From Dethiobacter sp. (GTDB lineage Bacteria > Bacillota > Dethiobacteria > Dethiobacterales > Dethiobacteraceae), in assembly GCA_018333635.1 (NCBI GenBank), contig JAGXTL010000037.1, positions 1 to 64,000 of the forward strand: a DNA stretch of 64,000 nucleotides, given 5' to 3'. A program made the position numbers and the translations under genes. Shown here one piece after another: positions 1 through 64,000 of the stretch (position 1 is its first letter; every line of letters starts with the position of its first letter). The notes under the pieces were generated by a model. It was given only the letters and a program-made list of their open reading frames with translations, made no database searches and was not told where the DNA came from.

Positions 1-34
1 AAAATTGCCACCACTCACTCTGCCCTCACCCTAA

Positions 35-92
35 CCCTCTCCCAGAGGGAGAGGGGATCTGTGTTCTAACCAAGAGGGAGAGGGGATCTGTG
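35..92. repeat. REP-like hairpin and short direct repeat
   Basis: A perfect 9-bp inverted repeat (CCCTCTCCC, loop AGA, GGGAGAGGG; 35-55) overlaps the first of two identical 20-base direct repeats at 44-63 and 73-92. It lies downstream of smc in non-coding DNA. The sequence resembles the dispersed pyrimidine-rich/purine-rich hairpins found between genes in many bacteria. A related but different hairpin lies near 40,516. No transposase is associated. Confidence 0.6.
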
Positions 93-115
93 CCCTTATA
101 ATTCCCTATGCTATA

Positions 116-148
116 ACAAAACAATAAAAACTGAGCAAAACTTAGTTT
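116..148 (-). terminator. rho-independent terminator of smc
   Basis: On the minus strand an 8-bp stem (128-135 with 141-148, one G-T pair, loop of five) ends on the smc stop codon and is followed by a T-rich tract (complement of the A-rich run at 116-130). It is probably the end of the smc transcript. Confidence 0.55.
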
Positions 149-3100
149 CAGGCGCTTGATGCTTGCATTTGCGCTTCTCTCAACCGGACAGAAATAAGCT
201 TGGAGACGCCAGCTTCTTCCATAGTAACGCCATATAGAATATCAGCAAGCTCCATCGTTTTCTTGCGGTGGGAAATCAGCACAAATTGCGTCTCACCGCT
301 TAGTTTGCAGAGATATTCAGTAAAGCGCGCAAGATTTGCCTCGTCCAAAGAAGCTTCAATTTCATCAAGAATACAAAACGGTGTCGGTTTGACTTTCAAA
401 AAGGCAAAAAGCAAAGCAATGGCAGTGAGCGCTTTTTCACCCCCGGAAAGCAAAGACAAGTGCTGCAGCTTTTTCCCAGGAGGCTGCGCCATAATTTCAA
501 TCCCTGTTTCCAGCAGATTATCTTGATCAGTAAGGCGCAACTGTGCGCGGCCACCGCCAAACAATTCCTTAAAAACAAGCCCGAAATTCTCACTGATTAT
601 GGCAAAGGCGGCAGCAAACTTTTGCCCCATGCGGCTGTCCATTTCACGAATTACCCGCAGCAAGTCTTTTTCCCCCTCCAGCAGATCTTGTCGCTGCCTA
701 ATAAGGAAATCCACCCGCTCCTGCACACGTCCGTATTCGTCAAGCGCACCTAAATTCACCATTCCCAGAGCACTAATCTTCTCTTTCAGCTTCTGAACTT
801 CTGCCTGAACCTGGACACTGTCCGCCAGTGGTTGGGCAAATTTTTCTGCTGCAGCAAAGTCAAGCTCCCAGCTCTCCCGCAAGCGGTCAAGCACAGCCTG
901 CAGCTCCACTTCGACACGTCCCTGTTCCACTTCCAGGCGGGCTTGCTTTCGCTCCAGCCCTGCCATAGTCTTTTCAAGCTGCCTGATTTGCTCCGCCTCT
1001 TCCCGGCAGAGCGTATTCTGTTCCTTGAGCTTCGCTTCGCGCTTCAGTAATGCGGATAAGCGCTTCAACCGCTCCTGCTCCAGCGCTTTCGCTTCCTCTT
1101 TTCCCTTTTCCGCCAGCTCGTCCAGTTCCAACCCTTGGCTTTTAATTTCTTTTATTTCGCTCTCTTTCCCCTTTTTTCTTTCTGCCAACCGGACACGTTC
1201 CCGCCCTAATCGCTTTAGTTCTTCTTTATCATTTTCCAACTGTTTTTGGATAGACGCCAAGCGCACGCGAGATTCTGTATACTCATCCTGTAAGCTGCGC
1301 TTTTCGTGCTCCCGGGCCGATAAAATACCAGCCAAAGCCGCAAGCTCGACCCGCAAACCGTTTTCCTGTTCCTGGCAGCTTGCAAAAATTTCTTTGGCTT
1401 TAGTCAGTTCTGCTTCTTTTGTCTCACGCCGGGATGTTATTAGCTTGGCTTCCTGCTCATACCCCTCCAGCATCCTTGTCGCAGCTTCCCCCTGCCGCGC
1501 CAGAAAGACTATTTCATTTTCCTTAACACCAAATGACAGTTCAGCGGCGCGCATTTTTTCCGCCAGCTTTGCCGCCTCCGCAGCCAGGTCATTACTCAGC
1601 ACAGTCAAAACATTGATGTGATGCTGTTCATCATCAATTTGGGCTGATATTTCCTTCACTTTTACTTGCAGCGCTTCCGCTTCTCGCCGGCGGGAAAGCA
1701 CTCCTGCCTCTTTCTTCTCCCGGCCGCCGGTCATGGCTCCGCCGGGGAGAATCACATCGCCTTCCAGGGTAACAACACGTTCGCGGAAACGAAGGATGCG
1801 AGCCACTGATACGGCAGCGTCCAGATTACTAGCCAGATGCACCCGACCAAGGAGCGACTCTGCCACCGGAGCAAAACGTTCTTCCCGCCCAATCATGTCT
1901 GCCGCCACACCAAGATAACCCTGTTGTTCCGTTAAGGCGGCAGGAATAGAGCCCCGCGCAGGAGCCTCAAGAATATTTAACGGTAAAAATGTGGCCCTGC
2001 CCTCTCTCGTCTCTTTCAACCAAGCAATAGCCTCTTTGGCCACAACATCGCTAACGGTTACTAAATTTTGCAACGCAGCCCCCAAAGCAGCTTCGACGGC
2101 AGACACATATTCCGGCGGCACATGGAGCACATCTGCCACTGTCCCATAAATACCGGCAAACTGTCCGTTTTTTCTTTTGGCCGACAGCACAGATTTGACT
2201 CCCCGGTAATAACCGGCCATGGCATTTTCTAACTCTGCAAATAAATGCAGCTTATTTTGCACAACCGCCAGATCTTTAAGCAGTTTCTCTTTACCGGCAG
2301 TTGCAGCAAACAGCTGGGTTGCATTCTCATCCCGCTTAGCTCCATTGGCAAGTATTAAACTGTGCAGCCGCTTCTGTTCAGACGCCAGCTTATCTTTTTG
2401 CGCCGACAACTCTTGTCCGGCTGACAAGAGAACAGCAAGTTCCGCCTCTTTCTCCGCATAACCGGCAGTGAGAGAGGCGGCTCTTTCTGTCAGTTGTTCA
2501 AGGGCCGCTTCCAGCCGACTATAGTCGGACTGCAGCCGACGGATTTCAGGCGATAACCTGTCCAACTCCCTGCGGCAGGCGGCAGAGCGCAAAGCCTGCG
2601 GAGATGATTCCATATCTTCTATTGACTGCCTGGTTGACAGCATCTCGTTTTCTGCCTTGGACAGCATTTTGCCAGCGGCGCTCACCCGTTCGGAGATGCG
2701 CATTTCCTCCGCCGAAAAAGTTTGCTCCTGATTTTGCAGTTCAGCGAGGAACGTCACACCTTCAGCAAGTTGCCGCTCCAAATTGCGAATCCTCTCCTGA
2801 TTGACGGCACCTCCAGCCTGAACTTTTTCCAGTTGCGAAGAAAGGCGCTGGACTTCACGCTGAATGACAAGCAATGCCTCCTGTTCTTCATCTAAAGTTA
2901 ACCGGAATCCGGTCAGTTCGGTTTCCCGACGCCCCACACCCGCCTGAAGCTGTAACAGTTCATCCTTAGCGGCAGTAGCCTTCTCGCTCACGTCGTACCA
3001 TTGTTGCCTCAGCTGCCGTCCCTGATGAACAAGCAGAGTCACATCCCGTTCCCTCAACATAGTTCGTAATTCAAGGTAGTGCCGGGCGGCAGTAGCCTGT

Positions 3101-3720
3101 TCGCCCAAGGGCTCTAACTGAGCAGACAGTTCGTGGATAATATCGCCCACACGCAAAAGATTCTCAGCAGTCTCTGCCAAACGACGTTCCGTTTCCCGCT
3201 TGCGCGTTTTATATCTCAGAATTCCCGCTGCTTCTTCAAATATTTGGCGTCTTTCTTCCGGACGGGCATGCAGTATTTCATCGACACGTCCTTGCCCAAT
3301 AAAAGAATAGGCTTCTCTGCCAATGCCTGTATCCATAAATAATTCCTGAATATCTTTCAAGCGGCACTGCCGCTTATTTAATAAGTATTCGCTTTCACCG
3401 CTTCGATAGAGTCTGCGGGTCACTGTTATCTCCTGGAAATCAAGACCGAGCAAGCCGTCGGAATGATCCAGCGTCAAAGAGACTTCGGCAAAACTGACCG
3501 GTTTACGACAGGTCGAACCGCTAAAAATAATATCATCCATGCGCAGCCCCCGCAAATGTTTGGCGCTTTGTTCGCCAAGAACCCAGCGTACCGCATCGGT
3601 AAGATTACTTTTACCGCAGCCGTTCGGGCCGACGATGACAGTTATGCCGTGAGTAAGTTCGATTATAACCTTATCGGCAAAAGATTTGAAGCCGTGCATT
3701 TCCAACCGTTTGACAAACAA
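148..3720 (-). CDS. smc: chromosome segregation protein SMC
   Basis: SMC ATPase that works with ScpA/ScpB to organise and segregate the chromosome. The N-terminal ABC half has Walker A GPNGCGKSN at about residues 31-39, followed by QSAKHLRG. Long coiled coils flank a hinge at roughly residues 500-680. The C-terminal half carries the signature LSGGEKALTAIALLFA and Walker B FCILDEIEASLDE. About 1190 residues is normal for the family. I prefer TTG at 3720 to ATG at 3726: a GGGGGAG ribosome site abuts that ATG but stands six bases from the TTG, and the resulting MFVKRLEMHGFKSF matches the usual SMC start. It follows rnc, a common Firmicute order, but spoVS is inserted between them. Confidence 0.97.
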   Translation of the reverse strand: MFVKRLEMHGFKSFADKVIIELTHGITVIVGPNGCGKSNLTDAVRWVLGEQSAKHLRGLRMDDIIFSGSTCRKPVSFAEVSLTLDHSDGLLGLDFQEITVTRRLYRSGESEYLLNKRQCRLKDIQELFMDTGIGREAYSFIGQGRVDEILHARPEERRQIFEEAAGILRYKTRKRETERRLAETAENLLRVGDIIHELSAQLEPLGEQATAARHYLELRTMLRERDVTLLVHQGRQLRQQWYDVSEKATAAKDELLQLQAGVGRRETELTGFRLTLDEEQEALLVIQREVQRLSSQLEKVQAGGAVNQERIRNLERQLAEGVTFLAELQNQEQTFSAEEMRISERVSAAGKMLSKAENEMLSTRQSIEDMESSPQALRSAACRRELDRLSPEIRRLQSDYSRLEAALEQLTERAASLTAGYAEKEAELAVLLSAGQELSAQKDKLASEQKRLHSLILANGAKRDENATQLFAATAGKEKLLKDLAVVQNKLHLFAELENAMAGYYRGVKSVLSAKRKNGQFAGIYGTVADVLHVPPEYVSAVEAALGAALQNLVTVSDVVAKEAIAWLKETREGRATFLPLNILEAPARGSIPAALTEQQGYLGVAADMIGREERFAPVAESLLGRVHLASNLDAAVSVARILRFRERVVTLEGDVILPGGAMTGGREKKEAGVLSRRREAEALQVKVKEISAQIDDEQHHINVLTVLSNDLAAEAAKLAEKMRAAELSFGVKENEIVFLARQGEAATRMLEGYEQEAKLITSRRETKEAELTKAKEIFASCQEQENGLRVELAALAGILSAREHEKRSLQDEYTESRVRLASIQKQLENDKEELKRLGRERVRLAERKKGKESEIKEIKSQGLELDELAEKGKEEAKALEQERLKRLSALLKREAKLKEQNTLCREEAEQIRQLEKTMAGLERKQARLEVEQGRVEVELQAVLDRLRESWELDFAAAEKFAQPLADSVQVQAEVQKLKEKISALGMVNLGALDEYGRVQERVDFLIRQRQDLLEGEKDLLRVIREMDSRMGQKFAAAFAIISENFGLVFKELFGGGRAQLRLTDQDNLLETGIEIMAQPPGKKLQHLSLLSGGEKALTAIALLFAFLKVKPTPFCILDEIEASLDEANLARFTEYLCKLSGETQFVLISHRKKTMELADILYGVTMEEAGVSKLISVRLREAQMQASSA

Positions 3721-3761
3721 GGTCATCTCCCCCTATAACTTGACAATTTACGAAATAACAG

Positions 3762-3790
3762 AAAAAATACCTGCTTGCGAGCAAGCAGGT
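3762..3790 (-). terminator. rho-independent terminator of spoVS
   Basis: Perfect 10-bp stem (3769-3778 with 3781-3790) followed on the minus strand by six T residues (complement of 3762-3767). It sits between spoVS and smc, so the spoVS transcript probably ends here and smc would need its own promoter or readthrough. Confidence 0.85.
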
Positions 3791-3805
3791 TAAAAGTTGG
3801 CCACT

Positions 3806-4066
3806 TTACCGTGATTCAACAATAAACTTAATTGCCGTCCGCTCTTCGGAATCGATGATAATTTCGGCAAAGGCAGGAATAGCAATAAGATTTATACCAT
3901 TGGGAGCAACGAAACCTCGACAAATAGCAATAGCTTTCACCGCCTGATTTACCGCACCTGCACCAACCGCCTGAATCTCAGCTGAACCCTTCTCCCGGAC
4001 GACGGCTGCCAAAGCCCCGGCCACTGATTTTGGGTTGGAGTGCGCAGAAACTTTTAACACTTCCAT
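3806..4066 (-). CDS. spoVS: stage V sporulation protein S
   Basis: Small Alba-like protein needed for progression through sporulation and spore coat/cortex formation in Bacillus. The 86 residues begin MEVLKVSAHSNPKSVAGALA and carry GAGAVNQAVKAIAICRGFVA and the C-terminal EERTAIKFIV block, closely matching Bacillus SpoVS as I recall it. Length is exactly the family length. The Shine-Dalgarno match is weak: a GGGGGA lies about 14 bases before the ATG. It stands between rnc and smc with its own terminator, so it is probably transcribed apart from both. Confidence 0.95.
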   Translation of the reverse strand: MEVLKVSAHSNPKSVAGALAAVVREKGSAEIQAVGAGAVNQAVKAIAICRGFVAPNGINLIAIPAFAEIIIDSEERTAIKFIVESR

Positions 4067-4197
4067 GATGCCATGATTCCCCCTTCATTAGTACGTTTGG
4101 TGGTATGGTCGCAAGTGTCCGGTAAAAGATGGACTTTCCGTGCTACTGTTACTTATTCGTTATTAAGCAAATAAATTCCTGCAATTAATGGAGAAAT

Positions 4198-4899
4198 TTA
4201 TTCTGCGTTCATCAGTGAAACATAAGCTTGGCAGGCGGCTTCCTGTTCTGCTTCTTTTTTAGAGCGGCCGCTCCCTTCACCAAGAACTTTTCCATGCAAA
4301 ATCAGTTGTGCCACAAAAATTTTTGAATGATCCGGTCCCTGTTCGGACACAATGCGATAATCCGGCGTCGTGCCAAAGGCTGCTTGGCTATGTTCTTGCA
4401 TCAAGGTCTTATAATCGTGGCGTAAACAGCCGTTGGCCAAACTCTCAAGCAGCGGCGCAAACTGTTTCTCGACCACTTTCCGCACAGCATCAAAACCCAA
4501 GTCAAGATAGACGGCACCCAACAGCGCCTCAAAAGCGTCAGCCAACAATGAAGGGCGCTGGCGTCCGCCGCTGGCAGCTTCCCCTTTGCCAAGCCGTAAA
4601 CAAGCGCCCAGATACAGCTGGTTAGCCAACATGGTCAATGACTCCTCACAAACTAACCCGGCACGAAAGCGCGTCAGTTTGCCTTCGGGGAAATCAGGGA
4701 AACGCAGATAGAGCGACTCCGAAATCGCCAGCTCCAAGACCGCATCACCCAAAAACTCAAGCCGTTCATTGTGGGCATTACTGCCTAAATTATGCTCATG
4801 CGCGTAGGATGAATGGGTAAGTGCCTGTTGGTAATAGCACAAAACAAGCGGAGTAATCTCTAATTGATCAGTCAGATTTTGGAGAAGTTTTCTGTCCAT
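4198..4899 (-). CDS. rnc: ribonuclease III
   Basis: Double-strand-specific endoribonuclease that processes rRNA precursors and other structured RNAs. The catalytic domain has the signature HNERLEFLGDAVLELAISE at about residues 43-61, with the acidic metal ligands, and a second acidic cluster in DAFEALLGAVYLD. A C-terminal dsRNA-binding domain starts near residue 162 (DYKTLMQEHSQ) and ends with GSGRSKKEAEQEAA. The 233-residue length is typical. It lies 14 bp downstream of fabF, so it is probably cotranscribed with the fatty acid genes. Confidence 0.97.
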   Translation of the reverse strand: MDRKLLQNLTDQLEITPLVLCYYQQALTHSSYAHEHNLGSNAHNERLEFLGDAVLELAISESLYLRFPDFPEGKLTRFRAGLVCEESLTMLANQLYLGACLRLGKGEAASGGRQRPSLLADAFEALLGAVYLDLGFDAVRKVVEKQFAPLLESLANGCLRHDYKTLMQEHSQAAFGTTPDYRIVSEQGPDHSKIFVAQLILHGKVLGEGSGRSKKEAEQEAACQAYVSLMNAE

Positions 4900-4913
4900 T
4901 TTTTCACCAAATG

Positions 4914-6152
4914 TTATAAGATTTTTTTGAAGATTAGGGAGGCATTCGTGCCGCCAAACCCAAATGAATTGGACATTGCCACAGATACTTCCCGTTTCGC
5001 CGCCACATTTGGGGTGTAATCCAAATCACAGTCAGTGTCAGGGTTATCGTAATTAACTGTCGGCGGGATTATCCCTTCCTGAATAGCCATGGCACAAGCA
5101 ACGGCCTCAATACCTCCCGCGGCGCCAAGCAAATGACCGGTCATCGACTTGGTGGAACTGACAGCTAATTTATACGCATGATCAGCAAACACCTTTTTAA
5201 TGGCTGCCGTTTCCGTCTTGTCATTCAATTCAGTCGATGTGCCGTGAGCGTTGATATAGTCTACTTCCTCCGGAAGCATACCGGCATCATTTATAGCCAT
5301 CTCCATGCAGCGTATAGCGCCAGACCCGTCCGGGTCGGGAGCGGTAACATGATAAGCATCCCCGGAAAGCCCATAGCCTACCACCTCGGCGTAAACTTTA
5401 GCGCCGCGGGCCAAGGCATGCTCCAGTTCTTCCAAAACTACTACGCCTGCCCCTTCTCCCATTACAAAACCGTCACGGTCAGAGTCAAATGGCCTTGAAG
5501 CCCTAAGCGGTTCCTCATTGCGGGTGGACATGGCACGCATGGCACAAAAACCGGCAAAAGCTATAGGTGAAAAAGCCGCTTCCGAACCACCTGCCAACAT
5601 CACGTCTGCTACTCCAAGCTGAATAGTTCTAAACGCCTCACCGATAGAATGTGTTCCAGTGGCACAAGCAGTGACGATGGTTGTATTTGGCCCTTTGAAG
5701 CCAAACTCAATGGAAATATATCCCGATGCCATGTTGGCAATCAGCATCGGCACAAAAAACGGACTAATCCGGCGCGGACCTTTTTCCTTCAGAACAGCAA
5801 TCTGTTCTTCAATTGTTATAATGCCGCCAATGCCGGAACCAACAGAAACACCTGCCCGGTTGCTATCAATGATACTCAAATCAATTGCGGAGTCTTCCAT
5901 AGCCAGCTTTGAGGCTGCCAGTGCAAACTGACCGAAGCGATCCATGCGGCGCGCCTCTTTTTTGTCTAAAAAATTATGGGGATCAAAATCCCGAATTTCG
6001 GCGCCAATTTGAGTAGGGTAATCATCGACATTAAAGCTGGTAACGCGGGAAATTCCTGATTTGCCGGTGCAAAGGCTGGTCCAGAAAGAATCCTTACCGA
6101 TTCCTACCGGAGTGATCACACCTAGCCCGGTTATCACCACACGTCGTTTCAT
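4914..6152 (-). CDS. fabF: beta-ketoacyl-ACP synthase II
   Basis: Condensing enzyme that elongates acyl-ACP with malonyl-ACP in type II fatty acid synthesis. The Cys-His-His triad is visible: Cys163 in TACATGTHS, His303 in [11 protein letters not shown] and His340 in [14 protein letters not shown], with the conserved Lys335. At 412 residues it has family length. It follows acpP across a 13-bp hairpin and is followed closely by rnc. Confidence 0.97.
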
Positions 6153-6181
6153 GTTTTCACCTCATAACATAGCAGTCTCTA

Positions 6182-6212
6182 AAGGAAGCCCTGCATAGCG
6201 CAGGGCTTCCTT
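6182..6212 (-). promoter_or_regulatory. 13-bp hairpin between acpP and fabF
   Basis: A perfect 13-bp inverted repeat (6182-6194 with 6200-6212, five-base loop) lies just after acpP on the minus strand. Only three T residues follow the stem, so it is more likely a partial terminator or a 3'-end stabiliser than a full stop. It would let acpP mRNA accumulate above the downstream fabF-rnc message, which fits the high demand for acyl carrier protein. Confidence 0.6.
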
Positions 6213-6219
6213 AAACTAG

Positions 6220-6447
6220 TTAGACATGGGTTTCTATGTATCTTACCACATCTCCCACCGTCTTAATCTTTTCAACTTCCTCATCGGAGATTTCCAGTTT
6301 AAATTCTTCCTCAATGGCCATGACCAGCTCGACGATGTCCAAAGAATCGGCGTTAAGCTCCTCAAAAGAAGTATCTTTCGTCATCTCGCCTTCGTCTACG
6401 CCCAACTGTTCGCTGATAAGCCCCTTTACTCTGGCAAAAAAATCCAT
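6220..6447 (-). CDS. acpP: acyl carrier protein
   Basis: Carries growing acyl chains on a 4'-phosphopantetheine arm during fatty acid synthesis. The attachment site is Ser35 in [18 protein letters not shown]. The protein is 75 residues and strongly acidic, as expected. A strong GGAGGTG ribosome site precedes the ATG. A private sigma-A-like promoter lies at 6469-6497 and a strong hairpin follows the gene, so acpP can be expressed independently within the fab cluster. Confidence 0.97.
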
Positions 6448-6468
6448 CTCTTCACCTCCTCTTTCAAG

Positions 6469-6497
6469 ATAATAAAAAAATCGTTCCGAAAAGTCAA
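6469..6497 (-). promoter_or_regulatory. sigma-A-type promoter of acpP
   Basis: On the minus strand TTGACT (6492-6497) and TATTAT (6469-6474) are separated by exactly 17 bases. The site lies between the fabG stop and the acpP ribosome site. Confidence 0.65.
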
Positions 6498-6505
6498 ATC
6501 ATTTC

Positions 6506-7264
6506 CTATTGCATAACCAAGCCGCCGTCTACGGCGATTACCTGGCCTGTGATATAGGCTGCACGCTCTGACGCCAAAAAAACTACTACATCCGCCACGT
6601 CTTCCGCCAAGCCGAATCGAGCGAGAGGGATTTGTTTTAATATGCCCGACTTCACTTCTTCAAGAAGTACTGATGTCATTTCTGTCTCAATATAGCCTGG
6701 GGCTACAGCATTAACGGTAATTTGCCGGCTGGCCAATTCCTTAGCCAGAGATTTCGTCAAGCCAATCAGACCTGCCTTAGCAGCCGCGTAGTTAGCTTGA
6801 CCTGCACCCCCCGCCTGACCAATGACAGAGGAAAGATTGATAATCCGCCCACCGGATTTTTGCTTTAGAAGCGGACGCATCACCGCTTTTGCACAGTTAA
6901 AAGCGCCGCTCAAGTTAGTATCTAGCACCGATTGCCATTCCTCTTGCTTCATTCTGGCGACAATATTATCGCGGGTAATGCCGGCATTATTAACTAGTAT
7001 ATCAACTTTACCGAATTTATCAAGGGCAGCTCTGATCAGTTTTTCACAGTCTGCCGCATCCGCCACATCTGCCCGAACGACCAGGCCTTGACCGCCGGCG
7101 GCTTCAACTTTAACCAGAGTTTCTTGCGCTGCCCTTTCATTTGCCGTAAAATTAATAACTACTGCGGCCCCTTCTCTGGCCATGCCTACGGCAATAGCCC
7201 GTCCGATACCACGCGACGCGCCTGTTACAATCGCTGTTTTACCGTGCAACAACACATTAGGCAC
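6506..7264 (-). CDS. fabG: 3-oxoacyl-ACP reductase
   Basis: NADPH-dependent short-chain dehydrogenase reducing 3-ketoacyl-ACP to 3-hydroxyacyl-ACP. It shows the nucleotide motif TGASRGIG near residues 14-21, NNAG at 92-95 and the catalytic Ser145, Tyr159 and Lys163 (YAAAKAG). The likely start is GTG at 7264, which overlaps the end of fabD by eight bases and has a GAGG ribosome site six bases upstream, suggesting translational coupling. The 252-residue length is normal. Confidence 0.96.
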   Translation of the reverse strand: MPNVLLHGKTAIVTGASRGIGRAIAVGMAREGAAVVINFTANERAAQETLVKVEAAGGQGLVVRADVADAADCEKLIRAALDKFGKVDILVNNAGITRDNIVARMKQEEWQSVLDTNLSGAFNCAKAVMRPLLKQKSGGRIINLSSVIGQAGGAGQANYAAAKAGLIGLTKSLAKELASRQITVNAVAPGYIETEMTSVLLEEVKSGILKQIPLARFGLAEDVADVVVFLASERAAYITGQVIAVDGGLVMQ

Positions 7265-8204
7265 CTTCTTCCTCAGTAAAGGCTTTCAAGGCTTTCTCCA
7301 GTGTTTTGGCATCCTCCACCTGATAAACCGAAGCGGTCGGATTGATCTTTCTCATCAAACCGCTTAAAGACTTGCCGGGTCCCACTTCCACAAACAGCCG
7401 GTAACCGTCTGAGATCATTCTTTCCATTGAATCCTGCCACATCACGGCGTTACTCACCTGACGAACGAGTGCGTCACAAATCTCAGCAGGCCGGCAAACA
7501 TAATCTGCGGAAATATTCGCCACTACGGAAAGGGCAGCCGGTGTAACCTTCACGTTTTCCAGTTCCCTGGCTAAGAGCGGTTCCACTCCCTTTAACAGAC
7601 TACAATGGAAGGAAACGCTGACCGGCAGTTCCATCGTCCGCTTTGCCCCTAGATCTTTAGCAATTTCACACGCCCTGCGAATAGCGGCTACTTCACCGGC
7701 CACCACAATTTGCTCGGGAGAATTGTAGTTGGCAGGCTCCACTACCCCCACTGCCGAAGCCTCTTGGCAAGCCTGCTGCACTTTTCTCCGTTCCAAACCG
7801 AAAATAGCTGCCATTCCGCCCACACCGGGCGGTACAGCTTCCTGCATAAACCGGCCGCGCTTTTGCACTAGCGAAAGCGCCTCGGCAAAAGGCAGCGAAC
7901 CTGCTGCGACTAGCGCAGCGTATTCACCAAGACTTAAGCCAGCTGCTCCTTGCGGCTCTAGGCCGTGCTGCTTTAATACTTCTAAACAGGCTATGCTGGT
8001 AGCCAAAATCGCAGGCTGGGTGACTTCTGTCAGCTTCAACTCTTCCTCGCTGCCGGAGAACATTTTCGCTGATAATTTCATCCCAAGCGCTTCATCAGCT
8101 TCCGCAAAAACACGGCGCGCCGCATGAAAATTCTCAGCCATATCCCGGCCCATCCCGACATACTGAGACCCTTGACCAGGAAAAATAAAGGCGATTTTGC
8201 CCAT
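7257..8204 (-). CDS. fabD: malonyl-CoA:ACP transacylase
   Basis: Transfers malonyl groups from CoA to ACP to feed elongation. GQGSQ lies at residues 10-14, the nucleophile is Ser91 in GLSLGEYAALVAAG, and its partner is His200 in VSVSFHCSLL. The 315-residue length is typical. The AGGAGG ribosome site is good. Its 3' end overlaps fabG by eight bases and its start is 14 bp from fabK, so the fab genes form one operon. Confidence 0.96.
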   Translation of the reverse strand: MGKIAFIFPGQGSQYVGMGRDMAENFHAARRVFAEADEALGMKLSAKMFSGSEEELKLTEVTQPAILATSIACLEVLKQHGLEPQGAAGLSLGEYAALVAAGSLPFAEALSLVQKRGRFMQEAVPPGVGGMAAIFGLERRKVQQACQEASAVGVVEPANYNSPEQIVVAGEVAAIRRACEIAKDLGAKRTMELPVSVSFHCSLLKGVEPLLARELENVKVTPAALSVVANISADYVCRPAEICDALVRQVSNAVMWQDSMERMISDGYRLFVEVGPGKSLSGLMRKINPTASVYQVEDAKTLEKALKAFTEEEGA

Positions 8205-8218
8205 ACTTAACCTCCTGC

Positions 8219-9172
8219 TTAATTTTGACAGAACATTTTCTCCAACTCTCGTATGACGCGCAGAGTGCCGGCAAGCAAATCATCAATAATTTCCTGGCTA
8301 GACTCGGCCTTCACTACCATAGCAGCGATTTGACCCGCCATAACCGAACCGTTTTGCACATCTCCGTCGCGCACCGCGGCCGCCAATTTACCTGCACCAA
8401 AACGCTCCAGCTCTGCCGGGCTGGCCCCCTCTTTTTCCAAACGGGCAAATTCCCGAGCCAGTTTATTGTAGAGAACACGCACTGGATGACCTGTAGTTTG
8501 GCCGGTCACGAACGTATCGCGATCTTTAGCTTTTAAAACGGCTTCCTTGTATTTAGGGTGAGCGATGCATTCATTGGCCACAATAAACCTAGTCCCCAGT
8601 TGAACCCCTTCCGCTCCCAGCGCCAAGGCAGCCGCCACACCGCGGCCATCGGCTATTCCTCCGGCGGCAATCACCGGCACCTTCACCGCATCGACAATCT
8701 GGGGGACTAATACCATGGTCGTCAATTCGCCAATATGACCGCCTGCTTCCAATCCCTCGGCGATCATCGCATCCACACCCAAACGCTCTAAACGTTTAGC
8801 AAGCGCCACTGACGAAACAACTGGAATAACTTTTATCCCTTTTTCCCTAAATTGATCGACGTACTTCCCAGGATTACCGGCACCTGTGGTAACTACCCGC
8901 ACTTCCTCACGGCAAAGTATTTCAACGACTTCGTCCACAAAAGGAGACAAAAGCATTATATTTACGCCAAATGGCTTTCTCGTCAATTCTTTGGCTTTTT
9001 TGATTTCATTTTCCAAGACAGCAGCAGGCGCATTCCCGGCACCAATCAACCCCAATCCGCCGGCTTCAGAAACGGCGGCAGCCAACTCGCCGGTGGCTAC
9101 CCAAGCCATGCCCCCTTGAATGATGGGCACTTCCACTCCTAACACGTCACACAGCCTTGTCCTCAGAGCCAT
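8219..9172 (-). CDS. fabK: enoyl-ACP reductase II (FMN-dependent)
   Basis: FMN-containing enoyl-ACP reductase of the nitronate monooxygenase-like TIM-barrel family, completing each elongation cycle. Diagnostic features are PIIQGGMAW near residue 16, GLGLIGAGN, EGLEAGGHIGE in the middle and AAGGIADGRG followed by GAEGVQLGTRF in the flavin phosphate-binding half. The 317 residues fit FabK rather than longer nitronate monooxygenases. Position inside the fab operon supports the assignment; no fabI is visible in the window. Confidence 0.93.
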   Translation of the reverse strand: MALRTRLCDVLGVEVPIIQGGMAWVATGELAAAVSEAGGLGLIGAGNAPAAVLENEIKKAKELTRKPFGVNIMLLSPFVDEVVEILCREEVRVVTTGAGNPGKYVDQFREKGIKVIPVVSSVALAKRLERLGVDAMIAEGLEAGGHIGELTTMVLVPQIVDAVKVPVIAAGGIADGRGVAAALALGAEGVQLGTRFIVANECIAHPKYKEAVLKAKDRDTFVTGQTTGHPVRVLYNKLAREFARLEKEGASPAELERFGAGKLAAAVRDGDVQNGSVMAGQIAAMVVKAESSQEIIDDLLAGTLRVIRELEKMFCQN

Positions 9173-9189
9173 GGTTTATCCCTCCAACA

Positions 9190-10176
9190 CTAGTAACGTA
9201 ATATTGCTGCGCCCCACGTCAAACCCGCACCAAAACCTACCAGCGCAAGCAGGTCTCCCCGCTTAATGCGTCCGGTGCTAACCGCCTCATCTAAGGCCAC
9301 GGGGATAGATGCGGAAGACATATTGCCGTAACAGTCAATATTGACAATTACTCGATCCTCCGGCAGGTCAAAGCGTTTGCGCGCCGCCTCAATAATCCGC
9401 CAATTTGCCTGATGAGGAATTAAAAAGTCCAAATCCTCCTTGCTGACCCTTGCTTCATCTAATGCTTGCTGGGTTATATCACCCATTACGCGCACTGCAA
9501 ACTTAAACACTTCTTTCCCTGAGAGCATTTTTAAATAATGCAGGCGATCAGCTACAGTCTCCAAAGAAGCCGGCATCCTTACCCCACCGGCCGGAATAGC
9601 AAGAATATCGGCATATGTACCATCAGCACCCATTTTTAAACTAAGCAACCCATCTTCTTCTGTAGGGCCAAGTAAAACAGCGCCGGCGCCATCTCCGAAG
9701 AGAACACAAGTATTACGGTCGCTCCAGTCCAGCAAACGGGAAAAAACTTCCGCACCAATCACTAATACCCGTTTATATGTGCCGGTTCTAACAAACTGGC
9801 TGCCGACTGACAGCCCATAAATAAACCCGGTGCACCCGGCTGCCAGATCAAAAGCAGCCGCATTTACAGCCCCCAGTTTCGTCTGCACATAGCAGGCGGT
9901 AGCCGGGATCAAAACATCGGGAGAAGTGGTAGCCACGATAATCAAATCCACCTCATCCACGGCAGTTCCCGCTTTCCGCAAGGCGGCTTCCGCCGCCTTA
10001 ACAGCCAAATCTGAAGTTTGTTCACCCTTTTCCGCAATTCTGCGCTCACAGATTCCTGTGCGGCTCCGAATCCACTCATCACTGGTATCGAGTGTTCTCG
10101 CTAAATCTTCATTAGTAACAATGCGGGCAGGCAGAGCCGTACCTGTACCCAAGATACCCACATTCAGCACCTTCAT
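9190..10176 (-). CDS. fabH: beta-ketoacyl-ACP synthase III
   Basis: Initiates fatty acid synthesis by condensing a short acyl-CoA primer with malonyl-ACP. The Cys-His-Asn triad is present: Cys115 in AAGCTGFIYG, His255 in IPHQANWRI and Asn285 in DCYGNMSSAS. At 328 residues it is full length. In an organism handling isobutyryl-CoA and isovaleryl-CoA this enzyme could prime branched-chain fatty acids, but that is inference. It lies between plsX and fabK. Confidence 0.97.
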   Translation of the reverse strand: MKVLNVGILGTGTALPARIVTNEDLARTLDTSDEWIRSRTGICERRIAEKGEQTSDLAVKAAEAALRKAGTAVDEVDLIIVATTSPDVLIPATACYVQTKLGAVNAAAFDLAAGCTGFIYGLSVGSQFVRTGTYKRVLVIGAEVFSRLLDWSDRNTCVLFGDGAGAVLLGPTEEDGLLSLKMGADGTYADILAIPAGGVRMPASLETVADRLHYLKMLSGKEVFKFAVRVMGDITQQALDEARVSKEDLDFLIPHQANWRIIEAARKRFDLPEDRVIVNIDCYGNMSSASIPVALDEAVSTGRIKRGDLLALVGFGAGLTWGAAILRY

Positions 10177-10209
10177 AGGTTACTTCCTTTCTGCAGGCTC
10201 CAGCCACCA

Positions 10210-11211
10210 TCAGTCTTTCTCTAATTCAGTGAGAATCTGTTTATTTACATCCTGCCGCGCAAAGCGGTATGCCTGGGTGACAATCGCGCTGCGAATAGCA
10301 CGATCATTTGATGAACCGTGGCTTTTAATGATTATGCCGTCAATTCCAAGCAAAGGGGCCCCGCCATATTCAGCATAGTCAAAGCGCTTTTTCAGGCCAC
10401 GTAATTCAGGCATCAGCAAAGCTGCCGCAACTTTACTTTTAATATTTGAGGTGAACGCCTCTTTTAGCACACTGAAAATTCCTGCCGACAAACCTTCTAC
10501 CGCTTTTAATAAGATATTTCCCACAAACCCGTCACAAACAACTACGTCGGCAGTACCGCTCAAAACGTCACGCGCTTCGATATTGCCGTTGAAACTCTCA
10601 AGGCGCCTTTTGAAAAGCTCATACGCATTACGCACCTGCTCGTTACCTTTGCCCTCTTCGGTGCCGACATTTAACAGCGCCACCCGCGGTGCTTTTTTTT
10701 CCAGCACTTCTCTGGCATAAATATTGCCCATCAGAGCGTAATGACATAAGTGCTCCGCTTTGGCATCCATGTTAGCGCCCACATCCAAAATCACCACATT
10801 GCCGCCGGTAAATGTAGGTGCCACAATCGTCAGCGCAGGACGCTCAATTCCTCCCAAGCGCCCTACTATCAGCAGACTGCCGGCCATTAACGCGCCGGTA
10901 TTGCCGGCAGACACGACAGCATCTGCCTTGCCTTCCTTTACCATCCGGATTGCAATCATCATCGAAGACTCTTTTTTGCGGCGAACTGCCAATACCGGCG
11001 CTTCATCAGCCAAAATAACCTCTGGAGCATGAAAAATCTCCAACCTGTCTTTTGGGTAAGACTTGCCTGCCAATTGCTTGGCCAAAACATCTTGCTGACC
11101 CACCAGAATAAGATGCAACGAATCCAGTTCGGCTAACGCAGCCAGGCCACCCTGCACCACTTCATGGGGCGCATGATCCCCCCCCATCGCATCCAGAGCG
11201 ACACGGATCAA
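10210..11211 (-). CDS. plsX: phosphate acyltransferase
   Basis: Converts acyl-ACP to acyl-phosphate, the donor for PlsY in phospholipid synthesis. It begins MIRVALDAMGGDHAP and has SAGNTGALMAGSLL and GVERP-like (GIERPALT) family blocks, with 333 residues. The start is TTG at 11211, six bases after a GAGGTGA ribosome site. In many Firmicutes fapR precedes plsX; here no fapR gene and no obvious FapR operator is seen, and rpmF lies upstream beyond a terminator. Confidence 0.95.
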   Translation of the reverse strand: MIRVALDAMGGDHAPHEVVQGGLAALAELDSLHLILVGQQDVLAKQLAGKSYPKDRLEIFHAPEVILADEAPVLAVRRKKESSMMIAIRMVKEGKADAVVSAGNTGALMAGSLLIVGRLGGIERPALTIVAPTFTGGNVVILDVGANMDAKAEHLCHYALMGNIYAREVLEKKAPRVALLNVGTEEGKGNEQVRNAYELFKRRLESFNGNIEARDVLSGTADVVVCDGFVGNILLKAVEGLSAGIFSVLKEAFTSNIKSKVAAALLMPELRGLKKRFDYAEYGGAPLLGIDGIIIKSHGSSNDRAIRSAIVTQAYRFARQDVNKQILTELEKD

Positions 11212-11276
11212 AGAAAATCACCTCACTGAATATCTTGCTGTGAAAAACTTTCTCTACCGAAATATTTCTCACAGAT

Positions 11277-11307
11277 AACAAAAACCCTCCCTTAATTTTA
11301 GGAGAGT
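11277..11307 (-). terminator. terminator between rpmF and plsX
   Basis: Eight-base-pair stem with two G-T pairs (11284-11291 with 11300-11307) and a T-rich tract on the minus strand. It separates the yceD-rpmF message from the plsX operon. Confidence 0.6.
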
Positions 11308-11325
11308 AAAAAGTTTCTTGACATA

Positions 11326-11502
11326 CTACTCTGTCTTAACAGCTTCTCTGCCTTTATAGTATCCGCAATGGACACAGACACGGTGCGGAAGCTTAGCCTC
11401 GTGGCACTGCGGGCAGGCAACCAGACCGGGAACAGCCAATTTCCAATGTGTTCTCCGTTTATGTTTTCTCGCTTTTGACGTCTTGCGCTTAGGTACCGCC
11501 AT
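11326..11502 (-). CDS. rpmF: 50S ribosomal protein L32, zinc-binding form
   Basis: Ribosomal protein of the large subunit. The 58-residue product starts [20 protein letters not shown] and contains the zinc ribbon Cys30-x2-Cys33 and Cys43-x2-Cys46, so it is the zinc-containing form. It was found by reading the minus strand directly. A GAGGAGGTG ribosome site precedes the ATG. It lies 18 bp after the DUF177 gene, the usual yceD-rpmF pair, and is followed by a terminator. Confidence 0.97.
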
Positions 11503-11520
11503 AAATTACACCTCCTCGTC

Positions 11521-11985
11521 CTACTCTAACAGCAGTTTCTTAAATTCAGACAGTCTATCGTTCACGTGTTCCAAATCACAACCGCAATCTTCATGATTTC
11601 GATCCGCTCCGCAGATTGAGCAAAGCCCTTTGCAAACCTCAGTACACAAAGGTTTTAGGGGCAGGGTTGTATAATACATCTCTCTTACCAACCCTATCAC
11701 ATCCAACTCTTGTACTGCTTCCGCCGGCAAATCGTCCTCCCATTGACCCTCCAGATGTAGAATGAATGGTTGAAGACAACGGCTGCACTCTGAAACCAAA
11801 CCAGTGCGCATACTTCCGAAAACATGGAATTTACCATCTCGGAATACAGCCTCCAACCTGACTTCCACAGGCCTGTCAAAGCAGGCGCCGTCTTCTGTCA
11901 AATCAAATACCGCCGCCTCCTGAGTAAACTCGTAGGAAAAAGTTTTTCCAGGCGAATTTCGCAGTGTTTCCAGTGAGATCTGCAT
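11521..11985 (-). CDS. YceD/DUF177 family protein
   Basis: Member of the DUF177 (YceD) family that is encoded next to rpmF in most bacteria and has been tied to 23S rRNA accumulation; its exact role is not settled. The 154 residues contain the conserved CSRCL near residue 80 and a C-terminal cysteine cluster (CTEVCKGLCSICG, then CGC) that could bind metal. A consensus sigma-A promoter lies just upstream at 12021-12049, and rpmF follows directly. Confidence 0.9.
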   Translation of the reverse strand: MQISLETLRNSPGKTFSYEFTQEAAVFDLTEDGACFDRPVEVRLEAVFRDGKFHVFGSMRTGLVSECSRCLQPFILHLEGQWEDDLPAEAVQELDVIGLVREMYYTTLPLKPLCTEVCKGLCSICGADRNHEDCGCDLEHVNDRLSEFKKLLLE

Positions 11986-12020
11986 AGGAAAATATAAGCA
12001 CCTCGCTTGCGCTAAGCTTT

Positions 12021-12049
12021 ATTATATAAAGGATTAACTTTTTTGTCAA
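12021..12049 (-). promoter_or_regulatory. consensus sigma-A promoter of yceD-rpmF
   Basis: On the minus strand TTGACA (12044-12049) and TATAAT (12021-12026) are separated by exactly 17 bases, a full match to the sigma-A consensus. Transcription should begin near 12014, about 29 bases before the DUF177 ATG. Confidence 0.9.
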
Positions 12050-12102
12050 CATTTTGGGAAATCACTGATTATCGCATGAATTCTTCCTTTTTCGCCCCTT
12101 TT

Positions 12103-13104
12103 CTAGCGCTTGGCACTGCCGATACCTTCAAGGAAAGCGAGTGCTTCCTCCAGTGTGGCTACAGGCACAAGCTCTATAGAGCGTGCCACCATTTTTGCCT
12201 CCGCAAAGTTCCCTTCCGGCACCAGGAAATACTGGGCGCCGGCTTTTTCGGCTGCCCGCACCTTCTGACGTACGCCGCCGATGGAGCCTACTTCTTCCCT
12301 CAGATTTATCGTGCCGGTTCCGGCAATTTGCTTGCCAGCCGTTAAATCGGCAGGCTCCAATTGATTTAATATTTCCAGAACAAACATTAAACCGGCAGAC
12401 GGACCGGTTATTTGCCCCACCTGAATTTCTATTTTCACCGGAAGTTGAGGCTGCCAGTTAAGCGATTGGATGGCGACACGAATCGCCGCCTTATCCTGTT
12501 GTTCGGGATGGGTGGTAGTAGGCATGGTGACTGTAATCGCCTCTTTACCGCGCAACACAGTCAACTCCACCGGTTCACCGACAGCTCGCAACTGCACCTT
12601 AGTCACCAGCTCTTCCGCGAGAGATACCGGCTGTCCGTCTACTGCCACAATTACATCCCTCGGTTCCAGCAGTCCCAGGGCAGGACTTTCCTCACCTACC
12701 GCAACCACTTCGACACCGTCACTTTTAATAGGTACATCAATGCCAAAACGGCGCAGTGCTATAACTCTGGCTAGATTCTGACTTTCCCGCATCCATTGCT
12801 CGAGCAGCAGCCTGTGTTCCTCTGGATCCATCCCCGGCGGAATCACAGTGCGCAGTGGTTGCAAATCCACAATCGGATCGAGCAAACCATAAAGCATCAA
12901 TAGCGGTGAAGCGTTCTGCTGTGTAACTGTAACGAGATAAAAACTGCCATCGTGATTCTTACCGCCTTCCTCCACTGTAATAAACTCAGCGATATCTTCG
13001 GCGGAACCTGGCCTGACTAACATGTAGCCTGTACGGGCAAACAGCAGAATGATTCCTATTAAGACAATCACCAGTGTTTTACGCAGTTTCCCTATTCTGA
13101 CCAT
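12103..13104 (-). CDS. membrane-anchored PDZ/Lon-type serine protease (YlbL family)
   Basis: Member of the SepM/YlbL family of secreted-face proteases: one N-terminal membrane anchor (about residues 9-29), a PDZ domain near 125-195, and a C-terminal Lon (S16) protease domain. The Ser-Lys dyad is Ser236 in GPSAGLMFVLEI and Lys281 in GGVRQKVRAAEKAG, a 45-residue spacing as in Lon. The 333-residue length is typical. It is divergent from ylbJ. Family members cleave peptides outside the membrane; the substrate here is unknown. Confidence 0.92.
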   Translation of the reverse strand: MVRIGKLRKTLVIVLIGIILLFARTGYMLVRPGSAEDIAEFITVEEGGKNHDGSFYLVTVTQQNASPLLMLYGLLDPIVDLQPLRTVIPPGMDPEEHRLLLEQWMRESQNLARVIALRRFGIDVPIKSDGVEVVAVGEESPALGLLEPRDVIVAVDGQPVSLAEELVTKVQLRAVGEPVELTVLRGKEAITVTMPTTTHPEQQDKAAIRVAIQSLNWQPQLPVKIEIQVGQITGPSAGLMFVLEILNQLEPADLTAGKQIAGTGTINLREEVGSIGGVRQKVRAAEKAGAQYFLVPEGNFAEAKMVARSIELVPVATLEEALAFLEGIGSAKR

Positions 13105-13201
13105 CCCATTCCTCTTCCCATAATTATTCTCTCGGCATACTCCAGGTATTGCAAATATATATATTACTATTCGAAGCTAAATTATACCGTCTGGAGGGAC
13201 T

Positions 13202-14431
13202 ATGAAAACAAATCCAAGAGCAAGCTTCTCTACTTATGCGTGGCCTATAATAGCGGTAGCATTAACAATTTCCATGGTGCTTTATCCAGAGGACGCGTTT
13301 GCTGCGGCGGTTAAAGGACTGGATGTCTGGTGGAATATTGTCTTCCCGGCCCTCCTGCCGTTCTTCATAGGCTCTGAACTGTTAATGGGCCTAGGTGTCG
13401 TACACTTTATGGGAGTCCTTTTGGAACCCTTAATGCGCCCCGTTTTCAACGTACCCGGCGTCGGCTCTTTTGTCATGGCGATGGGCTTAGCTTCAGGCTT
13501 TCCGATCGGCTCGATTCTCACAGCAAAGTTGCGGCGTGATGAACTGTGCAGCAAAGTGGAAGGGGAGCGGCTGATGAGCTTTACGAACACTGCTGACCCG
13601 CTCTTCATGTTTGGCGCTGTAGCGGTAGGCATGTTCGGGTATCCCCAAATAGGTATCACCATTGCCATCGCCCACTATCTCTCCAGCATCTCCACCGGAA
13701 TTATGCTGCGTTTTTACGGCAGAAACCAGGCCAACTCTCCAGAAATTGCAGGCAGAGGACCCATTTTAATGCGAGCCGTTTCTGCGCTCGACAATGCCCG
13801 CCAGAAAGACACCCGTCCTTTGGGACAACTGCTGGGAGACGCCATCCGTAACTCGGTCAACACCTTGCTGCTCATTGGCGGATTCATCATTCTCTTTTCT
13901 GTCATCATTCGAATTATGACAGTGGCGGGGATTGTAGGTATTCTCTCTGCCGCAGTTACATGGCTACTTGCACCGTTTGGCATGAACCCCGCCCTCACCC
14001 CGGCAATTATCAGCGGAATGTTTGAGGTAACGCTGGGTAGCCAATTGGCCGGGCAGGCTCCCGCAGCCGTTCCCATGCTGCAAAAAGTAATGGTGGCCAG
14101 TGCCATCATTGCTTGGAGTGGCCTATCGGTCCACGCTCAGGTAGCCAGTATTATCAGTGGAACCGACATGAAAATCACACCGTTTGTTGTTGCACGCTTT
14201 GTCCACGCCATCCAGGCAGCATTTTTTGTTTGGCTCCTAATGGAGCCGCTGGCTCCGCTCATGGCTCTCAGCACACCGGTCTTTGCCCACCTGCAACCCT
14301 TTGGCGACATGACATTCTGGCAGAAAACTATCCAGATGAGCTGGCTGTTTGTCTGTATGACGATTAGTTTAATAATCATAGGCCTCTCTCTAGGAGCGTT
14401 GCGCAAAATAAAAATCATTTTTTGGCGTTAG
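13202..14431 (+). CDS. ylbJ: sporulation integral membrane protein YlbJ
   Basis: Polytopic membrane protein with two Gate (nucleoside-recognition-like) domains, expressed in the mother cell during sporulation in Bacillus and needed for normal spore formation. The 409 residues include about eight hydrophobic segments, with GLASGFPIGSILTAKLR near residue 95 and NTLLLIGGFIILFSV in the second half. A GGAGG site precedes the ATG. Its last 17 bases overlap the 3' end of coaD on the opposite strand. Confidence 0.9.
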   Translation: MKTNPRASFSTYAWPIIAVALTISMVLYPEDAFAAAVKGLDVWWNIVFPALLPFFIGSELLMGLGVVHFMGVLLEPLMRPVFNVPGVGSFVMAMGLASGFPIGSILTAKLRRDELCSKVEGERLMSFTNTADPLFMFGAVAVGMFGYPQIGITIAIAHYLSSISTGIMLRFYGRNQANSPEIAGRGPILMRAVSALDNARQKDTRPLGQLLGDAIRNSVNTLLLIGGFIILFSVIIRIMTVAGIVGILSAAVTWLLAPFGMNPALTPAIISGMFEVTLGSQLAGQAPAAVPMLQKVMVASAIIAWSGLSVHAQVASIISGTDMKITPFVVARFVHAIQAAFFVWLLMEPLAPLMALSTPVFAHLQPFGDMTFWQKTIQMSWLFVCMTISLIIIGLSLGALRKIKIIFWR

Positions 14432-14918
14432 TTTCTCTTACCTCACGAATTTTACGCATAATAATATTATAAATCTCATTTGGCACAAGCTCGCAGATAT
14501 CGCCGCCATAAAATCCTATTTCCTTGATAATACTGCTTGAAACATAAGAATAGCGATTGTTTGTCATCATAAACATAGTTTCTAAACGCGAGTCCAACTT
14601 ACGGTTCACTAACGCCATTTGAAACTCGAACTCAAAGTCACCCATAGCGCGCAACCCTTTAACGATAATATTGCAGTTTTTTTGCTTCGCATAATCAATC
14701 AGCAAACCATGATAAGCATCTACTTCAACATTATCGTATTTTTTTGCAATCATTTTTATCATTTCCACCCGCTCTTCAATAGTAAATAGTGGCTCCTTAC
14801 GCGGGTTTTCCAATACGGTGACAATCACCTTTGCAAACACACGGCTGGCTCTGTCAATAATGTCTCTATGCCCGTTTGTTAACGGATCGAAACTCCCGGG
14901 ATAAATAGCAACGTTCAC
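14415..14918 (-). CDS. coaD: phosphopantetheine adenylyltransferase
   Basis: Fourth step of CoA synthesis: 4'-phosphopantetheine plus ATP to dephospho-CoA. It has the nucleotidyltransferase motif YPGSFDPLTNGH near residues 6-17 and the C-terminal YSYVSSSIIKEI. I place the start at GTG 14918, eight bases after GGGAGGA; this gives the normal N-terminus and 167 residues. A longer reading from 14951 adds 11 unlikely residues and overlaps rsmD. The gene is five bases after rsmD, the usual rsmD-coaD pair, and overlaps ylbJ by 17 bp at its 3' end. Confidence 0.96.
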   Translation of the reverse strand: MNVAIYPGSFDPLTNGHRDIIDRASRVFAKVIVTVLENPRKEPLFTIEERVEMIKMIAKKYDNVEVDAYHGLLIDYAKQKNCNIIVKGLRAMGDFEFEFQMALVNRKLDSRLETMFMMTNNRYSYVSSSIIKEIGFYGGDICELVPNEIYNIIMRKIREVRETNAKK

Positions 14919-14923
14919 AAATC

Positions 14924-15511
14924 TTATCCTCCCTCTTCTTTCGGCAAACACGCATCCGCCGTGAACCCCACGGGAACAATAAAAGAAAGTGTAGTGCTGC
15001 CGTAAGTTTTTTCTCTAAGCTTCGTCCAGTGATCAGCATTATACCAACATTGATCCTGGCTGTGATGCTCAACCACTACCAGACCTCCTGGCAAAAGCAA
15101 CGGCACAGCCGTTTGCAGCGCTTGCGCCAACTCATGACTATAATATGGGGGATCAAAAAAAATCAGATTAAAACCTACCGCTTTTTTACACAGATAAGCT
15201 AATGCAGCCTCCGCATCCATAGTGAGTATGACGGCCCGCTCAGCCAATCCTGTCAAAGATAAGTTCTCTTTGATTATTTTAGCACATAAAAAATTTTTTT
15301 CAACAAAGACACAGCTCCGTGCTCCGCGGCTAATGGCTTCAATGCCTATGCCGCCACTTCCCGCAAACACATCAAGAAAGCTGCAATCGACAACCCTGGC
15401 TGCTAAAATATTAAAAAGAGCTTCTTTAATTCGATCTGCAGTCGGGCGGGTTTCCAGACCCTTTCTTGTCTTAAGCCGCCGCCCTCGCGCGCAGCCGGCA
15501 ATGATACGCAT
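14924..15511 (-). CDS. rsmD: 16S rRNA (guanine966-N2)-methyltransferase
   Basis: SAM-dependent methyltransferase of 16S rRNA G966. It begins MRIIAGCARGRRLKTRKG and shows TRPTADRIKEALFNIL, the SAM-binding LDVFAGSGGIGIEAISRGA and the catalytic FDPPYY. The 195 residues match the family. A GAGGTG ribosome site precedes the ATG. coaD follows immediately. Confidence 0.96.
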   Translation of the reverse strand: MRIIAGCARGRRLKTRKGLETRPTADRIKEALFNILAARVVDCSFLDVFAGSGGIGIEAISRGARSCVFVEKNFLCAKIIKENLSLTGLAERAVILTMDAEAALAYLCKKAVGFNLIFFDPPYYSHELAQALQTAVPLLLPGGLVVVEHHSQDQCWYNADHWTKLREKTYGSTTLSFIVPVGFTADACLPKEEGG

Positions 15512-15598
15512 CTGAACACCTCAATCATAACAATGGGCTGCCATAAATTACCTGGTTATCTTCTGCATACTCTGCGCACATCAGTTTATAATATAAGT

Positions 15599-15683
15599 AC
15601 AACATATTCCCCAAAAGCTCTTCCTCCGGTTTCTCCTCTCCCCAAGCCCTTCAGGACTCCCCGCCTGAAGGGCGTCTTTTTTT
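15599..15683 (+). ncRNA. candidate small RNA with pyrimidine-rich loop and strong terminator
   Basis: The plus strand between two minus-strand genes has a TATAAT box (15587-15592) and, about 55 bases further on, a perfect 10-bp terminator stem (15646-15655 with 15664-15673) followed by TCTTTTTTT. No open reading frame lies between. The predicted transcript of about 85 bases contains a C/U-rich stretch (15618-15643) with CTTCCTCCGG and TCTCCTCTCCCC, complementary to Shine-Dalgarno sequences. The -35 region is poor. No named family is recognised. Confidence 0.4.
15646..15683 (+). terminator. orphan plus-strand terminator
   Basis: Perfect 10-bp GC-rich stem with an 8-base loop followed by seven T residues on the plus strand. 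Both flanking genes are on the minus strand, and the nearest upstream plus-strand gene (ylbJ) ends 1.2 kb away, so it probably ends a short transcript of its own. Confidence 0.8.
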
Positions 15684-15700
15684 CTACTCCTCTTCCCTTG

Positions 15701-17605
15701 TTATAATCCTAAAGTTGCACGTCGTTCAGTTATAGCCGCAAGTATTTTTGCTGCCGCAGCTTCCGGGTCTGTTTCTACAATAAAATAACCGCCTGTCAGC
15801 TCCTTGATGCCGGAAGTCAACAGCTGGGCAACTGCCTGACTGCCAAGAACCGGCGGAACTACGCCAACATGAGTGGGCAAGCCAATTGCGACTGCCCAGC
15901 TGCCGATAGCAACGGCTTTTTCATGCATGGCCTCAGGAGCAGAGGCTACCACAGGCAGCTTGTCAAGGTCCACACCGAGCCTGTCTGCTATGGAGGTAGC
16001 TAATGCCACACCCCGGGAATTGTCTACACATGAGCCAATGTGGATAACCGGCGGCAACGGCCCGCCCAAACCGTTTGCTTCACCGATGGCAGTAAGCACT
16101 GCTTTCAGCCCGTCCCCGCAAACTGCCCCGACACTGGCCTGATCCATAAATCCATGGCGCATGAGTGCTCCGGCGCCGCAACCGGTAGCCAGAACTAAAA
16201 CGTTATGCTTAAGCAAGTGACGCGCCACGGTGGTAAAGTTAAAATCCTGAGGAACCTTCACGTTATTGCAGCCGGCAAAAAGACAAATACCCCAGATATT
16301 GCCTGCCACAATTTGGTCGATCAATGGCTTGAGCGGATCGGCACTATCTAACTTTGCCAATGCTGCGATCAGAGCTTCAACGGAAAAACCGGTTATTACC
16401 TTTTGGCGCATGGCCGGCACATCTGTTGTTTTATCCTGCCTCCGTCTAAAAGCGTCAATCCCCAGGCGAACAATTTTTCTCGCATTCTCCATGGCATTTT
16501 CTTCAGCATATTCGACATGTGTAGCCCCAGTAATTTTGGCAATCTCCATCGTGGTAACCACGGTGCCTCCTGTACAGGCAGCGGTAGTCACCACAGACGG
16601 CAGCGCGCACTGATAGTCTACAACCATGGCGTCAAGAGCACCGGTCATAAAAGCCATCTCCTGACTTACCGAGTGGGTACAGGACGGTACACCGTGACGC
16701 ATCAACACTTCATTCCCGGTACAGCAAATTCCCACCACATTTATTCGCTCTGCTCCGGCCTGCCTGGCCTCTTCGTCCATCAGGCGGCTTGCTGCCAAAA
16801 TTACCTCTGACAAAACAGGATTGTGCCCATGTACCGCGATGTTTACGCATTGAGGTTGCAGCACGCCTAAATTGCACTCTGTTGTTTTAGGCTGTGGTGT
16901 GCCAAATAGAATATCTGAAAGGTCTGTGCCCATGCTGCACCCTGCTAAATCAGCAAGTGCACAACGGAGAGCTCCGAGCAAAATATTGGTAGCATCGGCA
17001 TCACAACCCATCGATGTACGGTGCATAACCTCAGCTATTTCGTGATCAATGCCCGCGGGCAACAATTTGTTTTCTTTGAAAAATTCGATTCGCTTAGCAG
17101 GCAAAACGTTAACAGCCCACTGCACAGGCGTTTCTTTTTCATGGAAATCTGCCAAAGCAGCTTCAGCCACGGCTGAAACCATCTCCGAAACCGTCAAAGT
17201 GTCTATGTCTAGACCGAGACGTGCTGCTATCGAGCGTAACTTTTCTTGATCTTTGACAGCATAGTCAGGCGCTTCTCCGCGCACAAGCTTCTTCAGCGTG
17301 TGGGCTAAATGCTTAGCATGCCCGGAGTGACCTGCCGTACCGGCAGCGATTGCACGCGCCAACCCTCTGGCCACTATTACGTCTGCGCTCGCACCACAAA
17401 TACCAAGTTGCGGCTTGCCGCCGCGCAAACTTATCCGGCAAGGGCCTTGTAAGCAATGCCGGCAACAGAGGCCCATCTCCCCAAACTTGCATTGCGGTTG
17501 CATATTTTTATAACGATCCCAAACGGTCTCAATTCCCTCACGCTCTGCTTTTCCCAGCATTTGCTGGACTGCTGCATCGGTAGTCTTCTCGCTCCAATCA
17601 GTCAC
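15701..17605 (-). CDS. cooS: anaerobic carbon-monoxide dehydrogenase catalytic subunit
   Basis: Ni-Fe-S enzyme interconverting CO and CO2. The 634 residues have the N-terminal cysteine set CKFGEMGLCCRHCLQGPC (about 39-56) for the D and B clusters, and C-cluster ligands in CCTGNEVLMRHG, AGCNNVK, TGCGAGALMRHG and HIGSCVDNSRG. Start is GTG at 17605, seven bases after GGGGAGG. No acetyl-CoA synthase, CooC or CooF lies beside it, so it is a stand-alone CODH. Its promoter carries a PerR-box sequence, suggesting peroxide-responsive control. Confidence 0.95.
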   Translation of the reverse strand: MTDWSEKTTDAAVQQMLGKAEREGIETVWDRYKNMQPQCKFGEMGLCCRHCLQGPCRISLRGGKPQLGICGASADVIVARGLARAIAAGTAGHSGHAKHLAHTLKKLVRGEAPDYAVKDQEKLRSIAARLGLDIDTLTVSEMVSAVAEAALADFHEKETPVQWAVNVLPAKRIEFFKENKLLPAGIDHEIAEVMHRTSMGCDADATNILLGALRCALADLAGCSMGTDLSDILFGTPQPKTTECNLGVLQPQCVNIAVHGHNPVLSEVILAASRLMDEEARQAGAERINVVGICCTGNEVLMRHGVPSCTHSVSQEMAFMTGALDAMVVDYQCALPSVVTTAACTGGTVVTTMEIAKITGATHVEYAEENAMENARKIVRLGIDAFRRRQDKTTDVPAMRQKVITGFSVEALIAALAKLDSADPLKPLIDQIVAGNIWGICLFAGCNNVKVPQDFNFTTVARHLLKHNVLVLATGCGAGALMRHGFMDQASVGAVCGDGLKAVLTAIGEANGLGGPLPPVIHIGSCVDNSRGVALATSIADRLGVDLDKLPVVASAPEAMHEKAVAIGSWAVAIGLPTHVGVVPPVLGSQAVAQLLTSGIKELTGGYFIVETDPEAAAAKILAAITERRATLGL

Positions 17606-17640
17606 TTTAAAGCCTCCCCTATTTTTTCAAATTGCTTCTC

Positions 17641-17657
17641 TTATAATTATTATAACA
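17641..17657 (-). promoter_or_regulatory. PerR-box-like operator over the extended -10 of cooS
   Basis: The sequence TTATAATTATTATAA (17641-17655) is a perfect 7-1-7 palindrome and matches the Bacillus PerR box consensus TTATAATNATTATAA at every position. On the minus strand it contains the -10 hexamer TATAAT (17649-17654) of an extended -10 promoter (TGT before the hexamer). Transcription would begin about 37 bases before the cooS start, so a bound repressor would block it. Confidence 0.7.
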
Positions 17658-17722
17658 AGCAACAGTTACCTAGGGAAGTCATTTCTGTTTAAGCTAATAC
17701 TAACAACGATATAATTTCCTAT

Positions 17723-17758
17723 GAAAAAAAAGCGGCAAGGCTGACACCTCACCGCTTT
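17723..17758 (-). terminator. terminator of the SASP gene
   Basis: Twelve-base-pair stem (17729-17740 with 17747-17758, two G-T pairs, six-base loop) followed by a run of T residues on the minus strand. Confidence 0.85.
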
Positions 17759-17778
17759 TCCATGAACCGACAACCTAA

Positions 17779-18009
17779 TTAACTGCCACTCGTTTTGCCT
17801 GCCAATTGACTTTCAGCTTGAGCAATCATTTTCCTGACCATCAAACCGCCGACATAACCGTTTTGACGAGAAGTGAGATTCCCTTTGTCACCATTGTAGT
17901 CAAGTCCTAATTCGCTGGCGATTTCGTTCTTGAATTGGTTCAGAGCTTGCTCAGCGCCTGCGACAAGAATTCGGTTGCGGCCCTGCTGATTTACTTTGTT
18001 CGTTGTCAA
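17779..18009 (-). CDS. alpha/beta-type small acid-soluble spore protein
   Basis: DNA-binding protein that coats and protects spore DNA and is degraded at germination. LVAGAEQALNQFKNEIASELGL contains the GPR protease site (Glu-Ile-Ala), and NGYVGGLMVRKMIAQAESQL is the second family block. About 76 residues. The start is probably TTG at 18009 (or 18012), eight (or five) bases from GGAGG; the GTG at 18018 overlaps that ribosome site. A sigma-G-like promoter lies upstream and a strong terminator downstream, so it is monocistronic. Confidence 0.94.
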   Translation of the reverse strand: MTTNKVNQQGRNRILVAGAEQALNQFKNEIASELGLDYNGDKGNLTSRQNGYVGGLMVRKMIAQAESQLAGKTSGS

Positions 18010-18040
18010 CAAAATCACCTCCTTTTTTCGTTTGTGATTT

Positions 18041-18071
18041 TAGTATTGGCTCGCCTAAAAGTATATATACT
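18041..18071 (-). promoter_or_regulatory. candidate sigma-G promoter of the SASP gene
   Basis: On the minus strand AGTATA (18066-18071) and AATACTA (18041-18047) are 18 bases apart, close to the forespore sigma-G pattern (TGnATA and CATACTA). The position, about 30 bases before the start codon, fits. Confidence 0.4.
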
Positions 18072-18112
18072 AGCAGTGTTTTCCTAAAAAAGAATAATAT
18101 TTCTCTTTCTAA

Positions 18113-18142
18113 AGACAAAAATACCTGGAAAATGTTTCCAGG
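18113..18142 (-). terminator. terminator of the Asp23 operon
   Basis: Perfect 8-bp stem (18124-18131 with 18135-18142, three-base loop) followed by TATTTTTGTC on the minus strand. Confidence 0.75.
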
Positions 18143-18191
18143 AAGTTTTCTGAGTTTCTCATCAGTTTTTACCACATGTTTTTGCCCGTCT

Positions 18192-18551
18192 TTATTTGTC
18201 ACTCATTCGTACGCCTTGGACATGGACATTAATCTGCGTCACAGTGAGCCCCGTTTGCTTTTCTAAGGCAACCTTCACTTTTTCCATCACATTAGCTGCA
18301 ACTTCGGGAATTTTTACACCATAAGAGACAATAATATGAAGGTCAATTATAAGGTCGTCACCGTCTAGGCTTACTTCAACACCGCGACTCAACTTGTCAC
18401 GCCCTAACAGCTCAGCAATTCCATCTTTAAGCTTTCGGGAAGACATACCTACCAGTCCATGGCACTCCACGGCTGCAACACCCACCAGCATAACAATCAG
18501 CTCTTCTGAAACGATCACTTTTCCTAACTTTGTTTCCATTTCATTACTCAT
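18192..18551 (-). CDS. Asp23/Gls24 family envelope stress protein (YloU-like)
   Basis: Small protein of the Asp23 family, often membrane-associated through partners and linked to cell-envelope homeostasis. The 119 residues contain LGKVIVSEELIVMLVGVAAVE at the start and DLHIIVSYGVKIPEVAANV in the middle, both family blocks. The ATG overlaps the stop of the DUF1858 gene (ATGA), so the two are coupled. In Bacillus the homologue yloU is beside rpmB and spoVM, as here, but the yloV/fakA-type partner is not present. Confidence 0.9.
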   Translation of the reverse strand: MSNEMETKLGKVIVSEELIVMLVGVAAVECHGLVGMSSRKLKDGIAELLGRDKLSRGVEVSLDGDDLIIDLHIIVSYGVKIPEVAANVMEKVKVALEKQTGLTVTQINVHVQGVRMSDK

Positions 18552-18757
18552 TTAGATTCCTCCTGCTCAAATAAGGCATCTAACTCACCAAGCAATCGCT
18601 CTAAGTCAACTCCATGGCGGCTCGCCCCTTTTTCAATGCTTTCATCCATCACAGCCATACAGCCGCTGCAGGACATGCCAAACGACTTAAAAACATCTAT
18701 CGCCTTTCGATGGGAGCGAATCATCTCAAAGATTGTCATTTCTTTGCTGGCTCTCAT
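18548..18757 (-). CDS. DUF1858 domain protein
   Basis: Small protein of the DUF1858 (hybrid-cluster-protein-associated disulfide) type. It has TIFEMIRSHRKAIDVFKSFGM followed by the CxxC pair in SCSGC, which in this family is thought to be redox active or metal binding. About 69 residues; I choose the third of three consecutive ATGs (18757) from spacing to AGGGGG. It overlaps the Asp23 gene by four bases. The specific role is unknown. Confidence 0.85.
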   Translation of the reverse strand: MRASKEMTIFEMIRSHRKAIDVFKSFGMSCSGCMAVMDESIEKGASRHGVDLERLLGELDALFEQEESK

Positions 18758-18849
18758 CATCATTCCCCCTAACCGTTTATCCCATTTAATATTTATTCCA
18801 TAAATTAAGCTAAAAATCCTGCCTGCAAATTATTTGTTAAATTATTTGC

Positions 18850-18878
18850 TTGCAAGAGCTATAACGGTATGTTAGAAT
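18850..18878 (+). promoter_or_regulatory. extended -10 promoter of rpmB
   Basis: TTGCAA (18850-18855), a 17-base spacer and TAGAAT (18873-18878) preceded by TGT. The predicted start near 18885 gives a leader of about 120 bases before rpmB. Confidence 0.6.
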
Positions 18879-18888
18879 TCAACTATCG

Positions 18889-18946
18889 TGCGGCAAAAAC
18901 ATTCCCCACCTTTAACGATTGAGACGTGGTGGGCGCAGCAAAAATA
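18889..18946 (+). promoter_or_regulatory. structured leader of rpmB
   Basis: Within the long leader, CCCACC and GGTGGG pair, with ACG/CGT stacked inside around a loop ATTGAGA and a four-base bulge, and outer TGCG/CGCA pairing. A short A/T-rich run follows. It could be a regulatory leader of ribosomal protein L28. I do not recognise it as a known family. Confidence 0.35.
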
Positions 18947-19005
18947 TTTTTTAAGTACATTTGTTTACCTGCCAATACTGAGGATCCGGCAAGGAGGTGT
19001 CAAGA

Positions 19006-19197
19006 TTGTCAAGAAGATGCACTGTCTGCGGAAAAGGAACGGAAACCGGACTTGCGGTTAGTCACTCAAATATAAAAACGAAGCGCACTTGGAGAGCAAA
19101 TGTGCAAAAGGTAAAATCTCTGGTAGATGGCAACACCCGCCGGGTAAAAGTTTGTACCCGCTGCCTGAAGGCCGGCAAAGTAAAGCGCGTAGGATAG
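19006..19197 (+). CDS. rpmB: 50S ribosomal protein L28, zinc-binding form
   Basis: Large-subunit ribosomal protein. The 63-residue product starts MSRRCTVCGKGTETGLAVSH and contains TKRTWRANVQKVKSLVDG; two CxxC pairs (CTVC and CTRC) mark the zinc-binding form. The start is TTG at 19006, eight bases from AAGGAGG; the GTG at 18997 overlaps the ribosome site and is rejected. It has its own promoter and ends in a terminator shared with spoVM on the other strand. Confidence 0.96.
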   Translation: MSRRCTVCGKGTETGLAVSHSNIKTKRTWRANVQKVKSLVDGNTRRVKVCTRCLKAGKVKRVG

Positions 19198-19215
19198 GCA
19201 AATATATTCCCCCAC

Positions 19216-19250
19216 AAAAAAAGCGCGGACGCGCTTTTTTTATTTTTTTC
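19216..19250. terminator. bidirectional terminator between rpmB and spoVM
   Basis: GCGC/GCGC stem with GGAC loop, extended by seven A-T pairs (19216-19241), with T tracts on both strands. It ends rpmB from the left and spoVM from the right; the spoVM stop codon (19240-19242) lies within it. Confidence 0.85.
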
Positions 19251-19317
19251 CAATCCCAAAGATCGTTTCCAATATTTTAGCAATGAATCTCGGCACCTTA
19301 ATTGTGTAAAAGCGCAT
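19240..19317 (-). CDS. spoVM: stage V sporulation protein M
   Basis: Very small amphipathic peptide that marks the convex forespore membrane and anchors SpoIVA for spore coat assembly. The 25-residue product MRFYTIKVPRFIAKILETI (first 19) then FGIGKK aligns with Bacillus SpoVM, which starts MKFYTIKLPKF. It has a good GGGAGG ribosome site eight to nine bases before the ATG. Convergent placement beside rpmB matches the Bacillus rpmB-spoVM neighbourhood. It is short enough to be missed by routine gene calling. Confidence 0.92.
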   Translation of the reverse strand: MRFYTIKVPRFIAKILETIFGIGKK

Positions 19318-19331
19318 GGTTATCCTCCCTT

Positions 19332-19505
19332 CTAATAAAGACGCTCTACCCGAAAGACGAACCAGCCGGCCCAGATCAAGCCGAAACCCAAAAGTAAAAT
19401 CCAAATATACCCCGGCAGGAAACTAGTAAGAATGGTGGCGCCTCCCACCGCCAGAGCCAAGCCGACTAATTTGCGAACTAAGGCGTTTATCCTCTGAGTA
19501 CGCAA
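19332..19505 (-). CDS. small membrane protein of unknown function
   Basis: About 57 residues with two hydrophobic segments (LVGLALAVGGATILTSFL and IWILLLGFGLIWAGWFVF) joined by a short turn. The start is probably TTG at 19505, six bases after AGGGGGT; a longer reading from TTG 19538 has no ribosome site. It lies 14 bp upstream of spoVM on the same strand and may be cotranscribed. I do not recognise the family. Confidence 0.6.
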   Translation of the reverse strand: MRTQRINALVRKLVGLALAVGGATILTSFLPGYIWILLLGFGLIWAGWFVFRVERLY

Positions 19506-19567
19506 ATCATCACCCCCTTGCCTACAATCACACTCCAATATATGCGCACCCTAGAAAATTTGTGAAT

Positions 19568-20686
19568 CTAGGCAAACTCCACTATTTTAACGGCCATCTC
19601 CGCCGCTTTCACAAGTTCGGAAATCTTTTGGAACTCTTGCAGCGTATGTACTTCCCCGTTCCCCACACCCAAATTTACAGCGTCAATCCCCTTCTCATTT
19701 AAAATATTGGCATCGCTGCCGCCGCCGCTGGATTGGATGATCACCTTGAGACCTACAGCATCTCCTGCTTTTTTCACCAATTGCAAAAGTTTATGGTCTT
19801 CCGGGTGATGATATGCCGCATAAAGCCGCTTTACGTCCATTTCCACGCGACCATTTTCCTCGGCAGCCGCAGCAGTAAAGGCCGCGACCATCGATTCAGT
19901 CGCCTTTCGCAGTTTTTCTTCCCTAAAACTGCGCGCTTCCCCCCGCACTTCTACGAAATCAGGCACGATATTTGTCGCTTTCCCGCCGCTTATCACCCCG
20001 ATATTAGTGGTCGTCTCCTCATCGAGCCGGCCTACCTGCATTCTGGCAATGGCCTTGGCCGCCAGCACAATCGCATTAACGCCTTTTTCCGGCGCCACGC
20101 CGGCATGGGCTGCTTGCCCGTAAATCCTGACAATAATTTCATCCTGAGCAGGCGCTTGGTTGATTACAACCCCTGCGTCGCCGCTGCTGTCAAAAATTAC
20201 CGCCTGCTTGGCTACTAAACTCTCCACAGCCAACGCCTTCGAGCCGTTTAAGCCCCCCTCTTCCGCTACAGTAAACACAATTTCCAGCAAACCATGCTGC
20301 ATATTATTTTCCTGTAAAACTTGCAGAACTTCTAAAATCACTGCCAAGCCCGCACCGTCGTCTGCGCCCAAAATTGTATCGCCGCCGCTTTTGATCATGT
20401 CCCCCTCCACCACCGGCCGAATGTTCTCCCCCGGCGCAACCCTGTCCATATGTGCTGACAAAAGCAACGCCGTCTTATCAGCATTTCCTTCCATCCTCGC
20501 AAGAACGTTGCCCGCATTCCCGCCGAAAGCCTCCCCCGCGTTGTCTTCCTTTACGGCAAGAGCCAGCTCGCTAAGCTTCCCTTTCAGATAGTCAGCCATA
20601 GCCCGTTCATTTTTAGTCTGGCTGTTCACTTTGACAATTTCTAAAAATGTCTGCACCAAACGCTCTTTGTTTACCATCATTATCAA
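19568..20686 (-). CDS. M20-family metallopeptidase, PepT/YqjE-like
   Basis: Cytosolic zinc aminopeptidase-like protein of the M20 family, close to peptidase T. Metal ligand motifs are visible: SAHMDRVAPG, GADDGAGLAV, VAEEGGLNGS and the late GGGSDANILN. The dimerisation domain lies between about residues 180 and 290. About 372 residues. The start is uncertain: TTG at 20686 has the best spacing from GGGAGG, while ATG at 20680 gives the more natural MVNKERLV. It is probably a tripeptidase, but substrate is not proven. Confidence 0.85.
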   Translation of the reverse strand: MIMMVNKERLVQTFLEIVKVNSQTKNERAMADYLKGKLSELALAVKEDNAGEAFGGNAGNVLARMEGNADKTALLLSAHMDRVAPGENIRPVVEGDMIKSGGDTILGADDGAGLAVILEVLQVLQENNMQHGLLEIVFTVAEEGGLNGSKALAVESLVAKQAVIFDSSGDAGVVINQAPAQDEIIVRIYGQAAHAGVAPEKGVNAIVLAAKAIARMQVGRLDEETTTNIGVISGGKATNIVPDFVEVRGEARSFREEKLRKATESMVAAFTAAAAEENGRVEMDVKRLYAAYHHPEDHKLLQLVKKAGDAVGLKVIIQSSGGGSDANILNEKGIDAVNLGVGNGEVHTLQEFQKISELVKAAEMAVKIVEFA

Positions 20687-20827
20687 TATCAACCTCCCAC
20701 ACTTCTAATCCGACCCGACAAGCAGGCCCTCAATAACTTTACCCGTATATCATTCCACTATTTTAGCGCGCAGCCCTGCTTGCAAAAAATTCTGCTATAT
20801 GATATCATACACATTGCTAAGAAACGT

Positions 20828-20911
20828 GCCCGAGTGGCGGAATGGCAGACGCGGCGGTCTCAAAAACCGTTGCCTTATGGCATGTCAGTTCGACTCTGAC
20901 CTCGGGCACCA
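20828..20911 (+). tRNA. tRNA-Leu (anticodon CAA)
   Basis: Class II tRNA of 84 bases: acceptor GCCCGAG/CTCGGGC, D arm, anticodon stem GCGGT/ACCGT around loop CTCAAAA (anticodon CAA, reading UUG), variable stem TGCC/GGCA, T arm GTCAG-TTCGACT-CTGAC, and encoded ACCA 3' end. Confidence 0.98.
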
Positions 20912-20937
20912 TTTTATTTAAATTCAACTCTATCGCC

Positions 20938-20988
20938 AAGGAGTACGAAATCTCCCAAGATTTCCTGCTCCTTAATTTTATTTTAGAG
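20938..20988 (+). terminator. terminator of tRNA-Leu
   Basis: AAGGAG/CTCCTT outer stem and AAATCT/AGATTT inner stem separated by a 4x4 internal loop, followed by AATTTTATTTTAG. Confidence 0.6.
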
Positions 20989-21045
20989 ATAAAACCGGCT
21001 TTATCATTCGCCCGGCATTAGCCGATAACAGCTTTACGAAAAAAT

Positions 21046-21060
21046 TCATAATCATTAAAT
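21046..21060. promoter_or_regulatory. candidate Fur-family box upstream of the iron transporter
   Basis: TCATAATCATTAAAT has the 7-1-7 layout around C. It shares the core ATAATCATTA with the Fur consensus TGATAATCATTATCA but has a degenerate right arm. The downstream genes are an iron(III) ABC transporter, which supports the reading. Confidence 0.4.
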
Positions 21061-21236
21061 AAACGAAGGAAAACTTATCTAAGAAGAGCATAGCCTATCT
21101 GTTTCTCCAAAATCAGTATCGCAGCAACTTGCGCACCGAAAAATAAGCCGGTAAAATGAGAAGTACTATTAATTGAGAATAGCTTTCTCTCTCAACAGTT
21201 GTATGGGGCAGAAAGATTCTCGGAATTGAGGGAAAA

Positions 21237-22292
21237 ATGAGCAGAACAAGTAAATACTTTACCATGACTTTTGTTATACTGGCTTTTGCGCTAGGAATAT
21301 TTGCCAGCACCTATTTCCGAGCCGGCAATGAGCCGCAGATACCGGCAGAACAGGCGGAGACTAAAGGGATTGTCAATATTTACACCGCCCGCCACTATGG
21401 GGTAGAGCAAGTGTTCGAGGCGTTCACAGCGGAAACAGGCATCGCCGTCCGCTTTACCACCGGCAGTGATGCGATTTTGCGCGAACGGATTAAAGCCGAA
21501 GGCAAGTTCACACCTGCCGACGTTTACTTGGCAGTAGATGCCGGCAACCTCTGGCTGGCAGCGGAAGAAGGCCTTCTTTCACCTGTGGAAAGCGAAGTCT
21601 TGACTTACAATATCCCGGAGAATATGCGTGACACTGAAAATCAATGGTTTGGCTTGACTAAGCGTGTACGTACTATTCTCTATCATCCGGACCGGGTTAG
21701 CCCCGCGGAACTGTCTACTTACGAAGCGCTGGCAGACTCTAAATGGCAGGGACGACTGGCCATGCGCCCAGCCACTCATGCTTATACGCAATCCCTGGTA
21801 GCGAGCATGATTGCAGCCCACGGCGAAGCGCGAACCAGAGAAGTTGTTCAGGGCTGGGTGGCCAATCAACCTACACTGATTGACAGCGACACTCGTATCC
21901 TGGAAACGCTGGCTGCAGGCGGAGCTGACGTTGCGATTACAAACCACTACTACTTGGGACGCCTGCTCGAAGCCAACCCCGCGTTTCCGATACGCGTTTT
22001 TTGGGCCAATCAAAACGAACGGGGAGCACATGTTAATATCAGCGGCGGCGGTGTTACGGCTCACTCACCTAACAGAGAAAATGCGATTCGTCTCCTGGAG
22101 TGGCTGGCTAGCCCCCAAGGGCAGAAGCTCTTTGCAGACTCTAATCACGAATTCCCGGCTAATCCAGCTGTTTTACCACATCCCATCATCGCGGAGTTCG
22201 GCAGTTTCGTAGCCGACCCGATCAACATGGGCGAATTTGGCCGACTGCAGGCAGATGCCATTAAACTGCTGGACGAGGCAGGCTACAGGTGA
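21237..22292 (+). CDS. iron(III) ABC transporter substrate-binding protein (FbpA/FutA type)
   Basis: Extracytoplasmic ferric-iron-binding component. A hydrophobic segment (about residues 8-24) serves as signal or membrane anchor; no lipobox cysteine is seen. The mature part starts GIVNIYTARHYGVEQVFEAF, typical of FbpA/FutA, and has the paired tyrosines in NHYYLGRLL that bind iron in this family. Length is 351 residues. It is 10 bp upstream of its permease gene in a three-gene operon. Related proteins bind other oxyanions, but the Tyr-Tyr motif favours iron. Confidence 0.9.
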   Translation: MSRTSKYFTMTFVILAFALGIFASTYFRAGNEPQIPAEQAETKGIVNIYTARHYGVEQVFEAFTAETGIAVRFTTGSDAILRERIKAEGKFTPADVYLAVDAGNLWLAAEEGLLSPVESEVLTYNIPENMRDTENQWFGLTKRVRTILYHPDRVSPAELSTYEALADSKWQGRLAMRPATHAYTQSLVASMIAAHGEARTREVVQGWVANQPTLIDSDTRILETLAAGGADVAITNHYYLGRLLEANPAFPIRVFWANQNERGAHVNISGGGVTAHSPNRENAIRLLEWLASPQGQKLFADSNHEFPANPAVLPHPIIAEFGSFVADPINMGEFGRLQADAIKLLDEAGYR

Positions 22293-22302
22293 GGTAGATT
22301 AA

Positions 22303-23964
22303 ATGAAGACGATAACAGCTAAGAGAACCCTTATTAAGCACGGGCAAGGCTTGCGCAGCCTGCCCGTGCTTCCGCTGTTTTTGGCAATATTGATCGTGTT
22401 GCCTGTGCTGGTAGTAATTTCTGCTCTCCTTACCCCCACCTGGGAGGTATGGTCTCACTTGGCACAGACAATCCTGCCGGAGATGATTAAAAACACCCTA
22501 CTGCTCCTGGCAGGTGTAGGCGCAGGCACGCTGTTTTTGGGCGTGGGCTTAGCTTGGTTGGTTACAACTTACCGTTTCCCCGGACGAAAGATACTCGAAC
22601 TTTTGTTATTATTACCTATGGCTGTACCTACTTATGTGCAAGGTTTTGTTTATATGGCTACTTTCGACATTGCCGGCCCGTTGCAGACCTTTTTACGCCG
22701 CTATTTTACCGACCTCACCTGGTTTCCGGAGATTCGCTCCGGAGGAGGCGCCATCTTAGTAATGACACTCGTTTTATATCCCTACGTGTACTTGTTGGCT
22801 AAAGCCGCCTTTCGTGAACAATCCGGCTCACTGATTGAAGCTGCCAGGGTTATGGGTTATGGATCGAGCCACATCTTCTTTCGCATTGTTCTGCCGCTGG
22901 CAAGGCCATCCATTGCCGCAGGGGTAGCCCTAGCCATCATGGAAGCTTTGGCCGATTTTGCTACTGTCCGCTTTTTTAATTTCCCTACGCTTTCCGATGG
23001 AGTCATTCGTGTTTGGCACGGCATGATGGATCTCCGTGCCGCATCTGAGCTTGCCGGACTTTTAGCGTTTGCGGCCTTAGCTATTGTCCTGCTCGAACAC
23101 GCCTTGCGCGGCCGTACACGTTATTACCAGACTGGCGGCAAAGCACCGGGAATCATGCCGGTTGCTCTGCAGGGATGGCGTGGTTGGCTCATAACGCTAA
23201 GCTGTTTACTAGTTGTGGCGGTAGCTTTTCTCCTGCCCCTCACTCAACTGGCTGCCTGGACATGGAATGAATTGCCCAGATTGCCGGAGGGGACAATGAG
23301 CGTTTACGCACAACTAATCCGCAACACTCTGATACTTTCGTTGAGCGCGGCATTTTTCGTCACTATTTGTGCTCTGCTTTTAGCGAGCAGCATCCGCCTC
23401 AACGGCAGCAGCATAGGTTTTCTCTTAGCCAAACTTGCCACCAGCGGCTACGCTGTTCCCGGAGCCGTAATAGCCGTCGGCGTTATTGTGCCTTTGTCAG
23501 CCTTTGACCATGCTTTAAATAACCTTTTGGAAGCCTGGCTGGGAGTTACCCCCGGTTTACTCTTAACAGGTTCCATCATAGGCCTGATTTATGCTTACGT
23601 TGTCCGTTTTATGGCAGTTAGTTTTAACAGTGTAGATTCGAGCCTTGAGAAAATCACCCCAAATATTACGTCTGCCGCCCAAATATTGGGCGCTAAGCCA
23701 TGGCGCGTAGCATGGAAGATTCACTTGCCGCTGGTTGCACCCGGCATGCTTGCCGGCGCCATCTTGGTTTTTGTAGATGTAATGAAGGAGCTGCCGATTA
23801 CAGTGATGTTACGGCCATTTGGTTACGATACTCTTGCTGTTTGGGTCTGGCAGATGGCTGCTGAATCTATCTGGGCAGGCGCCTCCCTGCCGGCGCTGGC
23901 CATCGTGCTCGTCGGCTTGCTGCCGATAATATTTCTAACGCGGGTAGCCTCCCGCAATAACTAG
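22303..23964 (+). CDS. iron(III) ABC transporter permease (FbpB/FutB type)
   Basis: Integral membrane permease with two fused halves, about 12 membrane segments in 553 residues. Each half has an EAA-like coupling loop: AARVMGYGSSHIFFRIVLPLARPS in the first (near residue 185) and AAQILGAKPWRVAWKIHLPL in the second (near 460). The duplicated layout is usual for FbpB/ThiP-type permeases. It lies between the binding protein and ATPase genes. Confidence 0.92.
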   Translation: MKTITAKRTLIKHGQGLRSLPVLPLFLAILIVLPVLVVISALLTPTWEVWSHLAQTILPEMIKNTLLLLAGVGAGTLFLGVGLAWLVTTYRFPGRKILELLLLLPMAVPTYVQGFVYMATFDIAGPLQTFLRRYFTDLTWFPEIRSGGGAILVMTLVLYPYVYLLAKAAFREQSGSLIEAARVMGYGSSHIFFRIVLPLARPSIAAGVALAIMEALADFATVRFFNFPTLSDGVIRVWHGMMDLRAASELAGLLAFAALAIVLLEHALRGRTRYYQTGGKAPGIMPVALQGWRGWLITLSCLLVVAVAFLLPLTQLAAWTWNELPRLPEGTMSVYAQLIRNTLILSLSAAFFVTICALLLASSIRLNGSSIGFLLAKLATSGYAVPGAVIAVGVIVPLSAFDHALNNLLEAWLGVTPGLLLTGSIIGLIYAYVVRFMAVSFNSVDSSLEKITPNITSAAQILGAKPWRVAWKIHLPLVAPGMLAGAILVFVDVMKELPITVMLRPFGYDTLAVWVWQMAAESIWAGASLPALAIVLVGLLPIIFLTRVASRNN

Positions 23965-23979
23965 AGAAAGGTGTCAAAA

Positions 23980-25077
23980 ATGTTACTGAAAAGAAATGCA
24001 GGCGATAGCTCCCCTGTAGAAAAAGGACCGGCCTACGTCCAACTTGAAAATGTATCTAAATCCTTTGCGACTGCCAAAGCAGTCTCTCAGCTGACAGTCT
24101 GTATCACCAAGGGAGATTTTTTTTCCTTACTTGGTCCCTCCGGTTGCGGCAAAACCACGACCTTGCGCTTAATTGCCGGCCTTGACCGTCCGGACGAGGG
24201 ACGCATCAGCATCAGCGGAGAACCTGTGGCGGCCGAAAATACCTGGGTTCAGCCGGAAAAAAGAGGCATCGGCATTGTTTTCCAAGATTACGCTTTGTTT
24301 CCGCATATGACGGTTGCGCAAAATGTTGCTTTCGGCCTCAAAGGATACCAGCGGGAAAAAGCAAAAGAAAGAGTTGCCCAGCTGCTGGAGCTGACTGGCC
24401 TTATTGGCTTAGGCGAAAGATACACCCACGAACTTTCAGGTGGTCAACGGCAAAGGGTTGCACTGGCCCGCTCGCTGGCACCCAGTCCCCAGGTAGTCTT
24501 GCTGGATGAGCCTTTCTCGAATTTGGATGCAGACCTGCGAGAAGAACTACGGGGCGAGACAAAACGCATCCTCAAGGAACAAGGGACGACTGCTATTTTA
24601 GTTACCCACGACCAGGAAGAAGCCTTTTCTCTCTCTGACAAAGTGGGGGTTCTTAATAAAGGCTCTTTGGAACAAGAAGGCACGCCTGCCGAAATCTACC
24701 ATCACCCGTGCAGTAAATTCGTAGCTGATTTCGTGGGAAAAGCAGATTTTATTATAGGAGAGATTAAAAACAACACGGTCAGCTCCGCCTTTGGCACCTT
24801 TCCGCTGCCAAGCGATCAGCTCCGGGGAACAGGGCAGGTTGAATTAATGGTCAGACCGGACGATGTGCTTTTTAACCTGGATGCCACAGGTGAATCCACC
24901 ATCACCGAGGCTCGTTTCCTAGGCGCTTCCGTCCTCTATCGGCTGCAATTTGGCAATGGCCCTTCAATCCACGCCATTAGGCCATCGACTGAAATATATC
25001 CTGTAGGAGCACGTGTGCGTGTTAAGCTGGATGCCCGCCATATCGTCATTTTCCCAAACAGCTGCACCAGAGCTTAA
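23980..25077 (+). CDS. iron(III) ABC transporter ATP-binding protein (FbpC type)
   Basis: ATPase of the importer. It has Walker A GPSGCGKTT, Q-loop region QDYALFPHMTV, signature LSGGQRQRVALARS and Walker B VVLLDEPFSNLDA, with a C-terminal TOBE-like regulatory domain from about residue 250. I use ATG at 23980 because AAAGG is eight bases upstream; the GTG at 23971 sits on the ribosome site. About 365 residues. A strong terminator follows, closing the operon. Confidence 0.94.
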   Translation: MLLKRNAGDSSPVEKGPAYVQLENVSKSFATAKAVSQLTVCITKGDFFSLLGPSGCGKTTTLRLIAGLDRPDEGRISISGEPVAAENTWVQPEKRGIGIVFQDYALFPHMTVAQNVAFGLKGYQREKAKERVAQLLELTGLIGLGERYTHELSGGQRQRVALARSLAPSPQVVLLDEPFSNLDADLREELRGETKRILKEQGTTAILVTHDQEEAFSLSDKVGVLNKGSLEQEGTPAEIYHHPCSKFVADFVGKADFIIGEIKNNTVSSAFGTFPLPSDQLRGTGQVELMVRPDDVLFNLDATGESTITEARFLGASVLYRLQFGNGPSIHAIRPSTEIYPVGARVRVKLDARHIVIFPNSCTRA

Positions 25078-25106
25078 GCTGTGTACGCAAAATGTTCAGA
25101 AATCAT

Positions 25107-25145
25107 AGATCCCTTAAGGCATAAGCCTTCAAGGGATCTTTTTAT
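25107..25145 (+). terminator. terminator of the iron transporter operon
   Basis: Nine-base-pair stem AGATCCCTT/AAGGGATCT with an inner AAGGC/GCCTT extension, followed by TTTTTAT. Confidence 0.9.
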
Positions 25146-25210
25146 ATTTTATTACTCTAAAACAAATCGGCTACATAGAATATATTGTGCATTTGTGGAA
25201 AGGAGAAAAC

Positions 25211-26152
25211 ATGGCTACAATAAATATCCTCTATTCAACCATTAACAGAACTAATCATATTATCCGCTACGGTGAGTTTTTTAAGTGGGAAGTTCAGAAG
25301 TTGCCTGATGTGAAGGTACACATTGTGGAAGAAGACGCTCATATCGAAGCACTGATTAAAAAAATGGGCGTCAAGCCTGACTTTATTTTTTTCGACGATT
25401 TTACAAAGAACAAATTGATGTATGGGTTGGAAAAAGTGGCTTGTCCTAAGGGTGTGCTGTATTGGGATGTTCATACCACACAAGACGAATTTCAGGCATT
25501 CGTCTTAAAATATAAGATTGATCTCATTTTCTCCTTTTACCGTGATGCATTCAGCAGTTTTTTCCCTGAATTCATCAAAAAGCTGCGCTGGCTGCCAAAT
25601 CACGTATATCTGGATGAATTTAGAGATTACGGCTTACCAAAGGAGATTGATTTCTTGCTAATGGGTGCATTAAGTGACCGAATATATCCCCTGCGTACTA
25701 AGATTGCCAAAGAAATGGCCGGCATGAACGGGTTTATCCACCGCCACCATCCCGGTTATAGAAACTTTGCTTCCTTGGAAGAACAGCGCCATTTGGTTGG
25801 CATCCCTTTTGCACAAGAAATTAACAAGTCTAAAATCTTTTTCACAGATGATTCCATCTTTGGCTATCCTATTGCTAAATATTTTGAAGTTCCCGCATGC
25901 AATACTTTGCTTCTTGCCTCCGGTTCACAGGAATTGCGCGATTTAGGATTTATCGATAAGGAAACCTTTGTAGAAATCAATGCTGACAATTACCAGGAAA
26001 AAGCTTATTACTATCTGGAACATGAAAAAGAACGCCGGCAAATCGCTTTAAAAGGATATGAACTTGTCAGGGAAAAGCACTCTACAGCAGTCAGAGCCAG
26101 ACAGTTTGTCAACTATATCAGGCAATTTTTACAGGAAAAAGATTTTAGGTGA
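25211..26152 (+). CDS. CgeB-like glycosyltransferase family protein
   Basis: Cytosolic protein resembling the CgeB/glycosyltransferase family 1-2 group. The C-terminal third has the pattern of that domain: SIFGYPIAKYFEVPACNTLL, GFIDKETFVEINADN and a terminal helix ending in ARQFVNYIRQF. CgeB-type proteins modify the outermost spore surface in Bacillus; the sugar and acceptor here are unknown. The ATG at 25211 is preceded by AAAGGAG; an upstream GTG at 25187 is unlikely. About 313 residues, monocistronic with a terminator. Confidence 0.7.
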   Translation: MATINILYSTINRTNHIIRYGEFFKWEVQKLPDVKVHIVEEDAHIEALIKKMGVKPDFIFFDDFTKNKLMYGLEKVACPKGVLYWDVHTTQDEFQAFVLKYKIDLIFSFYRDAFSSFFPEFIKKLRWLPNHVYLDEFRDYGLPKEIDFLLMGALSDRIYPLRTKIAKEMAGMNGFIHRHHPGYRNFASLEEQRHLVGIPFAQEINKSKIFFTDDSIFGYPIAKYFEVPACNTLLLASGSQELRDLGFIDKETFVEINADNYQEKAYYYLEHEKERRQIALKGYELVREKHSTAVRARQFVNYIRQFLQEKDFR

Positions 26153-26171
26153 CAATAAAGAACCAGCTAGC

Positions 26172-26209
26172 CAGACCGTACCCATTTTTGCACGGTCTGT
26201 TTTATTTTT
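26172..26209 (+). terminator. terminator of the glycosyltransferase gene
   Basis: CAGACCGT/ACGGTCTG stem with a 12-base loop followed by TTTTATTTTT. Confidence 0.9.
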
Positions 26210-26236
26210 AATCCCGTCTCAAGGAGCAACAAAACT

Positions 26237-26265
26237 TTGACTTCCCTTGATTTGCTTGATACAAT
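26237..26265 (+). promoter_or_regulatory. promoter of the MntA/HepT pair
   Basis: TTGACT (26237-26242), a 17-base spacer and TACAAT (26260-26265), each five of six to the sigma-A consensus. The mntA start follows 23 bases later. Confidence 0.75.
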
Positions 26266-26288
26266 GAGGTCAAGCAGGAGGTGTTATA

Positions 26289-26717
26289 ATGTTCCAAAAC
26301 CTTAATATTGAAGATAAATTACCCTCCCTTAATGAATTTTTTTCCGCATTGCCGGACATACAAACTGTCTATTTATTTGGTTCATATGGCACAGAGTACC
26401 AGACTCCTGACAGCGATATTGATTTTGCCATCCTGTTTACCGGAGATATGCACATAAATCAAGAAGCTTTGTTACTTAACCAGTTGTCAATTGTTCTGGA
26501 CACGGATCGCGTAGACTTGCTAAACCTTAATAAAGCTCCCATTAGATTACAGTTTGCAGCCATAGCAGACGGAAGAATCATCCACGAAAAAAACTATATA
26601 GCGACCTGTAATTATATTGAGCGTGTGATCAATCTCTACCAAGACTACTCCATAACCCTCAACAAATTTTACAAAGACTACGATGCGTCTTTGAGAGAGG
26701 CATATGAGGATGGTTAA
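26289..26717 (+). CDS. MNT-type nucleotidyltransferase antitoxin (MntA family)
   Basis: Minimal nucleotidyltransferase, the antitoxin of type VII MntA/HepT modules, which in studied cases inactivates HepT by adding AMP residues to a tyrosine. The fold signature is GSYGTEYQTPDSDIDFAILF, starting at residue 31, with Asp43 and Asp45 as metal ligands. It has 142 residues and an AGGAGGTG ribosome site. It overlaps hepT by 14 bases, as expected of the pair. Confidence 0.9.
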   Translation: MFQNLNIEDKLPSLNEFFSALPDIQTVYLFGSYGTEYQTPDSDIDFAILFTGDMHINQEALLLNQLSIVLDTDRVDLLNLNKAPIRLQFAAIADGRIIHEKNYIATCNYIERVINLYQDYSITLNKFYKDYDASLREAYEDG

Positions 26718-27126
26718 TAAAGAAGTAATCAGGCAAAAAATCCAGTATATTGAGGGAAACTTGGAAAAATTGGCGATCCTGAAAGAAATGTCTCCACCGG
26801 AATTTGGGAACGACTTCCGTAACATTGAGACAGCTAAACATCTATTACAAGTTTCAATTGAGGCTATGCTTGATATTTCGAATCATATCATTGCCCGCAA
26901 TCGCTGGGGCACTCCTGTAAAAAGCGCCGACTCGTTAAAAACTTTACAGGAAAAAGGTTACTTCACTAAAGCAGAAGAAAATATCTTTGGCGGTATGATT
27001 AAATTCCGCAACCGAATTGTCCACCTATATCATAATGTTGATGAAAAGGAGGTTTACAGGATTCTCCAGGAAAATATGCAGGACTTTTTCCTGTTTATAA
27101 AAGCAATTGCTAAGAATAATCTCTAA
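26704..27126 (+). CDS. HEPN-domain toxin (HepT/DUF86 family)
   Basis: HEPN-fold RNase toxin partner of MntA. The active-site motif R-x4-H-x-Y is intact: Arg102, His107 and Tyr109 in KFRNRIVHLYHNVD. In characterised systems the tyrosine is the site of AMP addition by MntA. The 140-residue length is typical. The start may be ATG 26704 or 26710. It is followed by htpG 68 bp later. Confidence 0.88.
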   Translation: MRMVNKEVIRQKIQYIEGNLEKLAILKEMSPPEFGNDFRNIETAKHLLQVSIEAMLDISNHIIARNRWGTPVKSADSLKTLQEKGYFTKAEENIFGGMIKFRNRIVHLYHNVDEKEVYRILQENMQDFFLFIKAIAKNNL

Positions 27127-27194
27127 AAAGGTTAGCTCTCTGCAGCCAAGAGAGTTAAGCATGTCTATACATCTACTGAAGGGAGAAAATAATT

Positions 27195-29060
27195 ATGGCC
27201 AAAAAACAATTCAAAGCCGAATCAAAACGACTACTGGAACTTATGATCAACTCAATCTACACTCACAAGGAAATCTTTGTCAGGGAGCTTATCTCCAACG
27301 CCAGCGACGCTCTCGACAAAATTTACTATAGAGCCCTTACAGACGAGTCGCTCACATTTAGAAAGGAAGACTATTTCATAAAAATCACCGCCGATAAGCA
27401 AAACAGAATTCTCACCATCAGTGACACCGGCATCGGCATGAGCAAAGAAGAACTCGACGACAACCTGGGTATCATCGCTAAAAGCGGTTCCTTGGCCTTT
27501 AAAAAGGAACACGAAAGCAAAGACGGCTACGATATCATCGGCCAGTTCGGCGTAGGCTTCTATTCCGCCTTTATGGTCTCAGACACAGTCACCGTTATCT
27601 CCAAAGCCTTAGGTGCAGACGAGGCTTACAAATGGGAATCCAAAGGCATTGACGGCTACAACATTGTCCCCTGGGAAAAAGAAACATCCGGCACCGATAT
27701 CATCCTCAAAATCAAAGAAAATACCGAAGAAGAAACATACGATGATTTTCTGGAAGAGTATACTCTACGCTCCATCGTCAAAAAATACTCCGATTTCATC
27801 CGTTACCCTATCAAGATGGACATCACCACCCGCAAACGCAAGGAAGGCACCGAAGACGAATACGAAACAGTCAGCGAAGAGCAAACCGTCAACAGCATGG
27901 TCCCCATTTGGAAAAAGAACAAATCCGAGCTGACCGCCCAGGACTACGAAAATTTCTATAGCGAAAAACACTATGGCTTCGACAAACCCCTCAAGTACAT
28001 CCACATCAGCACCGACGGCGCCGTCAGCTACAACGCCATCCTCTACATTCCCGAAAAAACCCCCTACGACTTCTACAGCAAAGACTACGAAAAAGGTCTG
28101 GAGCTCTACTCCAGCGGCGTCCTCATCATGAATAAATGCGCCAACCTTTTGCCCGATTATTTCAGTTTTGTCAAAGGCATGGTTGACTCTGAAGACCTCT
28201 CCCTTAATATCTCCCGGGAAATGCTCCAGCACAACAGGCAGTTGAACCTCATCGCCAAAAACATTAAGTCCAAAATCCAAAAAGAGCTGGAAAGCCTCCT
28301 CAAAAACGAGCGGGAAAAATACAAAACCTTCTATAACTCCTTTGGCAAACAGTTAAAATACGGCATCTACAGCGACTTCGGCGCGAACAAAGACGTTCTC
28401 CAAGGCCTCCTGATGTTTTACTCATCCGCGGAGAAAAAGCTTGTTACATTGGACGAATACATCTCCCGCATGCCTGAGGAGCAAAAATATATTTACTACG
28501 CTGCCGGCGAATCCAGCGAACGCATCGAAAAACTGCCGCAGACAGAGGTAATTAAAGACAAAGGCTACGAAATCCTCTACTTCACTGACGACGTGGACGA
28601 GTTTGCCGTCAAGATGCTCTTCTCTTACAAAGAAAAAGAATTCCGTTCCGTCTCAGCCAAAGACCTAGGCATCGAGACGGAAGAAACCGATACCCCTCAG
28701 GAAACAAACCAGGAGCTCTTCGCGGAAATGAAAACTATCCTCTCAAACAAAGTAAACGATGTCCGCGCCTCTAAGCGCCTCAAAAACCACCCTGTCTGCC
28801 TCTCCAACGAAGGGGAACTCTCCATTGAAATGGAGAAAATCCTCAGCACCATGCCCAACAACCCTAACCTCAAAGCGGAAAAAGTCCTGGAAATCAACAT
28901 TAACCACAATGTCTTCAATTCCCTTAAAGAAACTTTTGAGAACGACAAAGAAAAATTCAAGCTCTATACAGAACTTCTCTACAACCAGGCTCTCCTCATC
29001 GAAGGCCTCCCAATCAGCGACCCCCTGGAGTTTACTAACAATATCTGCAAAATTATGTAA
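27195..29060 (+). CDS. htpG: molecular chaperone HtpG (Hsp90)
   Basis: ATP-dependent cytosolic chaperone. The GHKL ATPase domain is evident: [12 protein letters not shown] (about residues 35-46), [13 protein letters not shown] and [13 protein letters not shown]. The middle domain contains [15 protein letters not shown], a client and gamma-phosphate region, and a C-terminal dimerisation domain follows. The 621-residue length is normal. A AAGGGAG ribosome site precedes the ATG. No CIRCE element is seen in the 68 bases upstream. Codon use is richer in C-ending codons than its neighbours. Confidence 0.97.
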
Positions 29061-29103
29061 TAAAGAACGACACTATACCATCAATAACTGGAGGTGCAGC
29101 AAA

Positions 29104-30300
29104 ATGAAGCCTGTGGAAATCAAAAAAAATATTTACTGGTTAGGCGTTATCGACTGGAATGTACGCTATTTTCACGGAGCTACCTATTCTACGCACCGTG
29201 GCACAACTTACAACTCTTATCTGCTCCTTGATGAACAGCCCACTTTGGTTGATACTGTTTATACTCCTTTTGCCGCTGAATTGCTGGCAAGTATTAGCAC
29301 ATTAGTCGACCCCAAGGAAATTAAATATGTGGTTATTAACCATGTGGAAGTTGACCATGCGGGGTCACTGCCTGACATCATGGCCGCCGCGCCAAATGCT
29401 ACTATTATCTGTTCAGCTAAAGCTGCGCCGGTGATTGACCGCTATTTTAACAGCAGCTGGAAAAAAATAATTGTCAAAACAGGCGATACTTTATCTATCG
29501 GCAGAAATACTCTCAGCTTTGTGGAAGCACCCATGCTGCACTGGCCTGATAGCATGTTTACTTATCTTGCGGCAGAAAAATTGCTCCTGCCTAATGATGC
29601 TTTCGGACAGCACTTGGCCGCCTCCACCCGTTATGATGACGACACTGATCTGGCTGTAATGATGCAAGAAGCAAAGAAATATTATGCAAATATCTTATTG
29701 CCCTTTGGCCCTCTCATTCTGAAAAAAATAGATGAAATAATCAAAATGGGTCTGGAGATTGAAATGATTGCCCCCAGCCACGGGAACATCTGGCGTAAAG
29801 ATCCGGGGATAATTATTAAAGCCTATTTAGACTGGGCAGCAGGCAAACATCAAAAGAAAGCAGTTGTAGTTTATGAAACCATCTGGGGCAGTACGGCAAA
29901 AATGGCTCACTCAATTCTTGAGGGCTTAGTGGATGGCGGCATGGAAGCAAAACTCTACAAAATATCCGAGAGCGACGCCAGTGATGTCATTGCTGAAATA
30001 CTTGATGCAGAGCTGGTGGTAGTAGGCTCTTCTACCATGAACCGCGATTTTCTGCCAAAACTATCCCCTTTCCTGGATGACCTTACAGGACTAAAGCCTA
30101 AAAAGAAGCGGGCTGCCTTATTTGCCTCCTCCGGCTGGAGCGGCGGCGCCATAGAACAGATGACTGCCCGCATCCGAAAAGCCGGGTTCAGTCTGGCTGA
30201 AACCGATATGCTGGAAATCTTTTGGACGCCGCACCCGGAAGACATTCTGCAGTGTCAGGAATTTGGGCGGCGCTTAGCCGCCGGCTATCAATCGGAATAG
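29104..30300 (+). CDS. flavodiiron protein (FprA type)
   Basis: Non-haem diiron plus FMN enzyme that reduces O2 to water or NO to N2O, protecting anaerobes. The N-terminal beta-lactamase-like domain has the diiron ligands His80, Glu82, Asp84 and His85 in NHVEVDHAGSLPD, then MLHWPDSM, LLPNDAFGQH and APSHGNIWR. A flavodoxin domain starts near residue 255 (VVVYETIWGSTAKMA). The start is ATG 29104 with GGAGGTG upstream. 398 residues, no rubredoxin fusion. It follows htpG by 43 bp. Confidence 0.94.
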   Translation: MKPVEIKKNIYWLGVIDWNVRYFHGATYSTHRGTTYNSYLLLDEQPTLVDTVYTPFAAELLASISTLVDPKEIKYVVINHVEVDHAGSLPDIMAAAPNATIICSAKAAPVIDRYFNSSWKKIIVKTGDTLSIGRNTLSFVEAPMLHWPDSMFTYLAAEKLLLPNDAFGQHLAASTRYDDDTDLAVMMQEAKKYYANILLPFGPLILKKIDEIIKMGLEIEMIAPSHGNIWRKDPGIIIKAYLDWAAGKHQKKAVVVYETIWGSTAKMAHSILEGLVDGGMEAKLYKISESDASDVIAEILDAELVVVGSSTMNRDFLPKLSPFLDDLTGLKPKKKRAALFASSGWSGGAIEQMTARIRKAGFSLAETDMLEIFWTPHPEDILQCQEFGRRLAAGYQSE

Positions 30301-30336
30301 CGCTTCGTGTTTTCTATCAACTTACGCGTCTTGCAG

Positions 30337-30579
30337 GGCGGGTTTGAAACCCGCCAGATAGAGAGTCCCCCTGCGACACTCCCCCATTACGTCGGAAACA
30401 ATAATAATTTCCTGCTACAAAAATTCCCCTCCCCTGGAGGGGTGCCCGCAAGGGCGGGGTGGTCGCGTGGACGAGTGGGACAAATCACCTGTCCCCCTGT
30501 CACATCCAAAAATTCCCCTCCCCTGGAGGGGTGCCCGCAAGGGCGGGGTGGTCGCGTGGGACAAATCACCTGTCCCCCT
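30337..30579. repeat. cluster of GC-rich hairpin repeats
   Basis: After a hairpin at 30337-30355 (GGCGGGTTT and its complement) come two copies of a 53-base repeat at 30418-30470 and 30507-30559. Each folds as CCCCTCC/GGAGGGG and GCCC/GGGC and is followed by a 21-base module containing GGGACA/TGTCCC. The pair lies between convergent genes (flavodiiron protein and the RelE-like toxin). It looks like a dispersed intergenic element, with no coding potential. Confidence 0.8.
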
Positions 30580-30586
30580 AAAGGCA

Positions 30587-30913
30587 CTATTCGTTTGGAT
30601 TAAATAACTCACGGAGATAATCCCGGCGGCCATGTAGTATTCTGTGTATAATGATAAGATCATTAACTATGCGATAAAAAACTAAATATGGTTTAATTAC
30701 AATTAAGCGGTAGCCTGCTTGAATAATTGAATATTCATCTTCAGGCAAAACTGAGCCCAGATTAGGAAAGCTTTCAAGCTTTCTAATTTCTCTGTCTAAC
30801 TTATCCAAAATAAACTCAGCTGCACCAAAATTATCCTGAGAAATGTATGAAAAGATTTCATCCATATCGTCAACAGCTGCCGGGGAATACTTAATTTTGC
30901 TTTTTGACCGCAT
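30587..30913 (-). CDS. RelE/ParE-type toxin
   Basis: Small toxin of the RelE/ParE fold. The 108 residues begin MRSKSKIKYSPAAVDDMDEIF and end in the YRLIVIKPYLVFYRIVND, IIIHRILHGRRDY pattern that is typical of the group. I place the start at ATG 30913, eight bases after AGGAG; a longer reading from 30949 is improbable. It overlaps the antitoxin gene by 23 bases. Whether it targets ribosome-bound mRNA or gyrase cannot be told by reading. Confidence 0.88.
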   Translation of the reverse strand: MRSKSKIKYSPAAVDDMDEIFSYISQDNFGAAEFILDKLDREIRKLESFPNLGSVLPEDEYSIIQAGYRLIVIKPYLVFYRIVNDLIIIHRILHGRRDYLRELFNPNE

Positions 30914-31169
30914 TAATCTTTCTCCTAAGCCTTGTGATAACTTCATCATGTTCTAGAAGCTCGGCACCTTCAGAGATTTGTTTTTCCGCAACCATAAGTT
31001 TAGATTGCAATTGAAAGCGGGCATTCATGCGGCGATATGACTCATAGCTCATAACAACCAGGTCGGCTTCACCATTGCGGGTAAGAATAATCGGCTCATC
31101 AATTTCATGACAAAGTTTTGAGAAACCATTATAATCTTGCCGTATTGCTGTTGATGGTTTAATCTTCAT
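30891..31169 (-). CDS. Phd/YefM-type antitoxin
   Basis: DNA-binding antitoxin partner of the RelE/ParE toxin. It begins MKIKPSTAIRQDYNGFSKLC and has PIILTRNGEADLVVMSYESY, the Phd/YefM core, with a helical C-terminal tail that would wrap the toxin. About 92 residues; start ATG 31169, eight bases from GAGG. A palindrome overlying the promoter at 31202-31220 is a likely autoregulatory operator. Confidence 0.9.
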   Translation of the reverse strand: MKIKPSTAIRQDYNGFSKLCHEIDEPIILTRNGEADLVVMSYESYRRMNARFQLQSKLMVAEKQISEGAELLEHDEVITRLRRKINAVKKQN

Positions 31170-31201
31170 CGCTAACACCTCACTATCAATATTCTGACTA
31201 T

Positions 31202-31220
31202 ATTATAACATGTTTATAAT
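31202..31220 (-). promoter_or_regulatory. palindromic operator over the -10 of the antitoxin promoter
   Basis: ATTATAA, five bases, TTATAAT: a perfect 7-bp inverted repeat. On the minus strand the -10 TATAAT lies at 31202-31207, so binding by the antitoxin would block the promoter. The -35 region is weak. Confidence 0.5.
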
Positions 31221-31233
31221 CAAATACACAATG

Positions 31234-31267
31234 AAAGATGCCTCAAATATTACTTTGAGACATCTTT
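31234..31267. repeat. long imperfect hairpin upstream of the antitoxin promoter
   Basis: AAAGATG/CATCTTT (7 bp) and CTCAAA/TTTGAG (6 bp) separated by one C-A mismatch, six-base loop. It lies between the FmdB-type gene and the toxin-antitoxin promoter and may end the FmdB transcript, though no clear T tract follows. Confidence 0.45.
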
Positions 31268-31303
31268 GAGTAGTGTTTAGTCGCAGCACAAACAATCTGA
31301 CAT

Positions 31304-31323
31304 CAAAACCTGACCAGGTTTTG
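31304..31323. repeat. hairpin downstream of the FmdB-type gene
   Basis: Perfect 8-bp stem CAAAACCT/AGGTTTTG with a four-base loop, 13 bases after the FmdB-type stop codon. No T tract follows on the minus strand, so a terminator role is uncertain. Confidence 0.45.
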
Positions 31324-31335
31324 GTAGGCTTAACC

Positions 31336-31551
31336 TCAGCCAAAGCCGAAACGTTTTGATGGGCATGAATCACTTTGTGCACAAGAGTCGCTTTTGCTGC
31401 TCTTGCCTGCTTTACTCACATTCACAGTATAGACTTCCTGCAAATCACCGCACATACATTGGGGGCAGGAGACATTTGCTTTCTGCTCACTAGGCAGCAT
31501 CACTTCAAAGCGGTTAGCACACTGCTTGCATGTAAATTCATATGTTGGCAT
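31336..31551 (-). CDS. FmdB-type zinc ribbon protein
   Basis: Small zinc ribbon protein of the FmdB/CxxC_CxxC_SSSS family. MPTYEFTCKQCANRFEVMLP at the start and SCPQC further on give the Cys8-x2-Cys11 and Cys29-x2-Cys32 pairs, with a Ser/Cys-rich tail. About 71 residues. The start is ATG 31551, seven bases after AAGGAGG; the longer reading from 31596 is rejected. Role unknown; it lies 71 bp downstream of tkt. Confidence 0.88.
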   Translation of the reverse strand: MPTYEFTCKQCANRFEVMLPSEQKANVSCPQCMCGDLQEVYTVNVSKAGKSSKSDSCAQSDSCPSKRFGFG

Positions 31552-31622
31552 TTCAAAACCTCCTTGCCTTCTATCTTGCCCAAGCGCCAACAACATACAC
31601 CGGCTTCTTCGGCCTGTCAGGC

Positions 31623-33611
31623 TCAGCGCCCAAGCAGTTGCCGTGCGCGTGCTGCTACATTCTCTACTGTAAAGCCAAATTTCTCCATCAGTACTTCACC
31701 GGGAGCAGAAGCGCCAAAGTGGTCGATGGCAACAATGGCACCCTCACTGCCGCTAAAACGTTCCCACCCCATAGGATGAGCCGCCTCCACCACCAGACGT
31801 TTTTTTATGTCTGACGGCAAGACTTCCGCGCGGTATGAGGCGGGCTGTGCCATAAACAACTCCCAGCTGATCATGCTGACTACCCTGACTTCTACCCCTT
31901 CGGCCTGCAGTACTTTCTTTGCCTGCAGCGCCAACTCCACCTCAGAACCGCTGGCCATAATAATTAACTCAGGCGCCACGCCTGCTTCCCGCTCTAAAAT
32001 GTAGCCGCCTTTTAGCGCATCAATGCCGGTCGCCGGTAGTTGCGGCAGGTTTTGCCGTGTCAGCACTAAGGCGGTAGGGCCATCGGTGCGGCTAAGGGCA
32101 TGAAGCCACGCAACAGCTGTCTCACGACCGTCCGCAGGGCGGAGGACATGAAGATTAGGGATAGAACGCATATTGGCAAGCTGCTCAATTGGTTGGTGGG
32201 TCGGACCATCCTCCCCTACCCCGATGCTGTCATGGGTAAAGACGTATACCACCGGCTGCCGCATCAAAGCAGCCAGCCGCACCGACGGCTTCATGTAGTC
32301 AAAGAAAGCTAAGAAGGTGGCGCCGTAAGGCCGGAAGCCGCCGTAAAGCGCCAGGCCAGACAGGACTGCCGCCATACAGTGCTCGCGTACGCCAAAGAAC
32401 AGATTGTTTCCTTTACGGTTCTCAGCCTGGAAATCACCCAGACCTAAAAGATAAGTTTTAGTGGATGCGTTTAGGTCGGCAGAACCGCCCAACAAATTTG
32501 GCAGGTATTTAGCCAAAACCTGCATCACCTGACCTGAAGCAGCACGGGTAGCCATGGGCTTATCAAAAGCCCACAATGCTTTGTCCTCCTGCAAAGCAGC
32601 CGGCAGGCTCCGTTCATGCCAAGCATCCCAACGTGCCGCATCTTCCGGATACTTGCTGCGGTAGGCCGCAAACAACTTGTCCCACGCTTCTTTGACGCCG
32701 GCCAGCCTTGTTCGCAGTTCCGTAAAATGTGCCCGCACTTCAGGCGGCACATAGAAAGTCTGCTCCTGCGGCCAGCCCAGGTTCTCTTTTGTCATGCGCA
32801 CTTCAGCCGCGCCAAGTGGAGCGCCGTGAGCCTCCGCACTATTCTGTTTGTTAGGGCTGCCAAAGCCGATGGCCGTCCGCACTAAGATGAGTGAGGGACT
32901 GGATTTGTCAGCCTTTGCTGCTGTGATGGCGGCAGCAATTTGTTCTGTAGCAGTACCATCTGCAACCCTCAGCACTTGCCAGCCGTATGCTTCAAACCGC
33001 CTGCCCACATCTTCCGTAAAAGCCAGTTCAGTTCTGCCGTCAATAGTGATTTGGTTGTCATCATAGAGGCAAATCAGCCTGCCGAGCTTTAAATGTCCGG
33101 CCAAAGATGCCGCCTCGGCTGTAACGCCTTCCATCATGCAACCATCGCCAACATAAACATAGGTGAAGTGATCAACAAGCGGAAAATCAGGTTTATTAAA
33201 CTCGGCTGCTAACCGCTCCTCAGCAATAGCCATGCCCACAGCATTGGCAAACCCCTGTCCAAGCGGGCCCGTGGTAGTCTCCACCCCCACTGTATGACCG
33301 TGCTCCGGATGTCCCGGCGTCTTGCTTCCCCACTGGCGAAAGTTTTTTAGTTCCTCCAAAGGCAGCTCATAGCCGCATAAATGAAGCAGCGCATACAAAA
33401 GCATGGAACCATGTCCGGCAGACAAGACAAAGCGATCGCGATTTGGCCACGTCGGCTCGCTGCTGCAATGCTGCATAAATTGTGTCCAGAGGGTATAGGC
33501 CATTGGTGCACCGCCCATTGGCAAACCAGGATGTCCTGAATTTGCAGCCTCCACCGCATCCACTGCTAAAAAGCGGATTGTATTAATGGCCATTTCCTGA
33601 ACTTTTGACAA
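31623..33611 (-). CDS. tkt: transketolase
   Basis: Thiamine-diphosphate enzyme of the non-oxidative pentose phosphate pathway. Features: [19 protein letters not shown] near residue 24, VGDGCMMEG in the TPP fold, [19 protein letters not shown] and the C-terminal domain with [10 protein letters not shown]. About 662 residues from TTG 33611, seven bases after GGGAGG; this is family length, and a longer reading from 33686 is rejected. A TATAAA/TTGTTT promoter-like pair lies near 33655-33682. Confidence 0.96.
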
Positions 33612-33654
33612 AATTATCCCTCCCGGAAAAATTAAAAACCTCTCTTCCTCATAT

Positions 33655-33682
33655 TTTATATAATTTTGTCTAAAAAAAACAA
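33655..33682 (-). promoter_or_regulatory. candidate promoter of tkt
   Basis: On the minus strand TTGTTT (33677-33682) and TATAAA (33655-33660) are 16 bases apart, just after the stop of the upstream flavoprotein gene. Confidence 0.4.
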
Positions 33683-33692
33683 GCACTTATTT

Positions 33693-34262
33693 TTATTTTC
33701 GTATCTTTAGGATTAACTTTGCCACGTTTTCAGCGAAACGTTCTGCGGTGCGGACTCCTTCTTCATCCTCAAGCGCTTCCCCCGGAGCTTTGCCAAAGAG
33801 CATATTCCAATAGGTAGAGCCGGGGACGATCATTTCATTAATCAAGTAAAACATCAGCATCTCCTGGATGGTAGCGGTCGCTCCGCCGCGACGGTTAATT
33901 GCGATAGGTCCGCCCACTTTCCAGGAGAGAAACTTATCACCATTATATGAGAGCATGCCAATTCGCTGCAGCAGATTCATTAGGTCGCCGCGGGCAGTAC
34001 CGAAATAGACAGGCGTACCGACAATAAACCCTTCGGCTTTTCTGACTTTCTCAGCAATAGAATTTAGTTCATCGTCCAGCACGCAAACACCCTTGCCAAC
34101 ACATTTTCTGCAGGCGATACAGGCCTCGATCTTTTTCCCGGCTAAAGAGACGATTTCAGCAGTCAAACCTAGCTCTCTGATTTTTAAGGCACATTTTTCC
34201 ATTACCATGATTGTATTTCCTTCTAGTTTGGGACTGCCGGAGATTAACAAAACTTCCGCCAT
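33693..34262 (-). CDS. iron-sulfur flavoprotein, NADPH-dependent FMN reductase family
   Basis: Flavodoxin-fold protein starting MAEVLLISGSPKLEGNT, with the FMN phosphate loop in SGSPKLEGNT. The cysteine set in CIACRKCVGKGVC (C-x2-C-x2-C-x5-C) matches the compact motif of iron-sulfur flavoproteins, which carry a 4Fe-4S cluster beside FMN and transfer electrons in anaerobes. About 189 residues from ATG 34262. It lies 26 bp after the ABC-F gene. Electron donor and acceptor are unknown. Confidence 0.85.
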   Translation of the reverse strand: MAEVLLISGSPKLEGNTIMVMEKCALKIRELGLTAEIVSLAGKKIEACIACRKCVGKGVCVLDDELNSIAEKVRKAEGFIVGTPVYFGTARGDLMNLLQRIGMLSYNGDKFLSWKVGGPIAINRRGGATATIQEMLMFYLINEMIVPGSTYWNMLFGKAPGEALEDEEGVRTAERFAENVAKLILKIRK

Positions 34263-34288
34263 AAAATTCACATCCTTCTTTGATATTA

Positions 34289-36220
34289 TTATTTCGACCC
34301 TTCTTCCAGGCAGCGAGTCAACTTTTCCCATAACGAATATAATTTTCCAAGCTCTTCTTTAACGCTATGCATTTCCTCCCCTTTTTCCGCCGCCAAGCGA
34401 TAATCGTTAAATACTTCCGGCTCTGAGAGCTCTGCCACCAAGAGAGCTAGGCGGAGTTCAAGTCCGCCAATTTCCTCTTCCGTCTCACGAATACGTACTT
34501 CCATTTTACGCAATTCCCGTCGCTTTGCCAGTAAATCTTCCCGTCTTTGTTTTTCTGCCTCTTGACGTTCACGCGTTTCCGCTTTCACAGGCGAAGCAAC
34601 CGCTTTTTCACGTCTTTCCCGTTCCTGCAGATAATCTGCATAAGGCATTTGATAAAAGTTTACGCCGCCGTCCCTCACCTCTAATACGCTGTCAGTCGTG
34701 CGACTAATAAAATAGCGGTCATGTGTAACTACTAAAAGCGTTCCCGGAAAAGCGTCCAGCGCACTTTCCAGTTCTTCCACACCACGGATGTCCAGATGGT
34801 TCGTCGGTTCGTCCAGCACAAGAAAATTTCCTGCGTCAAGGCCTAATTTAGCCAACGCTAAACGGCTTCGCTCACCGCCGCTTAAATCCGCATTACATTT
34901 AAACACATCTTCACCACTAAAAAGAAAGCGGCCTAAGTACGTTCTGGCAGCGCTGAGCGTCATGCCGGAAGACTCCATAATCTCGTCTAGCGGTGTTTTT
35001 TCCGCTGAAACTGCCTGCTGATGCTGGTCAAAATATACTAAACGGACACTGGGGCCAAGCCAGACAGTACCGCTATCTGCAGCCAACTCACCCGCAATCA
35101 GTTTAAGCAATGTGGACTTTCCCGAACCGTTGGGACCAAGGAGCGCCACCCGTTTGCCCCAGCGAATTTCCACATTAACATTTCGAAAGACGGTTCTGGC
35201 TCCAAATTCTTTAGCGACATTTGTTAAGCGTACAGCTATTTCCCCACTGCGCCCAGAAAAAAGAAAATCAAGAGCCATGGCTTTTTCCTGCTGCGGACAG
35301 TTAAGTTTTGTCAATTTCTCCAATTTCTTTTGTCTGCTTTTAGCCTGTCTCTTTTCGCGTTCCCCGGTGCCCTGAGTACGGATGTATGTCTCTTCCCTGG
35401 CAAGATAATCCTGCTGCTTGCGATATGCTTTTTCTTCGCTGACAGCCGCCAGTTCACGCTGTGCCATGTATGCGGAATAATTGCCGCGGTAGCTCTTAAG
35501 CTGATGCTGCTCCAAAGACAGAATCCTTCCTGCCACCCTGTCCAGAAAATAGCGATCATGGGAAACAATCATAACACAACCCCGCCAATCGCTCAAATAT
35601 TTTTCCAGCCACTCCACGGCAGACAGATCAAGATGGTTTGTCGGTTCATCCAGCAACAGCAGCTCCGGCTCCTCCAATAAGAGGCGAGCTAAGCGCAGAC
35701 GTGTTTTCTCACCGCCGGAAAATGTCTCCACAGCCCGTTTTAGATCGCTCGCGGAAAAACCCAGTCCTGAAACAACAGACCGCAGCCGGGACTCGGCACT
35801 ATATCCTCCTGCCGCCTCAAACTGATGACGTAGCTTTCCGTACTCGTTTAACACCGCCTCCAAAGCCTGCGGGTTGGCAGTAAGCTTTGCCGAAGCCATA
35901 TTCTTCTCCAACAGACTCAAGCGAACGGCAAGCTCATCCAGAAAACCCAAAGCACGGCGCAATTCTTCTTCCATGGTTGCCGCCGCCGTTTTTGCCGTTC
36001 CCTGTTCGAGATAACCAATGGTCACGCCACGGGCTAAGGCAACACTCCCCGCATCGGCCGTTTCTTGCCCGGTAATTATTTTCAGCAGCGTGGTTTTGCC
36101 GGCGCCGTTTGGACCCACCAACCCTACCCGCTCAGCCGGATACAACTGAAAATCGATACGTTGCAAGACAGTGCTTGCGCCGTACGATTTTGAAATTTGA
36201 CTTACTGACAATACTGCCAT
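34289..36220 (-). CDS. ABC-F family ATPase
   Basis: Soluble ABC-F protein acting on ribosomes rather than in transport. Two ABC domains have Walker A GPNGAGKTT and GPNGSGKST, signatures FSGGEKTRLRLAR and LSGGERSRLALAK, and Walker B LLLLDEPTNHLD and FLVLDEPTNHLD. The interdomain linker (about residues 240-320) is charged and helical, and a coiled coil occupies the C-terminal 100 residues, as in YdiF/Uup types. 643 residues. A housekeeping translation factor is likelier than an antibiotic-resistance one. Confidence 0.93.
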   Translation of the reverse strand: MAVLSVSQISKSYGASTVLQRIDFQLYPAERVGLVGPNGAGKTTLLKIITGQETADAGSVALARGVTIGYLEQGTAKTAAATMEEELRRALGFLDELAVRLSLLEKNMASAKLTANPQALEAVLNEYGKLRHQFEAAGGYSAESRLRSVVSGLGFSASDLKRAVETFSGGEKTRLRLARLLLEEPELLLLDEPTNHLDLSAVEWLEKYLSDWRGCVMIVSHDRYFLDRVAGRILSLEQHQLKSYRGNYSAYMAQRELAAVSEEKAYRKQQDYLAREETYIRTQGTGEREKRQAKSRQKKLEKLTKLNCPQQEKAMALDFLFSGRSGEIAVRLTNVAKEFGARTVFRNVNVEIRWGKRVALLGPNGSGKSTLLKLIAGELAADSGTVWLGPSVRLVYFDQHQQAVSAEKTPLDEIMESSGMTLSAARTYLGRFLFSGEDVFKCNADLSGGERSRLALAKLGLDAGNFLVLDEPTNHLDIRGVEELESALDAFPGTLLVVTHDRYFISRTTDSVLEVRDGGVNFYQMPYADYLQERERREKAVASPVKAETRERQEAEKQRREDLLAKRRELRKMEVRIRETEEEIGGLELRLALLVAELSEPEVFNDYRLAAEKGEEMHSVKEELGKLYSLWEKLTRCLEEGSK

Positions 36221-36394
36221 CTGTTACCTCCATAGCTTGCCGCTTCATCCCTTCTATTTCCCCAAAATGCTGCGCTAATCCTGCAACACAGGAAAATCCC
36301 ACGCCTACTTTATAAATTTAAAAAATATTCGCCTTGTATCACTAACTGGATACTGCTATACTTGAGAGGATGTGCACTTGGGAGGTTAACAAAA

Positions 36395-38221
36395 ATGAAC
36401 ATTCGCAACCTGGCAATTATTGCCCACGTAGACCACGGGAAAACAACCCTTGTGGACGGAATGCTTAAACAGAGCGGAATTTTTCGCAGCAACGAGAGCG
36501 TTATGGAGCGCGTCATGGACTCCAACGATCTGGAGCGGGAACGAGGCATTACTATTCTCGCCAAAAACACCGCTGTTGTTTACAGCGGTGTTAAAATTAA
36601 TATTGTGGATACACCGGGACACGCCGATTTCGGCGGTGAAGTAGAGCGAGCACTCTCCATGGTGGACGGCGTACTGCTGGTGGTTGATGCTTTCGAGGGC
36701 CCGATGCCTCAGACACGCTTTGTGCTGCGTAAAGCACTTGAGCTGGGCCTCTGTCCCATTGTTGTGGTAAATAAGGTCGATCGCAGCGATGCCCGGCCGA
36801 CGCAAGTGGTAGATATGGTCTTCGATCTCTTTGTCGATTTGGGAGCGAGTGATGAACAACTCGATTTTCCGATAATCTATGCGTCGGCCAGGAACGGCGT
36901 GGCCGGAACAGAGCCGGATCAGTTGTCAGACTCACTGCAACCCCTCTTTGCCGCAATTGTCCAACATGTACCTGCCCCTACAGGGGAGGTAGCAGCCCCA
37001 TTCCAACTGCTGGTGGCTAACTTGGCATACGATAACTATGTGGGGAAATACGCCATTGGTCGCGTACTGCGCGGCTCTCTCTCCGCAGGTGATCCGGTCG
37101 CCGTCATCCACGCTGACGGCACGACTGAACGTGGCAAAGTAAGCAAAGTTTTTGTCTTTGAAGGATTGAAAAAAACGGAGACTGCTCAGGCAAGCAGCGG
37201 CGAAATCGTAGCGCTCTCCGGCCTGGAAAATGTCAATATCGGCGAGACAATTACCCATCCCGACCATATCGAGCAGCTGCCGGTCATCTCTGTAGACGAG
37301 CCCACTCTGGCAATGACTTTCCTCGTTAACAACAGCCCCTTTGCTGGACGAGAAGGTCAATTTGTCACTTCCCGCAAACTACGCGAACGGCTTTTCCGCG
37401 AACTTGACACCAATGTCTCCTTACGCGTGGAAGAAACAGACAGCCCAGACTCCTATAAAGTCTCCGGCAGGGGTGAGTTACATCTTTCGATTCTGATTGA
37501 AAACATGCGGCGCGAGGGCTTTGAACTTCAAGTCAGCAAACCGGTAGTTATCTTAAAAAAAATTGACGGCAAAATACATGAACCGGTGGAACATCTAGTG
37601 CTTGACTTGCCTGAGGAATGCATGGGTGGCGTAATGGAGCGGCTGAGCCGCCGTAAAGCCGATATGTTAGACATGGCTCCCACCGGGCCAGGCCAACTAC
37701 GCATCGAATTCCATATCCCGGCTCGCGGTCTGATAGGTTTCCGCTCGGAATTTCTCACCGAAACCCGAGGTAACGGAGTAATGAACCATACTTTTTCCGG
37801 TTATCAACCTTACAAAGGAGATATTCCCTCACGCTTTCAAGGAGCTCTCATAGCCTGGGAAGACGGTGATGCCACCACCTATGGCCTTAATGCCGCCGAA
37901 GAACGGGGGCTGCTCTTTATCATCCCAGGCACCAAAGTATATGAGGGGATGATTGTGGGTCAGAATAACCGCGAGGATGATCTGGAGATTAACGTCTGCA
38001 AGAAAAAGCACCTGACCAATATCCGTTCTTCCACTGCAGAAGATGCGATCAGGCTCAAAGAGCCGCGGCTTCACAGCCTCGAAGAAGCTATTGAGTTTAT
38101 TGCTGATGATGAGTTAGTGGAAGTTACACCAAAAAGTATCCGTCTGCGTAAAAAACTTTTGAAAAAGAATGAACGACAACGTGCAAGCAAAGACCAAGCA
38201 ATAAAACGAACGGGTTCATAA
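36395..38221 (+). CDS. typA: ribosome-associated GTPase TypA/BipA
   Basis: Translational GTPase that binds the ribosome under stress and aids 50S assembly. The start [24 protein letters not shown] holds the P loop AHVDHGKTT, followed by [28 protein letters not shown] and NKVDR. The C-terminal half has the BipA-specific region with [12 protein letters not shown] and [17 protein letters not shown]. About 608 residues. ATG 36395 is preceded by GGGAGG; the in-frame extension to 36362 is rejected. Confidence 0.97.
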
Positions 38222-38223
38222 GC

Positions 38224-38269
38224 AAAGGGGCTGACCGATTTTTGCATTTTTCTAGCGGCAGCCCCTTTT
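38224..38269. terminator. terminator between convergent typA and CBS-ACT gene
   Basis: Ten-base-pair stem AAAGGGGCTG/CAGCCCCTTT with an inner CCG/CGG extension and a one-base bulge; TTTT follows on the plus strand. It lies between two convergent genes and may serve both. Confidence 0.7.
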
Positions 38270-38278
38270 GTATGCTTA

Positions 38279-38941
38279 CTATTCAGTGCAGACATTACTT
38301 TCACTAACGTGCACCACGCGATAGCTTTTTTCTCTCAAAAAATCCAGCAGCGCATCCACGTCGTCACAACCCTGCAGGCGCCAGACAGATTGAACGAGAT
38401 TACTGCGGACATCCCTTGGCATCATAACCACACTAATAATAGTAACACCGAAATTGCGCAGCAATTCATCTGCTTCTGCCAACGCGCCGCTTCTGTCTGG
38501 CAACTCCAATGTCAGCCGCAGACCGCTGCTGTTGACACCAAGCATTTCCATAAAAGCGGCAAAAATATCTGTTTCAGTAATTATGCCCACGATTGTGCCA
38601 TTATCAAGCACCGGCAAGCCACCGATGCGATTTTCACGCAACAGGGCAGCAGCTTCATCAATGGGAGCATCAATTTTAACAGTATGCAGCTTTTTCGCCA
38701 TTACCTCCTTTACCGGCAGTTTGGCTAAAAGGTAATTTAATTCCCAAATACTAAGACTTGTTGCAGGGGAAGGTGACGCACGGACTAAATCAAGCAGCGT
38801 CACAATTCCCACCAGGCGACCCATCTCCACTACAGGCAGGCGGCGGATTTTTTTTTCTTCCATCAGGGCAAGGGCATCCGGCACAGTAGTTTGAGGCTCG
38901 ATAGTTATCACTTGCTTAGTCATCTTGTCTTTTACCAGCAT
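38279..38941 (-). CDS. CBS-ACT domain protein (AcuB-like)
   Basis: Two CBS domains (about residues 4-60 and 80-135), the pattern MTKQVITIEPQTTVPDALAL then RRLPVVE being typical, followed by an ACT domain (about 140-215, LTLELPDRSGALAEADELL). This layout resembles AcuB of Bacillus, placed near acetoin/acetate control genes. It probably senses an adenine nucleotide and an amino acid, but the target is unknown. About 220 residues from ATG 38941, eight bases after GGGAGG. Confidence 0.85.
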   Translation of the reverse strand: MLVKDKMTKQVITIEPQTTVPDALALMEEKKIRRLPVVEMGRLVGIVTLLDLVRASPSPATSLSIWELNYLLAKLPVKEVMAKKLHTVKIDAPIDEAAALLRENRIGGLPVLDNGTIVGIITETDIFAAFMEMLGVNSSGLRLTLELPDRSGALAEADELLRNFGVTIISVVMMPRDVRSNLVQSVWRLQGCDDVDALLDFLREKSYRVVHVSESNVCTE

Positions 38942-39113
38942 GAACAAATCCTCCCTTTTTCTCTATAATATTTTAGCAGTTCTTTATGCTCTTGTGAAGC
39001 TCGCTGAAAATCTTTTGTCGCCAACCTGACAGACTGCTGACCTCACAGTTAAAAAAGGAATTTTCTACTTAAACGGCGAACTGTTTCATATCTTAAATGC
39101 AGGAGGTAAACTG

Positions 39114-39461
39114 ATGTCAAAACTACTCTTTCTTGAGGATATAGAAGCGCTGGAACAGGCTCTGGCTACCGCCGGAGACAAGCCTCTCCTGATTTTCAAA
39201 CACAGTTCTACCTGCCCCATCAGTGCCCGAGCACACCGGGAGATTGACAAGTTTTTGGCTAGTGATGCGCCGGAAGACACTCTTGTCTGCGCCGTTGTCG
39301 TACAACATGCCCGCAATGTTTCCGATGCTGTGGCCGCAAAAACCGGGGTGCGCCATGAAACACCGCAGGTATTACTGCTTCGTGAAGGGCAGTGCGTATG
39401 GAACACCTCCCACCGGAGCATTACTCTGGAATCCTTAAGAGAAGCAATAGCAAAAAATTAA
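39114..39461 (+). CDS. ytxJ: YtxJ-like monothiol thioredoxin-fold protein
   Basis: Thioredoxin-fold protein of the DUF2847 family (YtxJ), which travels with bacillithiol systems in Bacillus. KHSSTCPISARAHREID holds the single active-site Cys34 followed by Pro-Ile-Ser. The 115-residue length is typical. GCAGGAGG precedes the ATG. No bacillithiol synthesis gene lies in the window, so its thiol partner is open. Confidence 0.85.
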   Translation: MSKLLFLEDIEALEQALATAGDKPLLIFKHSSTCPISARAHREIDKFLASDAPEDTLVCAVVVQHARNVSDAVAAKTGVRHETPQVLLLREGQCVWNTSHRSITLESLREAIAKN

Positions 39462-39504
39462 GTCTGCCGTCACTGGCAACTTCAATCCCTCTGGTTAGGG
39501 CTGC

Positions 39505-40413
39505 CTACTTACACGTTACTAAATTTTTCCCTGATCTTTTGGCAAAATATAATATCCGATCTGCCTCTTCCACTAGCTGCAGGGCAGTCATGTCTTGTTC
39601 ATAAACCGCTACCCCGAAAGAAGCAGTCAAAGGCTCGGTTTTTTCACCTTTCTGCAAGGGAATTGGCGTGCTCTCCATTACTTCCCGGATTCGTTCACAC
39701 AACTGTTTCGCTTGAGTTAGCGTAGTTTGGGGGAGAATAATCGCAAACTCCTCACCGCCGCAACGTGCCACCGTGTCGGAGGCACGAACGGTATCTTGCA
39801 AGATACGAGCAGCGCAAGCCAGCGCCTTATCGCCCTGGGGATGCCCCCACTTATCATTATACTGTTTAAAGTTGTCCAAATCGATAATTACTAGCGCTAA
39901 GGAGAACTGATAACGCCGGACTCTGTCAACTTCCTTCTCCAGACAGTGGTGAAAAAAGCGGTGATTAAACAAACCGCTTAATTCGTCAGTAACCGCATCC
40001 CGCCAAAAAGAATCTGCCTGCCGTTTCAGCTTGCCTGCCACTGTGCCGGCCGCTACAGCAAAAAGCAGAAACAGGGAAAAGTAGGCGGCCAATACGGAAA
40101 AATATTCAGCCTGCAGTTGCATAGCTCCCCTTAAATGCCAGAAGAAGAAAGGTGCCACACCTAACGCCGCCACTAACCCGCCTCGCATCCCAAGGTGGTA
40201 GCACAATAGCGCAAGAGGCAGAATCCAGAAAGCGTAGATTCCCATCCGCGCTAACAAATTATCTCCGGGAAACATGGTTTGTCTGTCTACCAGCGGGGGG
40301 ATGAGATACATTATCACGATGATTTGCCAAAAACCATAAGGCAACTGACTGTGAACAGGCTGCCAGCGCACGGAAGTCAGGGCGTTATCCTTTTTTAATC
40401 GCTTTTCTTTCAT
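39505..40413 (-). CDS. membrane-bound diguanylate cyclase (GGDEF domain)
   Basis: Makes cyclic di-GMP. About 302 residues: four or so hydrophobic segments in the first 130 residues form a membrane sensor, followed by a GGDEF domain from about residue 140. The active site reads ARCGGEEFAIIL, and an RxxD (RASD) lies five residues before GGEEF, so the product-inhibition site is intact. The start is ATG 40413 with an AGGGG site; a longer reading from 40461 is unlikely. The signal sensed is unknown. Confidence 0.9.
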   Translation of the reverse strand: MKEKRLKKDNALTSVRWQPVHSQLPYGFWQIIVIMYLIPPLVDRQTMFPGDNLLARMGIYAFWILPLALLCYHLGMRGGLVAALGVAPFFFWHLRGAMQLQAEYFSVLAAYFSLFLLFAVAAGTVAGKLKRQADSFWRDAVTDELSGLFNHRFFHHCLEKEVDRVRRYQFSLALVIIDLDNFKQYNDKWGHPQGDKALACAARILQDTVRASDTVARCGGEEFAIILPQTTLTQAKQLCERIREVMESTPIPLQKGEKTEPLTASFGVAVYEQDMTALQLVEEADRILYFAKRSGKNLVTCK

Positions 40414-40514
40414 GGAGCACCCCTTTACGACTGATTGGAACTGTCTCTCCCTAAAAGTCACCCGTGCCGGCTACGGCATCATCGGAAAGAATAAAAATCG
40501 CCCCCCCACCATCG

Positions 40515-40538
40515 CTCTCCCCAGGAGAGTGGGGAGAA
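40515..40538. repeat. GC-rich hairpin upstream of the DUF1622 gene
   Basis: An 8-bp stem TCTCCCCA/TGGGGAGA around GGAGAG. It resembles the purine/pyrimidine hairpins at the window start and may be a related dispersed element. Confidence 0.45.
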
Positions 40539-40564
40539 GACTTACTGGGTAGGAGGGATCTCTT

Positions 40565-40903
40565 TTGCCTGATCTGCATGCCTTTGAGCGATTGATGGCC
40601 GAAATAATTCTGCTGGCTGCCCATTTGCTCGAAATTTTCGGCACGATAATTATTTTCTATGCTGGCGTTAACACTTTTCTGCGCTTTCTGCGGGGGAAAA
40701 CAGACGGGCGGGAAATACGCCTCAATTTTGCCCGCTTTCTTCTTTTTGGCTTAGAATTTAAGTTGGCCAGTGAAATTCTGCGCACTGTGATTGTTCGCAC
40801 TCTAAACGAAGTATTCATACTGGCAGCCATAATTTCCTTACGGGCTATTTTGAATATAATTATCCACTGGGAAATTCGGCAGGAAAAACTAGATAAAGAC
40901 TAG
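40565..40903 (+). CDS. DUF1622 membrane protein
   Basis: Small inner-membrane protein of the DUF1622 family with three hydrophobic stretches (about residues 12-38, 55-70 and 80-100). It includes LRFLLGK-like LRFLRGK and the conserved LRTVIVRTLNEVFILAAII segment. 112 residues. The start is TTG 40565, eight bases after GGAGG. Function unknown; distribution suggests a channel-like or accessory membrane role, which is not shown here. Confidence 0.75.
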   Translation: MPDLHAFERLMAEIILLAAHLLEIFGTIIIFYAGVNTFLRFLRGKTDGREIRLNFARFLLFGLEFKLASEILRTVIVRTLNEVFILAAIISLRAILNIIIHWEIRQEKLDKD

Positions 40904-41080
40904 AAATTCTTCTCTGCAGACATCTTCTCTGCCGCATACCCACCACATGCTCTCTATTCGTGATATTTTTTCCATTTCCTGCTTTTAATCGGAAGTTATA
41001 TTTTAACTAAATCTCTGCCATGGAGAGCAAACTCAGTTAAAGCTTTCTGAATATAGTTGGGCAAGAAAGCGGTGTCAGAG

Positions 41081-43015
41081 ATGAAACCCTTAATTTACAA
41101 CGGACAGCCGATTGCAGCTAGCAGTATCCTCAAAAAGGTAAATCCTTTTCAGCATCTTGCTCAAAGCACTCTGGAAAGTATCATCGCTAAGTCAGAAATA
41201 CGGCAGTTTCCCAAAGGGATTTATGTATTCCGCCAAGGCGATCCTTCTCTCCAGGCGCTATTTGTCTTGGTTTCCGGCAGCGCGGACATCACCGTTCTAG
41301 ACAAGCAAGACAAAGAAGTCCTGGTTAGCAAACGGCAGGAGCTGGAATTTTTCGGGGAAATGGTTTTTTTCTCAGAGGACTGCTACCCTGCTTCCGTGCA
41401 GGCGGCGACAGATTTGCTCTGCATTGTTATCCCCAATGCCTTGTTTGAAACGGAGCTTTCACGTACCCCGGGATTTGCAAATGCTTTTAGCCGTATTCTG
41501 GCAGAACGGATGCGAACCGTCTATCAATCACTGATTTCCGTGACGGAACAAACTAATATGGCGCTCGACCGGCCCATGCGCAGGCGGGTTGCCGACCTAA
41601 TGTCAGCGCCCCTTGTCACCTGCCACCTCCAAGACGAAATCACCGTAATGGCAAAACAAATGACTGCCCACGCTGTTTCCTCTTTAGTAGTTATAGATGA
41701 AATGGGCCAGCCGCGCGGAATTGTCACCGAAAGAGATTTGGTCGGGAAAGTCCTAGCCCACGACCGCTGCCAAGAGGGTTTAACAGCCGGCGACATTATG
41801 GCTAAAAACTGCCTGACGGTGGCAGCCGAAGCTTTTTATTACGAAGCACTGCTGATTATGGTTAAACATAAGGTAAAACACCTGATTGTTATCGCTAACC
41901 AGAAACTCAGCGGTCTGATTACAATCCGCGATTTGATTATCTCCCGCAGCACCGGAGCCTTGGCCATCGTCAGCAGTATCGAAAGACAAGACACCGTTGA
42001 CGGCTTGGTGAAAGCTAGTGCCGAAATTGATAAAATCCTTCAGGCGCTGGTCGAAGAAAGGGCATCCAGCCAAGAAATACTACAGATCATTACCGAGTTT
42101 TACGACCGTCTCACGCAAAAAGTTATCCAGGTTTGCGAACAGGAAATGCTGACGGAGGGATATGGACCTCCACCTGTTGCTTACAGCTGGATAACCATGG
42201 GTAGCAGCGGAAGGCAGGAGCAATTTGTCAAAACAGATCAGGATAACGGTATTATCTACGATAACGTCCCGCCCGATAAAGAAGAAGCGGTAATAATTTA
42301 CTTTCAACTCCTGGCAGAAAAAGTGGTGGAAAGCCTCTTACGCTGCGGCTTTGCCAAATGCAAGGGAAATGTGATGGCCTCAAACCCATTTTGGTGTCGT
42401 TCCTTTAACGGTTGGCGCGAAACAATTAACGCCTGGGTTGACAAGCTGGATCCGGAAAATATCCGCATGATGACAATCTTTCTCGATTTTCGGTATGTCT
42501 ACGGCAAAAAAACGCTTTGTGACCTGCTCCGCAATTTTGTCACCCGCAGTTTTCAAAAGTCCGGCACCGTGCTGCTGTTTTTGGCTAAAGATGATCTAAG
42601 CCACCGTATCCCGCTAACCTTTTTCAAGCAAATCATTACAGAAAAAACAAAGGAACATCGCAACCTGGTCAATTTAAAGAGCGCCGCCTGCGTTCACATC
42701 GTTGACTGCCTGCGCATCTTTTCCCTGCGGGAAGGGATTGTAGAGACCAACACGTTTAAACGCTTAGAAAAACTGGCAAAAAAGCGCGTCATGTCTGAAG
42801 AAGAAAACGAACTGCTTGAAAATGCCTACGAAACATTAATGATGCTCCGCATTAGGCAAAGTCTCCACCAGCTAAGCGTTGGTCAACAACCTGATAATTA
42901 TCTAAACCCTAATGAATTAAGTAAGCGAGACAAATCTGCACTCCGAGAAGCATTTATAGCGGCAGATCGTCTGCAAAATCTGACTGGTCATGCATTTTAT
43001 GCGTTTATTGGCTGA
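41081..43015 (+). CDS. cNMP-binding/CBS/DUF294 putative nucleotidyltransferase
   Basis: Multidomain signalling protein of about 644 residues. A cyclic-nucleotide-binding fold occupies roughly residues 15-135 (FPKGIYVFRQGDPSLQALFV), two CBS domains lie near 165-285 (MSAPLVTCHLQDEITVMAKQ), then a DUF294 nucleotidyltransferase with GSSGRQEQFVKTDQDNGIIY and a DUF294 C-terminal helical domain. The start is ATG 41081 with a weak ribosome site. It forms a pair with the exonuclease gene 18 bp downstream. Such pairs occur beside acetate/SSS transporter genes in other bacteria, as they do here. Confidence 0.85.
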   Translation: MKPLIYNGQPIAASSILKKVNPFQHLAQSTLESIIAKSEIRQFPKGIYVFRQGDPSLQALFVLVSGSADITVLDKQDKEVLVSKRQELEFFGEMVFFSEDCYPASVQAATDLLCIVIPNALFETELSRTPGFANAFSRILAERMRTVYQSLISVTEQTNMALDRPMRRRVADLMSAPLVTCHLQDEITVMAKQMTAHAVSSLVVIDEMGQPRGIVTERDLVGKVLAHDRCQEGLTAGDIMAKNCLTVAAEAFYYEALLIMVKHKVKHLIVIANQKLSGLITIRDLIISRSTGALAIVSSIERQDTVDGLVKASAEIDKILQALVEERASSQEILQIITEFYDRLTQKVIQVCEQEMLTEGYGPPPVAYSWITMGSSGRQEQFVKTDQDNGIIYDNVPPDKEEAVIIYFQLLAEKVVESLLRCGFAKCKGNVMASNPFWCRSFNGWRETINAWVDKLDPENIRMMTIFLDFRYVYGKKTLCDLLRNFVTRSFQKSGTVLLFLAKDDLSHRIPLTFFKQIITEKTKEHRNLVNLKSAACVHIVDCLRIFSLREGIVETNTFKRLEKLAKKRVMSEEENELLENAYETLMMLRIRQSLHQLSVGQQPDNYLNPNELSKRDKSALREAFIAADRLQNLTGHAFYAFIG

Positions 43016-43033
43016 CAATAAGGAGTGAGCAAA

Positions 43034-43843
43034 GTGCTGCCTTTCAGAAATCTAAACCGCGAAAAACAGATGATGAAGCCCCGCCTCTCCCGATTGCAGC
43101 TGCTTACCGACCGTTTTCTTTACTGGCTTTATAAGCTGCGCGCCGAACGTCGCGGAAATCGGAATAGCTTCGAACCGGAGCAGAAAATAACCTCAGCCAT
43201 CACGGAAAAATCATTACAGCTTAAAACAAAAAAAGACTGGGATGTTCCGCTTGAGAACAGCCGCTATATCCTCTTTGACACGGAGACTACCGGCTTCTAC
43301 CCCTATCAGGGTGATGAAATTATCAGCATTGCCGCAGTAGTAGTGGAAAACGGACAAATCCGGGAGGATTTAATTTTTAACGAACTGGTGAACCCATACC
43401 GCAGCATCCCGCCGGCAATACAGGAACTGACGGGCATTACTGCTGAAATGGTGTCAGACAAACGTCACGTCTGCGCTGTTCTCAATGATTTCCTTGACTT
43501 TATCGGGGATTCGGTGCTGGTGGCTCACAATGCGGAGTTTGACTTGGCATTTATCAACATTAAACTGAACTGGTATACTCAAACTGAAATATACAACCAG
43601 GTCATCGATACTTATAAGCTTTCCAGGGCTCTAAGTCCTGAGTTTGCAGCCCATGACCTAGACACTCTCTTGAGAAAGCACCACGTCCCTATCCGGGCGC
43701 GTCATACAGCCCTGGGAGACTCGCTGATGACGGCAGAAATTTTCTTAAAATACTTGGCTTGCCTGCGGGAGCAAAACATCCTCACGCTAAAGCAGCTCTA
43801 CTATTTCTTGCATATGAAAAGCAGTATTAGCTTCTGCAACTAA
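43034..43843 (+). CDS. DnaQ-like 3'-5' exonuclease
   Basis: DEDDh exonuclease related to the epsilon subunit of DNA polymerase III. ExoI is FDTETTGFYPYQGDEI, ExoII is HNAEFDLAFINI and ExoIII is HTALGDSLMTAEIF, so all catalytic acids and the His are present. About 269 residues from GTG 43034, eight bases after AAGGAG. An N-terminal basic segment of about 70 residues precedes the domain. The tight link to the DUF294 gene suggests an RNA or nucleotide-signalling substrate rather than replication proofreading; this is inference. Confidence 0.88.
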   Translation: MLPFRNLNREKQMMKPRLSRLQLLTDRFLYWLYKLRAERRGNRNSFEPEQKITSAITEKSLQLKTKKDWDVPLENSRYILFDTETTGFYPYQGDEIISIAAVVVENGQIREDLIFNELVNPYRSIPPAIQELTGITAEMVSDKRHVCAVLNDFLDFIGDSVLVAHNAEFDLAFINIKLNWYTQTEIYNQVIDTYKLSRALSPEFAAHDLDTLLRKHHVPIRARHTALGDSLMTAEIFLKYLACLREQNILTLKQLYYFLHMKSSISFCN

Positions 43844-43871
43844 TTATGCAAATTTTTCAAACTATCCAAAT

Positions 43872-43915
43872 AATAATGTGGCGGTCCCGTGTAGCATTGG
43901 GCCCGCCACATTATT
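43872..43915. terminator. bidirectional terminator between exonuclease and mutase genes
   Basis: Thirteen-base-pair perfect stem AATAATGTGGCGG and its complement, with an inner CCC/GGG. A/T-rich flanks on both sides serve both convergent operons. The right arm touches the icmB stop codon. Confidence 0.8.
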
Positions 43916-44328
43916 TATGATAGCTTCTCTGTCATTGTACTGCGTATCCACTTTATAATTTCCCCGGTACGAATGCCCGGTGTAAAGAGCGCACCGGCGT
44001 AGCCGCCGTCAATCAGCTCTTTGATGTCATCGTCGGAGATAATTCCTCCGCCCATTACAATAATATCTTCCGCATTGTTTTCTTTCAACAGCTCGCAGAT
44101 ACGCGGAAAAATGGTCATATGAGCACCGGAGAGAACACTCAGGCCGATCATGTCCACATCTTCCTGGATGGCTGCTTCCACAATCTGTTCCGGTGTTTGG
44201 TGGAGGCCGGTGTAGACAACTTCCATTCCGGCATCACGCAGTGCTCTCGCCACTACTTTTGCACCGCGGTCGTGACCGTCCAACCCCGGCTTGGCTACAA
44301 GGACGCGGATTTTTCTCTCTGTATTCAT
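43915..44328 (-). CDS. icmB: B12-binding small subunit of acyl-CoA mutase (isobutyryl-CoA mutase-like)
   Basis: Cobalamin-binding subunit of a carbon-skeleton mutase. The DxHxxG motif is Asp17-x-His19-x2-Gly22 in [11 protein letters not shown], with SVLSGAH and GGGIISDDD completing the base-off B12 fold. 137 residues is usual for a detached B12 domain. It lies 17 bp after the large subunit gene. It would serve isobutyryl- or methylmalonyl-CoA mutase alike; I name it from the large subunit's active-site residues. Confidence 0.85.
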
Positions 44329-44345
44329 TCGCTTATCCCCTTCTG

Positions 44346-46007
44346 CTAGAAAATGGGCTTCTCTTTGTATTCCCCAAAGACTTCACGCAGCACCTGGATA
44401 ATTTCACCTTCTGTGGAATAGGCGCGGACAGCGTCAAGGATGTACGGTATCAGATTGTCACTGGTGCCGGCGGCTTTGCGCAGAGCTTCCAGACGGTTAG
44501 CGCAGACAATGTTGTCCCGCTTGGCGCGTACGTTTTGAACACGTTTATGCTGCTCCAATTCAATCTGCGGATCGATCTTTAGGAGGTCAACTTGCTGATG
44601 CTCTTCAATGATGTAATCGTTGACACCTACGATGATCCGTTCGTTTCTCTCAATTTCTTGCAGATAACGGTAGGCAGCGTCGGCGATTTCCTGCTGGAAG
44701 AAACCGGCAGCGATGGCAGGCAGAACTCCGCCAAAGCTGCCTATGCGCAGAAAGTATTTCTCTGCTTCCTCTTCCATGTAGTTAGTCAACGCTTCCACGA
44801 AGTAGGAGCCGGCCAGTGGATCAATGGTGTTCACTACACCTGTTTCCTCGGCGATGATTTGTTGTGTGCGCAACGCGATGCGCACGGATTTCTCTGAGGG
44901 CAATGCCAGCACTTCATCCATGGAGTTGGTGTGCAGCGACTGAGTGCCGCCTAGTACCGCTGCCATAGCCTCGTACGCTGTGCGGACGATGTTGTTTTCC
45001 GCTTGTTGTGCGGTGAGCGAGCAACCGGCAGTCTGGGTGTGGAAGCGCAACAGGAGGGAGCGCTCATCTTTGGCGCCGTATTTTTCTTTCATACGTCGTG
45101 CCCAGATCCGGCGAGCAGCGCGATATTTTGCGATTTCTTCGAAGAAATCAATATGAGCGTTAAAGAAGAAAGAAAGGCGCGGAGCAAAAGCGTCCACGTC
45201 GAGCCCTGCAGCCATTCCTGCTTCCACATAGGCGAACCCGTTGGCCAACGTAAATGCAAGTTCCTGAACAGCGGTGGAGCCGGCTTCCCTAATATGGTAG
45301 CCGGAGATGCTGACGGTGTTCCACTTGGGCACGTGCTGGCAGGCAAAGGCAAAGATGTCAGTGATAAGCCGCAGAGACGGTTCAGGTGGGAAAATCCATG
45401 ATTTCTGGGCGATGTATTCTTTGAGGATGTCGTTTTGAATGGTGCCACCCAGTTTATGAGATGCTACGCCCTGTTTTTCCGCTGTGGCGATATAGAGAGA
45501 CCAGAGGATGGCAGCAGGGGCGTTGATTGTCATGGATGTGGTGATTTTGTCAAGAGGAATACCAGAGAACAGAGTTTCCATATCATCAAGTGAGTCAATA
45601 GCCACTCCTACACGCCCTACTTCACCAAAGGCGCGGGGATGGTCGGAATCATAGCCCATGATGGTGGGCATATCGAATGCAACCGACAGGCCGGTCTGTC
45701 CCTGGCTTAAGAGGTATTTATAGCGCTCATTGGATTCTACGGCCGAGGCAAAACCGGCAAACTGACGCATTGTCCAGAGACGGCCACGGTACATATTTGC
45801 CTGAACGCCACGGGTATACGGATATGAGCCGGGGTAATTCAGCTCTGTCATATAGGATTGGCCTTGAATATCTTCAGGGGTGTAAAGCGGTTTGATGGGA
45901 ACGGAGGAGACTGTCATAAATTTATGGGGTCTATCCTGCATTTTCGAGACACACTCTTCCCACTCCTCTTTCCCCTGACAAATCTTGTCTTTGTCATTTG
46001 TGCACAT
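44346..46007 (-). CDS. icmA: acyl-CoA mutase large subunit, isobutyryl-CoA mutase-like
   Basis: B12-dependent mutase large subunit (553 residues, TIM barrel, no fused B12 domain). The two substrate-contact positions read Phe83 in TMRQFAGF and Gln201 in KEYIAQKSW, 118 residues apart. Methylmalonyl-CoA mutase has Tyr89/Arg207 and isobutyryl-CoA mutase Phe80/Gln198, the same spacing. Ala110 (LSVAFDMPT) argues against 2-hydroxyisobutyryl-CoA mutase, which has Asp there. The predicted reaction is isobutyryl-CoA to n-butyryl-CoA. The neighbours are butyryl-CoA beta-oxidation genes, which supports this. No MeaB-type G-protein chaperone is nearby. Confidence 0.85.
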
Positions 46008-46040
46008 CTTATTCCCCCCTGTCTTTCACATGTATTCAAC

Positions 46041-47186
46041 CTAGAGGCCTTTTCCCAGAGCCTTAGCGATAACAAGGCGCTGAATCTGGTTTGTACCTTC
46101 ATAAATCTGTGTAATCTTTGCGTCGCGCATCAGCCGCTCAACCGGATATTCACGGCTGTACCCGTAGCCGCCAAAGATTTGCACAGCTTCCGTTGTTACA
46201 GCCATAGCAGTGTCAGTAGCAAAATACTTTGCCATAGAAGCCTGTTTTCCGCATGGCAGTCCGTTTTCTTTACGGAACGCCGCCTGATAAACCAATAGCC
46301 GAGCCGCTTCAATCTGTGTAGCCATATCGGCCAGTTTGAAAGCGATGGCCTGATTATTAAATATGGGCTGTCCGAACTGCTCGCGGAACTGAGCATGTTT
46401 AAGAGCTTCATCATAAGCGGCTTGGGCAATCCCCAATCCTTGGGCTGCGATGCCAATGCGGCCCCCGTCTAAGAGGCTCATGGCGATTCTAAATCCTTCG
46501 CCTTCCTGCCCCAGACGCTGGCTAGCCGGGATACGGCAATCTTCAAAGACAAGCTCTGTGGTTATATCAGCGTTTAAGCCCATTTTCTTTTCAGCGGTGC
46601 CTACCCTGAACCCTGCTGTGTCTTTATCTACTAAAAGTGCTGTTATCCCTTTGCTTCCCAGGCTCCTGTCCACGGTGGCAAAAACGGTGTAGACATTGGC
46701 ATGACCGCCATTGGAGATGAAATTTTTCGTGCCGTTTAATACGTAATCATCACCGTCTTTTTTCGCCAAGGTACGCAAACCGGACGCGTCGGAGCCGGCA
46801 CCCGGCTCTGTTAGAGCAAACGCACCAAGGTATTTACCTGTGGCTAATTTAGATAGATATTTTTTCTTTTGTTCTTCTGTGCCAAAATAGAGTATAGGGA
46901 AAGTACCCACAGACGTATGAACAGATAGAATGACTCCGGTGGAGGCACAGGCGCGGGAGATCTCTTCAATACACAGGATATATGTGAGGAAATCGGCGCC
47001 GGCGCCATCATACTCTTGCGGAATGGGAATTCCCATAAAACCCAGTTCGCCCATTTTCCGGATATTGTCTGCCGGAAATTGTGCGGTTTCGTCATACATT
47101 GCCGCTTTTGGTGCAATCTCTTTTTGTGCAAAGTCATAGAACAGCTTTTGCATCATTTGGTGCTGTTCGTTTAATTTGAACTCCAT
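46041..47186 (-). CDS. short-chain acyl-CoA dehydrogenase (butyryl-CoA type)
   Basis: FAD enzyme oxidising an acyl-CoA to the 2-enoyl-CoA. [16 protein letters not shown] near residue 120 and [11 protein letters not shown] with catalytic Glu363 mark the short-chain family; a glutamate at that place is typical of butyryl-CoA dehydrogenases. 381 residues from ATG 47186, with GAGGAGGG upstream. The start lies inside the end of the hydroxyacyl dehydrogenase gene (53-base overlap). No etfAB genes are present here, so the electron acceptor is encoded elsewhere. Confidence 0.92.
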
Positions 47187-48045
47187 TGCAACCCTCCTCG
47201 TATTTGTAAAACCCTCTGCCCGACTTACGGCCAAGCCAACCTGCCGTCACATATTTGCGCAGCAACGGGCACGGACGGTATTTGGAATCCTTGAAACCGT
47301 CATAGAGAACTTCCATAATGGCAAGGCATGTATCAAGGCCGATCAGGTCAGCCAGCTCCAGCGGGCCCATCGGGTGGTTCATACCCAACTTCATCACTGT
47401 GTCAATCCCTGCCACAGAGCCGACGCCTTCCATCAGGCAATAGACCGCTTCGTTAATCATCGGCAGCAAAATTCGGTTGGCTACAAAGCCGGGGAAATCG
47501 TTTACTTCCACCGGAACTTTATCAAGCTTGACAGACAACTCGTCAACAATCTTAAATGTTTCATCGGATGTAGCAATGCCACGTATTACTTCAACTAGTT
47601 TCATAACAGGAACCGGATTCATAAAGTGCATTCCGATGACTTTTTCCGGCCTTTTTGTAGCTGCAGCGATTTGCGTTATAGGCAGAGATGATGTATTACT
47701 GGCCAGAATCGCATGAGGCGGACAAATCCTGTCAAGAGCAGAAAATATTTCTGACTTTAACTTCGGGTCTTCAGTGATAGCTTCGATGACAAGCTCCACA
47801 TTATGGCCGTCTTCCAATGAAAGCGTGGTGGAAATACGGCCAAGGACAGCATTCTTTTCCTCTACGCTCATACGGCCTTTTTTCACGTTGCTCGACAGGT
47901 TCTTTTCAATAATTTTCATGCCCCCGGCTACGAATTCGTCTTTAATATCTCTGAGCAGCACCTGATAACCTGCTTGGGCGCAAACCTGGGCAATCCCGCC
48001 GCCCATCTGTCCGGCTCCCAACACCATGATCTTTTTAATCTCCAA
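47134..48045 (-). CDS. 3-hydroxybutyryl-CoA dehydrogenase
   Basis: NAD-dependent oxidation of 3-hydroxybutyryl-CoA to acetoacetyl-CoA. It has the Rossmann motif [17 protein letters not shown] near residue 11, SNTSSLPIT, and [15 protein letters not shown] with the catalytic His. Family members end near [13 protein letters not shown]; here 16 extra residues extend into the acyl-CoA dehydrogenase gene. Start is TTG 48045, seven bases after GGGGA. 303 residues. It follows the thiolase gene by 29 bp. Confidence 0.94.
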
Positions 48046-48074
48046 AGCGTCTTCCCCTTTACCTTTTCCTTTTA

Positions 48075-49259
48075 CTACCGTTCCAGTCTAAGTATCGTGG
48101 CTTCGCCCTGAGCGGCACCGCTGCAGATCGTTGCCATGCCGTATTCGACTCCGCGCCGCTTCATTTCCGTCAACAGTGTCATTAAAATCCGGCCGCCGCT
48201 CGCTCCGATGGGATGGCCAAAGGCAATGGCACCACCGTTGACATTGACCACATCAGGATTCCAGTCACCCAGCTTAATGGCTGTGAGAGCCACGGCAGCA
48301 AACGCCTCATTCACTTCAATCAGGCTCAATTGGTCCGCAGTAAGACCGGCTTTCTCCAATGCTTTCTTCCCTGCTAAAGCAGGTACTGTGGCAATATACG
48401 GCGCGGGCGCTGATGCCGCTCCCTGTGACACGATGCTGGCCAACGGTTTTAGTCCCAGAGCCTCTGCTTTCTCACGCGACATTAACACCAAAGCAGACGC
48501 ACCGTCAGAAATAGGAGGCGCATTTCCCGCGGTCACACAGGCGCCTTTTTTAAAGATTGGCGGCAGCTTCGATAACGCTTCAAGATTTGTGCTTCGTCTC
48601 GGCAGTTCGTCTTTGTCAAAAACAAGCGGGTCGCCTTTTTTCTGCGGTATAACTACCGGGAATATTTCTTCCTGCAGCTTGCCTTCACTCATCGCCTTTA
48701 TGGCCAGCATGTGGCTTCTCAGCGCCCACTCGTCCTGAGCTTCTCGTCCAATGCCATACTCATCGGCCACATCACCGCCGTGTACACCCATATGGACATC
48801 GTGAATGGCACAGCAAAGACCGTCTTTTACCATTGAATCCAGCAGTTGCCCATCACCCATACGGTAACCGGTGCGTGCTTTTGGCAAAAGATAGGGCGCC
48901 GCAGACATATTCTCCATTCCCCCTGCTACGATGATATCGACCTCATTGGCCCGGATCATGGCGTCGCCAAGGTTAACCGCACGCAGACTTGAGGCACAAA
49001 CTTTGCCGATGGTATCGGACGGGACTTCCACCGGGAGCCCTGCTTTAATTGTGGCTTGACGGGAAGGAATCTGGCCCGCACCGGCCTGAATGACCATGCC
49101 CATCAAAACATAATCAATACTGCCCCCATCTATACCTGCCCGGGAGACAGCCTCTCTGATGGCGGCCGCGCCTAAGTCGACCGCCGCGACATCTTTCAAT
49201 GAACCCAAAAAACCACCAAACGGCGTCCTTGCAAAGCTGACAATAACAGTTTCTCTCAC
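48075..49259 (-). CDS. acetyl-CoA acetyltransferase (thiolase)
   Basis: Thiolytic cleavage of acetoacetyl-CoA to two acetyl-CoA, the last step of both the butyrate and isovalerate routes. The nucleophile is Cys88 in [10 protein letters not shown], with His349 in GHPIGASGG and Cys379 in CSGAAQGEA; the last motif is usually CGGGGQG-like, so its middle is slightly divergent. NEAFAA is present. 394 residues, GTG start with GAGGTG upstream. Confidence 0.94.
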
Positions 49260-49299
49260 TCACTCACCTCTGAATATTCTGTCTGAAAATGTCTTCGTC

Positions 49300-50952
49300 T
49301 CAGGAAAGATTGTTTTCCACTTTTTTAGTCAGTTTGCGTTCTTTTTCAAGTTCACGCAGTTCGATGCGTCGGATTTTCCCGCTGATCGTTTTTGGCAAAG
49401 CTTCCACGAACTCGATTTCACGCGGATATTTGTATGGCGCAGTGATTTTCTTGACAAAGTCCTGCAGTTCCTTGACCAGCGCCGCAGAGCCTTGGTAACC
49501 GGGCGCCAGAATGACAAAAGCCTTCACAATCTCGCCGCGAACCTCATCTGGGCTGGCTACAACGGCCGACTCCGCTACCGCCGGATGTTCAATCAACGCG
49601 CTCTCCACCTCAAAAGGACCAATCCGATAGCCGGACGTCAGGATTACATCGTCAGTCCGTCCGACAAACCAAATATAGTCATCCTTGTCCTTAATGCCGC
49701 GGTCGCCGGTGATATACCAGTCGCCGCGCACAGTGGCGGCAGTCCGCTCCGGCTCGTTAAAATACTCTTTAAAAAGACCGACGGGCCGCTTGGGAGTCAG
49801 TCTTACGGCAATATCGCCTTCATCTCCAGGCAGCACTTCCCTGCCATCATCGCCGATAATCCCGATATAAAAGCCAGGCGACATTTTGCCCATCGACCCG
49901 AAGCGCACTTCGTTGCAAGGGAAATTGCCGACAAGCAGAACTGTTTCAGTCTGCCCGTAACCGTCGTAAATAGTCAGGCCAGTCGCATCCTTCCAGACGT
50001 TCATAACCTCCGGGTTAAGCGGTTCTCCGGCAGCCACGCAATGACGCAACGTTTTAAAGTTATACTTCTTCAGATCTTCCAGCACGAAAACACGGAAAGC
50101 TGTCGGCGGGCCGCACAAAGTGGTAATCGGGTATTTCTCCAGCATTTGCAGGGTTAGCTTACCGTCAAATTTGCCGGTGCTGTAATGCTGAAAAATTGCG
50201 GCGCCGCAGTTCCAGGGGCCAAAGAAGCTGCTCCAGGCAGCTTTTGCCCAGCCGGTGTCGGACATATTCCAGTGCAGGTCGTCAGGCGTCAAGTCCAGCC
50301 AGAACTTACCGGTAATCCTGTGGCCTATGCCGTATGAGGCATGCGTATGTACCGTCATTTTCGGCAAACCGGTAGTGCCGGAAGTAAAATACAGCAGGGC
50401 ATTGTCATCAGCCCGCGTGTCAGCCGCCTCAAATCTGTCAGAGGCCTTGGCCAGTTCCTCGTCAAAAGAAAGCCAGCCTTCGCGTTTGCCGACCACGATC
50501 CTGGTGCGCAGCGTCGGACACTTATCGGCGACGACGTCCACCTTCGCGGCGGTTTCCTCATCAACGATGACGGCCACAGCGCCGGAAACGTCAAAGCGGT
50601 ACTCAATGTCTTTGGGAGTCAGTTGTAGCGTGCCGGGTGACACAATTATCCCGGCACGCAGACAGGCCAGCAATGTTATCCACCAGGCCGGCAAGCGACC
50701 GAGCACAAGTATCACCTTATCGCCGGACTTAACTCCCTGTCCTGCCAGGAAATTAGCCAACCTGCATGACAATTTGCTCAGCTCGGCAAAAGTATACTTT
50801 TGTTCCTGTCCAAAGTCATCTACCACCCATAAGGCTATCCTGGCAGGGTCCTGACCCCAATGGTCAAACTCGTCTCTTGCCCAGTTAAAGTGCTCAGGAA
50901 CTACCAGATTTAATGAACGGTAGGTTTCTTCGTAGTTTTTCATGTTTCCCAT
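49300..50952 (-). CDS. AMP-forming acyl-CoA synthetase, medium/short-chain type
   Basis: Activates a carboxylic acid with ATP and CoA. Motifs: YFTSGTTGLPKMTVHTH, YGQTET, TGDRG, GRTDDVI and the C-terminal PKTISGKIRR with the catalytic lysine. The pattern matches the acetyl/butyryl-CoA synthetase-like (ACSM) group. 550 residues from ATG 50952, seven bases after GGGAGG. Within the operon the likely substrates are isobutyrate and butyrate; use of a synthetase rather than a CoA transferase is notable for a low-energy metabolism. Confidence 0.9.
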   Translation of the reverse strand: MGNMKNYEETYRSLNLVVPEHFNWARDEFDHWGQDPARIALWVVDDFGQEQKYTFAELSKLSCRLANFLAGQGVKSGDKVILVLGRLPAWWITLLACLRAGIIVSPGTLQLTPKDIEYRFDVSGAVAVIVDEETAAKVDVVADKCPTLRTRIVVGKREGWLSFDEELAKASDRFEAADTRADDNALLYFTSGTTGLPKMTVHTHASYGIGHRITGKFWLDLTPDDLHWNMSDTGWAKAAWSSFFGPWNCGAAIFQHYSTGKFDGKLTLQMLEKYPITTLCGPPTAFRVFVLEDLKKYNFKTLRHCVAAGEPLNPEVMNVWKDATGLTIYDGYGQTETVLLVGNFPCNEVRFGSMGKMSPGFYIGIIGDDGREVLPGDEGDIAVRLTPKRPVGLFKEYFNEPERTAATVRGDWYITGDRGIKDKDDYIWFVGRTDDVILTSGYRIGPFEVESALIEHPAVAESAVVASPDEVRGEIVKAFVILAPGYQGSAALVKELQDFVKKITAPYKYPREIEFVEALPKTISGKIRRIELRELEKERKLTKKVENNLS

Positions 50953-51024
50953 TTTCTGCCCTCCCAAAATTAGATATTCTGCAGCACGCATTTAGGTTAA
51001 TAGGTACGAATTCCTGACACAATC

Positions 51025-52668
51025 TTAGACGTGGAGGTCGTCACAATACTGCTTAATTGTTTCCGCAGAAGCAGGCTTGGTTAACAGAGAGACTACGATG
51101 AAGAAAGCGAACGCCACAAAGACCCAATACCACTGATGCGGTGTGGAGATCCATTTACTTCTGTCGTCACCATACATCACTCTGCTAAGGAAGAACCAAT
51201 GCGGGCTGCCTAATACGCTTCGGGCATAGAGCCAAGAGTAAAGCACTAGCGGGAAGAAGACAATGATGTTAGCATATGTGGCAGCCCGTGTTGCTCTCGG
51301 CCACCAGAGACCAAGCACCAGCGGCACACCAAGCGTCGCCACAATCATTACAAACGCCCAACCGGAGAGGTCAAGCACCAGTGCTAATGGGTTAAAGGAG
51401 TAATATGTGCCCACAACAAGAATGAGCACGGTCATCAAACGAAGAGATTTAATCGGGTTTTCAATCGCCCACTTGTTGCCAAACACTTTGCCCAGCCAAT
51501 CACGACCAAGGAGTACATTACCCACAACAACCCAACCGGCTGCGGTTGACATCGCAATCGCCAAGCCGCCTGCCACCAGCAAGCCTAGGAGCCAAGGATT
51601 ACCCAGAGATTCAATAGCCGCAATCATCGAGTAATCGGTGACGGCAGCACCACCCACGCCAAAGTCGCCTTTAATTCTGGTCAAAACCTGTGTCACATTA
51701 GCAATAGTAACCGGGCCGTCTGCTGTGTTAAGGATTTGCCCCATCAGCGGATGCAGCGTTTCAATCAAATGACGTGCTGCTGTGCCGATGATAATCAGTC
51801 CCCAGTACATCGCGCCGCCAAATACGATGGTCCAAACAACGGACTTGCGGGCGGAACTTACGTCCATCGCTGTAAAGAAACGGACAACGGAGTAAGGCAT
51901 GGTAGCAAAGCCGAAGTGCCACACGAAGAAAAAGCCAATCACACCGGTCCACGATCTAAAGAGCGGGTGCGAAACTGCCCCCTCCGCCGATGCGTACGGC
52001 ATAAGCCAGAAATTCGGAGTGCTTGTAAATACAGCGTCGGCGAGGTTGCCGAACCCGCCGTAATGAAGGAGCACCGCAATGGCGCAGGCCACAGAAGCAA
52101 TCGCCATCAGTGCACCCTGGAACGCGGTTGACCAAGTGGTGGCCACCATACCGCCCAAATAAACATAGAAGAGAACTGCCAAGGCGCCGATTATTACAGC
52201 CCAAACAAACGGTACTTGCAGAATGGCCATCATGAACAGGCCTGTACCTACAAGCGATAGAACAACATACGCCCAGGTACCCATAAGAACCGGAATCCCG
52301 GTGATAATCCGCATCCATTTCTGATCTTCAAAACGGTCACAGTAGTAATCGGTAAAGGAAATGGGAGCATATTTGCGAAGAGGCGCAGCTGTCAACATAG
52401 TGGCCAACGGCATCCCGCCGATAATGCCGACCATCGCCCACCAGAACGGGTAGCCAAGCAAAAAGATAAACGCCGGCAGGCCAAGGAAACTGGCAGGGCT
52501 TAAGAACGTGGCGGCCAGAGCCGCGCCGTTGACAACCGGGCCGATTTTACGGCCGGCGAGATAATAGTCCATTGGATTCGTGGACGCTTTCCGGGTTACG
52601 TATCCAATAGTAAAAATAACCGCGAAATACGCAATCGTCATCACGATAACAATGGGATTAACCGCCAT
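51025..52668 (-). CDS. sodium:solute symporter (SSS family), monocarboxylate type
   Basis: Membrane symporter of about 13 segments and 547 residues. SSS features include YYLAGRKIGPVVNGAALAATF near residue 37, SPASFLGLPA and FGFATMPYSVVRFFTA. It resembles ActP-type monocarboxylate transporters. Its start overlaps the preceding small membrane protein by 11 bases. In this operon it probably imports isobutyrate, butyrate or a related acid with sodium. Confidence 0.9.
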   Translation of the reverse strand: MAVNPIVIVMTIAYFAVIFTIGYVTRKASTNPMDYYLAGRKIGPVVNGAALAATFLSPASFLGLPAFIFLLGYPFWWAMVGIIGGMPLATMLTAAPLRKYAPISFTDYYCDRFEDQKWMRIITGIPVLMGTWAYVVLSLVGTGLFMMAILQVPFVWAVIIGALAVLFYVYLGGMVATTWSTAFQGALMAIASVACAIAVLLHYGGFGNLADAVFTSTPNFWLMPYASAEGAVSHPLFRSWTGVIGFFFVWHFGFATMPYSVVRFFTAMDVSSARKSVVWTIVFGGAMYWGLIIIGTAARHLIETLHPLMGQILNTADGPVTIANVTQVLTRIKGDFGVGGAAVTDYSMIAAIESLGNPWLLGLLVAGGLAIAMSTAAGWVVVGNVLLGRDWLGKVFGNKWAIENPIKSLRLMTVLILVVGTYYSFNPLALVLDLSGWAFVMIVATLGVPLVLGLWWPRATRAATYANIIVFFPLVLYSWLYARSVLGSPHWFFLSRVMYGDDRSKWISTPHQWYWVFVAFAFFIVVSLLTKPASAETIKQYCDDLHV

Positions 52669-52918
52669 GCTTTTTCGCCTCCTGCCCCTTAGTTTTCTTG
52701 TCAGCCTGTTCAGGTAGCCAATAGAACAGGTAAGCTATTCCCAGTGGCAACAGATACAGTGCAACCACGTGCGTGTAAAGGAACGAGATAGGGGCGCCGC
52801 CAATCTTTACTCCGTAGGTCATCGCGGGAATCTTCATTTCCAAAATCATCAGAAGAAACACTAAACCGTAAAAAATACCCATTCCCCACCAAAAGTAAGA
52901 TTTCATTCCTTTAAACAA
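52658..52918 (-). CDS. small membrane subunit of SSS symporter (DUF4212-like)
   Basis: 86 residues with two hydrophobic segments (GIFYGLVFLLMILEM and ALYLLPLGIAYLFYWL) linked by VKIGGAPISFLYTHV, a pattern like the small DUF4212/DUF485 proteins that accompany acetate symporters. It overlaps the symporter start by 11 bases, indicating coupled expression. The exact family is not certain. Confidence 0.65.
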   Translation of the reverse strand: MFKGMKSYFWWGMGIFYGLVFLLMILEMKIPAMTYGVKIGGAPISFLYTHVVALYLLPLGIAYLFYWLPEQADKKTKGQEAKKHGG

Positions 52919-52931
52919 GTCGTCTCCTCCT

Positions 52932-53222
52932 TTATCCCTTCCTATTTTTGCTAGCCAAGTAAGAGTGTAGTTCTGTTAAGCCAAACATGGATGCCAACGG
53001 TACTGCCAGCCCAACAATGCCACCCATCAGGATATTGCGAGACAGGTCAAGGCCGGCAAAATAGAGCAGAAAATTAATCCCCACGCCTACCATGAAATAG
53101 AGCGTGTAAAAACGTCTTTTCCGGTACGCACGCTCCCAGTACCTGCGGTCTTCCTCTGACGCAAACTCCATACGGATCTTCTTGTTGCGTTGCTTTACTT
53201 CTAAAACGAATGGTTCCGCCAT
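52932..53222 (-). CDS. small membrane protein of unknown function, first gene of symporter operon
   Basis: About 96 residues: a charged N-terminal half (KKIRMEFASEEDRRYWERAY) and two hydrophobic segments (YTLYFMVGVGINFLLYFAG and ILMGGIVGLAVPLASMFGL). Start ATG 53222 is chosen; an upstream TTG/GTG extension to 53303 is possible but lies inside the leader below the sigma-54 promoter. It is the first gene after that promoter. I do not recognise the family; it may be an accessory of the symporter. Confidence 0.6.
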   Translation of the reverse strand: MAEPFVLEVKQRNKKIRMEFASEEDRRYWERAYRKRRFYTLYFMVGVGINFLLYFAGLDLSRNILMGGIVGLAVPLASMFGLTELHSYLASKNRKG

Positions 53223-53342
53223 TTTGTCACCTGCTTTGTTGTTTTTCTCTTCGATATCGCTTCCTTGCTTTTCCGCTTTGCTCACCCCCCAAATTTTTTG
53301 CAAAATTTTGAATTTAATTTATTTTATTTATATTCTGAATAT

Positions 53343-53358
53343 AGCAAATATTATGCCA
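53343..53358 (-). promoter_or_regulatory. sigma-54 promoter (-24/-12) of the isobutyrate operon
   Basis: On the minus strand TGGCATAATATTTGCT matches the consensus TGGCAC-N5-TTGCW with the right GG-to-GC spacing; only the less conserved sixth base differs. Transcription should begin near 53331, about 110 bases before the first small membrane gene. A sigma-54 activator is encoded immediately upstream. Confidence 0.85.
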
Positions 53359-53376
53359 ACTTCACTTCTTCTTACT

Positions 53377-53406
53377 GGCTATAGCCTATAAAGCTCGAAT
53401 ATAGCA
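53377..53406. promoter_or_regulatory. candidate enhancer (UAS) sequences for the sigma-54 activator
   Basis: The palindrome GGCTATAGCC (53377-53386) and a copy of GAATATAGCA (53397-53406), repeated at 53337-53346, lie 20-60 bases upstream of the -24 box. They are plausible activator sites, though not proven and somewhat close to the promoter. Confidence 0.35.
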
Positions 53407-53511
53407 GGGCTATTTTTCTTGCCGAAGACCGAAAGAGATACAGTCACAATCATATCTTAACAGCAACTTGATTTTCTGCTGCATCAATTAATGCACCTTA
53501 TCATCACAGTG

Positions 53512-55257
53512 CTATAAGCTTCCGCCCTGCTCGCGAATACGCTGTAACTTCCGCACCACTGTGGACTGGTCCACACCCAAGGCGTCCGCAGCTTTGCGGG
53601 TGGTCCCGAACTTCTGCAAAGCCTTTAACACAAGCTTTTTCTCCACTTCATAGAGTGCATCTTTTAAAGGCACTACATCGGAGATATCCACTCGGAAATG
53701 CCTCTCCGACTCAATAGACGGCTTGACCTGCAGCGGAAGCGCCTCAGAACCGATTACATCGTCCTGGCTGAGCACCACCATTCGCTCCACAATGTTTTGC
53801 AGTTCGCGCACATTGCCGGGCCAGTCATTAGTCAACAGCTGCTCCACTACTTCACGCCGAATGATCTTTTTTAATTTATACCGCTTGTTGAATTTGCGCA
53901 GAAAGAGGTCAATTAAAGGCGGGATATCATCAGGTCGTTCCCTCAGTGGAGGAATGGTGATGGGAATAACATTTAGGCGGTAAAACAAGTCTTCCCGAAA
54001 CCTGCCCTGGCGCACCAGTTCATTCAGGTCCCTGTTACTGGCGACGATAATACGCACATCCAGCTTGATAGGCTTTGTACCGCCCACGCGCATAATTTCC
54101 TGCTCCTGTATAGCCCGCAAAAACTTAACTTGTAAATAAAGAGGAATTTCCGAGACTTCGTCAAGCAAAAGAGTGCCCTTATGGGCCAACTCAAACATGC
54201 CCGGCTTCCCATTTTTATCGGCACCGGTAAACGAACCTTTTTCATAACCGAACAATTCCGACTCCAGCAAGTTTTCCGGTATCGCACCGCAGTTTACTTT
54301 GACAAAAGCTTCACCGCGCCGCTCACTGGAGCGGACAATAACCTGAGCCACCACTTCCTTGCCTACGCCGGACTCGCCCAGAATCAATACAGTAGAGTCC
54401 ACCTGGCCCACCCAAGTGGCCAACTTATACACGTGGCGCATCTGGTGGCTTTCCATCACAATGTCATCATCCACCCTCTGGGAACGTAGTTGCGCCAATT
54501 CATTCTGAAAGCGGGCCGCCTGCCTTTCTTTCACTTCCAGATCATGCTTCAGATCAATCAGTTCAGTTATATCGCGCACATTAGTAACAACGCGGACGAT
54601 TTCCCCGTCGTCGCCAAAAATCGGGTTTCCGGTAATCAGTACGCGCTTGCCTGTCTTGCATATATCGTGCATCATGGTAACTCGCTCTTTCTTTTTAAGC
54701 ACTTGGATTGTTACAGAATCAGAGAAATAGCCTTCATCCACCAGCTCCTGCATATGCCTGCCCAGGAATTCTTCCTTTTTCATGCCGGAAATTCGTTCGT
54801 AGGCACTATTTACATGCAGCGTGTAGCCCTCACCGTCGGTTATCCAGATACCGTCATACGATGATTCAATCACATCCTGCAATTCTTTGGCCAATTTTTT
54901 CTCTTCAACAAGCTCTCTTGTCACCTTTTCAAGTTCGGAAATATCCTGAAAAACACCGATGGCACCAACAAGTTCGCCTGCACTGTTCAGGATGGGAGAC
55001 CGGTTGGTAATAAGTTTCCGCCCCTGAAAATCAAGTTTCTGATGCGGGCGGCTTTCACCGGTGCGGATGATTTCCAAAAGGCCGGTGTCAGGAAAAATCT
55101 TGTCTACACGCTCGCTAATCAGTTTTTCCGCTTGTTGTCCCGCCACCTTGGCCGCCGACTTGTTAATCAGAATAATATGTCCGTTAACATCGCAGGCCAC
55201 GATGCCGTTGTAAACAGAATCCAGCACTGTCTGCAAATCGATGCTTTTTCTCGGCAT
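53512..55257 (-). CDS. sigma-54-dependent transcriptional activator with two PAS domains
   Basis: Enhancer-binding protein of 581 residues: PAS domains at about 10-105 and 125-230, then an AAA+ domain with Walker A GESGVGKE (about 294-301), a GSFTGA loop (341-346) and LLDEVSEIP, and a Fis-type helix-turn-helix at the end (TTRKAADALGVDQSTVVRKL). The usual loop is GAFTGA; here the second residue is Ser. Start ATG 55257 with AGGAGGGG. A sigma-54 promoter follows the gene, so the adjacent catabolic operon is the likely target. Confidence 0.92.
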   Translation of the reverse strand: MPRKSIDLQTVLDSVYNGIVACDVNGHIILINKSAAKVAGQQAEKLISERVDKIFPDTGLLEIIRTGESRPHQKLDFQGRKLITNRSPILNSAGELVGAIGVFQDISELEKVTRELVEEKKLAKELQDVIESSYDGIWITDGEGYTLHVNSAYERISGMKKEEFLGRHMQELVDEGYFSDSVTIQVLKKKERVTMMHDICKTGKRVLITGNPIFGDDGEIVRVVTNVRDITELIDLKHDLEVKERQAARFQNELAQLRSQRVDDDIVMESHQMRHVYKLATWVGQVDSTVLILGESGVGKEVVAQVIVRSSERRGEAFVKVNCGAIPENLLESELFGYEKGSFTGADKNGKPGMFELAHKGTLLLDEVSEIPLYLQVKFLRAIQEQEIMRVGGTKPIKLDVRIIVASNRDLNELVRQGRFREDLFYRLNVIPITIPPLRERPDDIPPLIDLFLRKFNKRYKLKKIIRREVVEQLLTNDWPGNVRELQNIVERMVVLSQDDVIGSEALPLQVKPSIESERHFRVDISDVVPLKDALYEVEKKLVLKALQKFGTTRKAADALGVDQSTVVRKLQRIREQGGSL

Positions 55258-55300
55258 AACAGCCCCTCCTATGATGACAAAATGCATCAAGCGTCAATAG

Positions 55301-55837
55301 TTATTCTTCCAGAGAAAATTCCCATGCGCAATAATATTCATCAGGGTGCTTGTCAGGCGGACAAGTTATGCATTTGGTTTTTATCCTAGGATCTATGGTC
55401 CTGGCAAAACCGGAGTATTCTAAGATGCCAACTGTCTTACATGGGAAATCCGGCAAGTTTTTTCTTCTCCTGGCAACCTGAACGCGACAGTTATTCATTC
55501 TAAAGACAAGTTGATTTGAATTAACCCAAAGTATTTCCTGTTTATTAATAAAAGCGTAAAGTCTGAAATTTAAAGCTTTGGCCAGGGATTTGAGGCCACC
55601 ATTTTCAGGCAGGCTTAGGGTTTCCATAATCCTTTTGGCTTCGACAACGGTAAACTTCTCCCAAGCCATTTCATCAAGCTCAATAGCAGCTTCCATTCCG
55701 AATTTTTTCTCGGCAGCCTGAAACCATAACCCGTCGTGGGCCAACCAGCGTTTGCATAAATCTTTGATAAAGTTTTGCAGCTCTTCCCTACTCATCTCTT
55801 CCAAGCTTTCAAATACCGGCGAATCCTTTATTTCCAT
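55301..55837 (-). CDS. DUF6125-like protein
   Basis: About 178 residues resembling the DUF6125 family, some members of which are linked to sulfur heterocycle hydrolases; no function is proven. It begins MEIKDSPVFESLEEMSREEL and has an N-terminal helical region, then a C-terminal cysteine group (CITCPPDKHPDEYYC). The second ATG (55837) is chosen because GGAGG lies five bases before it. It lies between acetoacetyl-CoA synthetase and the regulator gene and may be cotranscribed with the latter. Confidence 0.6.
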   Translation of the reverse strand: MEIKDSPVFESLEEMSREELQNFIKDLCKRWLAHDGLWFQAAEKKFGMEAAIELDEMAWEKFTVVEAKRIMETLSLPENGGLKSLAKALNFRLYAFINKQEILWVNSNQLVFRMNNCRVQVARRRKNLPDFPCKTVGILEYSGFARTIDPRIKTKCITCPPDKHPDEYYCAWEFSLEE

Positions 55838-55854
55838 ATTAACCTCCATTCACA

Positions 55855-55901
55855 TTGTTACTGTTTTTGCACTAGTCATTTAATCTGAACTACAGTAACA
55901 A
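55855..55901. repeat. 10-bp inverted repeat with 27-base spacer
   Basis: TTGTTACTGT (55855-55864) and ACAGTAACAA (55892-55901) are exact complements flanking 27 bases, between the acetoacetyl-CoA synthetase and DUF6125 genes. It may be a long-loop attenuator or a two-site operator. No T tract follows. Confidence 0.6.
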
Positions 55902-55907
55902 ACCTAT

Positions 55908-57860
55908 TTAGAAGCTTAATTCCGGCAGCCTCCTAAATAAATCTAGAGCAGCGGGGTTAGCCAGAGCATCCCTGTTTAAGACTGGCTCATCATGAATGAT
56001 GCTGCGCACTGCCATTTCCACCTTTTTACCGTTTAAAGTATATGGAATATCACTAATGGCAATGATTTTTGCTGGCACGTGTCTAGGCGTTGTATTAGCC
56101 TTGATGGTATCTTTAATCTTTTTGATTAAATTTTCATCGAGAACAAGACTGTCGGCTAATTTTACAAAAAGAATTACTCTGACATCATTCTCCCAGTTTT
56201 GACCTACCACAATACTGTCAAGAATTTCAGGAATAATCCCTACTTGCCGGTATATTTCGGCTGTGCCAATTCTAACTCCACCGGGATTTAAAGTTGCATC
56301 AGAACGGCCATGAATTATTACCCCGCCCGAATCGGTAATTTCTATGTAATCGCCATGTCTCCAAAAATTTGGGTAAAAATCAAAGTATGCCTGTTTGTAT
56401 TTCTTCTGTTCCGGATCATTCCAGAAATATATGGGCATTGAGGGAAAAGGGGCGGTGCAGACCAGTTCTCCCTTTTGGTTAATCTGTGGCTCCCCCAGAG
56501 CATCAAAGCTTTGCACTTTCATGCCTAATCCGCGGCACTGAAGCTCCCTGGCAAACACAGGGCCTATAGGGTTGCCCAAAGCGAAGCAGGATATAATATC
56601 AGTGCCCCCTGAAATTGAAGAAAGACATATGTCCTCCTTAATACCCCGGTATACATATTCAAAACTTTCCAAGGCCAGAGGAGAACCTGTCGATAAAAGT
56701 GTCTTTAATTTGCCCAAATCATAGCAATCTCCCGGCTTATCCATGACTTTTTCCAGCGATTCCAGGTATTTGGCGCTAGTTCCAAAAATATTTATTCCCT
56801 CATCCTGGGCAAGCTTAAACAGTGTCCCTGGGTCTGGATAGAATGGAGAGCCCTCAAAGAGCACCACTGTTGCCCCTACAGCCAAGGAGCTGACCAGCCA
56901 ATTCCACATCATCCAGCCACAGGTAGTGTAATAAAAAATAGTCTCGCCTTGTTTAAGGTCAGAATGAAGAATTAATTCCTTTAAGTGCTGGATTAATGTT
57001 CCGCCTGCACCGTGGACTATGCATTTAGGAACACCCGTTGTTCCGGAGGAATACATAATGTAAACCGGGTGATCAAAGGACAACTGGGTAAATTCAATTT
57101 CCAGACCTTCTTCTGGTGAAAGGAAGCTTTCATATAGGACAGCCTTGGGCAAGTTGCTGATATCCGGTTCCGGCACAGTATATGGAACTACTACAACTTT
57201 TTCTATGGTAGGAAGATCCTTCAAGATACCCGTTACTCTTTCCAGTGAATCGATCAGTTTTCCGTTATATGAATAGCCATTGGCGGTAAAGAGAACTTTG
57301 GGCTGAATTTGTCCAAAACGGTCAAAAACCCCTTTTATCCCAAAATCTGGCGAACAGGAAGACCAAATGGCTCCTATACTCGTGGTGGCCAGCATAGCAA
57401 TAACAGCTTCAATCATATTTGGCATAAAGCCCGCTACCCGGTCCCCCGTGATTACCCCCATTTCTCGAAGGGACTTGGCAACACGGGCCACCTGGTCATA
57501 AAGATTCCCATAGGTTATTTTCTTAATCTCAGATGTTTCACCCTTAAAGACTAATGCGGTACTATCGTCACGAAGGCGCAACAGATTTTCGGCAAAATTA
57601 AGCTTTGCTCCTGTAAACCATTGGGCTGTAAGCATAACTTCGGAATTAATCAGAACATGGTCATAGGAACGGGAGGCTTTTATCTCGCCAAATTCCCACA
57701 TGGCCTCCCAAAAGGCAGTGTATTCCACAACGGACCAGTTGTATAAATCATTATAGGTGCTAAAACTCTGCTTATATTTTTTGTTTATAAACTCCATAAA
57801 ACTGGTCATATTAGCATGCTTTATTCTTTCCTCTGAAGGTGTCCATAACAACTTATTCAT
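55908..57860 (-). CDS. acetoacetyl-CoA synthetase
   Basis: Activates acetoacetate to acetoacetyl-CoA with ATP. 650 residues is the length of AacS. YSSGTTGVPKCIVHGAGGTL, TTCGWMMWNWLVSSLA and the late LNGKKVEMAVRS with the catalytic lysine are typical, as is WFTGAKLNFAENLL near residue 82. It completes the leucine/isovalerate pathway by recovering the acetoacetate released by HMG-CoA lyase. It lies 114 bp after the carboxyltransferase gene. Confidence 0.92.
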   Translation of the reverse strand: MNKLLWTPSEERIKHANMTSFMEFINKKYKQSFSTYNDLYNWSVVEYTAFWEAMWEFGEIKASRSYDHVLINSEVMLTAQWFTGAKLNFAENLLRLRDDSTALVFKGETSEIKKITYGNLYDQVARVAKSLREMGVITGDRVAGFMPNMIEAVIAMLATTSIGAIWSSCSPDFGIKGVFDRFGQIQPKVLFTANGYSYNGKLIDSLERVTGILKDLPTIEKVVVVPYTVPEPDISNLPKAVLYESFLSPEEGLEIEFTQLSFDHPVYIMYSSGTTGVPKCIVHGAGGTLIQHLKELILHSDLKQGETIFYYTTCGWMMWNWLVSSLAVGATVVLFEGSPFYPDPGTLFKLAQDEGINIFGTSAKYLESLEKVMDKPGDCYDLGKLKTLLSTGSPLALESFEYVYRGIKEDICLSSISGGTDIISCFALGNPIGPVFARELQCRGLGMKVQSFDALGEPQINQKGELVCTAPFPSMPIYFWNDPEQKKYKQAYFDFYPNFWRHGDYIEITDSGGVIIHGRSDATLNPGGVRIGTAEIYRQVGIIPEILDSIVVGQNWENDVRVILFVKLADSLVLDENLIKKIKDTIKANTTPRHVPAKIIAISDIPYTLNGKKVEMAVRSIIHDEPVLNRDALANPAALDLFRRLPELSF

Positions 57861-57974
57861 ACCTCTACCTCCCTAATTTTATTTGCTGATTGGTAGAGCA
57901 AAAGCCTCATGGCCTGTTAAGACAGAATTACGTTTTATTGCTCCTCCCAGATTAAAGGCATAATTCCCCATCAG

Positions 57975-59546
57975 TTAAACCGGTGTCACAGGGCGCTTAC
58001 GGTCAGAAAAGGACATTTCTTTTGAGGCATAGGTATTAAAGCGAGCAATAAGCTCTTCCCTTAGCTCGTTGGCAGGTATTACTCCATCGATGATTAACTC
58101 TGAAGCTAAACGATATATATTAATATCTTCCCGGTATTCTTTGCGCTTCTCCTCAATGAAGGCTGACCTGGCATGTTCCTCTAAGGCGATAATCTTGTTA
58201 CTATATACTGCATTTACAGCCGCCTCCGGACCCATTACAGCTATCTGTGCCGTCGGCAAAGCAAGGCAGCAGTCTGGTTCAAAGGCCGGACCGCACATAG
58301 CGTATAAACCTGCGCCATAAGCTTTTCTTACCACAATAGATATTTTGGGAACTGTTGCTTCTGACATGGCGCTTACCATTTTGGCTCCATGCCTGATTAT
58401 ACCTGCTCGCTCAACTTTAGTCCCTATCATGAAACCTGGAACATCCATTAAGAAAAGCAGAGGCATATTAAAGGCATCACATAGGGTCATAAAGCGGGTC
58501 GCTTTGTCGGCAGTATCGACAAAAATTACGCCACCCTTGACCTTAGACTGATTAGCAATGATTCCCACAGCCCGACCGCCAATCCTAGCGAAACCGGTGA
58601 TTAATTCCTGGGCAAATAGTTTTTTCATTTCAAAGAAACTGCCCTCATCTATGACACCATTGATAAACTCCTCCATATCGAAGGGTGCATTCTGATCCTT
58701 GGGTACTATCTGCTCTAAGGGTCTGCCAACCGCCGGGGCTTTTATCTCTGTTAGAGCAGTTTTTTCCTTATAGCTGGCGGGAAAAAAGCTGAGGTATTTT
58801 TTCGCAAATGCGATGGCTTCTTCCTCATTTTTGGCTAATACATCACCGCAGCCGCTTACACTGCAATGCATTCTGGCACCGCCCATTTCTTCAAGTGTAA
58901 CCTTCTCCCCGATTACCATTTCAGCCATCCGTGGCGAACCGAGATACATACTGGCGTTTTTATCTACCATAATCACAACATCACAGAAAGCTGGGATATA
59001 GGCGCCACCTGCTGCGGAAGGCCCAAAAAGAAGGCAGACCTGAGGAACGGTCCCGGACATTTTTACCTGATTATAAAAAATCCTGCCTGCCCCTCGCCGT
59101 CCAGGGAACATTTCGATTTGGTCTGTAATTCTGGCCCCTGCGGAATCAACAAGGTATAACATGGGAATCTTCAGCTTAGCAGCCGTTTCCTGAATGCGAA
59201 TTATCTTTTCCACGGTTCGCCATCCCCACGAACCAGCTTTTACAGTAGAATCATTGGCCATAAAACAAACATTTTGGCCGTTAATAGTACCAGTTCCACA
59301 GACAACCCCATCGGCTGGCAAGTCGTCGGCCAGGCAATTAGCCCAGAGACCATCCTCTGCTTCCACATCGGCATCAAACAATAATTTTAACCGCTCGCGT
59401 ACAAAAAGTTTAGATTGAGACTGAGAGGCTTTATGATACTTTTCGGCCCCTCCCTTTTTTACTATTATTCGTTTATTTTTTAAAGCTTCATCTGTATTGT
59501 CAGCACCTTTTTCAACTATGGTTAAGCTGTCTTGGGTCGTACTCAT
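57975..59546 (-). CDS. acyl-CoA carboxylase carboxyltransferase subunit (methylcrotonyl-CoA type)
   Basis: Carboxyltransferase subunit transferring CO2 from biotin to an acyl-CoA. 523 residues with both crotonase-like halves: GPSAAGGAYIPAFCDVVIMVD in the first and GFARIGGRAVGIIANQSKVKGG plus GAGLYAMCGPAFEPDCCLAL in the second. The neighbouring hydratase and HMG-CoA lyase indicate 3-methylcrotonyl-CoA as substrate; propionyl-CoA carboxylase is the alternative by sequence. It is two bases from the hydratase gene. Confidence 0.88.
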   Translation of the reverse strand: MSTTQDSLTIVEKGADNTDEALKNKRIIVKKGGAEKYHKASQSQSKLFVRERLKLLFDADVEAEDGLWANCLADDLPADGVVCGTGTINGQNVCFMANDSTVKAGSWGWRTVEKIIRIQETAAKLKIPMLYLVDSAGARITDQIEMFPGRRGAGRIFYNQVKMSGTVPQVCLLFGPSAAGGAYIPAFCDVVIMVDKNASMYLGSPRMAEMVIGEKVTLEEMGGARMHCSVSGCGDVLAKNEEEAIAFAKKYLSFFPASYKEKTALTEIKAPAVGRPLEQIVPKDQNAPFDMEEFINGVIDEGSFFEMKKLFAQELITGFARIGGRAVGIIANQSKVKGGVIFVDTADKATRFMTLCDAFNMPLLFLMDVPGFMIGTKVERAGIIRHGAKMVSAMSEATVPKISIVVRKAYGAGLYAMCGPAFEPDCCLALPTAQIAVMGPEAAVNAVYSNKIIALEEHARSAFIEEKRKEYREDINIYRLASELIIDGVIPANELREELIARFNTYASKEMSFSDRKRPVTPV

Positions 59547-59548
59547 AA

Positions 59549-60328
59549 TTACTCCCCCCTATATTGTGGTTTTCTTTTTTCTTTGAAGGCCGCAAGTCCC
59601 TCTAAGCGGTCTTTGGTAGGCAAACATATCTCGTAAGCTTTGGCCTCAATATTGAGCCCAGTTTCTAAATCCACCTCTGAACCATGATTAATAGCAAACT
59701 TTGCCTGTTGCACAGCGATGGGAGCATTGTTATTGATTAATGCTGCCATTTCTTGGGCAGCGACGGTTGCGCTGACAGAACTTACCAGCTTATTTACTAA
59801 GCCTAGCTCAAATGCTTCATGAGCATTCAATTTTCGCCCGGTAAATATAATTTCCTTAGCTACTCCCTTGCCTACTAGCCTAGTCAAACGTTGAGTACCG
59901 CCAGCGCCGGGGATAATTCCCAGGGAAACTTCTGTCAGTCCGATAGTAGCAGTTTCACTGGCTATACGAATATCGCACGCTAAAGCCAGCTCAGCGCCTC
60001 CACCCAGAGCCAAGCCATTAATGGCAGCTATAACAGGAACCTGTAAATTTTCTATTGCTGTAAGGGTACTGCGGATTGTGCCTAAGAATTCTTTAACTTG
60101 AATATGGGTTAGTCCGGCCCGTTCCTTTAAGTCAGCACCGGCTGAAAAGGCCTTGGTACCAGCTCCGGTTATAATAACTGTTCTCAAGCTAGTATTAAAG
60201 CGAAGGTCGTTGATAAGCTTTTGAAGTTCTTTAAGAGTGGGGAAATTTAAAGCATTCATTTGTTCAGGCCGGTTAATGGTTATGAGGCAGCTGTATCCTT
60301 GAAATTCTACAGATAATCCTTCGTCCAT
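59549..60328 (-). CDS. enoyl-CoA hydratase, methylglutaconyl-CoA hydratase-like
   Basis: Crotonase-fold hydratase of 259 residues. AFSAGADLKE forms part of the oxyanion hole, followed by NGLALGGGAELALACDIRIA and LTEVSLGIIPGAGGTQRL with the two catalytic glutamates. In the cluster it should hydrate 3-methylglutaconyl-CoA to HMG-CoA; because the butyrate operon lacks its own crotonase, it could also act on crotonyl-CoA. It overlaps the HMG-CoA lyase gene by 22 bases. Confidence 0.88.
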   Translation of the reverse strand: MDEGLSVEFQGYSCLITINRPEQMNALNFPTLKELQKLINDLRFNTSLRTVIITGAGTKAFSAGADLKERAGLTHIQVKEFLGTIRSTLTAIENLQVPVIAAINGLALGGGAELALACDIRIASETATIGLTEVSLGIIPGAGGTQRLTRLVGKGVAKEIIFTGRKLNAHEAFELGLVNKLVSSVSATVAAQEMAALINNNAPIAVQQAKFAINHGSEVDLETGLNIEAKAYEICLPTKDRLEGLAAFKEKRKPQYRGE

Positions 60329-61248
60329 GCTATCACCTCATCACAAGCAAAAGTGCTGGCTTGTAAATATTTGCTCGGCAGCTTACGCTCCAAGAGCTTT
60401 TGGGCATATCGACTACAATCGACTAGCTTATTTAGGTTTATACCTGTCTTTACCCCCATTCCGTGAAACATATAAACTAAGTCTTCCGTGGCAATGTTTC
60501 CGGAAGCGCCAGGGGCAAAGGGGCAACCGCCTAGTCCCCCGAAGCTACTGTCAAAAGTACTAATACCGCATTGAAGAGCAGCAAGAGCATTGGCCAAGCC
60601 GCTGCCTCGGGTATCATGAAAATGGACTGCTATTTTATTAAGATCAATGTCATGGGAAAGGAAATTTACTACGTCTGAAACTTGCTTAGGATTAGCTACA
60701 CCTGTTGTGTCACTGATAGCTACCTCGTAGACCCCTGCGGATAATAGCTCCTGGCAAATCTCTAATACTTTCTGGGATTCAGTCGGACCATCAAAGGGGC
60801 AACCGAACACTGTAGAAAGATTTGCCCGAACTTTGATGTTAACGGATAAGGCTTGGTTAATTACCTCTTTACCAATTCTTATAGCTTCTTTAACAGATTT
60901 GTTAATGTTCTTCTGGCTGTGGCTTTCACTGGCCGAAAGAAAAAAAACTACTTCTTTTATTCCGGTAGCTTGAGCACTATCCAGGCCTCTATTATTTGGT
61001 ACCAAAGCAGAGTAGGTAATGTTTTGACTCCTTTCAATAGAAACAGCAACTTCCAACGAATCTGCTAACTGGGGTATCCACTTAGGGCTGACAAAGGAAG
61101 TAATCTCAATTTGCTCTAACCCAGTTTGGTTAAGCATATTGATTAGCCTGATTTTTTCTTGGGTGGGGATAAAATTCTTTTCATTTTGTAGTCCATCCCG
61201 CATACCAACTTCAACTACTTTTACTTTCCGAGGCAGCTTTTCAAACAT
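60307..61248 (-). CDS. hydroxymethylglutaryl-CoA lyase
   Basis: Cleaves HMG-CoA to acetyl-CoA and acetoacetate. EVGMRDGLQNE holds Arg17 and Asp18, HFHDTRGSGLANALAAL holds the metal histidines, and GLGGCPFAPGASGNIATEDL holds the active-site cysteine. 313 residues, family length. It lies 16 bp downstream of the biotinyl carrier gene and overlaps the hydratase. Confidence 0.95.
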   Translation of the reverse strand: MFEKLPRKVKVVEVGMRDGLQNEKNFIPTQEKIRLINMLNQTGLEQIEITSFVSPKWIPQLADSLEVAVSIERSQNITYSALVPNNRGLDSAQATGIKEVVFFLSASESHSQKNINKSVKEAIRIGKEVINQALSVNIKVRANLSTVFGCPFDGPTESQKVLEICQELLSAGVYEVAISDTTGVANPKQVSDVVNFLSHDIDLNKIAVHFHDTRGSGLANALAALQCGISTFDSSFGGLGGCPFAPGASGNIATEDLVYMFHGMGVKTGINLNKLVDCSRYAQKLLERKLPSKYLQASTFACDEVIAWTKDYL

Positions 61249-61264
61249 TTCTTAATCACCCCCG

Positions 61265-61477
61265 CTACTCCAAGACAATTAATGCATCACCCTCATTTAC
61301 AAAATCCCCTATATTCACTTTGATTTCCTTAACTATACCGCTGTCAATGGCTTGAATTGGTATTTCCATTTTCATAGACTCTAGGATAACTGCATCTTCC
61401 CCACTGTTTAACTGGTCGCCGTGGCTAACCAGAAGACTTAAAACTAAGCCGGCCATGGTTGCATATATTACTTTCAA
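61265..61477 (-). CDS. biotin carboxyl carrier (biotinyl domain) protein
   Basis: Free-standing 70-residue biotinyl domain. Biotin is attached to Lys36 in ILESMKMEIPI. Two flanking hemi-barrels repeat the SHGDQLNSGE and NIGDFVNEGD pattern. It lies three bases after the biotin carboxylase gene and supplies the swinging arm between it and the carboxyltransferase, giving a three-part methylcrotonyl-CoA carboxylase. Confidence 0.93.
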   Translation of the reverse strand: MKVIYATMAGLVLSLLVSHGDQLNSGEDAVILESMKMEIPIQAIDSGIVKEIKVNIGDFVNEGDALIVLE

Positions 61478-61480
61478 ACT

Positions 61481-62824
61481 TCATTCCTCCGTTAATATTT
61501 GTTCAATTAAATTAGTATGGGTCTCACCGGCAATGAATTTGGGATGGGATATTACTTTTTGCAAAATGGGAATATTGACCTTGATTCCTTCTGCTTGAAA
61601 GTCCTCCAAAGCCTTAACCATTCTGTTTATGGCTTCCTGGCGGTCGTTGCCCCAGGTAATGATTTTGCCTAACATAGGGTCATAATAGGGGCTGACAATG
61701 TATCCGGAACATATTCCAAAATCATTTCTAACAAAATCTCCTTCGGGCAATGTTAAACTGTTAACTTTGCCTGGCGAGGGCAACAATGTCTTAGGATCTT
61801 CAGCATAAATCCGGCATTCAATCGCGTGACCCTGCAATTTGGGTTTATCTTTTTCTTCATCTAACTTCTTACCGGCAGCGACGAGAATTTGTTCCTCAAC
61901 CAGGTCATAACCGGTGATCATCTCTGTAATGGGATGCTCCACTTGCAGACGGGTGTTCATTTCCAGAAAATAGAAGTTCTTGTCTTTATCCATTAAGAAC
62001 TCTACAGTTCCGGCATTGGAATAACCTATTGCCTTGGCTCCTTGGACGGCAACATTCCCTATTTTCTCTCTTAATTTTTCGTCCACGAAAGCAGAAGGAG
62101 CTTCTTCAACTACTTTCTGATGACGTCTCTGAATCGAGCATTCCCTTTCAAAAAGATGGATCGTATTGCCATAATTATCAGCTAAGAGTTGGACTTCAAT
62201 ATGCCGGGGACTTTCTAGATACTTTTCCATATAAACCGAATCATCATCAAAATAAGCCTTGGCCCTGCCTTGACAAGCTTTTAAGGCTTTTTCCATTTCA
62301 TCATCTTTATGAACTATTTGCATGCCAATGCCTCCGCCACCAGCTGAGGCTTTTATCATGACCGGATAGCCTAATTCAATGGCAAATCCCTTTGCCTGAG
62401 CGACATCATTAATATGTTTTTCAAATCCGGCGACAATAGGCACACCGGCAGCTTTCATGATTTCCCTGGCCCGGACCTTGCCGCCCATTTTAGCAATAAC
62501 CTCAGGTTTTGGTCCGATAAAAATTATACCCTCGACCTGACAGCGGCGTGCGAACTCTGGATTTTCCGACAACAGCCCATATCCAGGGTGGATAGCTTCG
62601 GCGCACGCTTCTTTGGCAACAGCTAAAATGCGATCCATATTTAGATAACTTTGCGAGACCCGGGAAGGGCCTACATGAAAGGCCCGCCCGGCTAGTTTAA
62701 CATGAGGAGCTTCAGCATCAGCATCGGAATAGATAGCAATGGCTTCTATCCCAAGTTTTTGGCAGCTTTTAATTATTCTAACAGCTATCTCTCCCCGGTT
62801 AGCAATTAATACCTTTGAAAACAT
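61481..62824 (-). CDS. biotin carboxylase subunit of acyl-CoA carboxylase
   Basis: ATP-grasp enzyme that carboxylates biotin with bicarbonate. FSKVLIANRGEIAVRII at the N-terminus, HPGYGLLSENPEFA, KASAGGGGIGMQIV in the ATP lid and FLEMNTRLQVEHPITEMITG are all present. 447 residues, the length of a detached biotin carboxylase. The missing biotinyl domain is the next gene. In this context it is part of methylcrotonyl-CoA carboxylase, not fatty-acid ACC, since the fab genes are elsewhere. Confidence 0.95.
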   Translation of the reverse strand: MFSKVLIANRGEIAVRIIKSCQKLGIEAIAIYSDADAEAPHVKLAGRAFHVGPSRVSQSYLNMDRILAVAKEACAEAIHPGYGLLSENPEFARRCQVEGIIFIGPKPEVIAKMGGKVRAREIMKAAGVPIVAGFEKHINDVAQAKGFAIELGYPVMIKASAGGGGIGMQIVHKDDEMEKALKACQGRAKAYFDDDSVYMEKYLESPRHIEVQLLADNYGNTIHLFERECSIQRRHQKVVEEAPSAFVDEKLREKIGNVAVQGAKAIGYSNAGTVEFLMDKDKNFYFLEMNTRLQVEHPITEMITGYDLVEEQILVAAGKKLDEEKDKPKLQGHAIECRIYAEDPKTLLPSPGKVNSLTLPEGDFVRNDFGICSGYIVSPYYDPMLGKIITWGNDRQEAINRMVKALEDFQAEGIKVNIPILQKVISHPKFIAGETHTNLIEQILTEE

Positions 62825-62857
62825 AGTTTCACCTACCCTGCCAATTAAGTTCTTTAT

Positions 62858-64000
62858 TTAGGCCATTTTTTGTTCAGCAGCTTTTCTTAAATCGTACAAT
62901 TCAATAGCCATTTCCCTTAATTTAAACTTTTGAACTTTACCACTGGCTGTGGTAGGATACTGGTCCATAAAATAAATATATTTTGGTATCTTGTGGCGAG
63001 AAATTTTACCAATGCTGAATTCACGAACATCTGCTTCAGTCAGTGTCATACCCGGCTTAATTCTAATACAGGCCATGACTTCCTCGCCGTATTTTTCACT
63101 GGGGACGCCAAGTACCTGAACATCCATAATGCTTGGGTTAGTAAATAAAAACTCTTCAATTTCCTTGGGATAGATGTTTTCTCCCCCACGGATAATCATA
63201 TCTTTTAAGCGACCGGTTATGTTGCAATAACCATTTTCATCCATAGTGGCCAAGTCACCGGTATGAAGCCAACCATCTCTGTCAATGGCCGCTGCTGTGG
63301 CTTCAGGATTATTGTAGTAACCTTTCATTAATCCAAAACCCCGCGCACAAAGTTCACCCTGGATTCCCCGAGGTACTTCCTCACCAGTTTCTGGATCTAT
63401 AATTTTAATTTCCACATGAGGAATAGCCCGGCCAACAGTGGAAACCCTTAACTCTAAGGAATCGTTAGTTCTAGTCTGGGTAAGTACCGGGGAAGCTTCC
63501 GTTTGACCATAGGCAATGGTTATTTCACTCATGCCCATCTTATCTACTACTTCTTTCATTACTTCTATAGGGCAAGGTGCTCCGGCCATAATGCCGCGCT
63601 TTAAAGTACTAGTATCAAAATCTTTTATCTTGAGTATTTCCAGTTCAGCTATAAACATGGTAGGCACCCCGTGCAGTGCAGTGCATTTTTCTTTTTCGAC
63701 GGTCTGAAGCACTTTTTCTGCGTCAAAGTACTCAATAGGCACCATAGTGGCCCCTTTTGTAACAGAGGCTAAGGTACTCATAACGCAACCGAAGCAGTGA
63801 AACAAAGGTACCGGGAAGCACAATTTATCGTCAGAGGTAATGCCGGTACACTCAGCAACAAATTTGGCGTTATTAACAATATTTAAATGGGTCAGCATTA
63901 CTCCCTTAGGGAAACCGGTAGTTCCCGAGGTATACTGCATGTTGATTACTTCAGCGGGGTTTAATGAACTTTGGCGCTCTGCTAGTTCTGCATCCTTGAC
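62858..64000 (-). CDS. AMP-forming acyl-CoA ligase, partial (runs off the window)
   Basis: C-terminal part of an acyl-CoA synthetase; the frame stays open to the window edge, so the true start lies beyond 64,000. YTSGTTGFPKGVMLTHLN, IAYGQTEASPV, TGDLA, GRLKDMIIRGGENIYPKEIE and TASGKVQKFKLRE are complete. It resembles FadD-type medium-chain ligases. As the first visible gene of the isovalerate cluster it may activate isovalerate. It precedes the biotin carboxylase gene by 33 bp. Confidence 0.92.
   Translation of the reverse strand, partial: VKDAELAERQSSLNPAEVINMQYTSGTTGFPKGVMLTHLNIVNNAKFVAECTGITSDDKLCFPVPLFHCFGCVMSTLASVTKGATMVPIEYFDAEKVLQTVEKEKCTALHGVPTMFIAELEILKIKDFDTSTLKRGIMAGAPCPIEVMKEVVDKMGMSEITIAYGQTEASPVLTQTRTNDSLELRVSTVGRAIPHVEIKIIDPETGEEVPRGIQGELCARGFGLMKGYYNNPEATAAAIDRDGWLHTGDLATMDENGYCNITGRLKDMIIRGGENIYPKEIEEFLFTNPSIMDVQVLGVPSEKYGEEVMACIRIKPGMTLTEADVREFSIGKISRHKIPKYIYFMDQYPTTASGKVQKFKLREMAIELYDLRKAAEQKMA

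Follow-up and report, generated by a model that had tools for sequence, protein, structure and literature searches.

The window, meaning the whole 64,000-nucleotide stretch of Dethiobacter DNA analysed here, carries on its minus strand a gene for a bacterial enhancer-binding protein (bEBP; hereafter the activator), followed by a -24/-12 element and a predicted operon (Table 1). This operon opens with a pair of genes for small membrane-like proteins, followed by one for a sodium:solute symporter, whose closest NCBIfam entry is the VC_2705 family, at a score under the cut-off. The two small proteins invariably lie 5' of the symporter (52658-53303 in the window, and loci L164, L174, L182, L196, and L206) and may be accessory subunits. 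The remaining genes encode a short/branched-chain acyl-CoA synthetase (MbcS-like), a thiolase, a 3-hydroxyacyl-CoA dehydrogenase, an acyl-CoA dehydrogenase, and a B12-dependent acyl-CoA mutase. The mutase stands at the operon end (43915-46007) with separate large and small subunits; methylmalonyl- or isobutyryl-CoA are candidate substrates.

A second predicted operon, again on a single strand, begins with an acyl-CoA dehydrogenase gene and has the activator as its last gene. The portion tabulated below comprises genes for an acyl-CoA ligase, biotin carboxylase, BCCP, HMG-CoA lyase, enoyl-CoA hydratase, carboxyltransferase, acetoacetyl-CoA synthetase, and a DUF6125 protein, with the HMG-CoA lyase and the acetoacetate-CoA ligase scoring above their NCBIfam cut-offs. 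The DUF6125 gene (55301-55849) sits between acetoacetyl-CoA synthetase and the activator, and no terminator-like site was found on the minus strand from 53512 to 56000. From established pathway knowledge, this gene set is the one expected for oxidation of a putative leucine/isovalerate-type substrate via methylcrotonyl-CoA and HMG-CoA.

Table 1. Features of the activator locus, in window coordinates.
Feature	Position	Strand	Basis
Acyl-CoA enzyme genes, remainder of the symporter operon	43915..50991	-	domain and NCBIfam searches
Sodium:solute symporter	51025..52668	-	PF00474
Second small membrane-like protein, 86 aa, no Pfam family	52658..52918	-	orthologs in relatives
First operon gene, small membrane-like protein, no Pfam family	52932..53303	-	orthologous in all six genomes
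Sigma-54 core promoter, -24/-12, TGGCATAATATTTGCT	53343..53358	-	pattern match; positional conservation in G004, G005, G006, G009, G017
GGCTATAGCC dyad, first proposal, not conserved	53377..53386	.	leader comparison
GAATATAGCA upstream copy, first proposal, chance level in relatives	53397..53406	+	leader comparison
UAS 2, TGATGCAGCAGAAAATCA, putative bEBP site	53469..53486	-	held-out PWM 12.9-15.2; tandem layout conserved
UAS 1, TGATGATAAGGTGCATTA, putative bEBP site	53489..53506	-	motif conservation and PWM
Activator, PAS-PAS-AAA(GSFTGA)-Fis bEBP, 581 aa	53512..55257	-	domain search and motifs
UAS-like perfect inverted repeat TGATGCATTTTGTCATCA, putative autoregulatory site	55272..55289	-	held-out PWM
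Second target operon, partly in window	55301..63940	-	domain and NCBIfam searches

An earlier note on this DNA had described a consensus -24/-12 promoter with exact spacing in the leader of the symporter operon, and both parts of that description held. Read on the minus strand (53358-53343), TGGCATAATATTTGCT is a perfect match to TGGCAYRN4TTGCW with a six-base gap between TGGCA and TTGC, and it occupies an intergenic leader 5' of a gene. A search of the whole genome (2.39 Mb, 98% complete) returned nine perfect sites against one for the reversed-pattern control, and six genomes gave 63 against seven when pooled. The majority of the nine stand immediately 5' of metabolic genes. That note would have abandoned its reading if the genome lacked rpoN; the gene is present, with a PF04552 score of 202 bits, an ORF of 465 aa, the RpoN box RRTVAKYR, and an intact DNA-binding domain. 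On the evidence of pattern and position, 53343-53358 is a genuine, conserved sigma-54 promoter.

Other matches were recorded in passing. Perfect sites at L023 (C90:96430), L025 (C95:8393), L026 (C35:115636), and L029 (C100:2864) of the source genome lie ahead of iron-sulfur/hydrogenase-like, iron alcohol dehydrogenase-like, thiolase, and acyl-CoA dehydrogenase genes. Within the window, a near-perfect match at 10713-10727 runs antisense inside a plsX-like gene and is regarded as chance; further near-perfect matches lie at 12323 and 25798.

The gene next door had been described as a PAS-AAA-Fis activator ending 154 bases upstream of the promoter on the same strand. Its end at 53512 agrees with this, and two PAS domains were found in the N-terminal sensor region, ahead of a Sigma54_activat domain and a C-terminal Fis-type HTH (HTH_50, HTH_8). 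The AAA+ domain has Walker A, Walker B, an arginine finger, and the GAFTGA loop in the form GSFTGA, with the motifs GESGVGKE at 294, GSFTGA at 341, GTLLLDE at 361, and REDLFYRL at 421. The GSFTGA form of the loop counts as an accepted variant (PMC6615313).

Nineteen genomes of the family were compared, and the activator is present in six: the source genome (G000) and G004, G005, G006, G009, and G017, whose orthologs are 74-78% identical to the G000 protein. All six share one gene order on one strand, with the activator followed by the sigma-54 box, the two small membrane-like proteins, and the symporter. In five of them the box lies 152-187 bases past the activator stop codon; the distance is 562 bases in G004, where an additional copy of the first small-protein gene separates activator and promoter. 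The core promoter is identical between G000 and G004 over 28 bp (TTGGCATAATATTTGCTATATTCAGAAT). Aligned with the G004 locus (L164), window positions 53330-53359 show that these 28 bp, which span the core promoter and the beginning of the transcribed region, are identical between the two genera, and that the rest of the leader has diverged. ATATTCAGA was seen again in G005, downstream of the -12 element.

What is conserved within these leaders is an inverted repeat of 18 bp, TGATGYA-N4-TRCATCA. In the window it occurs twice in tandem directly after the activator stop codon (53506-53469, in the order TGATGATAAGGTGCATTA-at-TGATGCAGCAGAAAATCA), with a 2-bp gap that places the two centres 20 bp apart, or about two helical turns. 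This two-site arrangement, 2-bp gap included, is also found in G004 and at a second sigma-54 promoter of G000, the one preceding the second operon (promoter C81:65754-65769, 1.8 kb past the window end; tandem sites C81:65924-65961). The junction of the two sites (TGCATTAATTGATGCA, 53480-53495) forms a palindrome that is retained in G005, G006, and G017. This palindrome, TGCAT-N6-ATGCA, was itself considered as the UAS and set aside, being the junction of two tandem 18-bp sites; it is matched exactly at two places in the genome, this leader being one, and is weaker in G004 and G009. A motif directly linked to TGGCA, no more than 30 bp away, was also discarded, having yielded one unrelated match.

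Allowing up to two mismatches to TGATG-N8-CATCA, the seven leaders contain 13 sites against an expectation of 0.95 (0 of 300 shuffles), although the test is not fully blind because the motif was first spotted by eye in these same leaders. The repeat is present in all seven, whereas 5 of the 57 remaining sigma-54 promoters in these genomes have it; some sites are weak, and the G009 leader has a single good one. A PWM built from the other genomes only, with G000 excluded from training, was run across the window plus 6 kb of adjoining sequence (L022). Its best score, 20.4, fell at the leader of the second promoter and the next, 19.6, at the activator's own leader; the maximum in 20 random 64-kb sequences was 15.2. 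The caveat on blindness applies to these scores as well. The genome-wide motif search was done by pattern rather than by PWM, and the one-mismatch scan returned 117 sites, which is too loose for a regulon list. From this pattern of conservation, the activator's UAS is probably the tandem TGATGYA-N4-TRCATCA repeats and not the motifs first proposed.

A leave-one-genome-out PWM scan also revealed unexpected site clusters in G004, G005, and G017, each at a distance of 81-113 bp on the 5' side of a sigma-54 box (TGGCATTRTTYTTGCG) that the strict pattern had missed. In each case the box is 5' of an enoyl-CoA hydratase gene and then an acyl-CoA dehydrogenase gene whose product is 86-89% identical to that of the first gene of the G000 second operon; in G005 and G017, an HMG-CoA lyase gene lies between the two. 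These clusters are support for the motif that is more independent than the shuffle test. Of the 19 genomes, precisely the six with the activator have an ortholog of this acyl-CoA dehydrogenase (82-89%), and the remaining 13 lack one; in G006, a contig end cuts off the DNA upstream of the operon. One repeat site in G005 is also 5' of acetoacetyl-CoA synthetase. The acetoacetyl-CoA synthetase promoters in G006, G009, G017, and L073 have sigma-54 boxes (L182 8815, reverse complement; L197 1112; L202 1102; L073 7877) without a clear UAS copy, and another activator may therefore act on them. A candidate further target is a thiolase-like gene in G004, with a sigma-54 promoter (L168; G004:C54:7080-7095) and two or three UAS copies.

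The repeat TGATGCATTTTGTCATCA, just before the activator's ribosome-binding site, is the best held-out PWM match within the window (19.6 bits) and is kept with no more than one mismatch in G004, G005, G006, G017, and L073. As a UAS-type repeat in this position that is conserved in five other genomes, it suggests autoregulation and might act in repression. Near a contig end in G006 (L182; G006:C82 near 26607), a tandem repeat (GCAGACACACAGGTCTGCCCCTACACCGG...) lies upstream of the activator, beside a divergent sigma-54-like box, TGGCATTGTTTTTGCT.

The sites first proposed for the activator were a GGCTATAGCC dyad and a repeated GAATATAGCA, one copy of which, overlapping the -12 element, was thought to permit repression as well. 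Both are present as described: the dyad is a perfect palindrome near the promoter, and GAATATAGCA occurs at 53337-53346, over the -12 element, and at 53397-53406. As activator sites, however, they found no support, and both were rejected. GGCTATAGCC is absent, even at two mismatches, from all six other leaders of the same regulon, and the frequency of GAATATAGCA in the comparison leaders is that of shuffled sequence. The copy over the -12 element falls inside the 28 bp identical to the G004 promoter and is hence a piece of the core promoter and the earliest transcribed sequence, not a separate operator; G004, moreover, shares this core promoter yet lacks the second GAATATAGCA copy upstream. 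Activator binding at GGCTATAGCC and GAATATAGCA, with repression through the copy over the -12 element, is given very little credence. The repeat at the activator's ribosome-binding site could instead work as an RNA hairpin in translation, since it lies directly 5' of that site in several genomes and could form a five-pair stem. It is, however, the same 18-bp motif that occupies enhancer positions upstream of sigma-54 promoters, and the hairpin is considered unlikely, if much less so than the other alternatives weighed here.

The promoter could be real and yet be served by another of the genome's bEBPs, of which there are four with strong Sigma54_activat matches, and Fis-type HTHs are able to share sites. 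Against this, the TGATG repeat co-occurs with the activator and is limited to promoters around the activator and its linked genes, including the activator's own leader, whereas two of the other bEBPs (C90:98181 and C95:3192) have nearby sigma-54 promoters that lack it. Only a slim chance is left to such a substitute. Slimmer than either this or the GGCTATAGCC/GAATATAGCA proposal is the chance that a sigma-70-type promoter drives the transcript and that the -24/-12 match is coincidental: a sigma-70-like match (9/12) does overlap 53343-53358, but such matches are as numerous as in shuffled sequence (7 vs 5.4), and the position of the -24/-12 box is kept in six genomes in which the flanking sequence is not. 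The adjoining bEBP had been named as the likely activator, and the invariant order of activator, box, and symporter, together with the conserved repeats near its linked genes, favours that assignment; the activator encoded next door is likely to drive the promoter at 53343-53358.

From the promoter, rpoN, the activator's domains, and the conservation of both the repeats and the target genes, we infer the following circuit. Dimers of the activator would bind the two 18-bp inverted repeats, 110-150 bp upstream of the -24 element, and there assemble an AAA+ oligomer that loops to the closed sigma-54 RNA polymerase. On sensing a signal through its PAS domains, for which an acyl acid, a keto acid, or the CoA ester of one is the probable ligand, the activator would then open the polymerase complex. 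The same repeats would activate the second sigma-54 promoter and with it the acyl-CoA dehydrogenase/biotin carboxylase/HMG-CoA lyase/acetoacetyl-CoA synthetase operon. If that operon is co-transcribed, the activator, as its last gene, would be produced by an operon under its own control, and the repeat at its ribosome-binding site would let it limit its own synthesis. We place the probability of this reading as a whole (sigma-54 promoter, neighbouring PAS-PAS-AAA-Fis activator, shared repeats, second operon, and self-limitation) at roughly 0.85.

The term "butyrate genes" in the earlier note was too narrow, in that the shared UAS ties the symporter/acyl-CoA ligase/thiolase operon to an HMG-CoA-lyase operon of the leucine/isovalerate type. 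Because the UAS is common to both operons and to the activator leader, the regulon is probably one of leucine/isovalerate-type acyl-CoA catabolism with autoregulation, extending beyond butyrate alone. The chances are about even that this constitutes an undescribed sigma-54 regulon of the Dethiobacteria, with a single PAS bEBP turning on uptake and activation together with leucine/isovalerate-type oxidation via HMG-CoA and acetoacetate, through two operons flanking or near its gene; in G000 there would be a positive loop from its last-gene position and a negative loop from the strong site at its ribosome-binding site. A single promoter guess is thereby turned into a testable regulon with a defined, predicted 18-bp operator, and acyl-CoA genes are predicted to be switched on jointly in a lineage of mostly uncultured anaerobes. 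The case also illustrates that a plausible operator picked by eye beside a promoter can mislead when the conserved one lies about a hundred bases off.

Among known systems, Bacillus thuringiensis GabR is a sigma-54 activator with the same PAS-AAA-HTH architecture and is induced by pathway metabolites (PMC4279683); it does not bind at its own promoter, whereas the Dethiobacter activator has a UAS-like repeat in its own leader. AtoC of Escherichia coli resembles it in activating, through sigma-54, genes that break down short-chain fatty acids and acetoacetate (atoDAEB), and in having a pair of neighbouring inverted sites, 20 bp each and 40 bp together, upstream of the promoter (PMC3118216). AtoC is, however, a two-component response regulator, and the Dethiobacter activator is a one-component PAS-PAS protein with a different site sequence; against the AtoC equivalog (NCBIfam NF008469) it scores 309.5, below the cut-off of 714, with PAS in place of the receiver.

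The PAS-containing bEBPs of Clostridiales, examples of which include CrbR, XcgR, AhcR, PrdR, and LeuR, adjoin their targets, with UASs mostly 100-250 bp upstream (Nie et al. 2019, PMC6615313). The activator does not reach the cut-off of the PrdR equivalog (NCBIfam NF041552; 473.8 vs 795), and its targets are genes of acyl-CoA catabolism rather than of PrdR-type proline reductase. LeuR controls reductive leucine use (hadAIBC), unlike the predicted targets here, and none of the 39 groups listed by Nie et al. combines HMG-CoA lyase, a carboxylase, and acetoacetyl-CoA synthetase. The resemblance is one of a one-component regulator beside its target operon, with a sigma-54 box and targets in acyl-CoA or amino-acid catabolism, and the Dethiobacter activator belongs within this broad Clostridiales-type class (PMC6615313). 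It is a new, if ordinary, instance of a familiar type of bacterial switch, the bEBP/sigma-54 pair.
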